64,000 bases of DNA from Papaver somniferum (Eukaryota > Streptophyta > Magnoliopsida > Ranunculales > Papaveraceae), in assembly GCF_003573695.1 (NCBI RefSeq), contig NC_039367.1:29350442-29414441 (forward strand). Reading direction: 5' to 3'. The position numbers and the translations under genes are program-made. The notes below the pieces were generated by a model that was given only the letters and a program-made list of their open reading frames with translations, had not been told where the DNA came from and searched no databases. This document shows, piece by piece, positions 1-64,000 of the stretch; within the stretch, counting starts at the first letter, position 1, and each line of letters begins with the position of its first letter.

Positions 1-146
1 TTAAGAATTGCAATTTCAGCAACAAGACCAGAGTTGATCCGGATTTGTTCATCCAATCCCTTTTGAAGAGTAACCATTTTATCAGACTTTTTTCTACGGT
101 TTATTTTTGAACCTGGTGAAGCGTCAATTGAGAATTTATGGTCCAT
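1..146 (-). CDS. Partial ORF at start of internal region of minus-strand LTR element
   Basis: An ORF opens with ATG at 144-146 (minus) and runs off the window edge, giving about 48 codons rich in Lys and Asp. It starts some 55 bases downstream of the primer binding site at 199-209, where a Copia-type gag/pol ORF usually begins. I do not recognise a domain in so short a piece. It belongs to the element whose 5' LTR is 212-2565. It could also be non-coding leader. Confidence 0.35.
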   Translation of the reverse strand, partial: MDHKFSIDASPGSKINRRKKSDKMVTLQKGLDEQIRINSGLVAEIAIL

Positions 147-198
147 ATAATCAGATCGCTAAAAACACAGACTTTTGAGGTCTTGAACATGTTTGCCT

Positions 199-209
199 GT
201 CTGATACCA
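199..209 (-). other. Primer binding site (initiator Met-tRNA type)
   Basis: On the minus strand TGGTATCAGAC follows the LTR end (..CTTTTCA) after a 2-base spacer. This is the usual Met-tRNA primer site of plant Copia elements, and it fixes the minus orientation and the inner end of the LTR at 212. Confidence 0.8.
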
Positions 210-211
210 AT

Positions 212-2565
212 TGAAAAGGCGGGGGTCTAACAACACCATCCAATATTTCGCTTAGCAACCTGTATGGACTAACTTCGAATTACTTTCTAGAGAATCAACT
301 AGACTGTCAGACTCAATCTAGGTAAAAGTATCTCAAGGAGTTAATATTTCTCTCTTGTTTTGATTTACTCGAGCTAATAGAAATCAGCGACTCTCTAATC
401 AAACACAAAGAATAACTTGGATGGTACCAAAGACCAATATCCAAGGATCAATCAATTCAAATCAATAACCAAAGGTTGGATATTCTAATTGATGATCTAG
501 AACGCACAACCTGTATTATTTCAATTATAAATATAAACAATATAACGCGGAAATAGAAATAACACAGACACCAGAATTTTGTTACGAGGAAACCGCAAAT
601 ACAGAAAAACCCCGGGACCTAGTCCAGATTGAACATACATTGTATTAAGACGATACAAACACTAGCCTACTCCAAGCTAACTTCGGACTGGACTGTAGTT
701 GAACCACAATCAATATCCCACTGATCCAAGGTACAGTTATGCTCCTACGCCTTTAATCCCAGCAGGATACTTCACACTTGATTCCCTTAGCGGATCTCAC
801 CCACAACTAAGAGTTGCTACGACCCAAAATCGCAGGCTTTGACAATAAACAAATCTGTCTCCCACAAACAAGTCTATCAAAGGATCAATCTGTCTCCCGC
901 AGATAAACCCTTAAGGTTTTGTTCCGTTTTTTGATAATAATCAAGGTGAACAGGAACCAATTGATAATCCGGTCTTATATTCCCGAAGAACAACCTAGAG
1001 TTATCAATCACCTCACAACAATCTTAATCGTATGGTAGCGAAACAAGATGTTGCGGAATCACAAACAATGAGACGAAGATGTTTGTGATTAATTTTTATA
1101 TCTTGTCTATCGGAGATATCAATCTCAAGCTAATCAATCTGATTGTACTCGTACGATAGAATATGCAAGATCAGATCACACAACTACGATAAAAGTAGTA
1201 TCCGTCTGGCTTCACAATCCCAATGAAGTATTTAAGTCGTTAACCTGGTTTTAGAAGAAGAAAACCAAAGGTTAAAGGAGAATCGATTCTAGCCTGCAAA
1301 CTAGTATCACACGTAAGGTGTGGAGATTATTTTTGCACAATACTAGATGTCTCCTTTGTATAATCTTTCAAATCAAGGTTTGCAATCAATGTTAGCTTAG
1401 TAACAAAGCATTCAATATTCACCGTTAGATGAAAACCTGATTTAGATTCAATCTAATATTTCTCAACCGTTAGATCGAAAACTTACCTTGTTATACACAC
1501 TTGACAATGCACGCTTCTAGGTTTGTTAACCGTACCCAAAGGTATGCACTTGTTGGTTCAACAATAGTTAACCAAAAGGTTAGCCATATAAGCATTTCAT
1601 ATCAACCATGTTTTTCTTCACCATAACTATTTCAAATGACTTCAAATGAACTAGTTAGAGAGTTGTTCAATTGAAAGAAAATCTCATGTACTACACAAGA
1701 CATAATTGACGCAAGATGATTTTATAGCCGCGGTTTGCAAACTGCATTCCTTAGACTTTTTAAGTTTAAGTTCAGAAATCATCTTCAGATATATAACCTT
1801 CTCAAGTTCGCAGACTAGGTTCGCGGACTTAAGTTACCGGGCAGAGTTTACAAACTCCAGCAGAAATTCTCGGGTTTGAGAACTTCGGCAGTTCGCAGAC
1901 TGAGTTCGCGGACTTGGCTCACGCCATTCTTCCGGTTCTCTTGATCAACAAAGTTCGCAAACTTTGGTTCAAGGAATAGGACTTATACATAAATGTGTTT
2001 CCACAACAACGCTTATGTCCACCATTGGTTATGTAATCTAAACTCTCATTTCAATCATTGAAACATTCTTAGAGGACGTTATATAGTTGTTACACCATCT
2101 CTCATCAAAGCAATTTTCAAGATGATTGAAACATATCATGACTTTCGTCATATAGTAAAGATAAACTTGATCGAAGCGAAAAGCTTGCCAACACATATTT
2201 CGAGATATAGATAGGCGAGGTATACTCGGCTCGAAATACCAAATGTGTATAATCCAAGTCTATATATATAGCATACGACTTCTTGTCTCAAAGAGTAGGA
2301 GATAGAGTAGATAGACTTTTGAGTGACAGATAAGTTCAAGTCTTCACATACCTTTTTATCGAGAAGTTCCACCGGTTCCTTGAGTAGTTCTTCTTCTTGT
2401 ATGATGAATCTCCATGAAGTCATTGAGATCAACTACACTTTCTATCCTAGTCCGAGACTTAGATATAATAGACTAGAAATCAAGACTTATAGTTTTGATC
2501 ACTAACATTGACAAACATGCTTGAGATAGCAACGCATGCGAGTTCGACCGAGCAATGCTCTAACA
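212..2565 (-). repeat. Long 5' LTR of a minus-strand Copia-like retrotransposon
   Basis: This LTR of about 2354 bp reads TGTTAGAGCATTGC.. at 2565 and ends ..CCGCCTTTTCA at 212 on the minus strand, followed by the PBS. It is the reverse complement of the LTR at 6203-8659, with many scattered substitutions and small indels. The element body lies left of the window. Its outer end abuts 2566, internal sequence of a plus-strand relative, so this element probably inserted into that one. The predicted 94-aa minus ORF at 2148-2432 is LTR sequence, not a gene. Confidence 0.85.
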
Positions 2566-3434
2566 GATGAACCTTCTGTACTGACGAGACAGACTAACAC
2601 TGACATGTGTACTTCCGATTACCCTTCAAATGTGAGCCTCTCCATTAATGAACGAGATTCAGCTGAAGAGAGTGAATTGATTCTAAATCTTGTTAGAATC
2701 CAAGCTGATAGATTCAATCGGTTGAAGTACCATGTCAATGGTTTACTTGGTGTAATAAGAGATTTCAAACCCAAAGGTAATTATTAAGTTCATTTTTCGT
2801 GTACGTCTCTTGAAGCTAGCCTCAGAAGAGATGCCTTGGAAATTGACCATCACTTGAGTAAGCCTTCTATTCAAGGATGCTCAAAGCAATATAATATGCC
2901 AAGTACTTATGACACAACTAAAGATGGTTCATGCTCAGAAGTAAAAACAGAAGCCCCTTCTAGTAAAAAGGATGTGCCTGAAGTCACAAACACTCAAGGA
3001 TGTTGCACATCAAATGAAGGGAAGAAATCTTCTAACGATGATATTAAGACTGTACTATCTAATCATTCTGATGATCAGAAAGTATGTCTTGTCTGTGAGA
3101 CAAAAAGTTCTTTAAACGAAAGGGAACCTCTAGGTTGAAGAAAAACTCCTTGGTTCAACTTTAACACACCTTAGATTTAATTATTAAAGGTGTAACTGAC
3201 ATTCGTATGACTAAACCAATTGGTTTTTGTACCTACCCTGTGTATGTAACCAAGAAAGTCAGTTCAATGAGTTCCTCGAACACTCAAGAACCAAAAAGAT
3301 GTCTTAATAAACATCATCTAAAAGAAGATCGTGTCGTGGTCTCTGGAAATAACGATGTTCCTGTTGAGAAAGGAAGTTCAGAAGAAAAAAGAAAAATTGA
3401 TGAAATGAGAGATAATCTGAAAAAAAAAACATAA
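2566..3434 (+). pseudogene. Broken unrecognised ORFs in retroelement internal region
   Basis: Consecutive open stretches (2566-2787, 2836-3138, 3207-3434) are separated by stops and frame changes. They encode hydrophilic, Ser/Lys/Glu-rich peptide without a zinc knuckle or catalytic motif; a Cys pair (VCLVC) occurs near 3090. They may be remains of one longer retroelement ORF. I do not recognise the product. Confidence 0.35.
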
Positions 3435-4082
3435 TTGAAGGGTATAAATAATTCGTCAACATGTTGTCCTCCTCCTCAAACCAAAATTCTTCTGCTAAGA
3501 ACTCAAACTATGTATCGTATTTTGATGACAGTAAGTTTTATGATAATTTCTCACATAAAAAGGAGCCCCTCTCTAGATTCAGGAGGAAAAAGAGACTTGA
3601 CCATAAACATAAATCTCTTGATGAGCTTGTGGCTCATACTTGTGCTAATTAATCACAATGGTTGAAGAGCTTACTCATAAAAACCCTGTTGAGTAAGATG
3701 TGTTAATATTCAGGTATACTTTTGGCATTTGTGTCTGTTAAGTTGAGCTATCTTCTTATCATCCATAAGTAAGCTTTTTGATTACAGAATCACTATGCTT
3801 AAAGTATTTTTTGTAAAGTTTCATTAGGAAGTCTTCTTCTGAATCTTGTTTCTTGCTTCAACTATGCTCAAAATTGCCTTCCTGAGTTATGTAATTTTTC
3901 GAGTCTTTTGTTGCAAAAGTCCATTTTGGGATTTATTTTTTTTGGGGGGTCATGTTGTACTCGAACAGATATCCATGTTCTGGGACGAGTCAACTGTTTA
4001 AGAAAACCCTAGAATCCTTTCCCTAAGAGACCCTTAAATATCAACCTATTGAGTTACGAAAGTCACGTACGCTTACTCTAGG

Positions 4083-4514
4083 TTGGCTTCTGGGTGGTCA
4101 AGAATGTCTTCTTCATCATCTTGCTATGGTGGTTTTGCAAGAAGATTCCTTAACAAAGGTTGTGTTGTTGAGTCCAAGAAGAAAAGAACCCTTGTAGATG
4201 AAGATCATCCTAATGCTTCATGTTATTTTGCCTATATTCATGAGAATGCTGAAAAGGATGATATGATCTCTGCTGAAGTTGTTCATGACTTTCTTAAGTA
4301 CTGTGGGGAAGCAAAATAAGAGATCATTGTGATTCCGAAAAATCTTGATGCATTGAAAACTGAGTTGGAAAAGTTTATTGTTGACCTTGGTCTCATAAAG
4401 TATTATATCAATGATCTTCGCAAAGAGAATCACCTCTCCGATGTTGCTATGAATGTTGTTGATCACAAGATCAAAGACCCTTTGTCTCATGAGGATTCTG
4501 AACCGTCCATATGA
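4083..4514 (+). pseudogene. Unrecognised retroelement ORF, interrupted by one stop
   Basis: Two adjoining ORFs (4083-4319 and 4329-4514) look like one gene broken by a TAA at about 4317. The first begins with a Ser-rich stretch and a basic patch (KKKR). The second is predicted helical (LDALKTELEKFIVDLGL). A leader with pyrimidine runs lies just upstream. Position after pol and before the PPT suggests an accessory ORF of a SIRE-like element, but no domain is recognisable. Confidence 0.4.
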
Positions 4515-5034
4515 TCTTAGTTCGTGTTCTGAATAGCACTGGAGTCTATTTTTCTTTAGCTTGTTTTATTTATTTGTTGCCTAGTATGTCTTCTTTTTGG
4601 ATTAGTTGGAAGAATCACTAGTGCTTTGAATAGCAATGATTGTGACTACACATAGCTATTATTTTTCATCTTCTTGTTCTTTTTAGGTTTATTGGTATTA
4701 AATTCTAACAATATTTGGAGGATGTTGTTTTTGAAGTATTAAAATTTATGATTTGTTATATTGCAATTTTTTATGGGATTGGTGTTTACGTCCGTGAATT
4801 ATGTTTGTCCCATACTTTGTCAAAAGTAAAGTCGTTCGTGGTAGGTATTCACGTACTGGTAAAAGAATGAATGACCTTTTCACAAATACAAAAGTTAAGC
4901 CTTTATTGTCAATCTTGATGGAAGATAGGTTAAAATCTTTTGTTTTTAAGGATTATGCATATTAATATCGTTATGCAAATAGTGGAGAAAAATAGAATGA
5001 ATCCTTGTGTATTCCGCAATATTGATCATCCCTG

Positions 5035-5450
5035 ATCCATATTTTATGTATTACTGTGAGGCTCCGTAATGTATCTTATGTTGAGCACTGTACAACCAAG
5101 TTGATTTTTTAGCTTAGTTGGTGTTCCGTGAGGTATGTTATGTCGAGCATATTGAACTAAATTAATCATTTTGTTTGGTTATTTAGTTATTGCTCCGTAA
5201 ATTTTCTTATGTCAAGCAAAATGACAATTAAATTGATTACTTTTGTAATTAGTTTGGTTGTGTATTCCAATTAGATTAATTATGGGTTCTATTGTAATTA
5301 ATCTAGTTGAGTATTTTCGTGTCTCCATAAGTTCTCTTATGCTGAGCACAATCAATTGAATTGATCACTTTTTGTGTTTAATTTGATTGAGTATTCCGAT
5401 TAAATTAATCATGGGTTTACTTGTGATTAATTTGATTGAGTTTTTGGATA
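5035..5450 (+). repeat. Diverged tandem repeats in retroelement 3' region
   Basis: A motif of the form [T/G]TCCGTAA..TCTTATG..GAGCA recurs near 5060, 5129, 5191 and 5321. A second motif (TATTCCGATTAAATTAATCATGGGTT-like) occurs near 5270 and 5395. Spacing is irregular (about 65 to 130 bases). No ORF runs through it. Confidence 0.5.
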
Positions 5451-5779
5451 TAGAAAATCATTCTTATGGTTTTTGGTGTCCAATTAAAAATCCTTCTTTT
5501 CTTTTGAAATTAAGGTTGCTCTTGTTGTTCTTTCGGGAATGACATCAAATGGGGAAGAGTTCTTTTGAACTTGTGCTTAATGGTCATATCTTGAGGGGTG
5601 TGCGGATGTGGAAATTTTGAGAGGTTATCTTGTATCTTTAAACTCCTTGATGAATGCATTTATCTTCGGCTTTATGATTTCATCTAAATTAGTTGGTATG
5701 TATTTTTTTCCTTTTGTCATGAAATGTCTCTTTCGGAAATTTCATTATGATCCCGTTCTTGTACCTTTTCCAATTTTAT

Positions 5780-5798
5780 TGACAAAAAGGGGGAGAAT
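5780..5798 (+). other. Upstream polypurine-tract-like site
   Basis: TTGACAAAAAGGGGGAGAA resembles the true PPT at the LTR (TTGACAAAGAGGGAGA, 6187-6202), including the TTGACAAA lead-in. Two further G-rich runs sit at 5848-5857 and 5886-5895. Repeated PPT-like sites upstream of the 3' LTR are known in SIRE-type Copia elements. Confidence 0.5.
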
Positions 5799-6186
5799 TA
5801 ATATGTAGTTCACACTACAAATATATATGGTTTTCGGATAATTGTGTAAGGGGGAGTGGTTTCCATGTGAGATGGAGTATTGACTAAGGGGAGTGATACA
5901 TATCACCATAGTATTATTTTTGAAGTTGTGATGCAATTGAACTTTGACGCTGCCTAATAATACTATGACACTGTATAACAATGATCGAGAACCATGTTTT
6001 CTCATTGTTATAGCTACGGATCTTCAACAGTGGTGATGCTAAACTTACAACCTTTGGGATCATTGGAGTACTTGGAAGTGACGAAGATTTCGAGGAATGT
6101 TGAAGATTAGACATGTGGAATAGGATCTACTAAAGTTTCTTTATCTTTTTTGTATTTCATACGTATTGATAGTTTTTTCACTAAAA

Positions 6187-6202
6187 TTGACAAAGAGGGA
6201 GA
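6187..6202 (+). other. Polypurine tract next to the 3' LTR
   Basis: TTGACAAAGAGGGAGA lies immediately before the LTR start at 6203 and primes plus-strand DNA synthesis. It shows that 6203-8659 is the 3' LTR of a plus-strand element. Confidence 0.7.
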
Positions 6203-8659
6203 TGGTTAGAGCATTGCTCGGTCGAACTCGCATGCGTTGCTATCTCAAGCATGTTTGTCAATGTTAGTGATCAAAACTATAAGTCTTTATTTCTAGTCTA
6301 TTATAGCTAAGTCTCAGACTAGGATATAAAGTGTAGTTGAGCTCAATGACTTCATGGCGATTCATCATACAAGAAGAAGAACCACTCAAGGAACCGTTGG
6401 AACTTCTCGACAAAAAGGTATGTGAAGACTTGAACTTATCTGTCACTCAAAAGTCTATCTACTCTATCTCCTACTCTTTGAGACAAGAAGTCGTATGCTA
6501 TATATATAGACTTGGATTATACACATTTGGTATTTCGAGCCAAGTATACCTCGCCTATCTATATCTCGAAATATGTGTTGGAAAGCTTTTCGCTTCGATC
6601 AAGTTTATCTTTACCATGTGACGAAAGTCATGATATGTTTCAATCATCTTGAAAATTGCTTTGACGAGAAATGGTGTAACAACTATATAACGTCCTCTAA
6701 GAATATTTCAATGATTGAAATGAGAGTTCAGATTACATAACAAATGGTGGACATAAGCATTGTTGTGGAAACACATTTATGTATAAGTCCTATTCCTTGA
6801 ACCAAAGTTTGCGAACTTTGTTGATCAAGAGAACCGGAAGAATGGCGTGAGCCAAGTCCGCGAACTGACGAAGTTCTCAAACCCGAGAATTTCTGCTGGA
6901 ATTGACAAACTATTTGCGTGAAGTAAGTCCACGAACTCAGTCCGCGAACCCAGTCCGCGAACCAGCGAAGTTCTCATACCCGAGAATTTCTGCTGGAGTT
7001 TGTAAACTCTGCCCGGTAACTTAAGTCCGCGAACCTAGTTTGCAAACTTGAGAAGGTTATATATCTGAAGATGATTTCTGAACTTAAACTTAAAAATACT
7101 TAGAAATGCAATTTGCAAACCGTGGCTATAAAAGTTCATGAACCGATTCAAGTGAATCAAATCATCTTTGCTTCTATTGTGTCTTGTGTAGTACATAAGA
7201 TTTCCTTGCAATTGAAGAACTCTCTAACTAGTTCATTTGAAGTCATTTTAACTAGTTATGGTGAAGAAGAACATGGTTGATATGAAATGCTCATATGGCT
7301 AACCTTTTGGTTAACTATTGTTGAACCAACAAGTGCATTCGTTTGGGTACGGTTAACAAACCTAGAAACTTGTATTGTCAATTGTGTATAACAAGCTAAG
7401 TTTTCGATCTAACGATTGAGAAATATTAGCTTGAATCTAAATCAGGTTTTCATGTAACGGTGAATATTGAATGCTTTGTTACTAAGCTAACAATGTATTA
7501 CAAACTCTGATTTGAAAGACTATATAAAGGAGACATCTAGTATTGTGCAAAAATAATCCCCACACCTTACGTGTGATACTAGTTTGCGTGCTAGAGTCGA
7601 TTCTCCTTTAAGCTTTGGTTTTATTCTTCTAAAACCAGGTTAACGACTTATATATTTCATTGGGATTGTGAAGCCAGACCGATACTACTTTTATCGTAGT
7701 TGTGTGATCTGATCTTGCATCTTCTATCGTACGAGTACAATCAGATTGATTGGCTTGAGATTGATATCTCTGATAGGCAAGATATAAAAAGTAGTCACAA
7801 ACATCTTCGTCTCATTATTTGTGATTCCTCAACATCTTGTTTCGCTACCATATAATTAAGATTGTTGTGAGGTGATTGATAACTCTAGGTTGTTCTTCGG
7901 GAATATAAGACTGGATTATCAATTGGTTCCTGTTCACCTTGATTATTATCAAAAGACGGAACAAAACCTTTAGGGTTTATCTGTGGGAGACAGATTAATC
8001 CTTTGATAGACTTGTTTGTGTGAGACAGATTGGTTTATTGTCAAAGCCTGCGATTTTGGGTCGTAGCAACTCTTAGTTGTGGGTGAGATCATCTAAGGGA
8101 ATCAAGTGCGCAATATCCTTCTGGGATCATAGGCGTAGGGAGTACAACTGTACCTTGGATCGGTGGGAGACTGATTGGGGTTCAACTACAGTCCAGGCCG
8201 AAGTTAGCTTGGAGTAGGCTAGTGTCTGTAGCGGATTAATACAGTGTGTGTTCAATCTGGACTAGGTCCCGAGGTTTTTCTGCATTTTTGGTTTCCTCGT
8301 TAACAAAATTTCTGGTGTCTGTGTTATTTCAATTTCCGCATTATATTTTTTTATCTTTATAATTGAAATAATACAGGTTGTGCTTTAGATCATCATTTAG
8401 AATAATCCAACATTTGGTTGTTGATTGTCATTGATTGATCCTTGGATATTGGTCTTTGGTACCATACAAGTTATTCCTTGCATTTGATTAGAACTTGTAG
8501 TTCCTGCTTGAGTAAATCAAATCAAGAGATAAATATAAACTCGTTGATATACTTTTAATTGATTGAGTCTTGTTGATTCTCTTAAAAGTATATTCGAGTT
8601 TGTCCATACATATTGCTAAGCGAAATATTGGGTGGGGTTGTTAGACCCCCGCTTTTTCA
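6203..8659 (+). repeat. 3' LTR of plus-strand Copia-like element
   Basis: This LTR of about 2457 bp starts TGGTTAGAGCATTGC (the sister LTR starts TGTTAG) and ends ..CCCGCTTTTTCA. A TATA box (CTATATAAAGG) is at 7520-7530 and is degraded in the inverted copy. It is the inverted partner of 212-2565. It runs straight into a piece of a third LTR at 8660, which was probably its target. Confidence 0.85.
7520..7530 (+). promoter_or_regulatory. LTR TATA box
   Basis: CTATATAAAGG lies in the middle of the 3' LTR, the expected U3/R position. The inverted LTR has a weakened form of this site near 1350. Confidence 0.45.
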
Positions 8660-8826
8660 CTTCGTCTTCAACGTCGCGAAGTTTAAGCTCAACTACACTT
8701 TCTATCCTAATTCGAGACTTAGCCATAAGTAGACTAGAAATCAAGACTTATAGTTTTGGCAACTAAACTTGACAAACAAGCTTGAGATAGCAACGCTTGC
8801 GAGTTCGACTGAGCAGTGCTCTAACA
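8660..8826 (-). repeat. Fragment of a third LTR of the same family, minus strand
   Basis: The reverse complement begins TGTTAGAGCACTGCTC and matches the first about 165 bases of the LTRs at 2565 (minus) and 6203 (plus), with more divergence. It stops where the plus-strand 3' LTR ends, so that element appears to have inserted into this older LTR. Confidence 0.75.
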
Positions 8827-8834
8827 CATAATAT

Positions 8835-9564
8835 TATTATTATCTTTCAGAAAAGATGCATCAAAATTAATTTTTTGACATCCATTTTATGGTAAAGTCG
8901 AAGATGATTGGGTTTTTAAAATTTTGTTCCTTCCTGCTAGGTTAGAATGCTTAAGCATATTTGTCGTCCATTAAGCTATTTCCTTTTTGACTATTTTAAT
9001 ATAGCTTGTGACATTAACAGAAGCACCATCAAAGACTATTGCACATTTAAGTTTCCATATGTGCCATAAAGCAAAGCTAACTATTCTCGTAAATTTCAGG
9101 TTGCTTAGACTACTGCTACTATTGCTAGAAAACCAGGAAGCGATCCAATCTTAAACTTGAATCGCGTCATTTATACCTGCAAAATTAGAGTCTATAGCAG
9201 TTAGTAGACTCTTAGAAACAAGACAATCAGAAAATAAATGGTTCACAATTTCATTTGCATTCCTACAAAATGGAAAAGATCCATCAATTTTTGTGACAAA
9301 CCTAGCTAACTTACGCCTAACAGCTAAGCAGTCCTGCACACGTTTCCACAGAAAGTGCTTTTATTTTTTACCGAAGATCAATTTTTCAGAACTGTTTCCA
9401 AGGGAGAGTAATAATTTCATTACCATAAATCTCATCCATAATATACCTGTAAGAAGATTTAACAGTAAAGGAACCATTATAAGATGGTTTCCATCTAAGA
9501 GTATCATTCCCACACTGCGGGATTCTTATAGAACAAATGTCTCTCACAATATAATCAAATAGAC
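8835..9564 (-). pseudogene. LINE fragment: zinc-binding region after the reverse transcriptase
   Basis: Read on the minus strand, 9592-9386 gives RWKPSYNGSFTVKSSYRYI, and 9339-9151 gives CRNANEIVNHLFSDC. Both are typical of the zf-RVT region that follows RT in plant L1-type LINEs. Frames are broken. The upstream RT portion of what looks like the same element is at 20787-21440, so the LINE was split by the LTR elements at 9570-20786. The right end is cut by the LTR fragment at 8826. Confidence 0.75.
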
Positions 9565-9569
9565 TTGTT

Positions 9570-9870
9570 TGTACCATGAGTAAAAATGCCACATAATGGG
9601 CCTAATTGCTACTTGAATCACTTTTTGGACCTCATCCAAGCCTTCCATCCAGCTAACCGACGTAGCTACCAGCTAGTCCAAGCGTTTCATAAAGTCGACG
9701 ACCTGTCAGTGGACAAAGTCAACATCCGGACAATGGTAAAATTCAACCGTCGGTCAACTATTGAAACCAAATTGCAGTCGCACTTCCAGCCAGTTTTCTT
9801 CCATATTGCCAGCGATGCTACCAACCAGTTCCCGTCCATCTTCCCCGGGCATGTCCCCTGGCCATGTTGC
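9570..9870 (+). repeat. LTR-A of family E: first about 300 bp only
   Basis: Starting TGTACCATGAGTAAAAATGC, this matches the first 300 bases of the LTRs at 11073 and 20064 with clear divergence, then departs abruptly. It looks like a truncated or rearranged 5' LTR. Confidence 0.7.
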
Positions 9871-11072
9871 TAGCAACTTCTGCACTCAGTTGGACGCAAG
9901 TGATGCAGTCCAGTTTTACTCGCAACTCTTATAATCCAGTTGATCAAACTGTTATAGTCCAGTACCACGGTAACTGCTGCAATTTAACTGATCGTATCTC
10001 TTGCAGCCCAGCTGATCGCAGCTGCTGCAGTGCAGCTTAGCCCGCATCTCCTACAGTCCAGCTGATCGCAGCTGCTGCAGTGCAGCTTAGCACGCATCTC
10101 CTGCAGTCCAGCTGACCGCAGCTGATGCAGTGCAGCTTTACTCATTCGAGCTACAGTCCATCTTAGTTCGTAGCTCCTGCAGTCCAGCTGATCGCAGCTG
10201 CTGCAGTGCATCTTAGATCACATCTCCTGCAGTCCAGCTAATCGCAGCTGATGCAGACCAACTTTGCTCGAAGTTGTTTCAATCCAGTTTTGCTCATTAC
10301 TGCTGCAGTGCAGTTTTATGGTTGGTAGTCCAGTTTACAGAAGTCATTTTATTTTAGTTCCACAACAACTATTGTGATCTTTTATTACATCTCTGATGTT
10401 ATCCTGATGCATATAACTATTAACGACATATGAAGATCGCTGCCAAAACCAGTAGTAAATCCAAGATCGCTAGGAGGTCCAGCGGCACACAAAGTCTTTT
10501 ACCATCCCAATGATTGAAGGGTCTCACCAATGGCTGTCTCATTTTCGTTCATAATTGCTGCATCTCAACCTGTAGTTGATAACAGTTTAGTACAAACAAC
10601 TACTACTACCCAGTTTGGTCGGAAATTACTGATAGTATGCAAATTCAAGTTTCGCTTACAACAACAACCGACATAGATTCCAGCTAAGTAACTTCAAATA
10701 TAGCTCATCTTTTTCAACAACTGTTACCAGTCTAGTTCTACGCAACTTCCTTAGTTCAATTTTACATCAACAATTACAGCTCACTTTTAACACTACTCCG
10801 CTCCAGTATCACGCTTTCGTTGTAGACCAGTTCAGCCTTCAGTCCAGTTTTTCCATACAACAATGCTTCATACTCAACTGTTGCCCGCCGATCTTCCAGT
10901 CACAATAGCCTCACTTGGGGGCGTCTTGATTATGATTTACGCAAAAAGCAAGGGAAGGTTGCCAATCACTTCAGCAGCAATAATTCACACTTTGGGGCGA
11001 ATTTTGTCATTGAACAAGGAAAGTGAAATTCTCTTAACCCCAACAAGTTGGAGGTTAAGAGGGGGCGACGTT
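9871..11072 (+). mobile_element. Internal region of non-autonomous element E
   Basis: This region of about 1.2 kb separates LTR-A and LTR-B. It carries a 50-bp minisatellite (10001-10262) and CAGTTT/CCAGTT-rich sequence, and ends in a purine-rich tract AAGAGGGGGCGACG (11057-11070). I see no retroviral domain. The short ORF at 10863-11099 has no recognisable content and runs into the LTR. The whole looks like a TRIM- or LARD-like element. Confidence 0.55.
10001..10262 (+). repeat. Minisatellite, 50-bp period
   Basis: Units begin CAGCTGATCGCAGCTGCTGC at about 10009, 10059 and 10109, with weaker copies to about 10260. They are rich in CAGCTG and CTGCAG palindromes. The minus-strand ORF over them (9984-10211) is an artefact of the repeat. 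Confidence 0.8.
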
Positions 11073-11794
11073 TGTACCATGAGTAAAAATGCCACATAAT
11101 GGGCGTAATTGTTACTCGAATCACCTTTGGCCCTCATCCAAGCTTGCCATCCAGCCAACCGATGTATCTACCAGTTAGTCCAAGCGTTTCGTAAAGTCGA
11201 CGACTGGTCAGTGGACAAAGTCAACATCCGGACAATGGAAAAATCAATCGTCGGTCAACTATCGAAGCCAAATTTCCAGTCGCACTTCTAGCCAGTTTTC
11301 GTCCATATTTCCAGCGATGCTGCCAACCAGTTCCTGGACATCTCCCCCGGCCATGTTGCTCAGCCATGTCCACAGGCGGAATTCTCCATCCATACTGCCA
11401 GCCCGTTATGCCTGTCAACCATCCAAGCCAGTCTTCTTGCATGGAAAATTAATACAGGGAGGCATGCATGGAAGATTAATGCCAGGAGGCATGCATGGAA
11501 AATTAATGTCAGGAGGCATGCAGGGCAAGTAAAGACGATTCATCCCTACCTTGAAATTAGAGGAAGGGCATAATTCGCAACTATATAAATAAGGGGAATT
11601 ATAACCCTAAAGGAAGGGAGAGGGGATATACCAGCAAACCCTAAAAGGATCAAAAATTATTGTAACCGATACATAAATAAAATGTCTCTCCCTATGGGGA
11701 TTCGTCTGTGAATGTAGGAAAACCATGTCGAACCACGTTAAATCCGTGTCTATCATCTTTAAGCTTGGTTTGTGTATAACCCTAGTTCTGATCA
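11073..11794 (+). repeat. LTR-B of family E
   Basis: The LTR runs from TGTACCATGAG to ..CTAGTTCTGATCA, 722 bp, almost identical to LTR-C (20064-20786). A purine tract GGGGGCGACG precedes it and a TATA box is at 11581-11590. Its 3' end is joined directly to element X (11801) through the six bases AAAACT. Confidence 0.9.
11581..11590 (+). promoter_or_regulatory. TATA box of family-E LTR
   Basis: CTATATAAAT precedes AAGGGGAATTATAACCC in the LTR. The same site is at 20572-20581 in LTR-C. Confidence 0.5.
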
Positions 11795-11800
11795 AAAACT

Positions 11801-14090
11801 TGGTAGACCCCAAAGATATTATATTTAAATGCAAAATGGTCCCCGGCAGCGGCGCCAAAAACTTGGTATGCTTCTAAAAGGTCCTACAAATTATAACCGC
11901 AAGTGCACGGTGTCGAAAGTGGCAAATGTGCAAGTACGGGTCGATCCACAGAGACTGGGTGTGTTTTGGAGTTTCTAGCTATTTTGGGTTCTAAATTTGC
12001 TAATGGGCTTTGAATACCAAAGGGGTCTTGAATATCAATGGGCTTTGAATACCCTTTGGAACTGTTGGGCTGAACTGAGCTTGGGCTCAGAAATGTGGAC
12101 TATGGGCTTTAGGTCTTAAACTTTGTTTTGGGCTTTTGGGCTCAATGGGATTGAGCTATGGGCTTGAGTGCACAGCAGAGCAGATGCAAGCAGTAGCAGC
12201 TGAGGCTAACAACAGTGCTGCAACAAGGGAAAACAGCAGGGAAAGGAATGGCAGCAGGAGAGGAAGCAGAGTTGCTGGCTAGGAAGCAGCAGCACTGCAA
12301 GTGCACAGTGCAATGCAGGGGAAGCAAACAGCAGCAGCAGCAACAGAAAGGAAGGCAAAGAGTTGCAGGGCAGTGGAAGCAAAGATGGCAGTGAAGCAAA
12401 GATAATGCAATAAAGAAGATGGCTAACAAAATAAACAAAAGGAAACACAAACAGGGCAACACATGGCAAAAGCAAAGAACAAAACAAGATGAACCAAGGC
12501 CTAAGGCCAAGGGCAGGGATGATAATGAAACTAAAATGAGCAGGGCTAAGGCAAGAATACAGGCAAACAAATAGAATGGGAAGAAAACTAGCTTGCTATG
12601 AGCACTAGTTTCTCCCAATGCTCAATCAACAGTGCAACCTAAGCATACACAAGGAATGGCAAGAAAATCAGCTTGCTATGAGCACTGATTTCTTCCATTG
12701 CACAATCACATCAATGCTTCACAGATATCTAGCCTAGCATTCCATCAAACTAACAACAAGTTTAAACATGACAGTGAACATTTAACTGACAGTGAGCAAC
12801 AACTTTGACAGGAATTGATTGGAAGTTAAAACATGAAATTAAAACAAGCACATAACAATTTTAACAGGAGCACATGTAACAGGAGACAAACAATTTTTAC
12901 AACATAACAGGAGCATCCTAAGCATAACAGGAGACAAACAATTTTAACAGGAGCATCCTAAGCATAACAATTAACATTAACAGGACATGAGAGTCCTGGA
13001 TGCAGGCTAATCCAAGCATAAAGTTTCTACACCAATCCCACACCCACATTTATACCCACAACACAAATTTCTCAAAACTATAAAATTAGGGTTCTTCCCC
13101 AAAAATCAGTTGAATTAGGTTTACCTAATTTCTTTGAAATTGATCCTTGAAATCGTCGACCCATGCTTTGTAATTGCTCCTACTCCATACCCATGCTCTA
13201 TTTTGTTCTCTAGACTCATCTGTTTTAATGATTTATCACCTAGGGTTATGGTGTGAAATCATTAAAATAGAGGGCTAGAGAGAGTGAAAGGAAAGGGGGA
13301 AGTGTGGAGGTGATGTTTAGGGTGGTAGGGTGATGATGGTGTTCGTTGTGGTGATTGAGGTGGAGAAGGTGGTGGTGTACGGTGGAAGGGGAAGGTGATG
13401 GTGGTTCTCTGCTGTGGAGAAGTGAGGGAGGAGAGGTCGACTGTTTTGGGAAGGAGGGTATTAGGTATTTGGGTGTTAGGCGGGCGTATCGAGTTTGATG
13501 TTCTGCGACGCTGAGTCACTGGATGCGAAGCTGGTAGGTGCATCGGACGGTGATGCGGAGGCAAGCGAGGAGCGACCGTCGGATGAATGGATACAACGAA
13601 ACGAACGGTACTTGATGGAGTTAGGTACTGTAGTGTAAGGCGGAGATATCAATCTTCGATGCACAGCAAGGGAGCGACCGTTGGATTCAACTACCATCTA
13701 ATCTGAAGGCTTGGAATTTCAGCGCTGTGGTGCTTGGCAGAGACTTCAGATTTTGATGCTCTATGAAGGAGCGACCATCGGATGCTTCTGAGAACTGATC
13801 TGATGGCTGAGAACGGAGGCGCTTTTGTGTGTAGAAAATGAGGTTGTGCGCACCATTCTTCGCGGCTTCCTTGCGTAATTTCTCCCGGCTTTTCACTACT
13901 TTTCTGCTTTTTGCTCCGCGTCATCCGAACTTTATTTATTACCTAAAAATGCAAAATTAATTAATAAAAATATTTATTCTTGAAAACAATGAAAATACAG
14001 AATATGGGATAAAATGTAGAATTAATGCATAAAAGATGAGTTAAATGCCAACAAAAAGGGATAAATATATACAATATTTGGCACTCATCA
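11801..14090 (-). repeat. 3' LTR of element X
   Basis: 2290 bp, nearly identical to 17759-20052. On the minus strand it starts TGATGAGTGCCAAATATTG and ends ..GGGGTCTACCA. Purine/pyrimidine-skewed stretches create long false ORFs (12142-12618, 13262-13564). A PBS-like copy lies inside the LTR at 11840-11857. Confidence 0.95.
11840..11857 (-). other. PBS-like sequence inside the LTR of X
   Basis: TCCCCGGCAGCGGCGCCA on plus differs at one base from the working PBS of X (TCCCCGGCAACGGCGCCA, 17735-17752). It is preceded in element sense by the same CCAAGTTTTT lead-in. The other LTR has the same copy at 17798-17815. Confidence 0.85.
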
Positions 14091-14106
14091 AATACCCCCA
14101 AACCTG
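14091..14106 (-). other. Polypurine tract of element X
   Basis: On the minus strand AGGTTTGGGGGTATT immediately precedes the LTR start TGATGAG. The identical tract precedes the 3' LTRs of Y (41903-41917) and Z (53783-53797). Confidence 0.8.
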
Positions 14107-14705
14107 AATTTTACTTGTCCTCAAGTAAAACAAAACTAAGGAAATCCTAACTATACCACTGTCGCTGGTCTCTCGAATGCATTTAGCGTATGCACTAAGC
14201 CTTTTAAACCACTAAGTGTCCCTAGTGGACGAGTTGAAGTCTCGTGAAGGTTTACCAGAGGTGTGCCTACAAAACCTAAGGACAAAATATAAGCTCAGAT
14301 TCCATCAAATGTGACATGTGCAAAACAGTTTAAGCTCACAGCAAAATGGAGATGTCAATCTAGCTATCGAAGGCACAATCCTAGCACTGATAACAAAAAA
14401 AGACATGTGATAAGAGTGTAAAGTGTATCTACACATGTGTAAAGAAAGATCTGAAGTATGACTACTAATCACCAAGAGATAGTTTCTCAGGCTAAGAACT
14501 GAGGTCGAAATCTAGCTAGCTGTCCGGACTTTACGAGAATTGTGAATGAGTTGGAGGTATTTCACAATTACTCGCGTTGTACATCAATGGCATACACCCT
14601 CCTTGCTTACAAAAAAACACAAAAGATGACTATTTACATGACTCTTATTTACATTGACTTCTCTTTTTATTTTTGGAACAAGAGATGATGGAATTGATAA
14701 ATACT

Positions 14706-14736
<31 letters not shown>

Positions 14737-15831
14737 GAACAAGGAAACACTTTTGATACATATACAAAAGGAAACAAAAGATTACATGACACTTTGCAAG
14801 AGGTAGCCCTTTTTGATGCACCCAGTTAAATTCGATGGTTGTCTTTCTTAATGTAACCTCCACCTTCTATCCCAACCAACCAAAGAACAAGCTAGTCAAG
14901 TTTCGTTCAGTATTCTAAAGTGATTGGCAATCGTAACTTCCTATCAACACCTTGAAGATCGAGGCCATACATGTATTGGTAGATCGTGCGCGTGCAAATT
15001 TCTTATCACTATGTGAATTGTGCTAGAATCAGGGTGCCTAAATATCTAGACTAAGACTCCTAATAAAAATACATATTTGCACAAGAGTCAACATTTCAAG
15101 GTAAATGAGCTCCATTTTTTATGATTTTTTCATTTTTTAATTTTTTTGAATTTTGATTTTTTAATTTTTTTGGAATTTTTCAATTTTTTCAAAAAGAAGG
15201 AGTTCGTTTTCAATTATGGCAATTATCGTGGTATCTACTCTATACCCCCAAACCTAAACTAAACATTGTCCTCAATGTTTCAAAATATGGAAAGAATTAA
15301 AATGCAACATATGGAAAGGGACATGCTGAGTAGAGTAAAAGGAGAGAGAATACCCGATTTCGGCGAAAGCAGAATTAAAACTCCGTTATTCAAGGCAAAA
15401 ATCCAACATATTTCAGCCGAGATCATATTGGATTAGCAAAATATATACAAAAGGAACAAAAGGGTTTTTAAGAAATTTTATCTACTGGATTATATACAAA
15501 AAATTCACCATACACTAACAATCTAAAGAGTTGAGGATCAACCCAAAAGAAAAAGTGTAGAGACAAGAAAGTTTCAAAACACTAAAATTGGACTTAAATG
15601 GGAGTGAGAGTGAAAAACCGAATGAATCCCCTAAACCAAAATTTTTCAACAGGTTTACTTTTAAGCACAAAATCTAACAATTTTAGGGTTCAGGATTCAA
15701 AAGGTCTAACTCATAATGGACTGTTTTCGGGATGGGCAAACATGCAATTTCCAACTGTGGCTCTTTAAAAGTGTTATATTTTGAAGCAAAATAGTCCAAG
15801 AGGACTTGGGGCACACAGTTCCAATCCTAGA
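14107..15831 (-). mobile_element. Untranslated 3' part of element X
   Basis: No coding domain is seen between gag and the PPT. There is a 27-base T run near 14710-14736 and A/T-rich simple sequence at 15110-15190. The short ORF at 14645-14863 recurs in Y (41089) and Z (53016) at the same place, but contains homopolymer and is probably not a gene. Confidence 0.6.
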
Positions 15832-16857
15832 TTAGGAATTTTCAGAAAAAGGTTTGACAATATGGGTACAAACCAAATCTAGGTTGGGTGGAAGGCCATC
15901 AGATTGTGACTTAGGTAGAAGAATAGGCATATCATTATCAATCAAATCAAAATCTTCTAACTCATCTACACATGTCACATCATGCTCACAATCATCAATC
16001 AAATTGGCAAGATTACAATCAGAATTATCAACATCATCAACAGATTTATTCTCGTGTATCGGCACATCAGGGGAAACATCACATGGAATACTAGAAGAAA
16101 TATCATGCATTAAGGTCGGGGCAGAGAAGCCTAATGTATTTGAACCCAAAGGTTCCATAACATTTTCAGTATAGACATGTTCTTCTAACATAACATCATA
16201 ATCATCATCATCATCATGATAGGATTTTGCAATCTAGGATAATTTTCAATCCTAAGGTCGGAGCTATTACAAGAATAAAACTCTAATTCATGGGGTGACT
16301 CATATCATGTGGTGTTGTTCCTGTTTCCCTAACGGATTCCCATTGATGGGTTTTCTCTGCAATCTCGGCTAAAAAATTCCATGCATCATCCACAGATTTA
16401 TCAATAAACTCACCATTACACATAGACTCAACCATGGTTCGAGATTTAAAGTCTAGTCCCTCATAGAGGATGACGACAAGTCTCCACTTCTCAATTCCAT
16501 GGTGCGGACATTCACTCAACAAATCATTAAAACGTTCAAAATAGTGAAAAACAGTTTCCTCATCCAATTGGACAAAACAATTGATACTTTGACGAATAGC
16601 GATGGTCCTATGATGTGGAAAAAAAATTTTTGGAAAAATTGATTAGTGAGTTGTTCCCAAGTGGTGATTGATTGTGGTCTCAAACCGTAAAACCATGTTT
16701 TGGCCCTTTCTTTAAAGAAAATGTAAACAAACGCAATTTCAGAGAGTCTTCGGACATGATCAGGTTGCATAGTCCGACAAATTTGTTCAAACTCTCTTAC
16801 ATGAGTATAGGGGTTCTCAGAATCGAACCCTCGAAATATAGGAAGTATTTGTATCAT
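15832..16857 (-). pseudogene. Retrotransposon gag of element X, frameshifted
   Basis: From ATG at 16857, the ORF encodes the start of the capsid-type gag domain (HVREFEQICRTMQPDH, KTWFYGLRPQSITTW), then shifts frame near 16615. It resumes (MDEETVFHYFERFNDLLSEC) and ends with the acidic and C-terminal domain shared with Y and Z (15832-16191). Gag coats the RNA genome in virus-like particles. The intact-looking equivalent is Y gag at 38959-39927. Several breaks make this copy non-coding. Confidence 0.85.
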
Positions 16858-17078
16858 GCTTGCATTTATTTTAAAAGGGTTATTGGTTTGAGGTAATACA
16901 ATACATGATAATGGAATTTTATTGATGGATACATGTATTCATGGAGAGCACGAGGTTGGCCCATTTTGAAAGACACAAAGCCCACTATTTGGTTTTAATG
17001 GGTTTGGATTTTTGGGAAAAATTTGGTTTTGGTGGGGATTTAAAAGAAAATTTGGTTTAAAATGGGAGCAAAGAAATT

Positions 17079-17079
17079 T

Positions 17080-17117
<38 letters not shown>
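17079..17117 (+). repeat. Poly-T run in the leader of X
   Basis: A run of more than 30 T (poly-A in element sense) lies in the leader between PBS and gag. The equivalent place in Y holds a 19-base A run at 38758-38776. Confidence 0.8.
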
Positions 17118-17125
<8 letters not shown>

Positions 17126-17734
17126 ATAAAATTTGGTTTTTGAATGGGAGCAAGCCCACTGTTTGTCCTCTAATGGAATGGAAGGAAGGCTGCGGCCCAC
17201 GAAACACTAAGTTTTAATTTTGAAAGTTTAATTTGGCCCAGTTGGTTAAGGCCCGACGTTTGTTTTAAAACTTTGGTTTCGAGGTCCACTCTTGAGTGGA
17301 AACAAGCCCACAATCGGTTACAAGCTCAGCTGGGTTTAAACCCAGAGTCCAAAATACAAGTCCAATGAAAGAATTTAAACAAGCCCACAAATTAAACAAA
17401 CAAGCCCACAAATAAATTATTACAAACCCAACAGAAAATAAGAGAAGCCCAAAAATTGGCTTTAATATTACAAGCCCACAATTAAAAATTGGAAGCCCAC
17501 AATTCGGGTTCTCTTAAATGGGTTACCTTTTAAGCACAGCCCAGCTGCTCTGATATTGTTGCAAAAACCCAGTTGGGCTTTGGTTCTTTTCCTTGGTGGC
17601 GTCCCAGCAGAGGAAAAACAGGTTCAGAACAGCAGGTCCAACAACAAATGAAGTGAAGCAGATGCAGATGCAAATGCTATGCAGTGAAATGCAAAAATAG
17701 CTAAGAAAAAACTACAAGAAAAACACAGCACCAA

Positions 17735-17752
17735 TCCCCGGCAACGGCGCCA
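17735..17752 (-). other. Primer binding site of element X (tRNA-Asp type)
   Basis: On the minus strand TGGCGCCGTTGCCGGGGA follows the LTR end after the 6-base spacer AGTTTT. It is complementary to the tRNA-Asp 3' end, the primer type used by Athila-lineage Ty3/gypsy elements. Confidence 0.9.
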
Positions 17753-17758
17753 AAAACT

Positions 17759-20052
17759 TGGTAGACCCCAAAGATATTATATTTAAATGCAAAATGGTCC
17801 CCGGCAGCGGCGCCAAAAACTTGGTATGCTTCTAAAAGGTCCTACAAATTATAACCGCAAGTGCACGGTGTCGAAAGTGGCAAATGTGCAAGTACGGGTC
17901 GATCCACATAGACTGGGTGTGTTTTGGAGTTTCTAGCTATTTTGGGTTCTAAATTTGCTAATGGGCTTTGAATACCAAAGGGGTCTTGAATATCAATGGG
18001 CTTTGAATACCCTTTGGAACTGTTGGGCTGAACTGAGCTTGGGCTCAGAAATGTGGACTATGGGCTTTAGGTCTTAAACTTTGTTTTGGGCTTTTGGGCT
18101 CAATGGGATTGAGCTATGGGCTTGAGTGCACAGCAGAGCAGATGCAAGCAGTAGCAGCTGAGGCTAACAACAGTGCTGCAACAAGGGAAAACAGCAGGGA
18201 AAGGAATGGCAGCAGGAGAGGAAGCAGAGTTGCTGGCTAGGAAGCAGCACCACTGCAAGTGCACAGTGCAATGCAGGGGAAGAAAACAGCAGCAGCAGCA
18301 ACAGAAAGGAAGGCAAAGAGTTGCAGGGCAGTGGAAGCAAAGATGGCAGTGAAGCAAAGATAATGCAATAAAGAAGATGGCTAACAAAATAAACAAAAGG
18401 AAACACAAACAGGGCAACACATGGCAAAAGCAAAGAACAAAACAAGATGAACCAAGGCCTAAGGCCAAGGGCAGGGATGATAATGAAACTAAAATGAGCA
18501 GGGCTAAGGCAAGAATACAGGCAAACAAATAGAATGGGAAGAAAACTAGCTTGCTATGAGCACTAGTTTCTCCCAATGCTCAATCAACAGTGCAACCTAA
18601 GCATACACAAGGAATGGCAAGAAAATCAGCTTGCTATGAGCACTGATTTCTTCCATTGCACAATCACATCAATGCTTCACAGATATCTAGCCTAGCATTC
18701 CATCAAACTAACAGCAAGTTTAAACATGACAGTGAACATTTAACTGACAGTGAGCAACAACTTTGACAGGAATTGATTGGAAGTTAAAACATGAAATTAA
18801 AACAAGCACATAACAATTTTAACAGGAGCACATGTAACAGGAGACAAACAATTTTTACAACATAACAGGAGCATCCTAAGCATAACAGGAGACAAACAAT
18901 TTTAACAGGAGCATCCTAAGCATAACAATTAACATTAACAGGACATGAGAGTCCTGGATGCAGGCTAATCCAAGCATAAAGTTTCTACACCAATCCCACA
19001 CCCACATTTATACCCACAACACAAATTTCTCAAAACTACAAAATTAGGGTTCTTCCCCAAAAATCAGTTGAATTAGGTTTACCTAATTTCTTTGAAATTG
19101 ATCCTTGAAATCGTCGACCCATGCTTTGTAATTGCTCCTACTCCATACCCATGCTCTATTTTGTTCTCTAGACTCATCTGTTTTAATGATTTATCACCTA
19201 GGGTTATGGTGTGAAATCATTAAAATAGAGGGCTAGAGAGAGTGGAAGGAAAGGGGGAAGTGTGGAGGTGATGTTTAGGGTGGTAGGGTGATGATGGTGT
19301 TCGTTGTGGTGATTGAGGTGGATAAGGTGGTGGTGTACGGTGGAAGGGGAAGGTGATGGTGGTTCTCTGCTGTGGAGAAGTGAGGGAGGAGAGGTCGACT
19401 GTTTTGGGAAGGAGGGTATTAGGTATTTGGGTGTTAGGCGGGCGTATCGAGTTTGATGTTCTGCGACGCTGAGTCACTGGATGCGAAGCTGGTAGGTGCA
19501 TCGGACGGTGATGCGGAGGCAAGCGAGGAGCGACCGTCGGATGAATGGATACAACGAAACGAACGGTACTTGATGGAGTTAGGTACTGTAGTGTAAGGCG
19601 GAGATATCAATCTTCGATGCACAGCAAGGGAGCGACCGTTGGATTCAACTACCATCTAATCTGAAGGCTTGGAATTTCAGCGCTGTGGTGCTTGGCAGAG
19701 ACTTCAGATTTTGATGCTCTATGAAGGAGCGACCATCGGATGCTTCTGAGAACTGATCTGATGGCTGAGAACGGAGGCGCTTTTGTGTGTAGAAAATGAG
19801 GTTGTGCGCACCATTCTTCGCGGCTTCCTTGCGTAATTTCTCCCGGCTTTTCACTACTTTTCTGCTCTTTTTGCTCCGCAAGTCATCCGAACTTTATTTA
19901 TTACCTAAAAATGCAAAATTAATTAATAAAAATATTTATTCTTGAAAACAATGAAAATACAGAATATGGGATAAAATGTAGAATTAATGCATAAAAGATG
20001 AGTTAAATGCCAACAAAAAGGGATAAATATATACAATATTTGGCACTCATCA
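17759..20052 (-). repeat. 5' LTR of element X
   Basis: 2294 bp, partner of 11801-14090. It starts TGATGAGTGCC at 20052 (minus) and ends TCTACCA at 17759. It also carries the internal PBS copy (17798-17815). The first bases outside it (20053 on) are GGGGCGACGTTT, the end of a family-E polypurine tract. Confidence 0.95.
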
Positions 20053-20786
20053 GGGGCGACGTTTGTACCATGAGTAAAAATGCCACATAATGGGCGTAAT
20101 TGTTACTCGAATCACCTTTGGCCCTCATCCAAGCTTGCCATCCAGCCAACCGATGTATCTACCAGTTAGTCCAAGCGTTTCGTAAAGTCGACGACTGGTC
20201 AGTGGACAAAGTCAACATCCGGACAATGGAAAAATCAATCGTCGGTCAACTATCGAAGCCAAATTTCCAGTCGCACTTCTAGCCAGTTTTCGTCCATATT
20301 TCCAGCGATGCTGCCAACCAGTTCCTGGACATCTCCCCCGGCCATGTTGCTCAGCCATGTCCACAGGCGGAATTCTCCATCCGTACTGCCAGCCCGTTAT
20401 GCCTGTCAACCATCCAAGCCAGTCTTCTTGCATGGAAAATTAATACAGGGAGGCATGCATGGAAGATTAATGCCAGGAGGCATGCATGGAAAATTAATGT
20501 CAGGAGGCATGCAGGGCAAGTAAAGACGATTCATCCCTACCTTGAAATTAGAGGAAGGGCATAATTCGCAACTATATAAATAAGGGGAATTATAACCCTA
20601 AAGGAAGGGAGAGGGGATATACCAGCAAACCCTAAAAGGGATCAAAAATTATTGTAACCGATACATAAATAAAATGTCTCTCCCTATGGGGATTCGTCTG
20701 TGAATGTAGGAAAACCATGTCGAACCACGTTAAATCCGTGTCTATCATCTTTAAGCTTGGTTTGTGTATAACCCTAGTTCTGATCA
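20053..20786 (+). repeat. Partial PPT plus LTR-C of family E
   Basis: GGGGCGACGTT (20053-20063) is the tail of the E polypurine tract. LTR-C follows at 20064-20786 (723 bp), nearly identical to LTR-B, ending ..GTTCTGATCA. LINE sequence resumes after it. TATA box at 20572-20581. Confidence 0.9.
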
Positions 20787-21440
20787 TCATCACCAAAATC
20801 ATCGTGTTTAGTGTATGGAAATATTTCTGGGTACAAACAAGATTGTTTAAAAGTTTAACATTTCATTCCTTTTTCGCATGCAACTTAAGTTAATTCACAT
20901 TTTTCATATTAGAAGAAACAAATGTAAAGTCTAAAGAGCCATTTTTATTAGGAACCCACCTGTCCTTCCAAATTTCAATATTATTTCCATCTCCAACCTT
21001 CCAACAATAGTATTTTATTAATCATTTCTAGACCTCTACAAACACCTCTCCAAATCCATGACACATTTCCTTGATTCACAGCATGAAGAGGATTACTATT
21101 AGGAAAATATTTATGGGATAAAATCTGAATCCAAAGAGCATTTGGTTCAGTCAAAAGCCTCCAAGCAAGCTTAGCTAGTAAGGTTGTATTCAAGTGTTCA
21201 GTTTTCTTAATGTTTAATGTTTAGGCCTCCTAAAACTATAGGCTTAGTGACATTATCCTAATTCCTAAAGTACCCAACCCTAGCTCTACCTTTCTTATCC
21301 CACCGGGAACGTCTTTGGATACCATCTAGTTTGTTTGTAATCTTTTTAGGCATTGGAAATACATCAAGATGATGAGAAGCTAAAGTACCCAAAGCAAATT
21401 GTATATGAACAGTTCTACCTGGCTGATTCACTATATATAT
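20787..21440 (-). pseudogene. LINE fragment: C-terminal part of reverse transcriptase
   Basis: The minus strand encodes NTTLLAKLAWRLLTEP (21193 downward), then GWRWKVGDGNNIEIWKDRWV. These are the conserved post-catalytic RT motifs of plant L1 LINEs. Upstream remains (21200-21430) are frameshifted. It continues, after 11 kb of LTR elements, into 8835-9564. Confidence 0.8.
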
Positions 21441-21990
21441 GGGTTATAATTATTAGGTTTTGCTCACATACAATATTATACCAAAGAAGGTTGAATCGAC
21501 GCTTTCACGCGTCAAGAATATACTAGTCCAGTTTAACTTTTCCAAATTGTATCGATAAATTTAAACTACAAATATATTCCACAAGGGTATCTTTACAATG
21601 AAAATGAAAGAAATATTGAGGGATATTTGAATGATGTTTTTTTTTTTAAATGAGAAAGAAAAGAAGAAAGAAGAAAATGATAAACTCGAGTTTTTCTTAT
21701 GAATGAAGCACTGAATCAAAATACTCGACATTTCTTTAAAAAAAATTACTTACGTATTTTTTGATCTAACAACATCATACACCGACCATTTTAAATTTTG
21801 AACAATATTTAACCAATCTAACTAATTTGAGACTGATTCCAAATGAGACTGAATCAAGGGATTAACGCTTTTTTTCCATCTTCCTCCACACGGAAATCAA
21901 CACCACCACAGCTTATTCATACCCTAACCCTAATTTCATCCATGTTTTGAGAAGAAAAAAAATCATCAAGTTTCCTCTTTTCTTACTACC
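21441..21990 (+). other. Upstream region of the BIR2-like gene
   Basis: An AT-rich intergenic stretch leading to the receptor gene. Pyrimidine-rich leader sequence (CTTCCTCCACA, TTCCTCTTTTC) lies just before the ATG and is probably 5' UTR. I see no certain TATA box near the expected start and no other gene. Confidence 0.4.
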
Positions 21991-23862
21991 ATGAACAGAT
22001 CATCAAGAAATGAAAAAAGGGTTCTTCTTGGAATTTCAGTTCTTGCTTTGGTTTTTGTGATTTCTGATGTTGTTTTGGGTATAGAAGATGATATAAGATG
22101 TTTGAAAGGCGTAAAAGCAGCATTTAAAGACCCTCAAGGAAGATTAGAATCATGGACTTTTGATAATTCATCAGTTGGTCTTATCTGTAAACTCTCTGGT
22201 GTTTCTTGCTGGAACGCTAAAGAAGATCGACTGATTAGTGTTTCACTTTCATCATATGAACTTTCTGGACAAATTCCTGATTCTTTACAGTACTGTGCAA
22301 GTCTTCAGACTTTAGATCTCTCAGATAATAAGATTTCAGGTACAATTCCTTCTCAACTGTGTACTTGGTTACCTTATATTACAACTCTAGATCTTTCCGG
22401 AAATCAACTTTCTGGTGAAATTCCTTCAAACTTGGCTAATTGTACCTATTTGAATAAGCTCAAGTTGTCGAATAATCGATTATCTGGTACAATTCCTCCT
22501 CAATTTGCTAGTCTGCCTCGTCTTATAGAATTTAATGTTGCTAATAATGATTTATCTGGTCAAATTCCGTTCAATTTGACGAGTTTTAATCGTGCTAATT
22601 TCGAAGGAAATAGTGAACTATGTGGTGGTCCTCTTGGATCTAGGTGTGGTGCTGCTGGAAAGAGTAGTAAAATAGTGATTATAATTGCTGCTGGTGTTTC
22701 AAGTGCTGTGATTTCATTGTTGGTTGGATTTGGTCTATGGTGGTGGTTCTTTGTGAGATATAACCGTAAGCGTAGAGCTGCTGGAAAATATGATGACAGT
22801 AGATGGGGAGAGAGATTAAAGAGCCATAGACAAGTTCAAGTCACTTTGTTTAAGAAACCTCTTGTGAAGATCAAGTTAGGAGATTTAATGGCTGCCACTA
22901 ATAATTTTAGTAAGGAAACGATCATCATTTCCACTAGAACGGGAACTTCGTATAAGGCAGTACTTCCGGATGGATCAGCCCTTTCAATCAAAAGGCTCCT
23001 TAATTGTAATCTTGATGAGAAGGAATTCCGCACTGAGATGATTAGACTGGGGCAACTAAGGCATCCCAATTTGGTACCACTTTTGGGTTTTTGTGTTGTG
23101 CTAGATGAGAAACTCTTGGTGTATAAACATATGCCTAGTGGAACTCTGTATTCTCAATTGCATAGAGAAGGCGATTTGAATAGTGAAGATGGTCCGTTGG
23201 ATTGGTCAACTAGGCTTAGGATTAGTATTGGTGTTTCCAGGGGATTGGCTTGGCTTCACCATGGATGCCAACCTCCTTTTCTGCATCGAAATGTTTGCTC
23301 TAATTCAATCCTTCTTGATGATGATTTTGATCCTAGGATAACTGATTTTGGTCTTGGGAAGCTCATAAATTCTGATGTTACTCATAATAGTACTTTTATG
23401 AGTGGTACTTTAGGAGAGTTTGGGTATGTTGCTCCGGAGTATTCGAGCACCATGGTTGCTTCCCTGAAAGGTGATGTTTATGGGTTTGGGGTTGTGCTTT
23501 TGGAATTGGTGACAGGGCAAAAGCCCCTTGATGTCAGTGTACCAGATGAGGATTTCAAGGGTAACTTAGTAGATTGGGTGGATCAGCTCACGGCTGCTGG
23601 TCAGATCAAGGATGTCATTGATAAGTCTATTTGCGGAAAAGGTCATGACAATGAAATTCTACAGGTTCTGAAGATTGCAAGTGCTTGTGTGGTTCCTAGG
23701 CCCAAGGACAGGTCTTCTATGTACCAGGTTCACCAGTCACTGAAGACACTTGGTGCAGTACATGGTTTCTCAGAACAGTATGAGGAGTTCCCGCTGATAT
23801 TTGGTAAACAAGAACCTGATCGTCAGCATGTCAGAATTCCCTTAGAGATCGACTGTCAATGA
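21991..23862 (+). CDS. BIR2: BIR2-like LRR receptor pseudokinase (BAK1-interacting)
   Basis: A 623-residue LRR receptor-like kinase in one exon. It has a signal peptide at 11-30, an N-terminal cap (CLKGVKAAFKDPQGRLESW, Cys 66/73), about five LRRs at 81-200 with SGxIP repeats, a Cys pair (ELCGG..C), a transmembrane helix at 227-256, and a kinase domain at about 305-590. The closest family is Arabidopsis BIR2, which binds the co-receptor BAK1 at the plasma membrane and holds it back until a pathogen pattern is sensed. As in BIR2 the kinase looks inactive: the Gly-rich loop is STRTGTSYKA and the catalytic Asp is Asn (LHRN, 431-434), while Lys 334 and DFG (452-454) remain. Length fits the family (about 600 aa). 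It is intact, with ATG in a normal plant leader. BIR3/BIR4 cannot be ruled out without a tree. Confidence 0.93.
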   Translation: MNRSSRNEKRVLLGISVLALVFVISDVVLGIEDDIRCLKGVKAAFKDPQGRLESWTFDNSSVGLICKLSGVSCWNAKEDRLISVSLSSYELSGQIPDSLQYCASLQTLDLSDNKISGTIPSQLCTWLPYITTLDLSGNQLSGEIPSNLANCTYLNKLKLSNNRLSGTIPPQFASLPRLIEFNVANNDLSGQIPFNLTSFNRANFEGNSELCGGPLGSRCGAAGKSSKIVIIIAAGVSSAVISLLVGFGLWWWFFVRYNRKRRAAGKYDDSRWGERLKSHRQVQVTLFKKPLVKIKLGDLMAATNNFSKETIIISTRTGTSYKAVLPDGSALSIKRLLNCNLDEKEFRTEMIRLGQLRHPNLVPLLGFCVVLDEKLLVYKHMPSGTLYSQLHREGDLNSEDGPLDWSTRLRISIGVSRGLAWLHHGCQPPFLHRNVCSNSILLDDDFDPRITDFGLGKLINSDVTHNSTFMSGTLGEFGYVAPEYSSTMVASLKGDVYGFGVVLLELVTGQKPLDVSVPDEDFKGNLVDWVDQLTAAGQIKDVIDKSICGKGHDNEILQVLKIASACVVPRPKDRSSMYQVHQSLKTLGAVHGFSEQYEEFPLIFGKQEPDRQHVRIPLEIDCQ

Positions 23863-25479
23863 ACGATCTCTGTGGCTCATGTTAGGTGTGTCGAGCTTGT
23901 ATGTCAACGGTATGATTTTCTATTTCACTCGAACTTCCTTATTACAAACCCCATTTGTTGTTTAGATGTGTATAAAACAAAATATTTCAATGTTAGCTTT
24001 TCTCATTCCACGAAACTTTGAATTCTCAATTCATACAAAGGAACCTCTTAGGCTCCTTTTGTATCTGTAACATGCTCCATTCCTAGAAGATTTAGCAATC
24101 CATCGGGATGTTTCCGGGAACAGAAATGCATTTCTCATGCATCCATAGAGATAAAGCTTGTGTTATCTGGATAGGCTCTGTTGTATAACTGTTTGTCCTT
24201 TAGTATGGATGCGCACTTTTTTATCTCTATTCTGGTGTCCAATGCCTTCTGGTTCTAAACAATCTCTACTGTGATCAATGTCTATTAAGAAATCCTTCAA
24301 TGATACTGTCTTGTTCGTTTATTGAGATGTTGTTGATGGCCGTGTAGTGGCTTAGCGAGTATGTATACATCTTCATGGCTCTGGAGAAGTGGACGTCATT
24401 CAAGAACATCCTTAAAGATTAGTTTCTTTCACCGTGTTGGAAGATTTGCGTTTTTTTTTTCCTTTTTTCGACATCAAAGTTATGGAATATCCCTTCTACG
24501 ACAGCTACATAAGTTTGTCAGCCAGCTTTATAATAGTCTTTGTGCAGATTAGAGATTGAATTTATTTTATTTATCCCTTATTTCTTTAAGGCAGAAAGTT
24601 TAAAATTTCTTATTTCTTTAAGGCAGAAAGTTGTTTAAAATTTCTCATGTAGCTTAGAGAGAGAGAGGGAGAATTATCATTTGCATTCGATAACTTTGGA
24701 GGTTACCAAATCTATATGAAACAAAATAATCTTAATCACAGAACTGGTAACCTCTCGAGTAATTTGGTGCCCCTGTAGCAACTTTGTTGCAGAAAGTGCA
24801 GGGCTACGACGGGCGATTACCAAATTCCACATAAGATTACCATTACCAAGCAAAGATACCCTGCAACCATGCAGAGTTTCATTCGAGCAGTATTTGAGAA
24901 AGTGTTGCAGTTGTAAAGGTTGTTATTTATGAGTAAAACAATCTTATCAGATTCCTGTCCAGTTGGTGGGATATATTAAAGGTATTCAACAGCAAGCAAG
25001 TGATTATTGCAAAACCTAATCCTTTATTTTTCCTTCCAATTCAGCTGTATGCATCACAGTGTTCTCGTGACAACAATAAATGGGAGTTTTTTTTTTATGT
25101 TTTTGTAGGAAGTCAAAAAAAGTGTACATATTCCAAAGTGGTGGTCAAATACCTAATCTTGATTTTTGATATTCACAAACTTTAAAGAATTGAAACTTGG
25201 GTCCATATCAACCACATATGAGCTGTCCATGTCCAAAATAGACTAATATCTTTGGAGTCCTTGAACCTGTCTATCTTTGTTTTATGGTCCTTGTGGAGTA
25301 GTAGAAACCAATAACCAGAAGAAAGAAACCCATTCTGCTGTCATCAGTGGAGCTAGAGCTATTTTATTAACTAGGAAACCCAAGCTACAGATCCCTTCGT
25401 ATCACTATTAGTCATCATGATAAATGGATGCCCCATGGTGCCGTTAATGAAACATCTATGGATAGTGGTGCAGGCTATG
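23863..25479 (+). other. 3' region of BIR2-like gene and intergenic DNA
   Basis: This holds the presumed 3' UTR and then non-coding AT-rich sequence with no supportable gene. Short ORFs at 24361 and 25000 have no recognisable content. A GAGAGA tract lies near 24657 and a short tandem repeat at 24577-24645. Confidence 0.5.
24577..24645 (+). repeat. Short tandem duplication
   Basis: CTTATTTCTTTAAGGCAGAA and the following AAGTT..TAAAATTTCT occur twice in a row, about 32 bp apart, in the 3' flank of the receptor gene. Confidence 0.75.
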
Positions 25480-25810
25480 TAACGAGGGACTTCACAAATA
25501 AAGCTTCCTTTTAAATCTGCTGCTGAAGCTAGAGCTATTTGGGTTGTCCTAAAAAAAGCAGTTGAGCAAAAGTTTACTCACCTTATTATTAAAAGTGGTG
25601 CAAAAGATCTCACTGACCAATTTTCAGCTGGGAGGTTTGATGTAGAACGGCAAGCAGTTGAGCAAAAGTTTACTCACCTTATTATTAAAAGTGATGCAAA
25701 AGATCTCATTGACCAATTTTCAGCTGGGAGGTTTGATGTAGAACGGCGGTTTTTTCCCTCTAATTTAGTTGCTTGTCTTAGCACTCTCAGCTACAAATCA
25801 TGCAATTCCA
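25480..25810 (+). pseudogene. LINE-type RNase H fragment with internal duplication
   Basis: The plus-strand frame encodes SAAEARAIWVVLKKAVEQKF then THLIIKS and DQFSAGRFD, then FFPSNLVACLSTLSYKSCNS. This resembles the RNase H (RVT_3) tail of plant LINEs and related host proteins. A 32-codon block is tandemly duplicated in frame (25558-25653 and 25654-25749). No start, stop or neighbouring RT was found, so it is an isolated remnant. Confidence 0.65.
25558..25749 (+). repeat. Tandem duplication, 96-bp unit, two copies
   Basis: Copies at 25558-25653 and 25654-25749 begin GCAGTTGAGCAAAAGTTTAC. They differ at only a few bases (for example GTGGTGCAAAAG against GTGATGCAAAAG). The unit length is a multiple of three. 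Confidence 0.9.
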
Positions 25811-26034
25811 TCCATTTAACGCCGCCAGGGAAGATTTATTCAAGGAAGGTCGAAGATCACTAATAATCCAATTTTAAGTTTTAACTATTATCATCGGTCC
25901 ATAAAAGTTATAAACTTGGAAATTAAACATGCAGAAGACCAGTTTTACGAGTATGCAACCCATTGACGCAATGCCCATGATAATTTACAATGACACCCAA
26001 TTAGAAGAAAAATAAGGTTTTTGGCATAGCTTAG

Positions 26035-29000
26035 TCATAATGACTCGTTTGATAGCCATGGGTTGGGTGCAACATATGTATACCCATGGAAATGTTCACC
26101 TGAAGTTGGTGTGGGAGCTGGTGAGTCGTCCGCCGGCATTGCTAGCCAGCACTGATCGAAATTTGCTGTGCAATCTGTGCCAGATACATCTGGTTTGAAC
26201 TTCGGTTTGAATTCTCTCTCGTCTAACTTCTTCCAATTTACCGACTTGAACCATTTATGCTTCTTTATTTCGTCTGCTCCGGTAGGCCCACTGCCCAACC
26301 TTCTTTCTGGCTCTTTTTGCAGTAGCTGACAGACACAACATTTTTGTTCCTCATCAGATTAAGAAACATGTACACCAGATAATTGACAGAAAAAACACAT
26401 TGGTTCTTACCGCTTTAAGTAAAGAGTGAGCTTCACTGGTCAAGAACGGTGGGAGCTTGAACTTTTCTTTAATGATTTTCTGTTGAAGTTTCTGCCGATT
26501 GGCGTGTGTGTACGGAGGCTGGAAGAACAAAATAGAATTTCAATGAACAGCAGCACTATATGTGAAGATCAAGAGCAGTTCAATGTTTACCCTCCAAACC
26601 ACATGATCCGCTTAGAACAAGATTTTTGCTTTCGATCTATTTGTTTCACGTGAAAAATGTATTGAACATGCTGGTTAAATTGTCTCGGCAAATAATGTTT
26701 AAAATCTAGACCACCACATGCATAATGAGATTCTCCAAGAAAGGAGTTCCACAAATCATGCACCACATTGATGACCCCTGTGTGAGGTCAACAAGCAAAC
26801 AACACATGATTTGTATTCTATGGTAGATATAATTAATCTGATTAGCAAACACCCAAAATTATCTCGCAAAACTCCATCAAAAAGTAAGAATTGACCACTG
26901 GAGATCCAAAATTCACGGAACTACCGGCTCAGAAGGGGTTAAATATTATTAAGAGGGTTTACCTGGCCAGTTAACATTTCATACAGGAGTACCCCGACGC
27001 TCCACCAATCCGCATCTTTATTGTGGCCCTTAGACTGCAAGATCTCCGGAGCCATGTATTCTGTTGTTCCACACATTGAATTTGATCGGCTTGATTCGTC
27101 AATTTCTTTTGCCATTCCAAAGTCAGTTAGCATAACCTGCATGACGGGTTTAGGATGTAAGGACATGATGTACTAATTTTAAAATGTATGTAAGAAAATA
27201 AACGAAAATAGAACAGTTTGAACAGATATTTTGTATGCACCAAAAACACGATATAACGTATCTGGGCATGACCTTACATGCCCGTCACTGTCCATAAGGA
27301 TATTTTCAGGTTTAAGATCCCGGTGCACGATTCCCCTCTCGTGAAGATGTGAAACAGCAGAAACTATCTCGGCAGTATAAACCCTTGCTTGATCCTCACT
27401 ACCGAATACATACCCAAAAGCCAGTATCAAACATATGCACAATACGCCCATAACTAATGGTGCAAATGGTCAAATGGAATAATATACCTGAAAATTCCCT
27501 GCCGATACAGATGAAAGAAGAGATGTCCTCCATTTATAAAATCCAGGATCAGATACAGCTTAGACTTCGTCTGCAAATTTGCACCAAAAGAAAGTAACTA
27601 ACCCAAAAGTACAAACAAGGTGATCGAGACAAAAAAAATATATGAATACGAAGAGACCAAAATAACATAGACAGGCATTCTCTTAGCCAACATCCACTTA
27701 AAATACTCCCTTTCTTAGTCATGAATATATTCAGATCACGACTCCACTTTTGCTCTCCTCTCTCTACACCAGCCTCTCTCAAACAGTTCGAATGGCAACT
27801 AATACTTCAGTCCAAAGGCCAGCGGAAGATACAAGTCCCTTTTATCCTAATAGCCTAACAATCACATTCTTTCACAAGACATTTAAATATACAACATCAC
27901 AGACATGGCAATGTATACCTTATATTTCCTTAAGTTAAATTTATTCAATTAATTGAACTCTATTGGACTACCTATAGTTAAGTGCTATTTTTACTCTATC
28001 GTGTTCTTTTCCTTCTAAAGCATGCAAAAGCAGTGTTCCATCAGATAAAACTGAAAACTGTTGGCAGTATGGCAATTAAAAAGAAGTATCCAAAATCACA
28101 AACAGTTATAACTCAAAGTGACAAGATGGTGTATCAATTTCCTAACTCAGATGACAATATTTCCACTATGATGACCAGTAGCTCTAGTACTTCTGAATCT
28201 GGATATAGAAGAAAACATACCAATGTGTACCTACGTCGCCAACTTACCCATTTTTGACCAAGTCATAACTGTGAATATAAATACTATAGATGGTAGCGTC
28301 TACTTTCAGCATACCAATAAGAATAGCTAAGATGTACATTTCATTAAAAAATACAAATGATAGCTAGTTAAACCCAATATACGGATATGTAAAAAGTTTC
28401 TAGACTTGTCAAAATTAGAATGTACATGTTGTTCTTACTCCTAACCAAGACATGGTGGTGTAAGAAAAAAGCATGTTGAGAATCTTGTCAACAAGAATCT
28501 TACGAGCCCTCACGAACAAACCCAGGCTAGAAGCTGGTCCATGCTACTGACACAACACATCATTTCACAAGTGGTTCAAAATGCAAAGGGGAAAAAGGTC
28601 TATCCTCGTGTGCTTTTACAATCAACAAGAAACAGCATAGATGCAACTTCAATCTAGTTTGAAGAACTTATCTGTTTGCAAGGCTTAATAAGTGCGGTAA
28701 CTCTCTAAATTCTAACTCTGGGAGAATCCACAGGGTCATCGATAGGAGTTCCTCATGCACAATTTTTCGATAAGCAAACATTAGCATCTTCCTTTATGAT
28801 CATGTGACAATTGTTTTGTTACTCCTCAAGCTGATAGAGTTTAAGTGTGCCAAGAAGCATTTGACAGAAAAATCGCTTAAACATATAATTCAGTGCAAAT
28901 TCACAAATATGTTCTGATCAATTAACAAACCACTTGAATTGATAGAATTCTTTAGTTCCTGTATAGTTCTTCATAATGTACACAAAAATGTTTCAATTTT

Positions 29001-29881
29001 TTCTTAAAGTTTGCATATTTTCATTCACCAAAATTTGAAAACTCTAACAATCAAATAATGAAAAAAACTAAAAATGAATGAATTGAGTACCTGAAAGGAA
29101 TATCTGAGCTGAACAATAAAAGGATGATCAACTTTAGTTAATATATCTCTCTCAGCTCTCATATAATCCACATGATTCTTCTTAATAATTGTATCTTTTC
29201 TCATCACTTTCATTGCAAAAATCCCATCACTCTCATCATTTTCATCAAACCCTTTTTTTCTCACTAAAAACACTTTCCCAAATGCCCCTTGCCCAACAAC
29301 CCTCATTATCACAAAATCTCCAGGACCCATTTTACTAACTTCTTTTTTTCTCCTTCTCCACTTGAACCTCTTGTTCTACATCAGGTTCCTTCTTCTTCTT
29401 CTTCTTCTTCTTCTTCTTCTTCTTCTTCTTCTTCTTCTTCTTCTTCTTCTTCTTCTTCTTCTTCTTCTTCTTCTTCTTCTTCTTCTTCTTCTTCTTCTTC
29501 TTCTTCTTCTTCTTCTTCTTCTTCTTCTTCTTCTTCTTCTTCTTCTTCTTCTTCTTCTTCTTCTTCTTCTTCTTCTTCTTCTTCTTCTTCTTCTTCTTCT
29601 TCTTCTTCTTCTTCTTCTTCTTCTTCTTCTTCTTCTTCTTCTTCTTCTTCTTCNNNNNNNNNNNNNNNNNNNNNNNNNNNNNNNNNNNNNNNNNNNNNNN
29701 NNNNNNNNNNNNNNNNNNNNNNNNNNNNNNNNNNNNNNNNNNNNNNNNNNNNNNNNNNNNNNNNNNNNNNNNNNNNNNNNNNNNNNNNNNNNNNNNNNNN
29801 NNNNNNNNNNNNNNNNNNTCTTCTTCTTCCTCTTCTTCTTCCTCTTCCTCTTCTTCCTCTTCGTCTTCCTCTTCTTCCTCT

Positions 29882-29976
<95 letters not shown>

Positions 29977-30270
29977 TTCTTCTTCATCACAACTTTGTAA
30001 ACCAGTTTCTTGTTCAATAGATAAAGGTAAAGAAGTAGAAGTTGTAAATCTAGGAGAAGGACCAACAAAAGAATGAGATCTACTATGAATAATTTCTGGG
30101 TCCATAAGATATGGTGTAGATGAAGAAGTTAATGGACCAAATACTTCAGAGAAATCAAAATCTTCATCACCACCACCAGAATTTGGTGATGTTGAAGATG
30201 GTATACATAGTTTGTTTAACTTACTTGCTAAAATTGAATGAAGGGTTTTCTTCTGAATTGTTGAAACCAT
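26035..30270 (-). CDS. S6K: S6 kinase homolog (AGC kinase, TOR pathway), six exons
   Basis: Exons (minus): 30270-29091, 27570-27488, 27398-27278, 27136-26963, 26518-26411, 26325-26035; all junctions are GT-AG and the phases agree. It phosphorylates ribosomal protein S6 and other targets downstream of TOR and PDK1. Visible: an N-terminal TOS/RAPTOR-like motif ([10 protein letters not shown], residues 38-47), Gly loop [32 protein letters not shown], the PDK1 site loop [14 protein letters not shown], the AGC tail ([13 protein letters not shown]) and the hydrophobic motif FHGYTY with the TOR-type Thr. Arabidopsis S6K1/S6K2 match in order and length. ATG 30268-30270 is chosen because the protein then starts MVS like AtS6K1; the ORF upstream has no other ATG. 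Oddities: exon 1 contains a GAA microsatellite with an assembly gap, and a T7 run (29343-29349) throws the acidic N-terminus out of frame with the kinase domain, giving TAG at 29335. Removing one base reconnects them, so a sequencing error is more likely than a pseudogene. A downstream ATG at 29330 could start a kinase-only form. Confidence 0.92.
27571..29090 (-). other. S6K intron 1
   Basis: A 1520-bp intron between the Gly-loop exon and the exon beginning [11 protein letters not shown]. Donor GTACTC at 29090 and acceptor TTTGCAG ending at 27571. It is AT-rich and I see no gene or transposon in it. The small ORFs inside are shadows. Confidence 0.85.
29388..29985 (-). repeat. GAA/TTC microsatellite in S6K exon 1 (with gap)
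   Basis: Uninterrupted TTC units run from about 29388 to 29653, then the gap, then TTC units with scattered CCT changes from 29819 to about 29985. In S6K sense it is GAA/AAG/AGA, open in all three frames (Glu, Lys or Arg). The N-terminal frame reads it as poly-Glu; the frame that leads toward the kinase domain reads Lys. Confidence 0.95.
29654..29818. other. Assembly gap (165 N)
   Basis: A run of N inside the microsatellite. Its length is not informative, so the reading frame across it is unknown. Confidence 1.
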
Positions 30271-30651
30271 CTTAAACAAACCCAGAGTTAAAATCCAAGG
30301 TTTCTGATGAAATTAAGCTCAAAGGAAGATTTTTTTTTTTTTTTACAGAAACCGGCCTAGAAAATCTTCTGGGCAGGCAATGAGAACGGAAGATTACATG
30401 ATTATTAGTAGATTTCAATGGAGGTGAATGCCGATTGGATTCTGGGAAGACTGGGAGAGAAAAGTTCACTGTTTGATTTGTGAGCACATGGACTGTGACG
30501 AGATATTCAATGAATGAATCATAAAGAGCAAAGCTTTTAAAGTGGAACTCAGTGTTTTATTGTTTTTTGAAAATTTTCTTTTGACAGAAAGTGGAACTCG
30601 GTTTAAGAACTTAAAATCTCACCAAGAGCCCAAATGTTCTATTCTTCGGCA
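30271..30651 (-). promoter_or_regulatory. S6K 5' flank and presumed 5' UTR
   Basis: A stretch of 381 bases between the S6K ATG and the transposon nest. On the minus strand two tiny upstream ORFs precede the main ATG: a 7-codon one at 30489-30466 (MCSQIKQ) and a start-stop ATGTAA near 30400. Whether they are transcribed depends on the unknown start site. Any S6K promoter elements further upstream have been pushed more than 31 kb away by the insertion. Confidence 0.4.
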
Positions 30652-30828
30652 CGGCTGCACATGGGACGGTAGGGTACGGATTTTTCCCTAGCTCAGTACC
30701 TGTACCTTCCTATGGCTGGTACCTGTACCTTGTACCTGTATCTGTGCAATATGGAACGGGATGGGATCTGTACCTGTTTAACTCGGTACAGGACGGGACG
30801 GGACCGGTTCTTTACCTGTAGTGTATGT
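30652..30828 (+). repeat. Left terminus of TIR element with subterminal repeats
   Basis: Repeated GTACCTGTACC, CGGTACAGG and GGGACGGGACC motifs follow the terminal GGCTGCACA. It is interrupted at 30828 by RT1; 30824-30828 is the RT1 target duplication TATGT. Confidence 0.6.
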
Positions 30829-31769
30829 TGTGTGTACATATTTTATCATCGAACACGTGTATATAGGAAGATACGTGGAGAGCATGCAGGCAAAGTCATC
30901 AAAACACGATGACACACGCCCATAGCCAAGAAGCCTATCCCGGCGACGTCGGATCTTTGCCCGAACAAATCTAAGGGCAGAGGTTAAAAGATGCACCGAA
31001 AACACGATGTACTACGGAGCACCAAATAACTCCCGAAGAGTTACTTTATCTCATCCCCAAAAGAAACTAAGATCAACGGTGAAGAGAAAGTTAACTGACA
31101 TGGACGTGACAGGGGCAGAAAACACTTGTCTGACACGAGCAGGCGCCTCAACTACCCGCATTAAACACTCTGAGCAGTATACGTGTCGATCAACCCGTGG
31201 AACGAACGAGGATGGCTCTGCGTGATCAAGTAATGAACGAAGACTTCCGCGTGATGGACACAAAACACAAGAAGATAAGGTTCCAACGGCCCTCAGAAAT
31301 GGGTCCCACACTCTAACCCTATAAATACCCCCTCTCCACCAAGAGTGAGGGGATCGGAAAAATCAGGGAGAGAAGGAGAGAGAAAGATTGTGAGTGTAAG
31401 TTAGTCCTTTACAATATACAAACCTATGTAAACTCCAAAGTCACTCGACTATCTATGTAACCATCAAGTATATAGTGAAACAACAACCCGTGGATGTAGG
31501 CCTTAGTGATGAACCACATAAATCCCAGTCTTATTTACATTTCAGCACTTTACATTCGCCTAACACTCCTTGAGTTTTACTTTTATACTTCGTTTTCTTT
31601 ATCTTCCCCTGCGTAAACGCCCCTCGCGATGTTATTATATGAGGCTATGATAAACCCGAGGGTTTTGAGCCAAGGAATCAATGCAATCGTATTATTAGTG
31701 CGAGACGGTACCTAGAGTGCGAACATTGTTTGTGAACATATAGATGCCTTCGTGATTTACGTGTTCACA
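30829..31769 (+). repeat. 5' LTR of RT1
   Basis: 941 bp, TGTGTGTACATA to CGTGTTCACA, with only scattered differences from 60121-61062. A TATA box (CTATAAATA) is at 31319-31327 with a typical transcription start context downstream. Confidence 0.97.
31319..31327 (+). promoter_or_regulatory. RT1 LTR TATA box
   Basis: CTATAAATA, followed by CCCCCTCTCCACC; the same element is at 60611-60619 in the 3' LTR. It would drive sense transcription of RT1, away from S6K, which lies on the other strand. Confidence 0.7.
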
Positions 31770-31772
31770 ATT

Positions 31773-31790
31773 TGGCGCTAGAAACAGGGA
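31773..31790 (+). other. Primer binding site of RT1
   Basis: TGGCGCTAGAAACAGGGA follows the LTR end after 3 bases. It begins with the TGG expected opposite a tRNA CCA end; I do not assign the tRNA. Confidence 0.7.
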
Positions 31791-32169
31791 CTTCGTCCCG
31801 GTAAAAGATTTATCTTATCCTGTGATTTCATATTAAATTAGCATATGATTGCTCTACTTCATTAGCTCTGGCAGTATCCGTCGAAGCAATTCAAACTGGT
31901 TAAAAGATTTATTGCTTAGATCCATGGATTTACATTTTTTAGATCTCGTACGGACTTGTCTTTTCGGTGGGTTTTTGAAAATTTTCAAAAAGATCTACGT
32001 GCATTTTCAAAGGGATCCTTTCACGTATCCACATACCTTCAATGAACCCGCATTTTTAAAAGTTCTATGTGGCCCTCGGGCAGTTTTTTTTCTGTCTTGG
32101 AGTAATGAATTTCGTAAACTAACCCGATCCGCACGGACATTTCTGTTTCTCGCTGTTTGAAATTCCCTT
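31791..32169 (+). other. RT1 leader
   Basis: An untranslated stretch between PBS and gag with T-rich sequence. It ends TTCCCTTGTGCAG, which resembles a splice acceptor just before gag. No ORF of interest. Confidence 0.5.
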
Positions 32170-33281
32170 GTGCAGAAAGAAAACGACAGCACGATTGAAA
32201 AGATGCAGGAAGCAGGAAAATCCAAAGCCTCGTTAAAGGAAGCACCAAGGACAACCCCGGTCATCACCCGGAGCAAGCAGAAAGGAGACAAAGCCAAAAT
32301 AACTAGTCACAGACAGGACACTACGGAAATCACTTCGCCTATGAACGCTAACTCCGTTGCAGCCGCGGCCCTCAGAGCAGCGGCAGCGAAGTACAGTACG
32401 GCAGCGGCAGCCCCAAAGGATGCGGAAGCCAGCAAAACTCTTGTTACGAATCAATCTCACCAACCAAAAGAAAGGGTGGATGAATCCATAACACATCAAC
32501 CCGCTCACCCGCCAATCTTCGGAATGCCATCAACAAACGAACAGAATCAAACTGTGCCGGTGGTGGCACTCCGCCCGATGTGGAAATGCCAACAATCGAA
32601 GCTGAACCCCCACCACCTTTAGTACAAACCATAGAAGAAGAAGGCACCATGGCCTTAGTAGCACGAGCGGGGACTCCCAATCAGGGGTCAAACCAATCAC
32701 ATCGATTGATGGCTGAGCTTGAAGAATTGAAGAAGAGCCAGCAGGTTTACGCAGATGTTGTAGTTCTGCTGGCCAGAGAAAACCAAGATTTAAAAGACCG
32801 GATTTCCCTAAGCACGAAGACCAGCCAGCAACTTCATGAGGCAAATTCAAAGGCACCATAACCAAATCGAGATCGAAGAGTCATCGTAGCAGCCAATGGA
32901 GACACGGCTAGGGGAAGTAGCGCATCTGACCCAGATTACAATGACGGAGAGTCAGACTATCACGAGCAGAAGAGCGTAGGGCATCACCGCGCGATGGAAG
33001 AGCTACGTGATGAAATGATGGCCGAGATCAGGCAATTAAAAAGTAGACAAGGCGGGGGGAGGTTAGAAGAGGTCATGAGAGAGGCTAACTCCACGCCCCT
33101 AACTCATCGCCTGGCCAACACCCCTATTCCGATGAAATGCCCTGTCCCGACGTTCGAATGATATGACGGATCCAGTGATCCCGCTGCACATATTCGGTAT
33201 TATAACCGTGTCTTAGCTAGATGGAGTCATAACGACGCCGTACTCTGTAGATACTTCTCGTCAATCCTGAAGGGATCATCA
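32170..33281 (+). pseudogene. RT1 gag, N-terminal part, broken
   Basis: An open stretch from 32170 (first ATG at 32203) encodes a basic, Ala-rich N-terminus (AAALRAAAAKY), then shifts frame near 32570 into a coiled-coil-like segment (LMAELEELKKSQQVYADVV). A third stretch (32870-33281) leads into the capsid domain and contains a TGA at 33159-33161 where related gags usually have Arg (CGA to TGA). Together these are the N-terminal half of gag. Confidence 0.7.
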
Positions 33282-34640
33282 TTGTCTTGGTTTGATAATC
33301 TGCCGCCATACTCCATCCACTCCTACGACCAACTCGCAGAAAAGTTCTTAAGAACTTACATGTACAACAAGACTGTTAACACCGGAATGGATAAGATCTT
33401 TTCACTGGCAATTGGCTACAAGGAGACCACGAGGGAATACACTAACAGATGGCACAAGATCTTCCAAGCCATAGGAAGTGTGGACCCAGTGGTAAGTATC
33501 AACTGCTACAAGTGGGGATTAGACCGAATGAGTCCACTATTTGTTGAGATTCATGGAAGCGTGCCTAAGACAGAGGGAGATCTTCGAATAATTATTGAAA
33601 AGCACGCTCGTCTTGAAGAAATCCAGCGTGAAAACCCGAGGGCGTACACGCAGAGGTCTCACCGTACCAATTCAGCAGAACAAACCAATGGGGCCAAAAG
33701 GAATTTCTCAGTGGAGCGGCCTCACGAAGACAGGAAGGAACGAAGGGATGAGCGACGAACAGGCGACCGAAAATTCGAAGATCAAGTTTACACGAAGCTC
33801 AACGCTAGCTATGCTCGGATCCTGCGAGAGATCAAAGGAAGGGAAAACCTGGAGTGGCCATGGTCTAAGGGAAAACATCCCCCGAGAACCGAGAATTCTA
33901 AAGATTACTGTGAATATCACTGCTTCAACGGACACCAGACCGAAAAATGTAAAAACCTCAAAATAATGATCCAAAAATTAATTGATGCTGGCGAGCTCAA
34001 ACATTACGTACGAAAGGATGTCGCTGAGGATAGATCCAAACGAACCAAGCCAGTCCAACTTCCAGAAGGGAACCGCAAAATCAACACCATCTCGTGTTCT
34101 GAAGCCGCAGGGCCCTCACTTACAGCACATATAGGAAAGAGGTTACGGAAGCAGTTCGAAGACCGCTGCGAATTGTATAAGATCGAGAGGATAGAGGTGG
34201 ACGAGCACGAAGAGTGGATGGATTTACCTATTATCTTCGATGCTGAAGTTATCGAAGAAGATATGGAAGACCATAACGACCCCCTGGTCCTCACACTACC
34301 AGTGGATGGATGTAACCTTAAAAAAATCCTCATAGACGGGGGAAGCTCAGTGAACGTTCTATTCTACGACGCATTCAAACGAATGAAGCTCCATGAAGAA
34401 CATATAATGACCTCTTATTACACCATCTACGGATTCAATGGAGCACCCACAAAGCCATTGGGAGACATCGTGTTGCAAGTTGACGCTGGACCCATGAAAT
34501 TAGAAACACGATTCAGCGTGGTGGACGCCCCATCCCCCTACAACGCCATTATTGGACGAAAATGGTTACATAAAATCAAGGGAGTGGCGGCAACGTACTA
34601 CCAATATCTCAGATTCCCAACACCTGAGGGAGTAATGTAA
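33282..34640 (+). CDS. RT1 gag capsid/zinc knuckle and aspartic protease
   Basis: This 452-codon open stretch is internal to a polyprotein; its first codon is TTG, not a true start. Order: capsid-type gag domain (SWFDNLPPYSIHSYDQLAEK, residues 1-130), a charged linker, a Cys/His knuckle (YCEYHCFNGHQTEKC), then the protease with active site ILIDGGSSVNVL near residue 355. Gag assembles particles and the protease cleaves the polyprotein. DGGSS in place of DTGS/DSGS is seen in OTA-clade gypsy elements. It ends at TAA 34638-34640, before RT, which in the intact element would be read through. Confidence 0.9.
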   Translation: MSWFDNLPPYSIHSYDQLAEKFLRTYMYNKTVNTGMDKIFSLAIGYKETTREYTNRWHKIFQAIGSVDPVVSINCYKWGLDRMSPLFVEIHGSVPKTEGDLRIIIEKHARLEEIQRENPRAYTQRSHRTNSAEQTNGAKRNFSVERPHEDRKERRDERRTGDRKFEDQVYTKLNASYARILREIKGRENLEWPWSKGKHPPRTENSKDYCEYHCFNGHQTEKCKNLKIMIQKLIDAGELKHYVRKDVAEDRSKRTKPVQLPEGNRKINTISCSEAAGPSLTAHIGKRLRKQFEDRCELYKIERIEVDEHEEWMDLPIIFDAEVIEEDMEDHNDPLVLTLPVDGCNLKKILIDGGSSVNVLFYDAFKRMKLHEEHIMTSYYTIYGFNGAPTKPLGDIVLQVDAGPMKLETRFSVVDAPSPYNAIIGRKWLHKIKGVAATYYQYLRFPTPEGVM

Positions 34641-35413
34641 ATCAAGGGAGATCGGGTCTCTGCAAGAGAGTGCCAAGCCACTCAGGATCGTATCAACAAC
34701 GAACAAGAAGAGCAGCGAAAAACCCGAAGAATTAAAAATAAAGAATCCGCGAAAGAGAAGGCCACAGACCTGTTCCTCAACGAAACTGCAGGAAATGGCT
34801 TGACAAAAGATGATAATGTACTAAGCACAGAGACAAGTACTTCATCAGCCAACGAAGGAAAGAAACATACCAAATAGCAATCAAAGAACGCCCCAGTCCT
34901 CGGGGACCCGAAGCCGGTGTTCACGCCAATAGAGCCCGTAAAAGAAATCAACATAGGGACGGAAGAAAACCCGAAGATGATCAAAGTAGGGACCATAATG
35001 GACGAAAGAAGAGAAGATTCTCTAACCAAATTACTTAAAGAATACGCGGATATATTCGCCTGGAAGCTAGGATATATGCCGGGGATTGACCCGAAAGTAA
35101 TCCAACACGAGCTACGCATCATACCAGGCACACCCCCGTTCAGGAAGAAAATTAGAAAAGTTGCACCAGAGTATCATAAGGCAGTGGAAAAAGAACTTCG
35201 GAAACTACTAGACGCAGGATTTATCAAGGAAGTCAAGTACCCTACATGGATCTCTAACATGGTCGTCGTTCCTAAGAAAAATGGAGGGGTTAGAATATGC
35301 ATCGATTTTACTAACCTCAACAAGGCATGTCCAAAGGACAACTATCCCCTGCCAAGCATAGATCAGCTGGTAGAAGCAGTAGAAGGATATGAAGAACTAT
35401 CATTCATGGATGG
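34641..35413 (+). pseudogene. RT1 reverse transcriptase, 5' part
   Basis: After a stop at 34875-34877 the frame is open to the Y insertion. It encodes YADIFAWKLGYMPGID, WISNMVVVPKKNGGVRICID and NYPLPSIDQLVEAVEG, the N-terminal fingers/palm of a Ty3/gypsy RT. Y enters at LSFMDG, just before the GYNQ motif. The rest of RT is at 44719. It copies the RNA genome into DNA. Confidence 0.9.
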
Positions 35414-38213
35414 TGATGAGTGCCAAATATTGTATATATTTTATCCCTTTTTGTTGGCATTTACTCATCTTTTGTGCATTAATTCTACATTTTATCCCAT
35501 ATTCTGTATTTTCATTGTTTTCAAAAATAAATATTTTTCTTACTTAATTTTGCATTTTTAGGTAATAAATAAAGTCTGGAATACTTGCGGAGCGGAAAAG
35601 AGCAGAAAAGTAGTGAAAAGCCGGGAGAAATCACGCAAGGAAGCCGCGAAGAATGGTGCGCACAACCTCATTTTCTACACACAAAAACGCCTCCGTTCTC
35701 AGCCATCAGATCAGTTCTCAGAAGCATCCGATGGTCGCTCCTTCATAGAGCATCAAAATCTGAAGTCTCTGCCAAGCACCACAGCGCTGAAATTCCAAGC
35801 CTTCAGATTAGATGGTAGTTGAATCCAACGGTCGCTCCCTTGCTGTTCATCAACGTTTGATATCTCCGCCTTACACTACAACACCTAACCTCAATCTTCG
35901 CCGTTAACTTTGTTGTATTTCACAATCCAACGGTCGAAGTGATTCATCTCTCATACCACCGTTAGATCCACCTACCATCTTCACATCCGACGGATCTCCT
36001 CGCTGCTCATCAACTTCAGATGATCCCGCTCAACACCTTAGCCATCAAACCCATCGACCCAAACAAACACCCACCTTCTTCTTCCCCAAAACTCATTTCC
36101 CCCAAATTTCTCTTCTTCCCCCGACATTTGCAGAGACACCATGTCCTGCCACCGCCTGCAACTCCACTGCCACCACCATCTCTTCCATCACCACCTCCAC
36201 AACCAGCCGACCAAGAGACCTATCGAACCCCCTAGTCTATCTCTCTCCCTCATAGCTTCTTCTCACATAGGTGCTAAGATTAAGAGAGGCAGGCTTAGGG
36301 TTTCGCTCCAAGATAGGGTTTGCAGTGCAAAGAAGACGGAGAATAGGGGATTTCGAGCAGCGTAAAGCCAGTACAAAGCATGGGTTGGGTCGAAATCATC
36401 CAATTGGTATGTCAAATTTGATTTTCCCCAAAATCAATTTAGGGTTTTCAAAATTAGGGTTTGTAGAAAATTTAGGGTTTGTTGTAAACTATAAATATGG
36501 ATGTTGTTGCTACTGTTAGGGTTGTTCTTGGGCTAGCCAAGATTCCCCCAAAATTGGGTTAGTTTAGGTTTAATTTCAGTTCTTGAATTTCAATTAGATT
36601 TCAATTTAGGGTTTCAATTTTAATTCCCTGTTATGTTTCAATTTCAATTTCACTGCATATGTTACAATTGTTCTGTTAAAATTTGTACTCCTGTTTAATC
36701 ATGTGTTCTGTTAAAATTGATGTTCCTGTTAATGTGTGTTGTTTATATGTTTTGTCACTGTTAGTGCCATGTAATGTTTAGTGTTAAGTTTGTGCACTGT
36801 GAAATGATGGAATGCTAGGCTAGAAGCCTTTGAAGCTTTGATTTGATTGTGTAATGGAAGAAATCAGTGCTCATAGCAAGCTGATTATCTTGCCATTCCT
36901 TTTGTATGCTTAGGTGCATTGTGTTGATTGAATAGTGGGGAGAAACTAGTGCTCACTAGTGACAATGAGCAAGCTAGTTCTCTTCCCACTCTAGAAGAAT
37001 GCCTTAGCCTTGCTCTGTTAGCTTCACCATCTCCCTTGCCCTTGGCTTAGGCCTTGGTTCACTTGCACTGTTATCTGATTGTTGTTGTTTAGTTTCTTCA
37101 TTTTCTCCATTGTCTTTCCTGTTAATTGCCGTTGTTTTTCTTTACCTTGCTTTTCTGTGCAGTTGCATATCTTGCATAATTTTCTGCCATTTGCATCTGT
37201 CTACCACCTGCATCTCATGCTGTAGTTAATAGCATTTTAGCATCTGTAGTTGTAACTTAGTAATCATTTTAGTCTTGTAAATATTAGTTAGTAATCATCT
37301 GTGGTTGTTCATTAACTTTGCTACTTAGCTATACCTTGCATCCTAGCATTAGCATTCTGTTCTGTATCATTATCATTTCCATTCTGTGTAGCTGTAGCAT
37401 CACTGCATTATCTTAGACATTTGCATAATCTCTTCTCACTTGCCTTGCACTGCTGCATTGCTTTTCTTCCTTGCTTGTGCTGCTGTCTTCTTGGCCTTGT
37501 GCTGCTGTGCACTGCTTGTGCAGCTGCTGCTGCAACCCATCTGCCCTGCAACCTTGCTGCTACTACTTGCAGTCTTGCTACTGTTGCTGCCACTCCACCT
37601 CCCTTGCAGCTGCCCTGCTACCACTGCTGCAGCTGCCTTTTCTTTCCACTCCTGCTGCTCCACTGCTGCTGTTGTTGTGCTGCTCCACTGCTGCTGCCTT
37701 TTCCCTGCTGCTGCTTCCTCTCCAAAGCCCATCTTTCAAAGCTCAAGTTCAGTCCAGTTCAAGGCCTAGTTCTCAGTCCACTACTAAGCCCAATTCACAA
37801 GTGAACTGTTGAGCCCAAGTTCAGTTCACTGTTAGTCCAAAAGCCCATTGTAAATTGTTGTAAGCCCAAAGGCCTAGCTAAACCAAGCCCAGTTTCTAAG
37901 ACCAAAATCCTAAGACCAAACCAACTGAGTCCAAGGCTCAGTTCAATTCAAAGGCCCAAGGCCTAAAGCACTTCATCATTACAAACCAACCAACTAAGCC
38001 CAATAGCAATTTAGAACCCAAGATAGCTAGAAAACTCCAAAACACACCCAGTCTCTGTGGATCGACCCGTACTTGCACGAGCTACAACTGACGACCGTGC
38101 ACTTGCGGTATTACTGTAGGCCCGCGTTTTTATTGCGCTTAATTTTATACACATCTCCGGGCCCACCAAGTTTTTGGCCGGGGATAATTTTTACACCTCT
38201 TTGAGGCCTGCCA
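35414..38213 (+). repeat. 5' LTR of Y
   Basis: 2800 bp, TGATGAGTGCCAAATATTG to GAGGCCTGCCA. TATA-like CTATAAATA at 36489-36497. CTGCTG-rich stretches make overlapping false ORFs near 37420-37810. A degenerate PBS lead-in (CCACCAAGTTTTTGGCCGGG) lies inside the LTR about 50 bases before its end. Confidence 0.95.
36489..36497 (+). promoter_or_regulatory. TATA-like box in Y LTR
   Basis: CTATAAATA; repeated at 42993-43001 in the 3' LTR. Z has CTATAAAAG at the matching place (49111-49119, 54842-54850). Confidence 0.45.
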
Positions 38214-38219
38214 AGTTTT

Positions 38220-38237
38220 TGGCGCCGTTGCCGGGGA
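38220..38237 (+). other. Primer binding site of Y (tRNA-Asp type)
   Basis: TGGCGCCGTTGCCGGGGA after the LTR end and the 6-base spacer AGTTTT, identical to X. Confidence 0.93.
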
Positions 38238-38958
38238 CTTGGGTCTGTGTTTTTTATTAGCTATTTTTGCATTTCACTGCATAGCATTTGCATCTGCTTC
38301 ACTTCATTTGCTGTTGGACCTGCTGTTCTGAACCTGTTTTTCCTCTGCTGGGACGCCACCAAGGAAAAGAACCAAAACCCAACTGGGTTTTTGCAACAAT
38401 ATCAGAGCAGCTGGGCTGTGCTAAAAAGGTAAGCCTAAACCCATTCCATTGAGAGAACCCAACCTGTGGGCTTCCAAATTTCTTTAATTGTGGGCTTGTA
38501 ATAATTAACCCAATTTTTTGGGCTTTTTATTTTTCTATTTTGGGTTTGTAATAATTTATTTTTGGGCTTGTTGTTTAATTTGTGGGCTTGTATTTATTTT
38601 GTGTGGGCTTGTTTAAATTCTTCCATTGGACTTGTATTTTGTATTCTGGGTTTAAACCCAGCTGAGCTTATAACCGATTGTGGGCCGCAGCCTTCCTTCC
38701 ATTCCATTAGAGGACAAACAGTGGGCTTGCTCCCATTCAAAAACCAAATTTTATCCAAAAAAAAAAAAAAAAAAAAACCAAAATTTTCTTTTGCTCCCAA
38801 TTCAAAAACCAAATTTTACTTGCTCCCATTTTAAACCAAATTTTTTCTTTATCTCCCATTTCAAAACCAAATTTTCAAATGTATCCCATCAAAACCAAAA
38901 TTTTCCCAAAAATCCAAACCCATTAAAAACCAAATAGTGGGCTTTGTGTCATTTCAAA

Positions 38959-40452
38959 ATGGGCCAACCTCATGCTCTCCATGAATACATGTATCCATCA
39001 ATAAAAATTCCATTATCATGTATTGTATTACCTCAAACCAATAACCCTTTTAAAATAAATGCAAGCATGATACAAATACTTCCTATATTTCGAGGGTTCG
39101 AGTCTGAGAACCCCTACACTCATGTAAGAGAATTTGAACAAATTTGTCGGACTATGCAACCTGATCATTTGTCCGAAGACTCTCTGAAATTGCGTTTGTT
39201 TACATTTTCTTTAAAGGAAAGGGCCAAAACATGGTTTTACGGTTTGAGACCACAATCAATCAACACTTGGGACCAACTCACAGATCTATTTTTCAAAAAA
39301 TTCTTTCCACATCATAGGACCATCGCTATTCGTCAAAGTATCAATTGTTTTGTCCAATTGGATGAGGAAACTGTTTTTCACTATTTTGAACGTTTTAATG
39401 ATTTGTTGAGTGAATGTCCGCACCATGGAATTGAGAAGTGGAGACTTGTCGTCATCCTCTATGAGGGACTAGACTTTAAATCTCGAACCATGGTTGAGTC
39501 TATGTGTAATGGTGAGTTTATTGATAAATCTGTGGATGATGCATGGAATTTTTTAGCCGAGATTGCAGAGAAAACCCATCAATGGGAATCCGTTAAGGAA
39601 ACAGGAACAACACCACATGATATGAGTCACCCTCATGAATTAGAGTTTTATTCTTGTAATAGCTCCGACCTTAGGATTGAAAATAATCCTAGATTGCAAA
39701 ATGCCTATCATGATGATGATGATGATTATGATGTTATGTTAGAAGAACATGTCTATACTAAAAATGTTATGGAACCTTTGGGTTCAAATACATTAGGCTT
39801 CTCTGCCCCGACCTTAATGCATGATATTTCTTCTAGTATTCCATGTGATGTTTCCCCTGATGTGCCGATACACGAGAATAAATCTGTTGATGATGTTTAT
39901 AATTCTGATTGTGATCTTGCCAATTGATTGATTGATTGTGAGCATGATGTGACATGTGTAGATGAGTTAGGAGATTTTGATTTGATTGATAATGATATGC
40001 CTATTCTTCTACCTAAGTCACAATCTGATGGCCTTCCACCCAACCTAGATTTGGTTTGTACCCATATTGTCAAACCGATTTTTCTGAAAATTCCTAATCT
40101 AGGATTGGAACTGTGTGCTTCCCAAGTCCTCTTGGACTATTTTGCTTCAAAATATAACACTTTTAAAGAGCCACAGTTGGAATGCATTTCTTTGCCCATC
40201 CCGAAAACAGTCCATTTTCAGTTAGACCTTTTGAATCCTGAACCCCTAAAATTAAAAGATTTTGTGCTTAAAAGTAAACCTGTTGAAAAATTTTGGTTTA
40301 GGGGTGATTCATTCGGTTTTTCACTCTCACTCCCATTTAAGTCCAATTTTAGTGTTTTGAAACTTTGTATGTCTTTACACTTTTTCTTTTGGGTTGATCC
40401 TCAACTCTTTAGACTTTTGGTGTATGGCGAATTTTTGTATATAATCCAGTAG
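38959..40452 (+). CDS. Y gag-like protein, one in-frame stop
   Basis: From ATG 38959, 322 codons run to TGA 39925-39927, and the same frame continues to 40452 (174 more). Residues about 35-215 form a retrotransposon gag (capsid) domain: FRGFESENPYTHVREFEQIC, KERAKTWFYGLRPQS, HYFERFNDLLSECPHHG. An acidic linker (HDDDDDYDV) follows, then a C-terminal domain shared with X and Z (LPPNLDLVCTHIVKP, LELCASQVLLDYFASKY). It ends in a hydrophobic stretch. No zinc knuckle or protease. The upstream in-frame TTG at 38944 is unlikely as a start. The TGA aligns with a Leu codon in X, so it is probably a mutation. Confidence 0.88.
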
Positions 40453-41242
40453 ATAAAATTTCTTAAAAAACCCTTTTGTTCCTTTTGTATATATTTTGCT
40501 AATCCAATATGATCTCGGCTGAAATATGTTGGATTTTTTGCCTTGAATAACGGAGTTTTAATTCTGCTTTCGCCGTACAATCGGGTATTCTCTCTCCTTT
40601 TACTCTACTCAGCATGTCCCTTTCCATATGTTGCATTTTAATTCTTTCCATAGTTTGAAACATTGAGGACAATGTTTAGTTTAGGTTTGGGGGTATAGAG
40701 TAGATACCATGATAATTTGCCATAATTGAAAACGAACTCCTTCTTCTTTTTGAAAAAAATTGAAAAATTCCAAAAAAATTGAAAAAAATCAAAATTCAAA
40801 AAAAATTAAAAAAATTGAAAAAAATCATAAAAATGGAGCTCATTTACCTTGAAATGTTGACTCTTGTGCAAATATGTATTTTTATTATTAGGAGTCTTAG
40901 TCTAGATATTTAGGCACCCTGATTCTAGCACAATTCACATAGTGATAAGAAATTTGCACGCGCACGATCTACCAATACATGTATGGCCTCGATCTTCAAG
41001 GTGTTGGATAGGAAGTTACGATTGCCAATCACTTTAGAATACTGAACGAAACTTGACTAGCTTGTTCTTTGGTTGGTTGGGATAGAAGGTGGAGGTTACA
41101 TTAAGAAAGACAACCATCGAATTTAACTGGGTGCATCAAAAAGGGCTACCTCTTGCAAAGTGTCATGTAATCTTTTGTTTCCTTTTGTATGTATCAAAAG
41201 TGTTTCCTTGTAAAAAAAAAAAAAAAAACGATGTATATATTC

Positions 41243-41274
<32 letters not shown>

Positions 41275-41917
41275 TATCAGAAAAATACAAAAAAATCAAG
41301 TATTTATCAATTCCATCATCTCTTGTTCCAAAAATAAAAGAGAGTAGTCAATGTAAATAAGAGTCATGTAAATAGTCATCTTTTGTTGTTTCATTGTAAT
41401 AAGCAAGGAGGGTGTATGCCATTGATGTACAACGCGAGCAATTGTGAAATACCTCCAACTCATTCACAATTCTCGTAAAGTCCGGACAGCTAGCTAGATT
41501 TCGACCTCAGTTCTTAGCCTGAGAAACTATCTCTTGGTGATTAGTAGTCATAACTTCAGATCTTTCTTTACACATGTGTAGATACACTTTACACTCTTAT
41601 CACATGTCTTTTTCTGTTATCAGTGCTAGGATTGTGCCTTCGATAGCTAGATTGACATCTCCATTTTGCTGTGAGCTTAAACTGTTTTGCACATGTCACA
41701 TTTGATGGAATATGAGCTTATATTTTGTCCTTAGGTTTTGTAGGCACACCTCTGGTAAACCTTCACGAGACTTCAACTCGTCCACTAGGGACACTAGTGG
41801 TTTAAAAGCTTAGTGCATACGCTAAATGCATTCGAGAGACCAGCGACAGTGGTATAGTTAGGATTTCCTTAGTTTTGTTTTACTTGAGGACAAGTAAAAT
41901 TCAGGTTTGGGGGTATT
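40453..41917 (+). mobile_element. Untranslated 3' region of Y
   Basis: Non-coding, with A-rich runs (40740-40820, 41212-41265). It ends in AGGTTTGGGGGTATT (PPT, 41903-41917). The ORF at 41089-41337 is partly homopolymer and probably not real, although its first 30 codons recur in X and Z. Confidence 0.65.
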
Positions 41918-44718
41918 TGATGAGTGCCAAATATTGTATATATTTTATCCCTTTTTGTTGGCATTTACTCATCTTTTGTGCATTAATTCTACATTTTATC
42001 CCATATTCTGTATTTTCATTGTTTTCAAAAATAAATATTTTTCTTACTTAATTTTGCATTTTTAGGTAATAAATAAAGTCTGGAATACTTGCGGAGCGGA
42101 AAAGAGCAGAAAAGTAGTGAAAAGCCGGGAGAAATCACGCAAGGAAGCCGCGAAGAATGGTGCGCACAACCTCATTTTCTACACACAAAAACGCCTCCGT
42201 TCTCAGCCATCAGATCAGTTCTCAGAAGCATCCGATGGTCGCTCCTTCATAGAGCATCAAAATCTGAAGTCTCTGCCAAGCACCACAGCGCTGAAATTCC
42301 AAGCCTTCAGATTAGATGGTAGTTGAATCCAACGGTCGCTCCCTTGCTGTTCATCAACGTTTGATATCTCCGCCTTACACTACAACACCTAACCTCAATC
42401 TTCGCCGTTAACTTTGTTGTATTTCACAATCCAACGGTCGAAGTGATTCATCTCTCATACCACCGTTAGATCCACCTACCATCTTCACATCCGACGGATC
42501 TCCTCGCTGCTCATCAACTTCAGATGATCCCGCTCAACACCTTAGCCATCAAACCCATCGACCCAAACAAACACCCACCTTCTTCTTCCCCAAAACTCAT
42601 TTCCCCCAAATTTCTCTTCTTCCCCCGACATTTGCAGAGACACCATGTCCTGCCACCGCCTGCAACTCCACTGCCACCACCATCTCTTCCATCACCACCT
42701 CCACAACCAGCCGACCAAGAGACCTATCGAACCCCCTAGTCTATCTCTCTCCCTCATAGCTTCTTCTCACATAGGTGCTAAGATTAAGAGAGGCAGGCTT
42801 AGGGTTTCGCTCCAAGATAGGGTTTGCAGTGCAAAGAAGACGGAGAATAGGGGATTTCGAGCAGCGTAAAGCCAGTACAAAGCATGGGTTGGGTCGAAAT
42901 CATCCAATTGGTATGTCAAATTTGATTTTCCCCAAAATCAATTTAGGGTTTTCAAAATTAGGGTTTGTAGAAAATTTAGGGTTTGTTGTAAACTATAAAT
43001 ATGGATGTTGTTGCTACTGTTAGGGTTGTTCTTGGGCTAGCCAAGATTCCCCCAAAATTGGGTTAGTTTAGGTTTAATTTCAGTTCTTGAATTTCAATTA
43101 GATTTCAATTTAGGGTTTCAATTTTAATTCCCTGTTATGTTTCAATTTCAATTTCACTGCATATGTTACAATTGTTCTGTTAAAATTTGTACTCCTGTTT
43201 AATCATGTGTTCTGTTAAAATTGATGTTCCTGTTAATGTGTGTTGTTTATATGTTTTGTCACTGTTAGTGCCATGTAATGTTTAGTGTTAAGTTTGTGCA
43301 CTGTGAAATGATGGAATGCTAGGCTAGAAGCCTTTGAAGCTTTGATTTGATTGTGTAATGGAAGAAATCAGTGCTCATAGAAAGCTGATTATCTTGACAT
43401 TCCTTTTGTATGCTTAGGTGCATTGTGTTGATTGAATAGTGGGGAGAAACTAGTGCTCACTAGTGACAATGAGCAAGCTAGTTCTCTTCCCACTCTAGAA
43501 GAATTCCTTAGCCTTGCTCTGTTAGCTTCACCATCTCCCTTGCCCTTGGCTTAGGCCTTGGTTCACTTGCACTGTTATCTGATTGTTGTTGTTTAGTTTC
43601 TTCATTTTCTCCATTGTCTTTCCTGTTAATTGCCGTTGTTTTTCTTTACCTTGCTTTTCTGTGCAGTTGCATATCTTGCATAATTTTCTGCCATTTGTAT
43701 CTGTCTACCACCTGCATCTCATGCTGTAGTTAATAGCATTTTAGCATATGTAGTTGTAACTTAGTAATCATTTTAGTCTTGTAAATATTAGTTAGTAATC
43801 ATCTGTGGTTGTTCATTAACTTTGCTACTTAGCTATACCTTGCATCCTAGCATTAGCATTCTGTTCTGTATCATTATCATTTCCATTCTGTGTAGCTGTA
43901 GCATCACTGCATCATCTTAGACATTTGCATAATCTCTTCTCACTTGCCTTGCACTGCTGCATTGCTTTTCTTCCTTGCTTGTGCTGCTGTCTTCTTGGCC
44001 TTGTGCTGCTGTGCACTGCTTGTGCAGCTGCTGCTGCAACCCATCTGCCCTGCAACCTTGCTGCTACTACTTGCAGTCTTGCTACTGTTGCTGCCACTCC
44101 ACCTCCCTTGCAGCTGCCCTGCTACCACTGCTGCAGCTGCCTTTTCTTTCCACTCCTGCTGCTCCACTGCTGCTGTTGTTGTGCTGCTCCACTGCTGCTG
44201 CCTTTTCCCTGCTGTTGCTTCCTCTCCAAAGCCCAGCTTTCAAAGCTCAAGTTCAGTCCAGTTCAAGGCCTAGTTCTCAGTCCACTACTAAGCCCAATTC
44301 ACAAGTGAACTGTTGAGCCCAAGTTCAGTTCACTGTTAGTCCAAAAGCCCATTGTAAATTGTTGTAAGCCCAAAGGCCTAGCTAAACCAAGCCCAGTTTC
44401 TAAGACCAAAAGCCTAAGACCAAACCAACTGAGTCCAAGGCTCAGTTCAATTCAAAGGCCCAAGGCCTAAAGCACTTCATCATTATAAACCAACCAACTA
44501 AGCCCAATAGCAAATTTAGAACCCAAGATAGCTAGAAAACTCCAAAACACACCCAGTCTCTGTGGATCGACCCGTACTTGCACGAGCTACAACTGACGAC
44601 CGTGCACTTGCGGTATTACTGTAGGCCCGCGTTTTTATTGCGCTTAATTTTATACACATATCCGGGCCCACCAAGTTTTTGGCCGGGGATAATTTTTACA
44701 CCTCTTTGAGGCCTGCCA
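41918..44718 (+). repeat. 3' LTR of Y
   Basis: 2801 bp, differing from 35414-38213 at only a few sites. It ends GCCTGCCA at 44718. Confidence 0.95.
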
Positions 44719-45290
44719 GATGGACATTCTGGCTACAACCAAGTAGCCCTGGCAGAAGAAGATCAGCCACACACAGCGTTCTACACCCCACATGGCCTTT
44801 ATTTCTACACTAGAATGCCCTTCGGACTTCGAAACGCAGGGGCAACATACCAAAGAATGGTCGATGCTATCTTCAGGCCATGGATTGGTAGTACCTTAGA
44901 AGTCTACGTTGACGATATGCTTGTCAAAAGTAAGCTGCGCAAAGATCACCACCAGGATCTGAGAGATATCTTCTAAGCAATGAGAAAACAACACATGAAA
45001 GTGAATCCATAGAAATGTACTTTCGGCGTCACCTCGGGGAAATTCCTCGGGTATCTGGTAACAAAAAGGGGCATTGAGGTAGACCCAGTGAAGATTCAGG
45101 CCATAGTAGAAATGCCATCCCCGAAGAATTTAAAAGAAGTGCAGAAACTCAATGGGTCCATAGCAGCCTTGGCAGATTTATTGCCCGATCCTCGGACAAA
45201 TGCAAACATTTCTTCAATATTCTCAAAAAAGGGAGCAAGTTTGAATGGACCGCAGAATGCAAAGAAGCCTTCCAAAAAATCAAAGAACAC
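44719..45290 (+). pseudogene. RT1 reverse transcriptase, 3' part, with stops
   Basis: Continues RT from the Y insertion: SGYNQVALAEEDQ, FYTRMPFGLRNAGATYQR and the catalytic YVDDMLVKS. Stops TAA 44974-44976 and TAG 45010-45012 and at least one frame change around 45170 disable it. Other RT1 domains continue from 45245. Confidence 0.92.
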
Positions 45291-47092
45291 CTAGCTTCAA
45301 TTCCGATCCTGATGAGGTTTTGGCATTATACATAGCAGCAACAGAAGACGCAGTCAGCGCAGTGTTGGTCAAAACCAATACGAAGATAGAACAGCCTATC
45401 TATTACGTCAGTAAGACCCTCAATTCCGCGGAAAGGAACTACACAAAGATCAAACAGCTTATCCTAGCATTGGTATGGGCTACTCAAAAGATGAGAACCT
45501 ACTTCCTAACTCACTTCGTCCGGGTCCCATGTAAAGCACCACTGGAAGCAGTCCGCAAAAGCGCGGGAAAAGTGGGCAGAATAGCCAAGTGGAACACCCA
45601 CCTGGAACAATTCAACATCATTCATGAAATTCAACATTCTCGAAAATCCCAAGTTTTGGCGGATTTCTTAGTATACCTCCCCCTGGACAACGACGAAGAG
45701 ATTAAGGGAATACCAGAAGCCGATGAAGAAAGCAAGGATCCAATGGATATCCTCGAACCCGTGAGTCAAAGACAATGGGAAGTCTTCGTCGACGGTTCCA
45801 AAAATAAGGAAGGAGCAGGAATAGGCATTGTCATCACCACCCCAACCGGAGAAAGGATTGTACATGCACTCAGGTTAGAATTCAAAGAGCATACCAACAA
45901 CATCGTCGAATACGAGGCAGTTGTACATGCCCTCCGTGTAATAATAGAAATGGGGGTAACCGATGTAAGACTGGCAAGTGATTCGCAGCTTGTCATACGG
46001 CAAATAGGGCTCGAGTACAATGTGTACGATGACACCCTCTCCGCTTACATGGCCTTGGTCCAAACATTGGCATCACAAATTCCGAACATCAAGTTCCGGC
46101 ACTTATGCAGAAGGGATCTCAGGCACGCGGATGCCCTAGCATATATATCATCCATGCTGAAGGATAAAAGCGTCGAAGCTATTAAAATAACAAGGGTATA
46201 CGAGCCTTCGATTGCATCTCAATTCTCCTTCGCTACCAATCAAGATACAGTGGAAGAAAATATCGAAGACCAGGTAGGAGAAGACATCCATAACGATTTT
46301 GACGAAGAAGATATCCTGTCAAGAGAAAATCAAGACGAAGACTTCAGCAACGAAGATGATTGGAGAATGGTGATCCATGCGTTTCTCGAAAAGGGAAGCT
46401 TACCCGCAGATCATAAACAATCTAGGAAAATACTCTCCAAAGTAGGAAGATATGATCTCCGGGATGGGGCCCTGTACAAGAAATCCTTCCTCGGACCGTT
46501 ACTACGTTGCTTATCCCGGAAAGAGGGGCATCGAATTCTAAACGACATCCATTATGGTGACGCAGGGAATCATAGCGGCATGAGATCACTAGCCGACAAA
46601 GCAAAAACGCAAGGATATTACTGGCCCACAATGATACAGGATGCCGCAAGGATGTCCCGACGGTGTGAAGAATGTCAGCGCTTCGCCAAAAAGATACACG
46701 CACCGGCAACAATGTTAAATTCTGTAGATAGCCCGTGGCCATTTGCAAAATGGGGCATAGATATCGTCGGGCCTTTCGTCGAAGGGTCAGGGAAAAGAAG
46801 ATTTTTTATAGTAGCCACTGACCACTTCAGTAAATGGGTGGAAGCTAAAGCCTTAGCCAGGATCAGAGACGTGGATGTGTTTACTTTCATATTCCAGAAC
46901 ATCATTTGCAGGTTCGGAATACCAGCAGAAATCGTGTCCGATAATGGTAAGCAATTACAGGGGAAAAACATAGACATGCTCTTCGATACTTTCAAAATAA
47001 GGAAGAACAAATCCACCCCCATATACCCTCAAAGCAATGGACAGGCGGAATCCACTAACAAGACCCTCGCCCTTATACTCAAAAACAATTAG
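45245..47092 (+). CDS. RT1 dual RNase H and integrase
   Basis: 615 codons, polyprotein internal. Residues about 20-140 are the usual gypsy RNase H (LALYIAATEDAVSAVLV, ILALVWATQKMRTYF). Residues 178-305 form a second, archaeal-type RNase H (FVDGSKNKEGAGIGIVI, EYEAVVHAL, SDSQLVIRQI, HADALA). An acidic linker follows, then integrase: HHCC zinc finger (H436, H443, C474, C477) and core with D506 (GIDIVGPF), D567 (SDNGKQ) and E602 (NGQAEST). RNase H removes the RNA template; integrase inserts the DNA. The frame is lost at 47090 by what looks like a one-base deletion in an A run. Confidence 0.93.
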   Translation: MDRRMQRSLPKNQRTPSFNSDPDEVLALYIAATEDAVSAVLVKTNTKIEQPIYYVSKTLNSAERNYTKIKQLILALVWATQKMRTYFLTHFVRVPCKAPLEAVRKSAGKVGRIAKWNTHLEQFNIIHEIQHSRKSQVLADFLVYLPLDNDEEIKGIPEADEESKDPMDILEPVSQRQWEVFVDGSKNKEGAGIGIVITTPTGERIVHALRLEFKEHTNNIVEYEAVVHALRVIIEMGVTDVRLASDSQLVIRQIGLEYNVYDDTLSAYMALVQTLASQIPNIKFRHLCRRDLRHADALAYISSMLKDKSVEAIKITRVYEPSIASQFSFATNQDTVEENIEDQVGEDIHNDFDEEDILSRENQDEDFSNEDDWRMVIHAFLEKGSLPADHKQSRKILSKVGRYDLRDGALYKKSFLGPLLRCLSRKEGHRILNDIHYGDAGNHSGMRSLADKAKTQGYYWPTMIQDAARMSRRCEECQRFAKKIHAPATMLNSVDSPWPFAKWGIDIVGPFVEGSGKRRFFIVATDHFSKWVEAKALARIRDVDVFTFIFQNIICRFGIPAEIVSDNGKQLQGKNIDMLFDTFKIRKNKSTPIYPQSNGQAESTNKTLALILKNN

Positions 47093-47595
47093 ACGAACAT
47101 AAGGGGCGATGGTGTGAACAGTTGCATAATGTGTTATGGGCATACAGAACAACAAGAAGATCTGCCACTGGGGAATCCCCGTTTCTCCTCACTTATGGAG
47201 CTGAAGCAGTCATCCCAACAGAGATCCTCATGCCAACCACAAAGACCGAAACATGGGAGAAAAATCTCACAACAGACATGATGTTAGAGAGATTGGACGA
47301 TCTAGAAGGAAGAAGGGAAGCAACATTGCAGAATATGGAAAATTATCAACGAAGACTAGCAAGGGAGTACAACAAAAAGGTAAAGCTTCAAAATTTTGTA
47401 GAGGGGCAGTATGTGTTGAGAACAATCCCACAGTATCAACGAGAAAAGAGATGGGGAAAGTTAGCACATACGTGGGGAGGACCTTTTATAATACACGACA
47501 TTGCGGGAAACAGTTCCTACTACCTTTGCAATCTAAAAGGCGAGGTCCTCCAGCATCCTTGGAATGCTAAGTGGCTTAAACCATATTACCCATAG
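47093..47595 (+). pseudogene. RT1 integrase C-terminal part (frameshifted)
   Basis: Out of frame with the preceding ORF: VLWAYRTTRRSATGESPF and LLTYGAEAVIPTEI, then the GPFIIHDIAG..YYLCNLKG module and the end at PYYP. This is the usual integrase C-terminus of Tat elements; there is no chromodomain. Confidence 0.9.
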
Positions 47596-47967
47596 GAGCA
47601 ACGCAGCTTTGCATCTGCGTGAAGAAGACCAGAAGAAGAAGGCAGCGTGACCGCTCTACATGTTTCTATCTCTGGACGAGGAATTGCAGGCCTCAACCTA
47701 TCAATCAAACAAGCTTTCTAAAATTCAAATAAACAAAACCTATCAACAATATTGGGGAAAGCAGTTAATCTACAATCTCTCAGGGCTCCCCCATCAGTGT
47801 CCATAAGTGTAAGACCAGGGGGAAGGCACCCAGCAGAAAGAGATACCCAACCAATCTTAAGGCAACGGGTCGACGGAATGAGTGTATGTAAATATTTTAA
47901 CCCCATATCCTAGAACGTTGCATCGGCCCCCACCGTCTGGGATGCCGCGGTCTTCCTGCTGCGGTCT
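47596..47967 (+). other. Spacer between pol and the antisense gene
   Basis: No coding region on + . Sense and antisense transcripts would end facing each other here. Nothing recognisable. Confidence 0.5.
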
Positions 47968-50900
47968 CTACTTAGATGATGCCGCCCCATCAGCAGGGTT
48001 GTTCCGAAGAGTTGAAGGGACGCTCCCACCATATGAGGGTCCCGAGGATCCAGGCAAGGAGGAAGGTGATGAGTGCTAAAAAGTGCATATTTCTATATAT
48101 TTTTCTTGGCATTTAACTCATCTTTTGTGCATTAATTCTACATTTTATCCCATATTCTGTGTTTTCGTTGTTTTCAAGAATAAATACTTTTCTTAATTAA
48201 TTTTGCATTTTTAGGTACTAAATAAAGCCTGGTTATCTCACGGAGCGAAAAGAGCAAAGGAACGGCAAAGACTCCCGCAGAAAGGCAGCGAAGAATGATG
48301 ATTGCAAGAGCCGGATCAACTAGAAGTGGGCTTGAAGAGGAAGAATTGTTCTTAAAGAAGATATGGGCTTGGCATACCCAAGGCCCAAAACCCTTACCCA
48401 AATCCATTTCCATTATCCATACCCATTTCCATGAGAGCCGTCAGATTGGATCCATCTCATCATCCAACGACCGCCTCATCATTGTGCATCAAAATCCGAA
48501 GCTCCTGTCAAACACCATGGTACCTAACTCCATCTGAAGCCGTCAGTTTTGTTGTATCTCATAATCCAACGGTCGCTACATACCTCTCCATCGTAGCCGT
48601 TCGATTCAATCTATATGAGATCATCCAACGCTCTTTACTCGCTGTTCGTAAAATTTCTTTATCCCTGCTTCACACCCTAGCAACCGAACACCTACACCCC
48701 AAACAAACAGACCCTAATCTCATTATCCATCGAGCTCTCTTCTCCCAAAATTTCATCTTCTTCTCCCACTGCAACTTCTTCCCCGACCATGGCAGAACTG
48801 CTCTCTGCCTCCACCTCGAGCTTCACCACTTCCACCTTCACCCGACATCCCAGAAACCAAGACCCATCACTCTAAACTCTATCTCTCTCACCTCTATCTC
48901 ATTCACCCTATGAGATAAATCTAAGAGAGCTAGGGTTTGAGTACCAGTCGACATGAGCATCAGAGAGTATGGGAAAAGAAGGAGAGGACGAGAAGGAAGC
49001 ATGGGTCGAGCACAGGGGAGACAAATTCAGAGAATCAGTGAGTTTAATTTCCAATTTAAAAATTAGGGTTTCCAATTTAGGGTTTCTGAAAATTTGGGTA
49101 TTTTGTAATACTATAAAAGGGAAGTGTTAGGGATGTAGAAAGTATGCCTGGATTAGCCAGAGCACCACCAAGAGGCCTGGAATAGCCAGGACCTCAGCTG
49201 TTAATGTTGTTTCAATTTCAGTTCATTTTAATCTTCAGTTGTTTCATCAAATTCATCATGTTCTAGTTTATTTGCTAAGGGGGAGATGAAATCATGATGC
49301 TTCTGCTAATTTAATCCAAGCTAGATATTGTGCTTGTTGTGCTGAAATGTTTAGGATAGTCTTAATCAAAGCACTTTAGTTGTGATTAGAACATCCTTTA
49401 GGTTGTTAAAACACCTAAGTGGCTTCTCTGTGGGTAGTTGCAGTGTGAGAGCCCCAACTACTACTAGGATTAGAATTATCTTAGTGCCTTTAGCTTCCTT
49501 TCTAACCCAACCCTTTGATGAGCAACAGGCATAGAACCTCCACTGCCATCTAGTTAGTCAGTTGAGCCAAGAAGCTCATTGATAACTTTAAAAGGGACAA
49601 GAGCAGTATTGAACTGAAATTAACTTAGTCTAGGTGAAATGGTGGAATCTAATCCCTAGTCTTCACCCAAAATCCCTCTTTCCTTTACTGTTTCTTGTTT
49701 TTGTTTGATTCCCTTTACTTCTTTGCTGTCACTTCACTGCCTTAGGCTCGTTTCCCTTGTTTCATTAGCTCACTGCCACTGCTACACTTAGAGATCTAGC
49801 TTAGCTAGGAAAACTTCATAACACCCCAAGTCCCTGTGGATTCGACCCGTACTTGTGCACTCACTGCAACAACACCGTGCACTTGCAGTGTCACTGTAGG
49901 CATCCATTTATTCATCTTATTTACACATCTATATAAGCGTACCAAGTTGCTGTTGTGCTGTTGCTCTGCTGTGGACCTGTGAACCTGCAAAGCCTGCTGT
50001 TGTGCTGTTGCTGCTGCTGCTGATCTGCTCCTGCTGCTAGGCCTGAAGTGGTGCTGCTGCCATTCATAAGCCAAGCCCAACTGGGCCTTGAGTGTTGAAG
50101 CCAAAGCTTAGGATGATCCAAATCCCAACTGGGCTTTTGCAACCAAACTGAGCAGCTGGGCTGTGCTTAAGCAAGTAATCCTAAACCCATTAAGAGAACC
50201 CAACCTGTGGGCTTCCATTTTTAATTTGTGGGCTTGTAATAATTTTTTCCATTTTTCTGTTGGGTTTGTAATTAATTTCTTGTGGGCTTGTTTGTTTAAT
50301 TGCTTGTGGGCTTGTGGTGTTATATTGATTTGGGCCTGTAGTTTTAAATTAGAAAAACTGAACTTTTAAAAGCCCAACTGGGCCTCAGACCAAACAAGCA
50401 ACAGTTGGGCTATTTCAAAAGCTACATTGGGCTTCAGTTTACACATTGTGGGCTTAGTTCACCTTCCCTTGGCAAAGCAATTTCTCCCACCAATTTGGGC
50501 TTGCTCCCAACACTAAAACCAAAATTCTTGCTCCCAATACTAAAACCAAAATTTTTGCTCCCAATTAAAAACCAAATTTCTTTTTCAAACCCGACAAAAC
50601 CAAATATTACCCATAAAACCAAATTTTTCCCAAAAATCCAAACCCATTAAAAACCAAATTTTGGGCTTTGTAACATAGTTACTTAGCTTTTGAGCCAAAT
50701 CATGTCTAGATCTTGGTCTACAGTTGGGGAATACAACAAATCCCTTAGAGAACTTGCGTATGGACATACTCCACGTTATGAACCTCCCATGGACCATGAT
50801 GTCAATAGTTATAGGAATTATTATGGACATTTTCAAAGTCCCGAGCCTCAATACATGAACCCTAATAACTATTCACACATGCATCATTCACCACAACGTG

Positions 50901-53900
50901 AAAATAAACATTTTGCTAGTGCCTCACTCACACAATCATCACTGATCGATCAATTAGAAGCTCGAATCGCAGCTTTAAAAATGCAATCACATGAGGAATC
51001 TGTCACATCTAATTTTCTTAGGCAACCTGAAATCTATGCATGTCCCGCATGTGGTAGTTTAGACCATCCTGTTGAGAATTGTCATATGTTGCATAATTTT
51101 AGGAAATCTAGAGAAAATCCAAGGTATGAAATGCCCATAAATTATGAGAATGGTAGTCATTGGGACCATAATCAATCCTTTGAGGGTTGCGATCAATATT
51201 TTGTAAACCCTAATGACCATGCACACATGTACCATCCACCACAATTTGAACATGAAGAATTTTGTACTCCCATGAATTTAGACTCCACCAAAGAAGCTTT
51301 AAGACTCAGTAAGCAAAACTTTGATAGATCTACATCACGAATTCATGCATATTTAGACCAGATTTTGCTTCACCTACAAAAGGAGGAAATTCATGAGGAA
51401 ATGTATGTTGTCCCTAATGAAGTGTCTAGTCCCATTCATGTAAATGATGTTGAATATGAACCTAATTTAGAGGACCATGAATCGACTAATGACACCACCA
51501 CTGTTAATGAGGACCAATATGCATGCTACCATGATGATGATTATGATGATTATGATGATATGTTAGAAGAACATGAAAATATTGTGGAACCTGTTGGTTC
51601 AATAACATATGGCTTCTCGCCATCGACCTTCATGAATGTTGTTTTATCTAATACTCATTGTAATTCATATGATTTTGATATTGACATGGGATTCGTACAA
51701 TTATTCTGCGAAGATGAGCATGACATAGGAATAGTTGAATCTTCTGTAGACACTAATGATAATATGCATGAAAATATATTTGATGTGTCTGATTCTCTAC
51801 CTAGGTCACATTGTGATATTTCTTCTGATTTGCCGATGCATGAGAATAAATTTTTTGATGACTCTGATTGTGATCTTGCCAATTTGTTTGATGATTGTGA
51901 GCATGTTGTGATACGTGTAGAAGACTTAGGAGATGTTGATGTGATTAGTAATGATGTGTCTATCTTCCTACATAAGTCACAATCTGATGGCCTTCCACCC
52001 AACCTAGATTTGGTTTGTACCCATATTGTCAAACCGACTTTTCTGAGAGTCCCTAATCTAGGTTTGGAACTGTGTGCTTCCCAAGTCCTTTTGGACTATT
52101 TTGCATCTAAGTATAATATCTTTGAGGAGCCACAGTTGGAATTAGCATGTTTGCCCGTCCCTAGCAAAGTTCATTTCGAGCTAGACCTTGTGCATGATGA
52201 ACCCCCAAAACTGCGAGATTTTGTTTCCAAAATTTTATCCGTTGAAAAATCCAGGTTTGGGGGTAGCTCATTTTGTTTCACAGTTTCACTTGCGTTTCTT
52301 TCCTGTTATATTTGTGTGAAGCTGTTGAAACCTCTACACTTTGTCTTTTGAGTTGATCCTCAACTCTTTAGATTGTTAGTGTATGGTGAATTTTTTGTAT
52401 ATAATCCAGTAGATAAAATTTCTTAAAAACCTTTTGTTCCTTTTGTATATATTTTGCTAATCCAATATGATCTCGGCTGACATATGTTGGATTCTTGCCT
52501 TGAATAACGGAGTTTTAATATTTCTTTCGCCGAAATCGGGTATTCTCTTTCCTTTTTCTCTACTCAACATGATCCTCTTCATATGTTGTATTATAATTTT
52601 GTTCATATTTTGAAACATTGAGTACAATGTTTAGTTTAGGTTTGGGGGTGAAAAGTAGATACTTTGATAATATGCCATAATTGAAAGAAAAAAAAAGAGC
52701 AGAACTCCTTCTTTTTTAAAAAATTTAAAAATTCCAAAAATTAAAAAATTAAAAAATCATAAAAATGGAGCTCATTTACCTTGAAATGTTGACTCTTGTG
52801 CAAATATGTAATTATTAGGAGTCTTAGTCTAGATATTTAGGCACCCCTGATTCTAGCACAATTCACATAGTGATAAGAAACTTGCACGCGCACGATCTAC
52901 CAATATATGTATAGCCTCATCCTTGAGGTGTTCTATCGGAAGTTTTAGTTGCCAATCACTTTAGAATACTGAACGAAACTTGACTAGCTTGTTCTTTGGT
53001 TGGTTGGGATAGAAGGTGGAGGTTACATTAAGAAAGACAACCATCGAATTTAACTGGGTGCATCAAAAAGGGCTACCTCTTGCAAAGTGTCATGTAATTT
53101 TTTGTTTCTTTTTGCTTATGTATCAAAAGTGTTACCTTGTTAAAAAAAATGTATATATTCAGAAAAAAAAAAAAAATCAAGTATTTTTCAACTCCATCCT
53201 CTCTTGTTCCAAAAATAAAAGAGAGTAGTCAATGTAAATAAGAGTCATGTAAAGAGTCATTTTGTTGTTTCATTGTAATAAGCAAGGAGGGTGTATGCCA
53301 TTGATGTACAACGCGAGTAATTGTGAAACACCTCCTACTCATTCACAATTCTCGTAAAGTCCGGACAGCTAGCTAGATTTCGACCTTGATTCTTAGCCTG
53401 AGAAACTATCTCTTGGTGATTAGTAGTCATAACATCCGATCTTTCTTTACACATGTGTAGATAAACTTTACACTCTTATCACATGTATTTATTTGTTATC
53501 AGTGCTAGGATTGTGCCTTAGATAGCTAGATTGACATCTCCATTTTGCTGTGAGCTTAAACTGTCTTGCACATGTCACATTTGATGGAATCTGAGCTTAT
53601 ATTTTGTCCTAGAACTTTGTAGGTACGTTCTAAGAAAACCTTCACGAGACTTCACTCGTCCACTAGGGACACTTAGTGGTTTAAAAGGCTTATTGCATAC
53701 GCTAAATGCATTCGAGAGACCAGCGACAGTGGTATAGGTAGGATTTCCTTAGTTTTGTTTTACTTGAGGACAAGTAAAATTCAGGTTTGGGGGTATTTGA
53801 TGAGTGCTAAAAAGTGCATGTTTCTATATATTTTTCTTGGCATTTAACTCATCTTTTGTGCATTAATTCTACATTTTATCCCATATTCTGTGTTTTCGTT

Positions 53901-56900
53901 GTTTTCAAGAATAAATACTTTTCTTAATTAATTTTGCATTTTTAGGTACTAAATAAAGCCTGGTTATCTCACGGAGCGAAAAGAGCAAAGGAACGGCAAA
54001 GACTCCCGCAGAAAGGCAGCGAAGAATGATGATTGCAAGAGCCGGATCAACTAGAAGTGGGCTTGAAGAGGAAGAATTGTTCTTAAAGAAGATATGGGCT
54101 TGGCATACCCAAGGCCTAAAACCCTTACCCAAATCCATTTCCATTATCCATACCCATTTCCATGAGAGCCGTCAGATTGGATCCATCTCATCATCCAACG
54201 ACCGCCTCATCATTGTGCATCAAAATCCGAAGCTCCTGTCAAACACCATGGTACCTAACTCCATCTGAAGCCGTCAGTTTTGTTGTATCTCATAATCCAA
54301 CGGTCGCTACATACCTCTCCATCGTAGCCGTTCGATTCAATCTATATGAGATCATCCAACGCTCTTTACTCGCTGTTCGTAAAATTTCTTTATCCCTGCT
54401 TCACACCCTAGCAACCGAACACCTACACCCCAAACAAACAGACCCTAATCTCATTATCCATCGAGCTCTCTTCTCCCAAAATTTCATCTTCTTCTCCCAC
54501 TGCAACTTCTTCCCCGACCATGGCAGAACTGCTCTCTGCCTCCACCTCGAGCTTCACCACTTCCACCTTCACCCGACATCCCAGAAACCAAGACCCATCA
54601 CTCTAAACTCTATCTCTCTCACCTCTATCTCATTCACCCTATGAGATAAATCTAAGAGAGCTAGGGTTTGAGTACCAGTCGACATGAGCATCAGAGAGTA
54701 TGGGAAAAGAAGGAGAGAACTAGAAGGAAGCATGGGTCGAGCACAGAGGAGACAAATTCAGAGAATCAGTGAGTTTAATTTCCAATTTAAAAATTAGGGT
54801 TTCCAATTTAGGGTTTCTGAAAATTTGGGTATTTTGTAATACTATAAAAGGGAAGTGTTAGGGATGTAGAAAGTATGCCTGGATTAGCCAGAGCACCACC
54901 AAGAGGCCTGGAATAGCCAGGACCTCAGCTGTTAATGTTGTTTCAATTTCAGTTCATTTTAATCTTCAGTTGTTTCATCAAATTCATCATGTTCTAGTTT
55001 ATTTGCTAAGGGGGAGATGAAATCATGATGCTTCTGCTAATTTAATCCAAGCTAGATATTGTGCTTGTTGTGCTGAAATGTTTAGGATAGTCTTAATCAA
55101 AGCACTTTAGTTGTGATTAGAACATCCTTTAGGTTGTTAAAACACCTAAGTGGCTTCTCTGTGGGTAGTTGCAGTGTGAGAGCCCCAACTACTACTAGGA
55201 TTAGAATTATCTTAGTGCCTTTAGCTTCCTTTCTAACCCAACCCTTTGATGAGCAGCAGGCATAGAACCTCCACTGCCATCTAGTTAGTCAGTTGAGCCA
55301 AGAAGCTCATTGATAACTTTAAAAGGGACAAGAGCAGTATTGAACTGAGATTAACTTAGTCTAGGTGAAATGGTGGAATCTAATCCCTAGTCTTCACCCA
55401 AAATCCCTCTTTCCTTTACTGTTTCTTGTTTTTATTTGATTCCCTTTACTTCTTTGCTGTCACTTCACTGCCTTAGGCTCATTGCCCTTGTTTCATTAGC
55501 TCACTGCCACTGCTACACTTAGAGATCTAGCTTAGCTAGGAAAACTTCATAACACCCCAAGTCCCTGTGGATTCGACCCGTACTTGTGCACTCACTGCAA
55601 CAACACCGTGCACTTGCGGTATCACTGTAGGCATCCATTTATTCATCTTATTTACACATATATATAATCCTACCAGCAGGTACTGGACGATGCGGATAGC
55701 TCTTCACGAGGCCATGCTCGGTCTTAAGGCCAAGCTCAATCTTCTCCAGCATCTTGTTTGTCTCCTCAGCCAATTGAGACCGAGCCTTATGCATAATAAC
55801 TGTCGTCCTCTGCTGGGCTTGGGATAACAACGAAGATAGACAATTCACTTATTTAGAAGCAGCACCAACGGCCTCCTCGCGGCATGCCGCCAAACTCTTA
55901 AAATGATCAGTCTGTTCTTCCTGCCGCGCTAAGGAAGATTGAGCCTTTTCAAATTTTTCATTTGCAACACGGAGTTGTCCCTCGAGCTCTGAAAAAGACA
56001 ACACCAGGGAGTTAGCACAGAAAAGACACAATCACACTCGATGAAATAGGGTTATACCTTCGACACAAGCCGAAGCCTCTTCATACTCATTAATAACCGC
56101 ATCTCGCGCTTCATCAAGATGGTCATATTCCGCGGATAATTTCTTATAATCTAGTTGAAGGTTGGTGAGAGTAAATTTACTGGCATCTAATTCTACCTGC
56201 TTCATCGAATCCATGTGACGAAGGTGGTTGACTTCGTTGTTTATTTCTGATACCCCTTTGCTAAGTCTGTACATACATACTTCGAGATTTCTCTCAGACT
56301 CAGGCTGGCGGGATATTTCAGCGCGAGACGCAGAAAGGGCTTTGCTTAGAGCCCCAACTTCGGCTCTGGCATCGTCCCTTTATCTGGTAAGACACAACAT
56401 GCTCTCCTTAACTCCCGGAAAAGGAAGGGAGCGAGCCTTTCGTAATTCCTCTTCCAGAAGATGTATTCTAGACTCCAACAATGAAGTGCGCTCACGGGAT
56501 TCCCGCATATTCTCACGTGTCCACAGCAGCGTACCATTGAACAAAGTACGGTCATGGTTATACAGATTCTGCATATCAACCATTTGAACATGCCTTGCGC
56601 GCCATCCCTCAGCCCGAGCGTCCCACTTTTTGGCTTCGCTCTTAATTTTCTCGACCAGCTCTTTGATACGAGATTTTTGTCGTGCCCTTTCGTTTCGAAG
56701 ACATATCAGCTCGAGGACGCCACCCACTGGAGATAGGGTGGGGAGACTCAGAAAGAACAACTAAGTAGTATAGAGGAATTACGACGAACTGCGAGGGTAA
56801 AAGAGGAAAAAGAACCAAACCTGTGAAAGCTGAAACTTGGAAGCGAGTTTGCTCTAACTCAGCGCGAACGGCAGCAAGCTCTGAACGAAGACCAGCCTCC

Positions 56901-59391
56901 GCTTCACCCAGCCTTTCTTTCTCTTTAAGGCTTTTCTTCAGTTCTTCTATTTCCACCTCAGCCGCAGATAATTCCTTTTCTCTGTGACGAAGCTTAGCCT
57001 CCAGCTTCAAAGATTTCGCTTTAAAGAATTGATACAACACATGGTTACAATGCTCACTCCTTATCATCTACACATCAAAACGACAAACATTATTATACCG
57101 AAGGATTCAATCGTCACGAAGAGATATGTACGAAGACTTACCTCCAAGACACGCTGCTGAGGAAAACCATATTGGTACCCATCGGCTATGGCCATCATAT
57201 CCGCGACAGAAGTAGGAGGCTCCGATATGAGGGTAGCTTCGGGAACACTCAAGCTTTTCCCCCACATCTCAGGTAGCCGCGCCTTGGAAGATAGTTCCAT
57301 CATCCGACAGGTATAAGCATCGGAATCCTTTTCACCAGCAACCACCGGGGCAGGATGAGGGACAAATAGCAGACCCTTTTTCTTGATCCAATCCATTATG
57401 GCGTCCTCACCCTCAAACGTCACCGAATGAGGGAAATCCTCGGAAGGCGAGTCAACCACGGACTTCCCCTTTGCTGATATTACCCCATCAGCACAAGTTT
57501 CGGCATCAACATGCGCATCATGATCATCAGCGCCCCCATCCTGAACAACAACGTCTTCCTTACCAGAACCCCCGAGCACATCCCAATCATCATTGGGGGA
57601 AAGCAGAGAGAAGTCTTCAGGAAAATCGAGAGCATCGTCAAAGAGTTCCCCTGCGGAATAAATCCTGTCAAAAGAGAACTCTTGAGAAATGGTGGGGAGA
57701 GTTTCCGCAGCATCACCAGCTGGAACAGACATATCAGCGATAACACCGCCGTCAGCTACCGCGGCATTATTTCTCCCCTCATCACCATCACAACCCGCAC
57801 CAATATCCACCTCGACATTAGGAGGGGAAGTATCAGTGCGTTCTTCCCCATCAAAAATCTCCTCATCCTCGGCAAACTCTTCGTTCACCGGACTGGTAAC
57901 TTCTTCATGAACCTCAGCCTCACCCGTCACAATGGTAGAAGACTTCTTCGGCCCAATCTTTTCTTCTTCGACACCTGCAAACCAACACGTTCTACAAAAA
58001 GAGTTATTTTTTTTCTCGAACAGTTTTGATTTTTAAAGGAGAGGCTCGGCCAGAATCTGCAATACCCAGACCTTGGAAGTAGTGGCACTCTTCGGTGGAA
58101 GTATAGCACCAGAACCTTCCTCCTCGTCTCCTTCAACGACGTCGAGGGCATAAGGAAAGTTCATGCCTTCGAAATTTAAACGCCAGGGACAGAAATCTCC
58201 ATAACGAGCAGGAGGAGAATCACGTGGCCTGCTACTCTCAGAAGGACGCCAACCGCGCGGACCGGGAATCCAACCGTACGCCCAAGGACCAACAATTTCA
58301 ATAACAGTAGCGTGCCACTCATAATCATGGTCACGCTTGATCCTCTCACGTGCCGGAAAAAGTTTCCGCTGACTAGACCCCTCGGTGCTTGGAACATACT
58401 TCAGTTTGGCATCGCTCACCTCACTTAACAGACGAATTTCGCCACGAGGAGCAGCGAGATTCGGAAGGCTAACACTCCACGGTTTACGGTTCCTACTATT
58501 GACGTAATCACCAAAGGAGTTGTTGAAGTTCTCAGGAGTATACCATTCCCTCTCCGCGGGATTTGGAACGTAACACGTCATCGTCGTCTCCCCCTTACTC
58601 CGCAGATAACACTCCCTCAGTGCACGGAGATAATTCCCCGATAATTGCGACACAGAACGACTGTGAGTATTGGTGGAAGAGCCTTCACGACCAGCAAGCA
58701 CATCGTAATAAAAGGAGTCACCAGACTTGTACAACGGCAGCATAAGACCCGCCTCGAAGGCTCCAACCGTAGTCAACAGGTGAAACTCATCAAACTGATA
58801 CTTCGAGATGAGCTCATAAGTAATATAATCCTCAGGTGCATAGAAACGAACCTCGAAGGCTTGAAGATCATGCTTTTCCTTGAAAACTTCAAGGTCAATA
58901 TGCTTGAACGTAACTTTCTTCTTGCTGACCGAAACGCTGCGTATCACCGGGGCAGCCTCATCCTCTTCCGCGGGATCGAACGAACCAACAAAAGCCTCGG
59001 AAGCTCTTCTTTTCAAAGAAGGATTCTTAGAAGATTCAACTCTCGGGACACCACCTTTGGTGTTCTTCCCTTTGAAAGAAAGTACTGGAGGCGGCGGCAG
59101 AGGGTGCTGCACGGGCAATACAGAACGCAGAGGAGAAACATCAAAGGCGACACCACGAGGAGGTGTCTGCGTACACCTAACGTCATCACGAGGAAGAGAA
59201 ACCGCACGATCGGCAGCGTTTCGAGACCCGGAAGGATTTTTTGAGGGACCCTCTTTCCTAGGAGGAGAGGCCTTCGCCCCAGAAGAAGAAACTCTAATAC
59301 CACGGGGATCCATTTGAGACTCTCTGCGCGGAGGGGATCTCGGTAGACTAGAACCCGAAGTTTGATAAGGAAGCCGCGGACGGTCAGACAT
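47968..59391 (-). CDS. Five-exon antisense gene of RT1 (Tat-type antisense ORF)
   Basis: Proposed exons (minus): A 59391-58072, B about 57974-57142, C 57067-56821, D 56726-56058, E 55988-55681 continuing at 48066-47968 across element Z. B/C, C/D and D/E have GT-AG ends and the codon phases of C/D and D/E agree. A/B fits in frame only with an acceptor near 57960. Exon A: Pro/Ser-rich start MSDRPRLPYQTSGSS, then a globular region at about 170-340 (VGAFEAGLMLPLYKSGD) resembling the 'putative gypsy type transposon' domain (PF04195). B is acidic. C to E are coiled coil (LRHREKELSAAEVEIEELKK). The tail is Pro/Ser/Gly-rich with stop TAG 47968-47970. Stops TAA at 56380-56382 and 55849-55851 break this copy. 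Function unknown; antisense ORFs at this place are known in Tat elements. Confidence 0.75.
48067..49944 (+). repeat. 5' LTR of Z
   Basis: TGATGAGTGCTAAAAAGTGC to ATAAGCGTACCA. TATA-like CTATAAAAG at 49111-49119. It shares blocks with the X/Y LTRs (start, and the TGCATTTTTAGGTA..AATAAA segment) but lacks their PBS-copy extension. The 160-codon ORF at 48431-48913 recurs in the 3' LTR and is not a supported gene. Confidence 0.95.
50702..52351 (+). CDS. Z ORF: zinc knuckle plus family C-terminal domain
   Basis: 549 residues from ATG 50702. It has no capsid domain. There is a CCHC knuckle CPACGSLDHPVENC near residue 120 (C-X2-C-X4-H-X4-C), which suggests RNA or DNA binding. Tyr/Asn/His/Pro-rich repeats lie around it (NPNNYSHMHHSP, NPNDHAHMYHPP). 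A helical segment at about 200-240 and an acidic linker (HDDDYDDYDDMLEEHE) come next. The last 150 residues are close to those of X and Y gag (DLANLFDDCEHV, LPPNLDLVCTHIVKP). It ends in a hydrophobic, possibly membrane-spanning stretch (FTVSLAFLSCYICVKLL). The reading frame is intact, unlike X and Y. Confidence 0.8.
   Translation: MSRSWSTVGEYNKSLRELAYGHTPRYEPPMDHDVNSYRNYYGHFQSPEPQYMNPNNYSHMHHSPQRENKHFASASLTQSSLIDQLEARIAALKMQSHEESVTSNFLRQPEIYACPACGSLDHPVENCHMLHNFRKSRENPRYEMPINYENGSHWDHNQSFEGCDQYFVNPNDHAHMYHPPQFEHEEFCTPMNLDSTKEALRLSKQNFDRSTSRIHAYLDQILLHLQKEEIHEEMYVVPNEVSSPIHVNDVEYEPNLEDHESTNDTTTVNEDQYACYHDDDYDDYDDMLEEHENIVEPVGSITYGFSPSTFMNVVLSNTHCNSYDFDIDMGFVQLFCEDEHDIGIVESSVDTNDNMHENIFDVSDSLPRSHCDISSDLPMHENKFFDDSDCDLANLFDDCEHVVIRVEDLGDVDVISNDVSIFLHKSQSDGLPPNLDLVCTHIVKPTFLRVPNLGLELCASQVLLDYFASKYNIFEEPQLELACLPVPSKVHFELDLVHDEPPKLRDFVSKILSVEKSRFGGSSFCFTVSLAFLSCYICVKLLKPLHFVF
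53798..55675 (+). repeat. 3' LTR of Z
   Basis: 1878 bp, few differences from 48067-49944. It ends ATAATCCTACCA (the 5' LTR ends ATAAGCGTACCA). Confidence 0.95.
58072..59391 (-). CDS. Antisense gene exon A (PF04195-like domain)
   Basis: 440 codons from ATG 59389-59391 to the donor GTCTGG at 58071. Rich in Arg, Ser and Pro for the first 150 residues, with a basic KKKVTFKH stretch that could be a nuclear signal. The folded part then follows, with aromatic residues (SGDSFYYDVLAG, EREWYTPENF). The plus-strand ORFs over it (58645-59244, 58880-59317) are shadows. Confidence 0.75.
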
Positions 59392-60104
59392 GGATGCGAA
59401 GAGGTACAACATAAACAAGTTAGAAACAAACACAAGGACATCGCCAAAGATCAAAAAACCACAAAATTAGCAGTCCATCTCAACATAGCACAGAAACCCT
59501 AAAACTAGCATACATGCTTGAAATTCCCCAAAACCCTAAAACCCTAAACTCAAAAGTCCATTCAATACAAGTAAAACAATGGCCTCCTCGATTTGAGACG
59601 AAGAACAGGGGAAAAATAGCATACAAGCATTAAAAGAGGTTCTTCATCGCAAACAAGGGACGACAGCAGCAGAAATGGGAAGCTACGATACGATCAACAG
59701 CAGAAAATGTACAATCAACACAGCTTAAAACAACAGGAACAAAGAAAAGAAACCTCACCACCACAAACAACAGCAGGAAGAGGACAACAAAACAGAAACA
59801 AAGAAGAAGCGAGCGTGATTAATGCTAAGGTAGAGAGAATTTAATGGTTGAAGAACAAAGAATGAAGACTGACAGGGAGAATGAAATTAATTTTCAAGGA
59901 GAATGAAATTAATTCTTCTTCTCTCCTTAATATACTCGAAAGAAAGAGAAGGAAGTTAATGGAGGAATGGGAAATGTGCCCATTAAATGAGCAGTTAATG
60001 CACGAATAAGAAACATGCAGAAGTATCTAGGAGAAGTTATTAGGAGAGAGGAAGAATATGTAACGTCTGTTTTCTTCAATGCTCCCACTAAACACTCAAG
60101 CCCG
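59392..60104 (-). promoter_or_regulatory. Upstream region of the antisense gene / 3' untranslated part of RT1
   Basis: About 0.7 kb between exon A and the PPT. A-rich, with CCCTAAAACC repeats (59500-59545). If the antisense gene is expressed, its promoter should lie here or in the 3' LTR. I see no clear TATA box on the minus strand. Confidence 0.35.
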
Positions 60105-60120
60105 AAGAAAAGGGGCAAAT
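60105..60120 (+). other. Polypurine tract of RT1
   Basis: GAAGAAAAGGGGCAAA precedes the 3' LTR start at 60121. Confidence 0.8.
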
Positions 60121-61062
60121 TGTGTGTACATATTTCATCATCGAACACGTGTATATAGGAAGATACGTGGAGAGCATGCAGGAAAAGTCATCAAAACACG
60201 ATGACACACGCCCGTAGCCAAGAAGCCTATCCCGGCGACGTCGGATCTTTGCCCGAACAAATCTAAGGGCAGAAGTTAAAAGATGCACCGAAAACACGAT
60301 GTACTGCGGAGCACCAAATAACTCCCGAAGAGTTACTTTATCTCATCCCCAAAAGAAACTAAGATCAACGGTGAAGAGAAAGTTAACTGTCATGGACGTG
60401 ACAGGGGCAGAAGACACTTGTCTGACACGAGAAGGCGCCTCAACTACCCGCATTAAACACTCTGAGTAGTATACATGTCGATCAACCCGTGGAACGAACG
60501 AGGATGGTTCTGCGTGATCAAGTAATGAACGAAGACCTCCGCGTGATGGACACAAAACACAAGAAGATAAGGTTCCAACGGCCCTCAGAAATGGGTCCCA
60601 CACTCTAACCCTATAAATACCCCCTCTCCACCAAGAGTGAGGGGATCGGAAAAATCAGGGAGAGAAGGAGAGAGAAAGATTGTGAGTGTAAGTTAGTCCT
60701 TTACAATATACAGACCTATGTAAACTCCAAAGTCACTCGACTATCCCTGTAACCATCAAGTATATAGTGAAACAACAACCCCGTGGATGTAGGCCTTAGT
60801 GCTGAACCACGTAAATCCCAGTCTTATTTACATTTCAGCACTTTACATTCGCCTAACGCTCCTTGAGTTTTACTTTTATACTTCGTTTTCTTTATCTTCC
60901 CCTGCGTAAACGCCCCTCGCGATGTTATTAGATGAGGTTATGATAAACCCGAAGATTTTGAGCTAAGGAATCAATGCAATCGTATTATTAGTGCGAGACG
61001 GTACCTAGAGTGCGAACATTATTTATGAACATATAGATGCCTTCGTGATTTACGTGTTCACA
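60121..61062 (+). repeat. 3' LTR of RT1
   Basis: 942 bp, matching 30829-31769 with scattered substitutions; followed by TATGT (61063-61067). Confidence 0.97.
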
Positions 61063-61067
61063 TATGT

Positions 61068-61613
61068 AAAAAAAAAATGACAATAAGAGTAACAAAGATT
61101 AGCACTTCTCTGAAGAACTTGAATTGCTTGATAAGCAACTCCAACTGATCTTTTTCCTATCAATGTCTTCATTGGAAATTTCCCGTACTTGTTCCCTGTG
61201 GTATGAAAGGATGAAGCAGTGCCTCTTTTCTAAATATCTGCATTTGATTTGTCAAATCGCAGGGTTTGTAAATTTGTGTCTGTTCGTGGCTAATTGGACA
61301 TTAAGAAATTGATAATCCCTGGAGATAATAGGTTGACGTGGTTTCATGGCATTTTGTAGTGACCATGAAATATAGGGGAAAAGGGATTGGAATTAGTTTC
61401 CTCTATTAGAAATTTTTGTAATGGTTACAAAAATTGAGGAGATGGGCAAACTAGAGCCATCATCATAACTGGAACTTGGGGAATTCTTTTGATTATGGAA
61501 GAAAATTACCAAGTCGTGGTAGGGGAAATTATCTTTGCCGATAGATCTTGTTAAGAAGAGTTCAAGTGAAATTCGTACAGCAACTGGATGGGATGATTAA
61601 GAAATCAACGGAC
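61068..61613 (+). other. Interior of TIR element, unassigned
   Basis: Non-coding by eye. It may contain decayed upstream sequence of the captured oxidase (61360-61613), but no motif is clear. A 62-codon ORF at 61124-61312 is not recognised. Confidence 0.35.
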
Positions 61614-61893
61614 CTAATAAGTGGGCACCATCACAAAGGAGATGCTACAATTTGGTGGATGCTGCAAGTAGATACACAGTCCAGGTATTCCCAAAATCAT
61701 GGACCGCAATGCTAGTGCCATTTGACAACAAAGGAATGTGGAATTTGAGGTCAGCAATTTGGCCAAGAAGGTATTTAGGACAGGAATTATATACTGTATT
61801 AGAGTGTGGAACGAATAGCAGAGTCTGTTCACTGAAAACGCCATTCCTAGAAACGTACTTCTTTGCGGTAAGGCTAGGGGTAAGCGCATCTAG
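61614..61893 (+). pseudogene. SKU5-like multicopper oxidase, last-exon fragment
   Basis: The frame at 61652 reads SRYTVQVFPKSWTAMLVPFD, then NKGMWNLRSAIW and RRYLGQELY. These are hallmark C-terminal sequences of SKU5-similar (SKS) / ascorbate-oxidase-like proteins. The frame then shifts near 61800, and the family-typical ending (FTENAIPRNVLLCGKARG) follows in another frame after a TAG. SKS proteins are secreted or GPI-anchored cell-wall proteins. No other exons are seen nearby. It lies inside the TIR element, between RT1 and the right terminus, so it may have been captured by the transposon. Confidence 0.75.
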
Positions 61894-62009
61894 GTGCATG
61901 CAGTACTACTACTCTCCATAGTTAGCTAGTAACCTCTACTAATTACTCTTATTGTTACTCATTGCCAGAGTATTTATTTTTTCGAGGATTTAATCCTAAT
62001 ATCAACGGA

Positions 62010-62163
62010 TACAGATTCTCGGTATTACGGGACAGGACGGGGCGAGAATAGCCTAGAACCGTTATTTGTACCTATTCTAGGCACGGTACCAGTTTTTGAT
62101 ACTTGTACCTGTCCCATTTGGCCGCGGTTTCGGGACGGGACCGGTACGGTTCCTGTGCAGCCC
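62010..62163 (-). repeat. Right terminus of TIR element
   Basis: GGTACC/GGGACGGG-rich subterminal sequence ends CCTGTGCAGCC, complementary to the left terminal GGCTGCACA. Confidence 0.55.
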
Positions 62164-62261
62164 TTTTCCAGGGTGCTCCTCAATTTTTATTATAGAAGAT
62201 GCCGGAATAATTCCCATTTAGGTAGTAGTAGGCACTGTAGTCAAACCTCGTGGTGCGGTAC

Positions 62262-62890
62262 CTAATTAGCAATTTGTGATTCGGCAAATGTACGGGTATT
62301 ATTCGGATTCACATAAATCGAAATTGATTAAAACTTCGATCAACGGTTCGTGATTCAGCAGTAATTCGGAACAACATACATACGTGTATTATTCGTTTCA
62401 GAGATATGATTCGTCACACAAAATTCGGCCCATATATATAGTAAATTGATTAACATCTGTAGCCATCACATACTGATTTTTGTATATTTATAGGTGAAAA
62501 ATAGGTCATAAGTGCTTTATATGCAAAATATGTAGACTATTTAACAACGCAAGTTTGTAGAACAGTTGGTTGGATGTACTTTGAGGGGAACAGTAGCAGG
62601 GAGGTTCGATCCCCACCTCAGCGTCATTTTTTTCCCTTGAAAGAAGTGGTGTAACAGAAAGTTAACTCAACCTTTTTTAGCGAGTCAACTCGGACACGGA
62701 GTCAAGTCAGCTGCAAACACGTGCAAATGAGCCTAGGGAATTATTCGCGAATCCGAATAGTTCGTGCATTATTCGGGAGGCTGGTATTATACACGTATCA
62801 GGTTCGGAGTTTGATCCGGACGCGAATAAAACGGAAAACGTATCAGTTCGCGTACGACTCATGAATTATACGCCGAATTGCTAACTAGGA
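62262..62890. mobile_element. hAT-type MITE, 629 bp
   Basis: Terminal inverted repeats CTAATTAGCAATT at the left and AATTGCTAACTAG at the right (with CGG and ATTATTCGG repeats inside). Flanks TGCGGTAC (62254-62261) and TGCGGTAT (62891-62898) form an 8-bp target duplication with one mismatch, the size used by hAT elements. No transposase. Confidence 0.75.
62557..62630 (+). ncRNA. tRNA-like A/B-box module inside the MITE
   Basis: GTAGAACAGTTGGTT (A-box-like, about 62557) and GGTTCGATCCC (B box, 62603-62613) are spaced as in tRNA genes, and a T7 run (62627-62633) could end Pol III transcription. The acceptor stem does not fold convincingly, so it is a tRNA-derived (SINE-like) piece, not a working tRNA. 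Confidence 0.4.
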
Positions 62891-63003
62891 TGCGGTATGG
62901 CTGAGACGAATTTCTCAAACTCCGTAAGATATTGCGGAGACGAGTTAGCAGGTCAAAGGGCAATATGAAGTTTCATTATAATAAATCCAATCCATTTTTT
63001 TTT

Positions 63004-64000
63004 CTACAAGACAAAAGAAAAACAACTAAACAACAAGACTATTGACTTGCATACAAGTCGAAATACAAAATTGAGGCTTGAAAGAGAACCACCACATATT
63101 AGAATGGTGGTTTAAAGCATATTTAGCTAGAGTGGGCAACAACGTGCCCATCTTTTTTGTTATGAACAAGTTTTACCTCATACACCTTTTTTGTCTTAGC
63201 TCTGATTTGGAACATTAACGCACGTAATCTCCAAGGGATATGAGCTTTTTCTTCCTTTAGCAATCTTGATTACCTTTTCACATCACTTTCGATTATACCA
63301 CTTTGCATTCCGTTAATAATTGCAAAGTCAGTAGCTAACAACACAACCCTGGTTTCAGCTTTGATGGGATTTAGCACCTCATGAAAGTTGGTTCCACAAC
63401 CTTTAAACTTAACTTCATAGTGTCTCGCCACAACTGCTCATCCTGCCTTAAAATAATCAAATGCGGTATCCCACATTCAGCTTGATCCAATTGAATTCAG
63501 GTGGTTGCCATTTAACTTTAGTTCTTCTAGCTTGAATAATGTGGATCTGAACTTCATCCTATGGCAGAACTGGAATGGAATAATTAAACCAGAAAATAAC
63601 ATCCTTGATGATGCTTTGGATTGAATGGTTCTTGCAGTTAAAGATTTTGTCATTCTGATTTTTTTCACCGAGCCCACATCACACAACTACCCATTTCAAA
63701 TACATCATGATTCCCTTTCTCATCAAGCCATCCAACAATAATTTGTTTACAACTCATACCTTGATAGTTTTCAATTCTACAGCTAAGAGGGGATCCAAAA
63801 AAAGTTGTTGCAGCTACTAGGCAATGAAAGAAAATATGTTCAGTGTCTTCAACAGCTACACTACACAATCTACATTCTTAGTTTAAACATGTGATATGTT
63901 TACCTAAATTCTTGAAAATGGCTAAACCCTCGTGAACGACTCTCCGTATAAACATGAGTATTTTTGGTGCTAGGTCTTTGAAATTCCAAAAACTTTTCCG
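63004..64000 (-). pseudogene. LINE 3' end: zinc-binding and RNase H remnants
   Basis: Minus strand, open to the window edge. LAPKILMFI..VHEGL and then CRLCSVAVEDTEHIFFHC (63868 region) is the zf-RVT motif. Near 63510 comes KVKWQPPEFNWIKLNVG, the lead-in to RNase H, then decayed RNase H sequence. A T run at 62994-63003 (poly-A in LINE sense) marks the 3' end. Frames are broken. Confidence 0.75.

What the first reader, a model, noticed from the sequence alone, without database searches (positions are those of the whole stretch)
47968..59391. Spliced five-exon antisense gene inside a Tat-type retrotransposon, crossing a later insertion
Seen: on the minus strand, open segments end and begin at GT-AG sites. 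The C/D and D/E junctions restore codon phase exactly (g+tg, g+ag). Exon E continues in frame across element Z into 48066-47968 once Z and one target-site copy are discounted. Known: Tat elements may carry an antisense ORF between pol and the 3' LTR. Inferred: this is one protein with a PF04195-like head, an acidic middle, coiled coils and a Pro/Ser tail. The intron content and full length deserve description, because genomic RNA made in sense cannot lose these introns, so splicing acts only on an antisense transcript.
Basis: partly seen in the sequence, partly recalled or inferred. Interest (0 to 1): 0.85.

Follow-up and report, generated by a model that had tools for sequence, protein, structure and literature searches.

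The report
Spliced antisense gene in a retrotransposon
A jumping element in a poppy genome carries, on its opposite strand, a long gene cut up by introns whose protein sequence has been kept by natural selection; the copy seen here is broken, and how the protein acts is unknown.

Summary
Confirmed, with corrections. Element X (30829-61062) is a Tat-clade Ty3/gypsy retrotransposon with a five-exon gene on its minus strand: A 59391-58072, B 57974-57142, C 57067-56821, D 56726-56058, E 55988-55676, resuming at 48066-47968 beyond the later insertion Z. In 20 other copies from the same genome the four introns read GT-AG in 20, 18, 15 and 17 of 20; precise loss in 0 of 20. Among copies still in phase dN/dS is 0.32-0.45 for exons A-D, against 0.60-1.71 in the shifted frames of that strand. 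The stop is TAG in 18 of 19; X-type LTR lies upstream in 29 of 29 and pol end downstream in 19 of 20: the gene belongs to the element. This copy is dead (exon B out of phase, stops in D and E, plus Z), and no PF04195 match was found. One database protein reads across A/B, B/C and C-to-E, skipping D in phase, so D may be a cassette exon. No RNA was available: splicing is inferred. Antisense ORFs here are known; a multi-exon one was not seen in papers searched. Function: a guess, nuclear coiled-coil regulator.

The parts
30829..31769 (+). 5' LTR of element X (host element)
   Evidence: 97.2% identical to the 3' LTR; 5-bp target-site copies TATGT/TATGT; K2P 0.0272
60121..61062 (+). 3' LTR of element X
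   Evidence: X-type LTR lies upstream of exon A in the same relative orientation in 29 of 29 other loci
45245..47092 (+). X pol piece: RNase H, second RNase H-like domain RVT_3, integrase H2C2 and core, in that order
   Evidence: Pfam; order of the Ogre/Retand part of the Tat clade
58072..59391 (-). Exon A: start codon, Pro/Ser-rich first 150 residues, conserved head without Pfam match
   Evidence: open for 440 codons; dN/dS 0.32 over 21 copies, window included
57975..58071 (-). Intron A/B, 97 nt
   Evidence: GT-AG in 20 of 20 copies; length 93-111 nt, varying out of multiples of three
57142..57974 (-). Exon B, acidic; out of phase in this copy
   Evidence: 833 nt here; a multiple of three in 13 of 19 copies as aligned, one of the 13 across a deletion; dN/dS 0.45 over 10 of 19 copies
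57068..57141 (-). Intron B/C, 74 nt
   Evidence: GT-AG in 18 of 20 copies; at the same codon in 3 of 4 distant loci
56821..57067 (-). Exon C, coiled-coil-like
   Evidence: dN/dS 0.42 over 14 of 19 sequences; 90% identical to P0004
56727..56820 (-). Intron C/D, 94 nt
   Evidence: GT-AG in 15 of 20 copies; 3 not aligned, 2 not GT-AG; not resolved in 4 of 4 distant loci
56058..56726 (-). Exon D, 669 nt, phase 1 in and phase 1 out, so skippable in frame; in-frame TAA at 56382-56380 in this copy
   Evidence: present in P0011-P0013, skipped in P0004; dN/dS 0.34 over 9 of 18 sequences
55989..56057 (-). Intron D/E, 69 nt
   Evidence: GT-AG in 17 of 20 copies and in 4 of 4 distant loci, 71-72 nt
55676..55988 (-). 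Exon E, part before Z; in-frame TAA at 55851-55849 in this copy
48067..55675 (+). Element Z, a later LTR element inside exon E
   Evidence: LTRs 48067-49944 and 53798-55675, K2P 0.0080; absent from this site in 19 of 20 other copies
47968..48066 (-). Exon E, end of the reading frame, Pro/Ser-rich, with TAG stop
   Evidence: matches the last residues of P0004, P0012 and P0013; TAG in 18 of 19 copies
59927..59934 (-). Candidate TATA box (TATATTAA) of an antisense promoter, between the gene and the 3' LTR
   Evidence: identical in 27 of 28 aligned loci of 29 examined; promoter activity not tested

Best explanation
X is a Tat-clade (Ogre/Retand-like) LTR retrotransposon that carries a permanent, intron-containing accessory gene on its minus strand between pol and the 3' LTR. 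Shown: five conserved exons separated by four conserved GT-AG introns; purifying selection on the protein; the gene is part of the element in every one of the copies examined for LTR and in nearly all examined for pol; this copy is dead. Inferred: an antisense RNA starts at a promoter between the gene and the 3' LTR (candidate TATA at 59934), host spliceosomes remove the introns, and a protein of about 1,160 residues (sum of exon lengths, with exon B as in copies that keep phase) is made, with a shorter form if exon D is skipped. Because genomic RNA runs in the other direction, the introns read as CT...AC there, are not spliced, and so survive each round of reverse transcription. Most likely role, a guess: a nuclear coiled-coil protein that regulates expression or replication of the element, as proposed for Grande gene23 and for retroviral antisense proteins.
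For: Introns conserved in 20 fetched copies and precise loss in 0 of 20. Same intron positions in more distant loci, about 50-64% identical to P0011 over their main blocks: B/C in 3 of 4, D/E in 4 of 4; listed genome matches of P0011 break again and again near residues 94, 188 and 410. P0004 reads straight over A/B, B/C and C-to-E, while the frames of P0016 and P0020 end at or within about ten residues of the exon A donor. dN/dS 0.32, 0.45, 0.42 and 0.34 for A-D against 0.83-1.71 (A-C) and 0.60-1.07 (D) in shifted frames of the same strand; with CG/CHG sites masked 0.39, 0.55, 0.46 for A-C and 0.51 for D. TAG stop in 18 of 19. LTR upstream in 29 of 29, pol end downstream in 19 of 20. TATA octamer kept in 27 of 28.
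Against: No RNA data: splicing and promoter are not seen. Whether P0004 comes from RNA or from a processed DNA copy is unknown; the check in this genome did not complete (server busy). The 20 copies are best-scoring ones of 93 scored out of 10,531 first-look candidates, chosen by likeness of exon A, which lowers dN there; exons B-D were not chosen so. Exon B and D figures rest on the 10 of 19 and 9 of 18 sequences that kept phase with at most one stop. With CG/CHG masked the contrast for exon D is small: 0.51 against 0.72 and 1.05, and the upper bootstrap limit for exon C passes 1 (0.21-1.25). Only 1 of 20 copies has exons A-D all open and in phase. B/C was not found in one distant locus and C/D not resolved in any of four. 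Both head models were of very low confidence, so no fold and no function can be read from them.
Confidence: 0.88

Rival explanations
1. The antisense transcript is a non-coding regulator (double-stranded RNA, siRNA); the open frames are incidental or a shadow of selection on the sense strand.
For: Antisense RNA of retroelements can act as RNA; the 2020 review of antisense ORFs raises this (PMC7264820, passages).
Against: Own-frame dN/dS is the lowest of six frames in each of exons A-D; the next lowest are 0.43, 0.66, 0.57 and 0.57, each in a sense-strand frame. Sense-strand frames were not scanned for domains. It may also act as RNA; the two do not exclude each other.
Confidence: 0.06
2. It is a captured or nested host gene that X happens to surround.
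For: A five-exon structure looks like a host gene, and NCBI entries of Papaver somniferum that match it bear host-like names (extensin-like, PERK-like, nucleoprotein TPR-like, myosin heavy chain-like).
Against: 93 scored copies in one genome, X-type LTR upstream in 29 of 29 and pol end downstream in 19 of 20. An ancient capture before the element spread is not excluded: every hit of the three protein searches that carries an organism name is Papaver.
Confidence: 0.05
3. The introns are not spliced; the gene works as two or more separate antisense ORFs, as drawn in ORF-finder surveys.
For: The Retand survey reports 104 antisense ORFs in its representative elements, found with ORF Finder (PMC11963269); no RNA was seen here. 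Whether exons B-E have starts of their own was not tested.
Against: GT-AG ends are conserved, the introns are T-rich (32-45% T against 24-28% in exons), and P0004 crosses three junctions in frame.
Confidence: 0.05
4. Ancestral gene without introns; the four introns were gained later and P0004 shows the ancestral state.
For: P0004 is a continuous 661-residue frame from a short contig of unknown kind.
Against: B/C and D/E occur at the same codons in distant loci, so gain would have to be old; P0004 lacks exactly exon D, between two splice sites, as exon skipping would give.
Confidence: 0.04

Closest known systems
Antisense accessory ORFs of the Retand lineage (TRP28/PF04195 proteins; maize Grande gene23, Silene Retand ORF4, rice RIRE2)
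   Same: [quoted passage not shown] kept in most copies; Grande gene23 is reported to have its own promoter and a nuclear protein (PMC7264820, passages and one section; PMC11963269, parts 1-3 of 5, to its Conclusions).
   Different: No PF04195 match here; five exons with four introns rather than one ORF. Neither 'intron' nor 'papaver' occurs in PMC11963269.
Spliced antisense genes of deltaretroviruses (HTLV-1 HBZ, HTLV-2 APH-2)
   Same: Protein-coding, spliced antisense gene of a retroelement (PMC10186651, passages).
   Different: Those start in the 3' LTR; HBZ is a bZIP protein. Here four introns, a candidate promoter outside the LTR, and no sequence likeness is claimed.
Intron-containing plant LTR retrotransposons (Ogre; Arabidopsis EVD)
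   Same: Host splicing acts on an element's RNA (PMC6317226 and PMC12786077, passages).
   Different: There the introns lie in sense RNA and are spliced from part of it; here they lie on the antisense strand, out of reach of splicing in genomic RNA.

Membership tests
Tat clade of Ty3/gypsy (Ogre/Retand part) | Second (archaeal-type) RNase H between RNase H and integrase (PMC6317226, passages) | tested here: met
   RT_RNaseH 21-123, RVT_3 182-299, Integrase_H2C2 426-481, rve 499-592 of ORF 45245-47092; that RVT_3 is the archaeal type is by position and recall
Retand lineage | Reverse transcriptase groups with Retand in a tree | not tested
   No reference set of reverse transcriptases at hand; Y interrupts the region, and the two short pieces beside Y gave no Pfam hit
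Retand lineage | Layout: LTR 315-1,194 bp, pol-to-3'LTR 2,933-6,566 bp, antisense ORF there (PMC11963269) | tested here: met
   LTR 941/942 bp; pol end 47595 to LTR 60121 less Z gives about 4.9 kb; antisense gene present
TRP28 (PF04195) antisense proteins | PF04195 domain | tested here: not met
   No hit for exon A at E<=1; none in 13 of 13 relatives at E<=10; none precomputed for the 25 proteins returned. Two of the 63 tabulated Retand clusters lack it too. A genome search with the family did not complete.
Grande gene23-like antisense gene | Own promoter outside the LTR | tested here: inconclusive
   TATATTAA at 59934 kept in 27 of 28 aligned loci; no expression data
Grande gene23-like antisense gene | Nuclear protein | not testable with these tools
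   Lysine runs near the A/B junction of P0002, P0004, P0009 and P0010 could be nuclear signals (seen; not tested)
Protein-coding gene under selection | dN/dS clearly below 1, lowest in the gene frame | tested here: met
Spliced gene | Junction-spanning RNA | not testable with these tools
   No RNA reads available; P0004 is indirect

The most novel reading that the evidence does not exclude
A whole lineage of plant retrotransposons carries a host-style multi-exon gene on its antisense strand, which keeps its introns for good because genomic RNA cannot splice them; alternative use of exon D gives two nuclear proteins that control the element, and surveys that look only for open reading frames have split such genes into separate ORFs.
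Probability: 0.35. Interest if true: 0.75.

Novelty: new variant of a known kind. Interest (0 to 1): 0.62.

Why it matters
Antisense ORFs of Retand elements are a known puzzle with unknown function; the survey that established them used an ORF finder (PMC11963269), and the 2020 review asked for a look at spliced antisense transcripts (PMC7264820). A gene model with conserved introns and measured selection makes the question testable: it gives exact junctions to look for in existing RNA data and a full-length protein to study. It also shows that Papaver somniferum gene entries named as extensin-, PERK-, TPR- or myosin-like match this element's gene, so those names are probably misleading.

Tried and rejected
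PF04195 head: rejected on Pfam scans. Structure: two AlphaFold2 jobs gave mean pLDDT 29.7 and 34.6; no fold search was run on such models. PDB by sequence: no match at E<=1. Before DNA of relatives was at hand, a conservative-substitution simulation was run on 24 exon/relative comparisons: observed mismatches were milder than neutral in 23 of 24, strongly so (at most 2 of 200 simulations as high) in 10 of 24; the first half of exon D and exon C gave little. dN/dS replaced it.

A search of this genome with P0004, to see whether an intronless copy exists, did not complete. Among the 20 fetched copies the six best for P0004 are 85-88% identical to it in exon A and match it in separate exon blocks, so P0004 is not from these.

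Introns B/C, C/D and D/E differ less between copies (K 0.040-0.050) than synonymous sites do (dS 0.08-0.11), while intron A/B differs more (0.16). Likely reasons are methylation-driven change at CG sites in the richer exons, and splice constraint; masking CG/CHG lowered exon dS to 0.05-0.07. Not resolved.

Two scripts were faulty in part. One search aligned loci without turning minus-strand ones round, so its rows at about 41% identity, and the table as a whole, are not used; one search replaced it. One search read the tail behind Z one base out of frame; its tail row is not used, and one search gives the right frame. The masked control stopped with a division by zero in exon C and was completed for C and D without bootstrap.

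Full report
What was checked. The minus strand of the gene was read at 59600-55600 and 48200-47500. Five open segments end and begin at GT-AG sites with introns of 97, 74, 94 and 69 nt. C/D and D/E join in phase 1 and B/C in phase 0. The introns are T-rich (32-45%) compared with the exons (24-28%). Exon A ends in phase 0, but exon B of this copy is 833 nt, so the frame is lost within it; D and E each hold one in-frame TAA, and Z sits in E. This copy is therefore dead.

Where it is. The whole-genome search placed the window at C10:29350442-29414441 of a 2.715 Gb assembly. Six of its contig lengths (270405062, 216867838, 163710198, 176451499, 140193751, 19650920) equal those given for NCBI Papaver somniferum proteins; C1 differs slightly from a listed one (248497648 against 248500730). 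The window is very probably opium poppy. X has LTRs 30829-31769 and 60121-61062 with a perfect 5-bp target-site copy, K2P 0.0272. Y (35414-44718, K2P 0.0039) is nested in what reads as its reverse transcriptase (by eye; the short pieces beside Y gave no Pfam hit), and Z (48067-55675, K2P 0.0080) in the antisense gene. The pol order RNase H, second RNase H, integrase marks the Ogre/Retand part of the Tat clade as described in PMC6317226 (passages). A reverse-transcriptase tree was not made.

Relatives at protein level. Three searches gave 25 proteins; each that carries an organism name is Papaver somniferum. P0004, 661 aa on a short contig of source 'lgn' (I take this to be the Logan assembly; recalled), covers exons A (part), B, C, E and the tail beyond Z, without Z and without D. 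P0011 and P0012 cover the end of B, then C, D, E and tail; P0013 does so with pieces missing. A test of GT-AG pairs around the junctions, scoring both sides apart, put the predicted pair first in 7 of 8 cases; C/D against P0011 came eighth of 37, and A/B was not tested in this way. The frames of P0016 and P0020 end at or within about ten residues of the A/B donor, as unspliced DNA would.

Copies in the genome. The exon A query gave 93 scored matches, a lower bound from 10,531 candidates. Twenty copies besides the window were fetched over the whole gene. Intron A/B reads GT-AG in 20 of 20, B/C in 18, C/D in 15, D/E in 17; not aligned 0, 1, 3 and 0; another reading 0, 1, 2 and 3, mostly in copies with large deletions there. 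No copy has an intron precisely missing (0 of 20 for each of the four). Intron A/B length ranges from 93 to 111 nt, and 10 of 21 lengths (window included) differ from the window's by a number not divisible by three, while exon A is 1320 nt in 20 of 20 and exon B a multiple of three in 13 of 19 copies as aligned, one of the 13 across a deletion. One of 20 copies has A-D all open and in phase. In 19 of 20 copies exon E runs on into the tail without Z; the stop is TAG in 18 of 19. X-type LTR lies upstream in 29 of 29 loci and the pol end downstream in 19 of 20.

Deeper conservation. A genome search with P0011 returned 251 matches, not all listed; the listed ones break again and again near residues 94, 188 and 410, at intron-sized gaps (51-63 nt between matches at C3:35830377-35832239). 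In four such loci (about 50-64% identity to P0011 over the main blocks) the B/C intron is at the same codon with GTAAGT in 3 of 4, the D/E intron in 4 of 4 (71-72 nt, GTATA...), and C/D was not resolved in any.

Selection. Pairwise dN/dS: A 0.32 (21 of 21 sequences, window included; bootstrap 0.25-0.42), B 0.45 (10 of 19; 0.33-0.62), C 0.42 (14 of 19; 0.23-0.89), D 0.34 (9 of 18; 0.23-0.53). Sequences out of phase or with more than one stop in the exon were dropped. Shifted frames give 1.02 and 1.21 (A), 0.92 and 0.98 (B), 1.71 and 0.83 (C), 0.60 and 1.07 (D); the sense strand gives 0.43 to 1.49, each exon's lowest sense value (0.43, 0.66, 0.57, 0.57) lying in the same one of its three frames. 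Masking CG/CHG sites leaves 0.39, 0.55 and 0.46 for A-C (upper bootstrap limits 0.54, 0.96, 1.25) and 0.51 for D against 0.72 and 1.05 shifted. The sample was picked by exon A likeness, so A may be biased low; B-D were not picked directly.

How it probably works. The only TATAWWA-type site on the gene strand between gene and LTR, TATATTAA at 59934, is kept in 27 of 28 aligned loci of 29 examined. The simplest account is an antisense Pol II gene with its own promoter, as reported for Grande gene23 (PMC7264820, passages), spliced by the host. Sense genomic RNA cannot splice these introns, so they persist through retrotransposition; this is the converse of the reporter introns described in PMC12786077 (passages), which lie in the sense of the element and are lost. 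By exon lengths the protein is about 1,160 aa; without D about 935. Acidic and coiled-coil-like parts and lysine runs fit a nuclear, multimeric regulator, but that is inference.

Novelty. Antisense TRP28 ORFs mark Retand elements (PMC11963269, parts 1-3 of 5); 'intron' does not occur there, and 'splic' only in the reference list. The listings of searches of the open-access library (each capped at 8-40 rows), and passages or sections of the papers opened, showed no report of a multi-exon antisense gene in plant LTR elements. The Gomez-Orte 2013, Kejnovsky 2006 and Steinbauerova 2011 papers themselves were not seen. Spliced antisense genes are known in deltaretroviruses (PMC10186651, passages). 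I therefore rate this a new variant of a known kind.

Noticed in passing
35414-44718, 48067-55675, 11793-20052: Three LTR elements (two plus strand, one minus by their alignment) share parts of their sequence at 84-96%; the two nested in X show gag-like ORFs by eye and look like related non-autonomous elements. Their domains were not scanned.
   Followed up: no
11062-11794 and 20053-20786: A 734-bp direct repeat, 99.7% identical, lies directly outside both LTRs of the element at 11793-20052; far longer than a target-site duplication.
   Followed up: no
47942-47960: This copy lacks roughly 280 nt just behind the antisense stop that most of the 20 other copies have.
   Followed up: partly
59503-59548: Three TTTAGGG motifs on the minus strand in the presumed 5' leader of the antisense gene, and twelve upstream ATGs between the gene and the LTR.
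   Followed up: no
29389-29985: Long simple repeat with a stretch read as N.
   Followed up: no
Proteins P0006-P0013, P0017-P0019, P0021, P0022, P0024, P0025: NCBI Papaver somniferum proteins with host-like names (extensin-, PERK-, WAS/WASL-, TPR-, myosin-like and others) match this antisense gene and are probably misnamed.
   Followed up: partly
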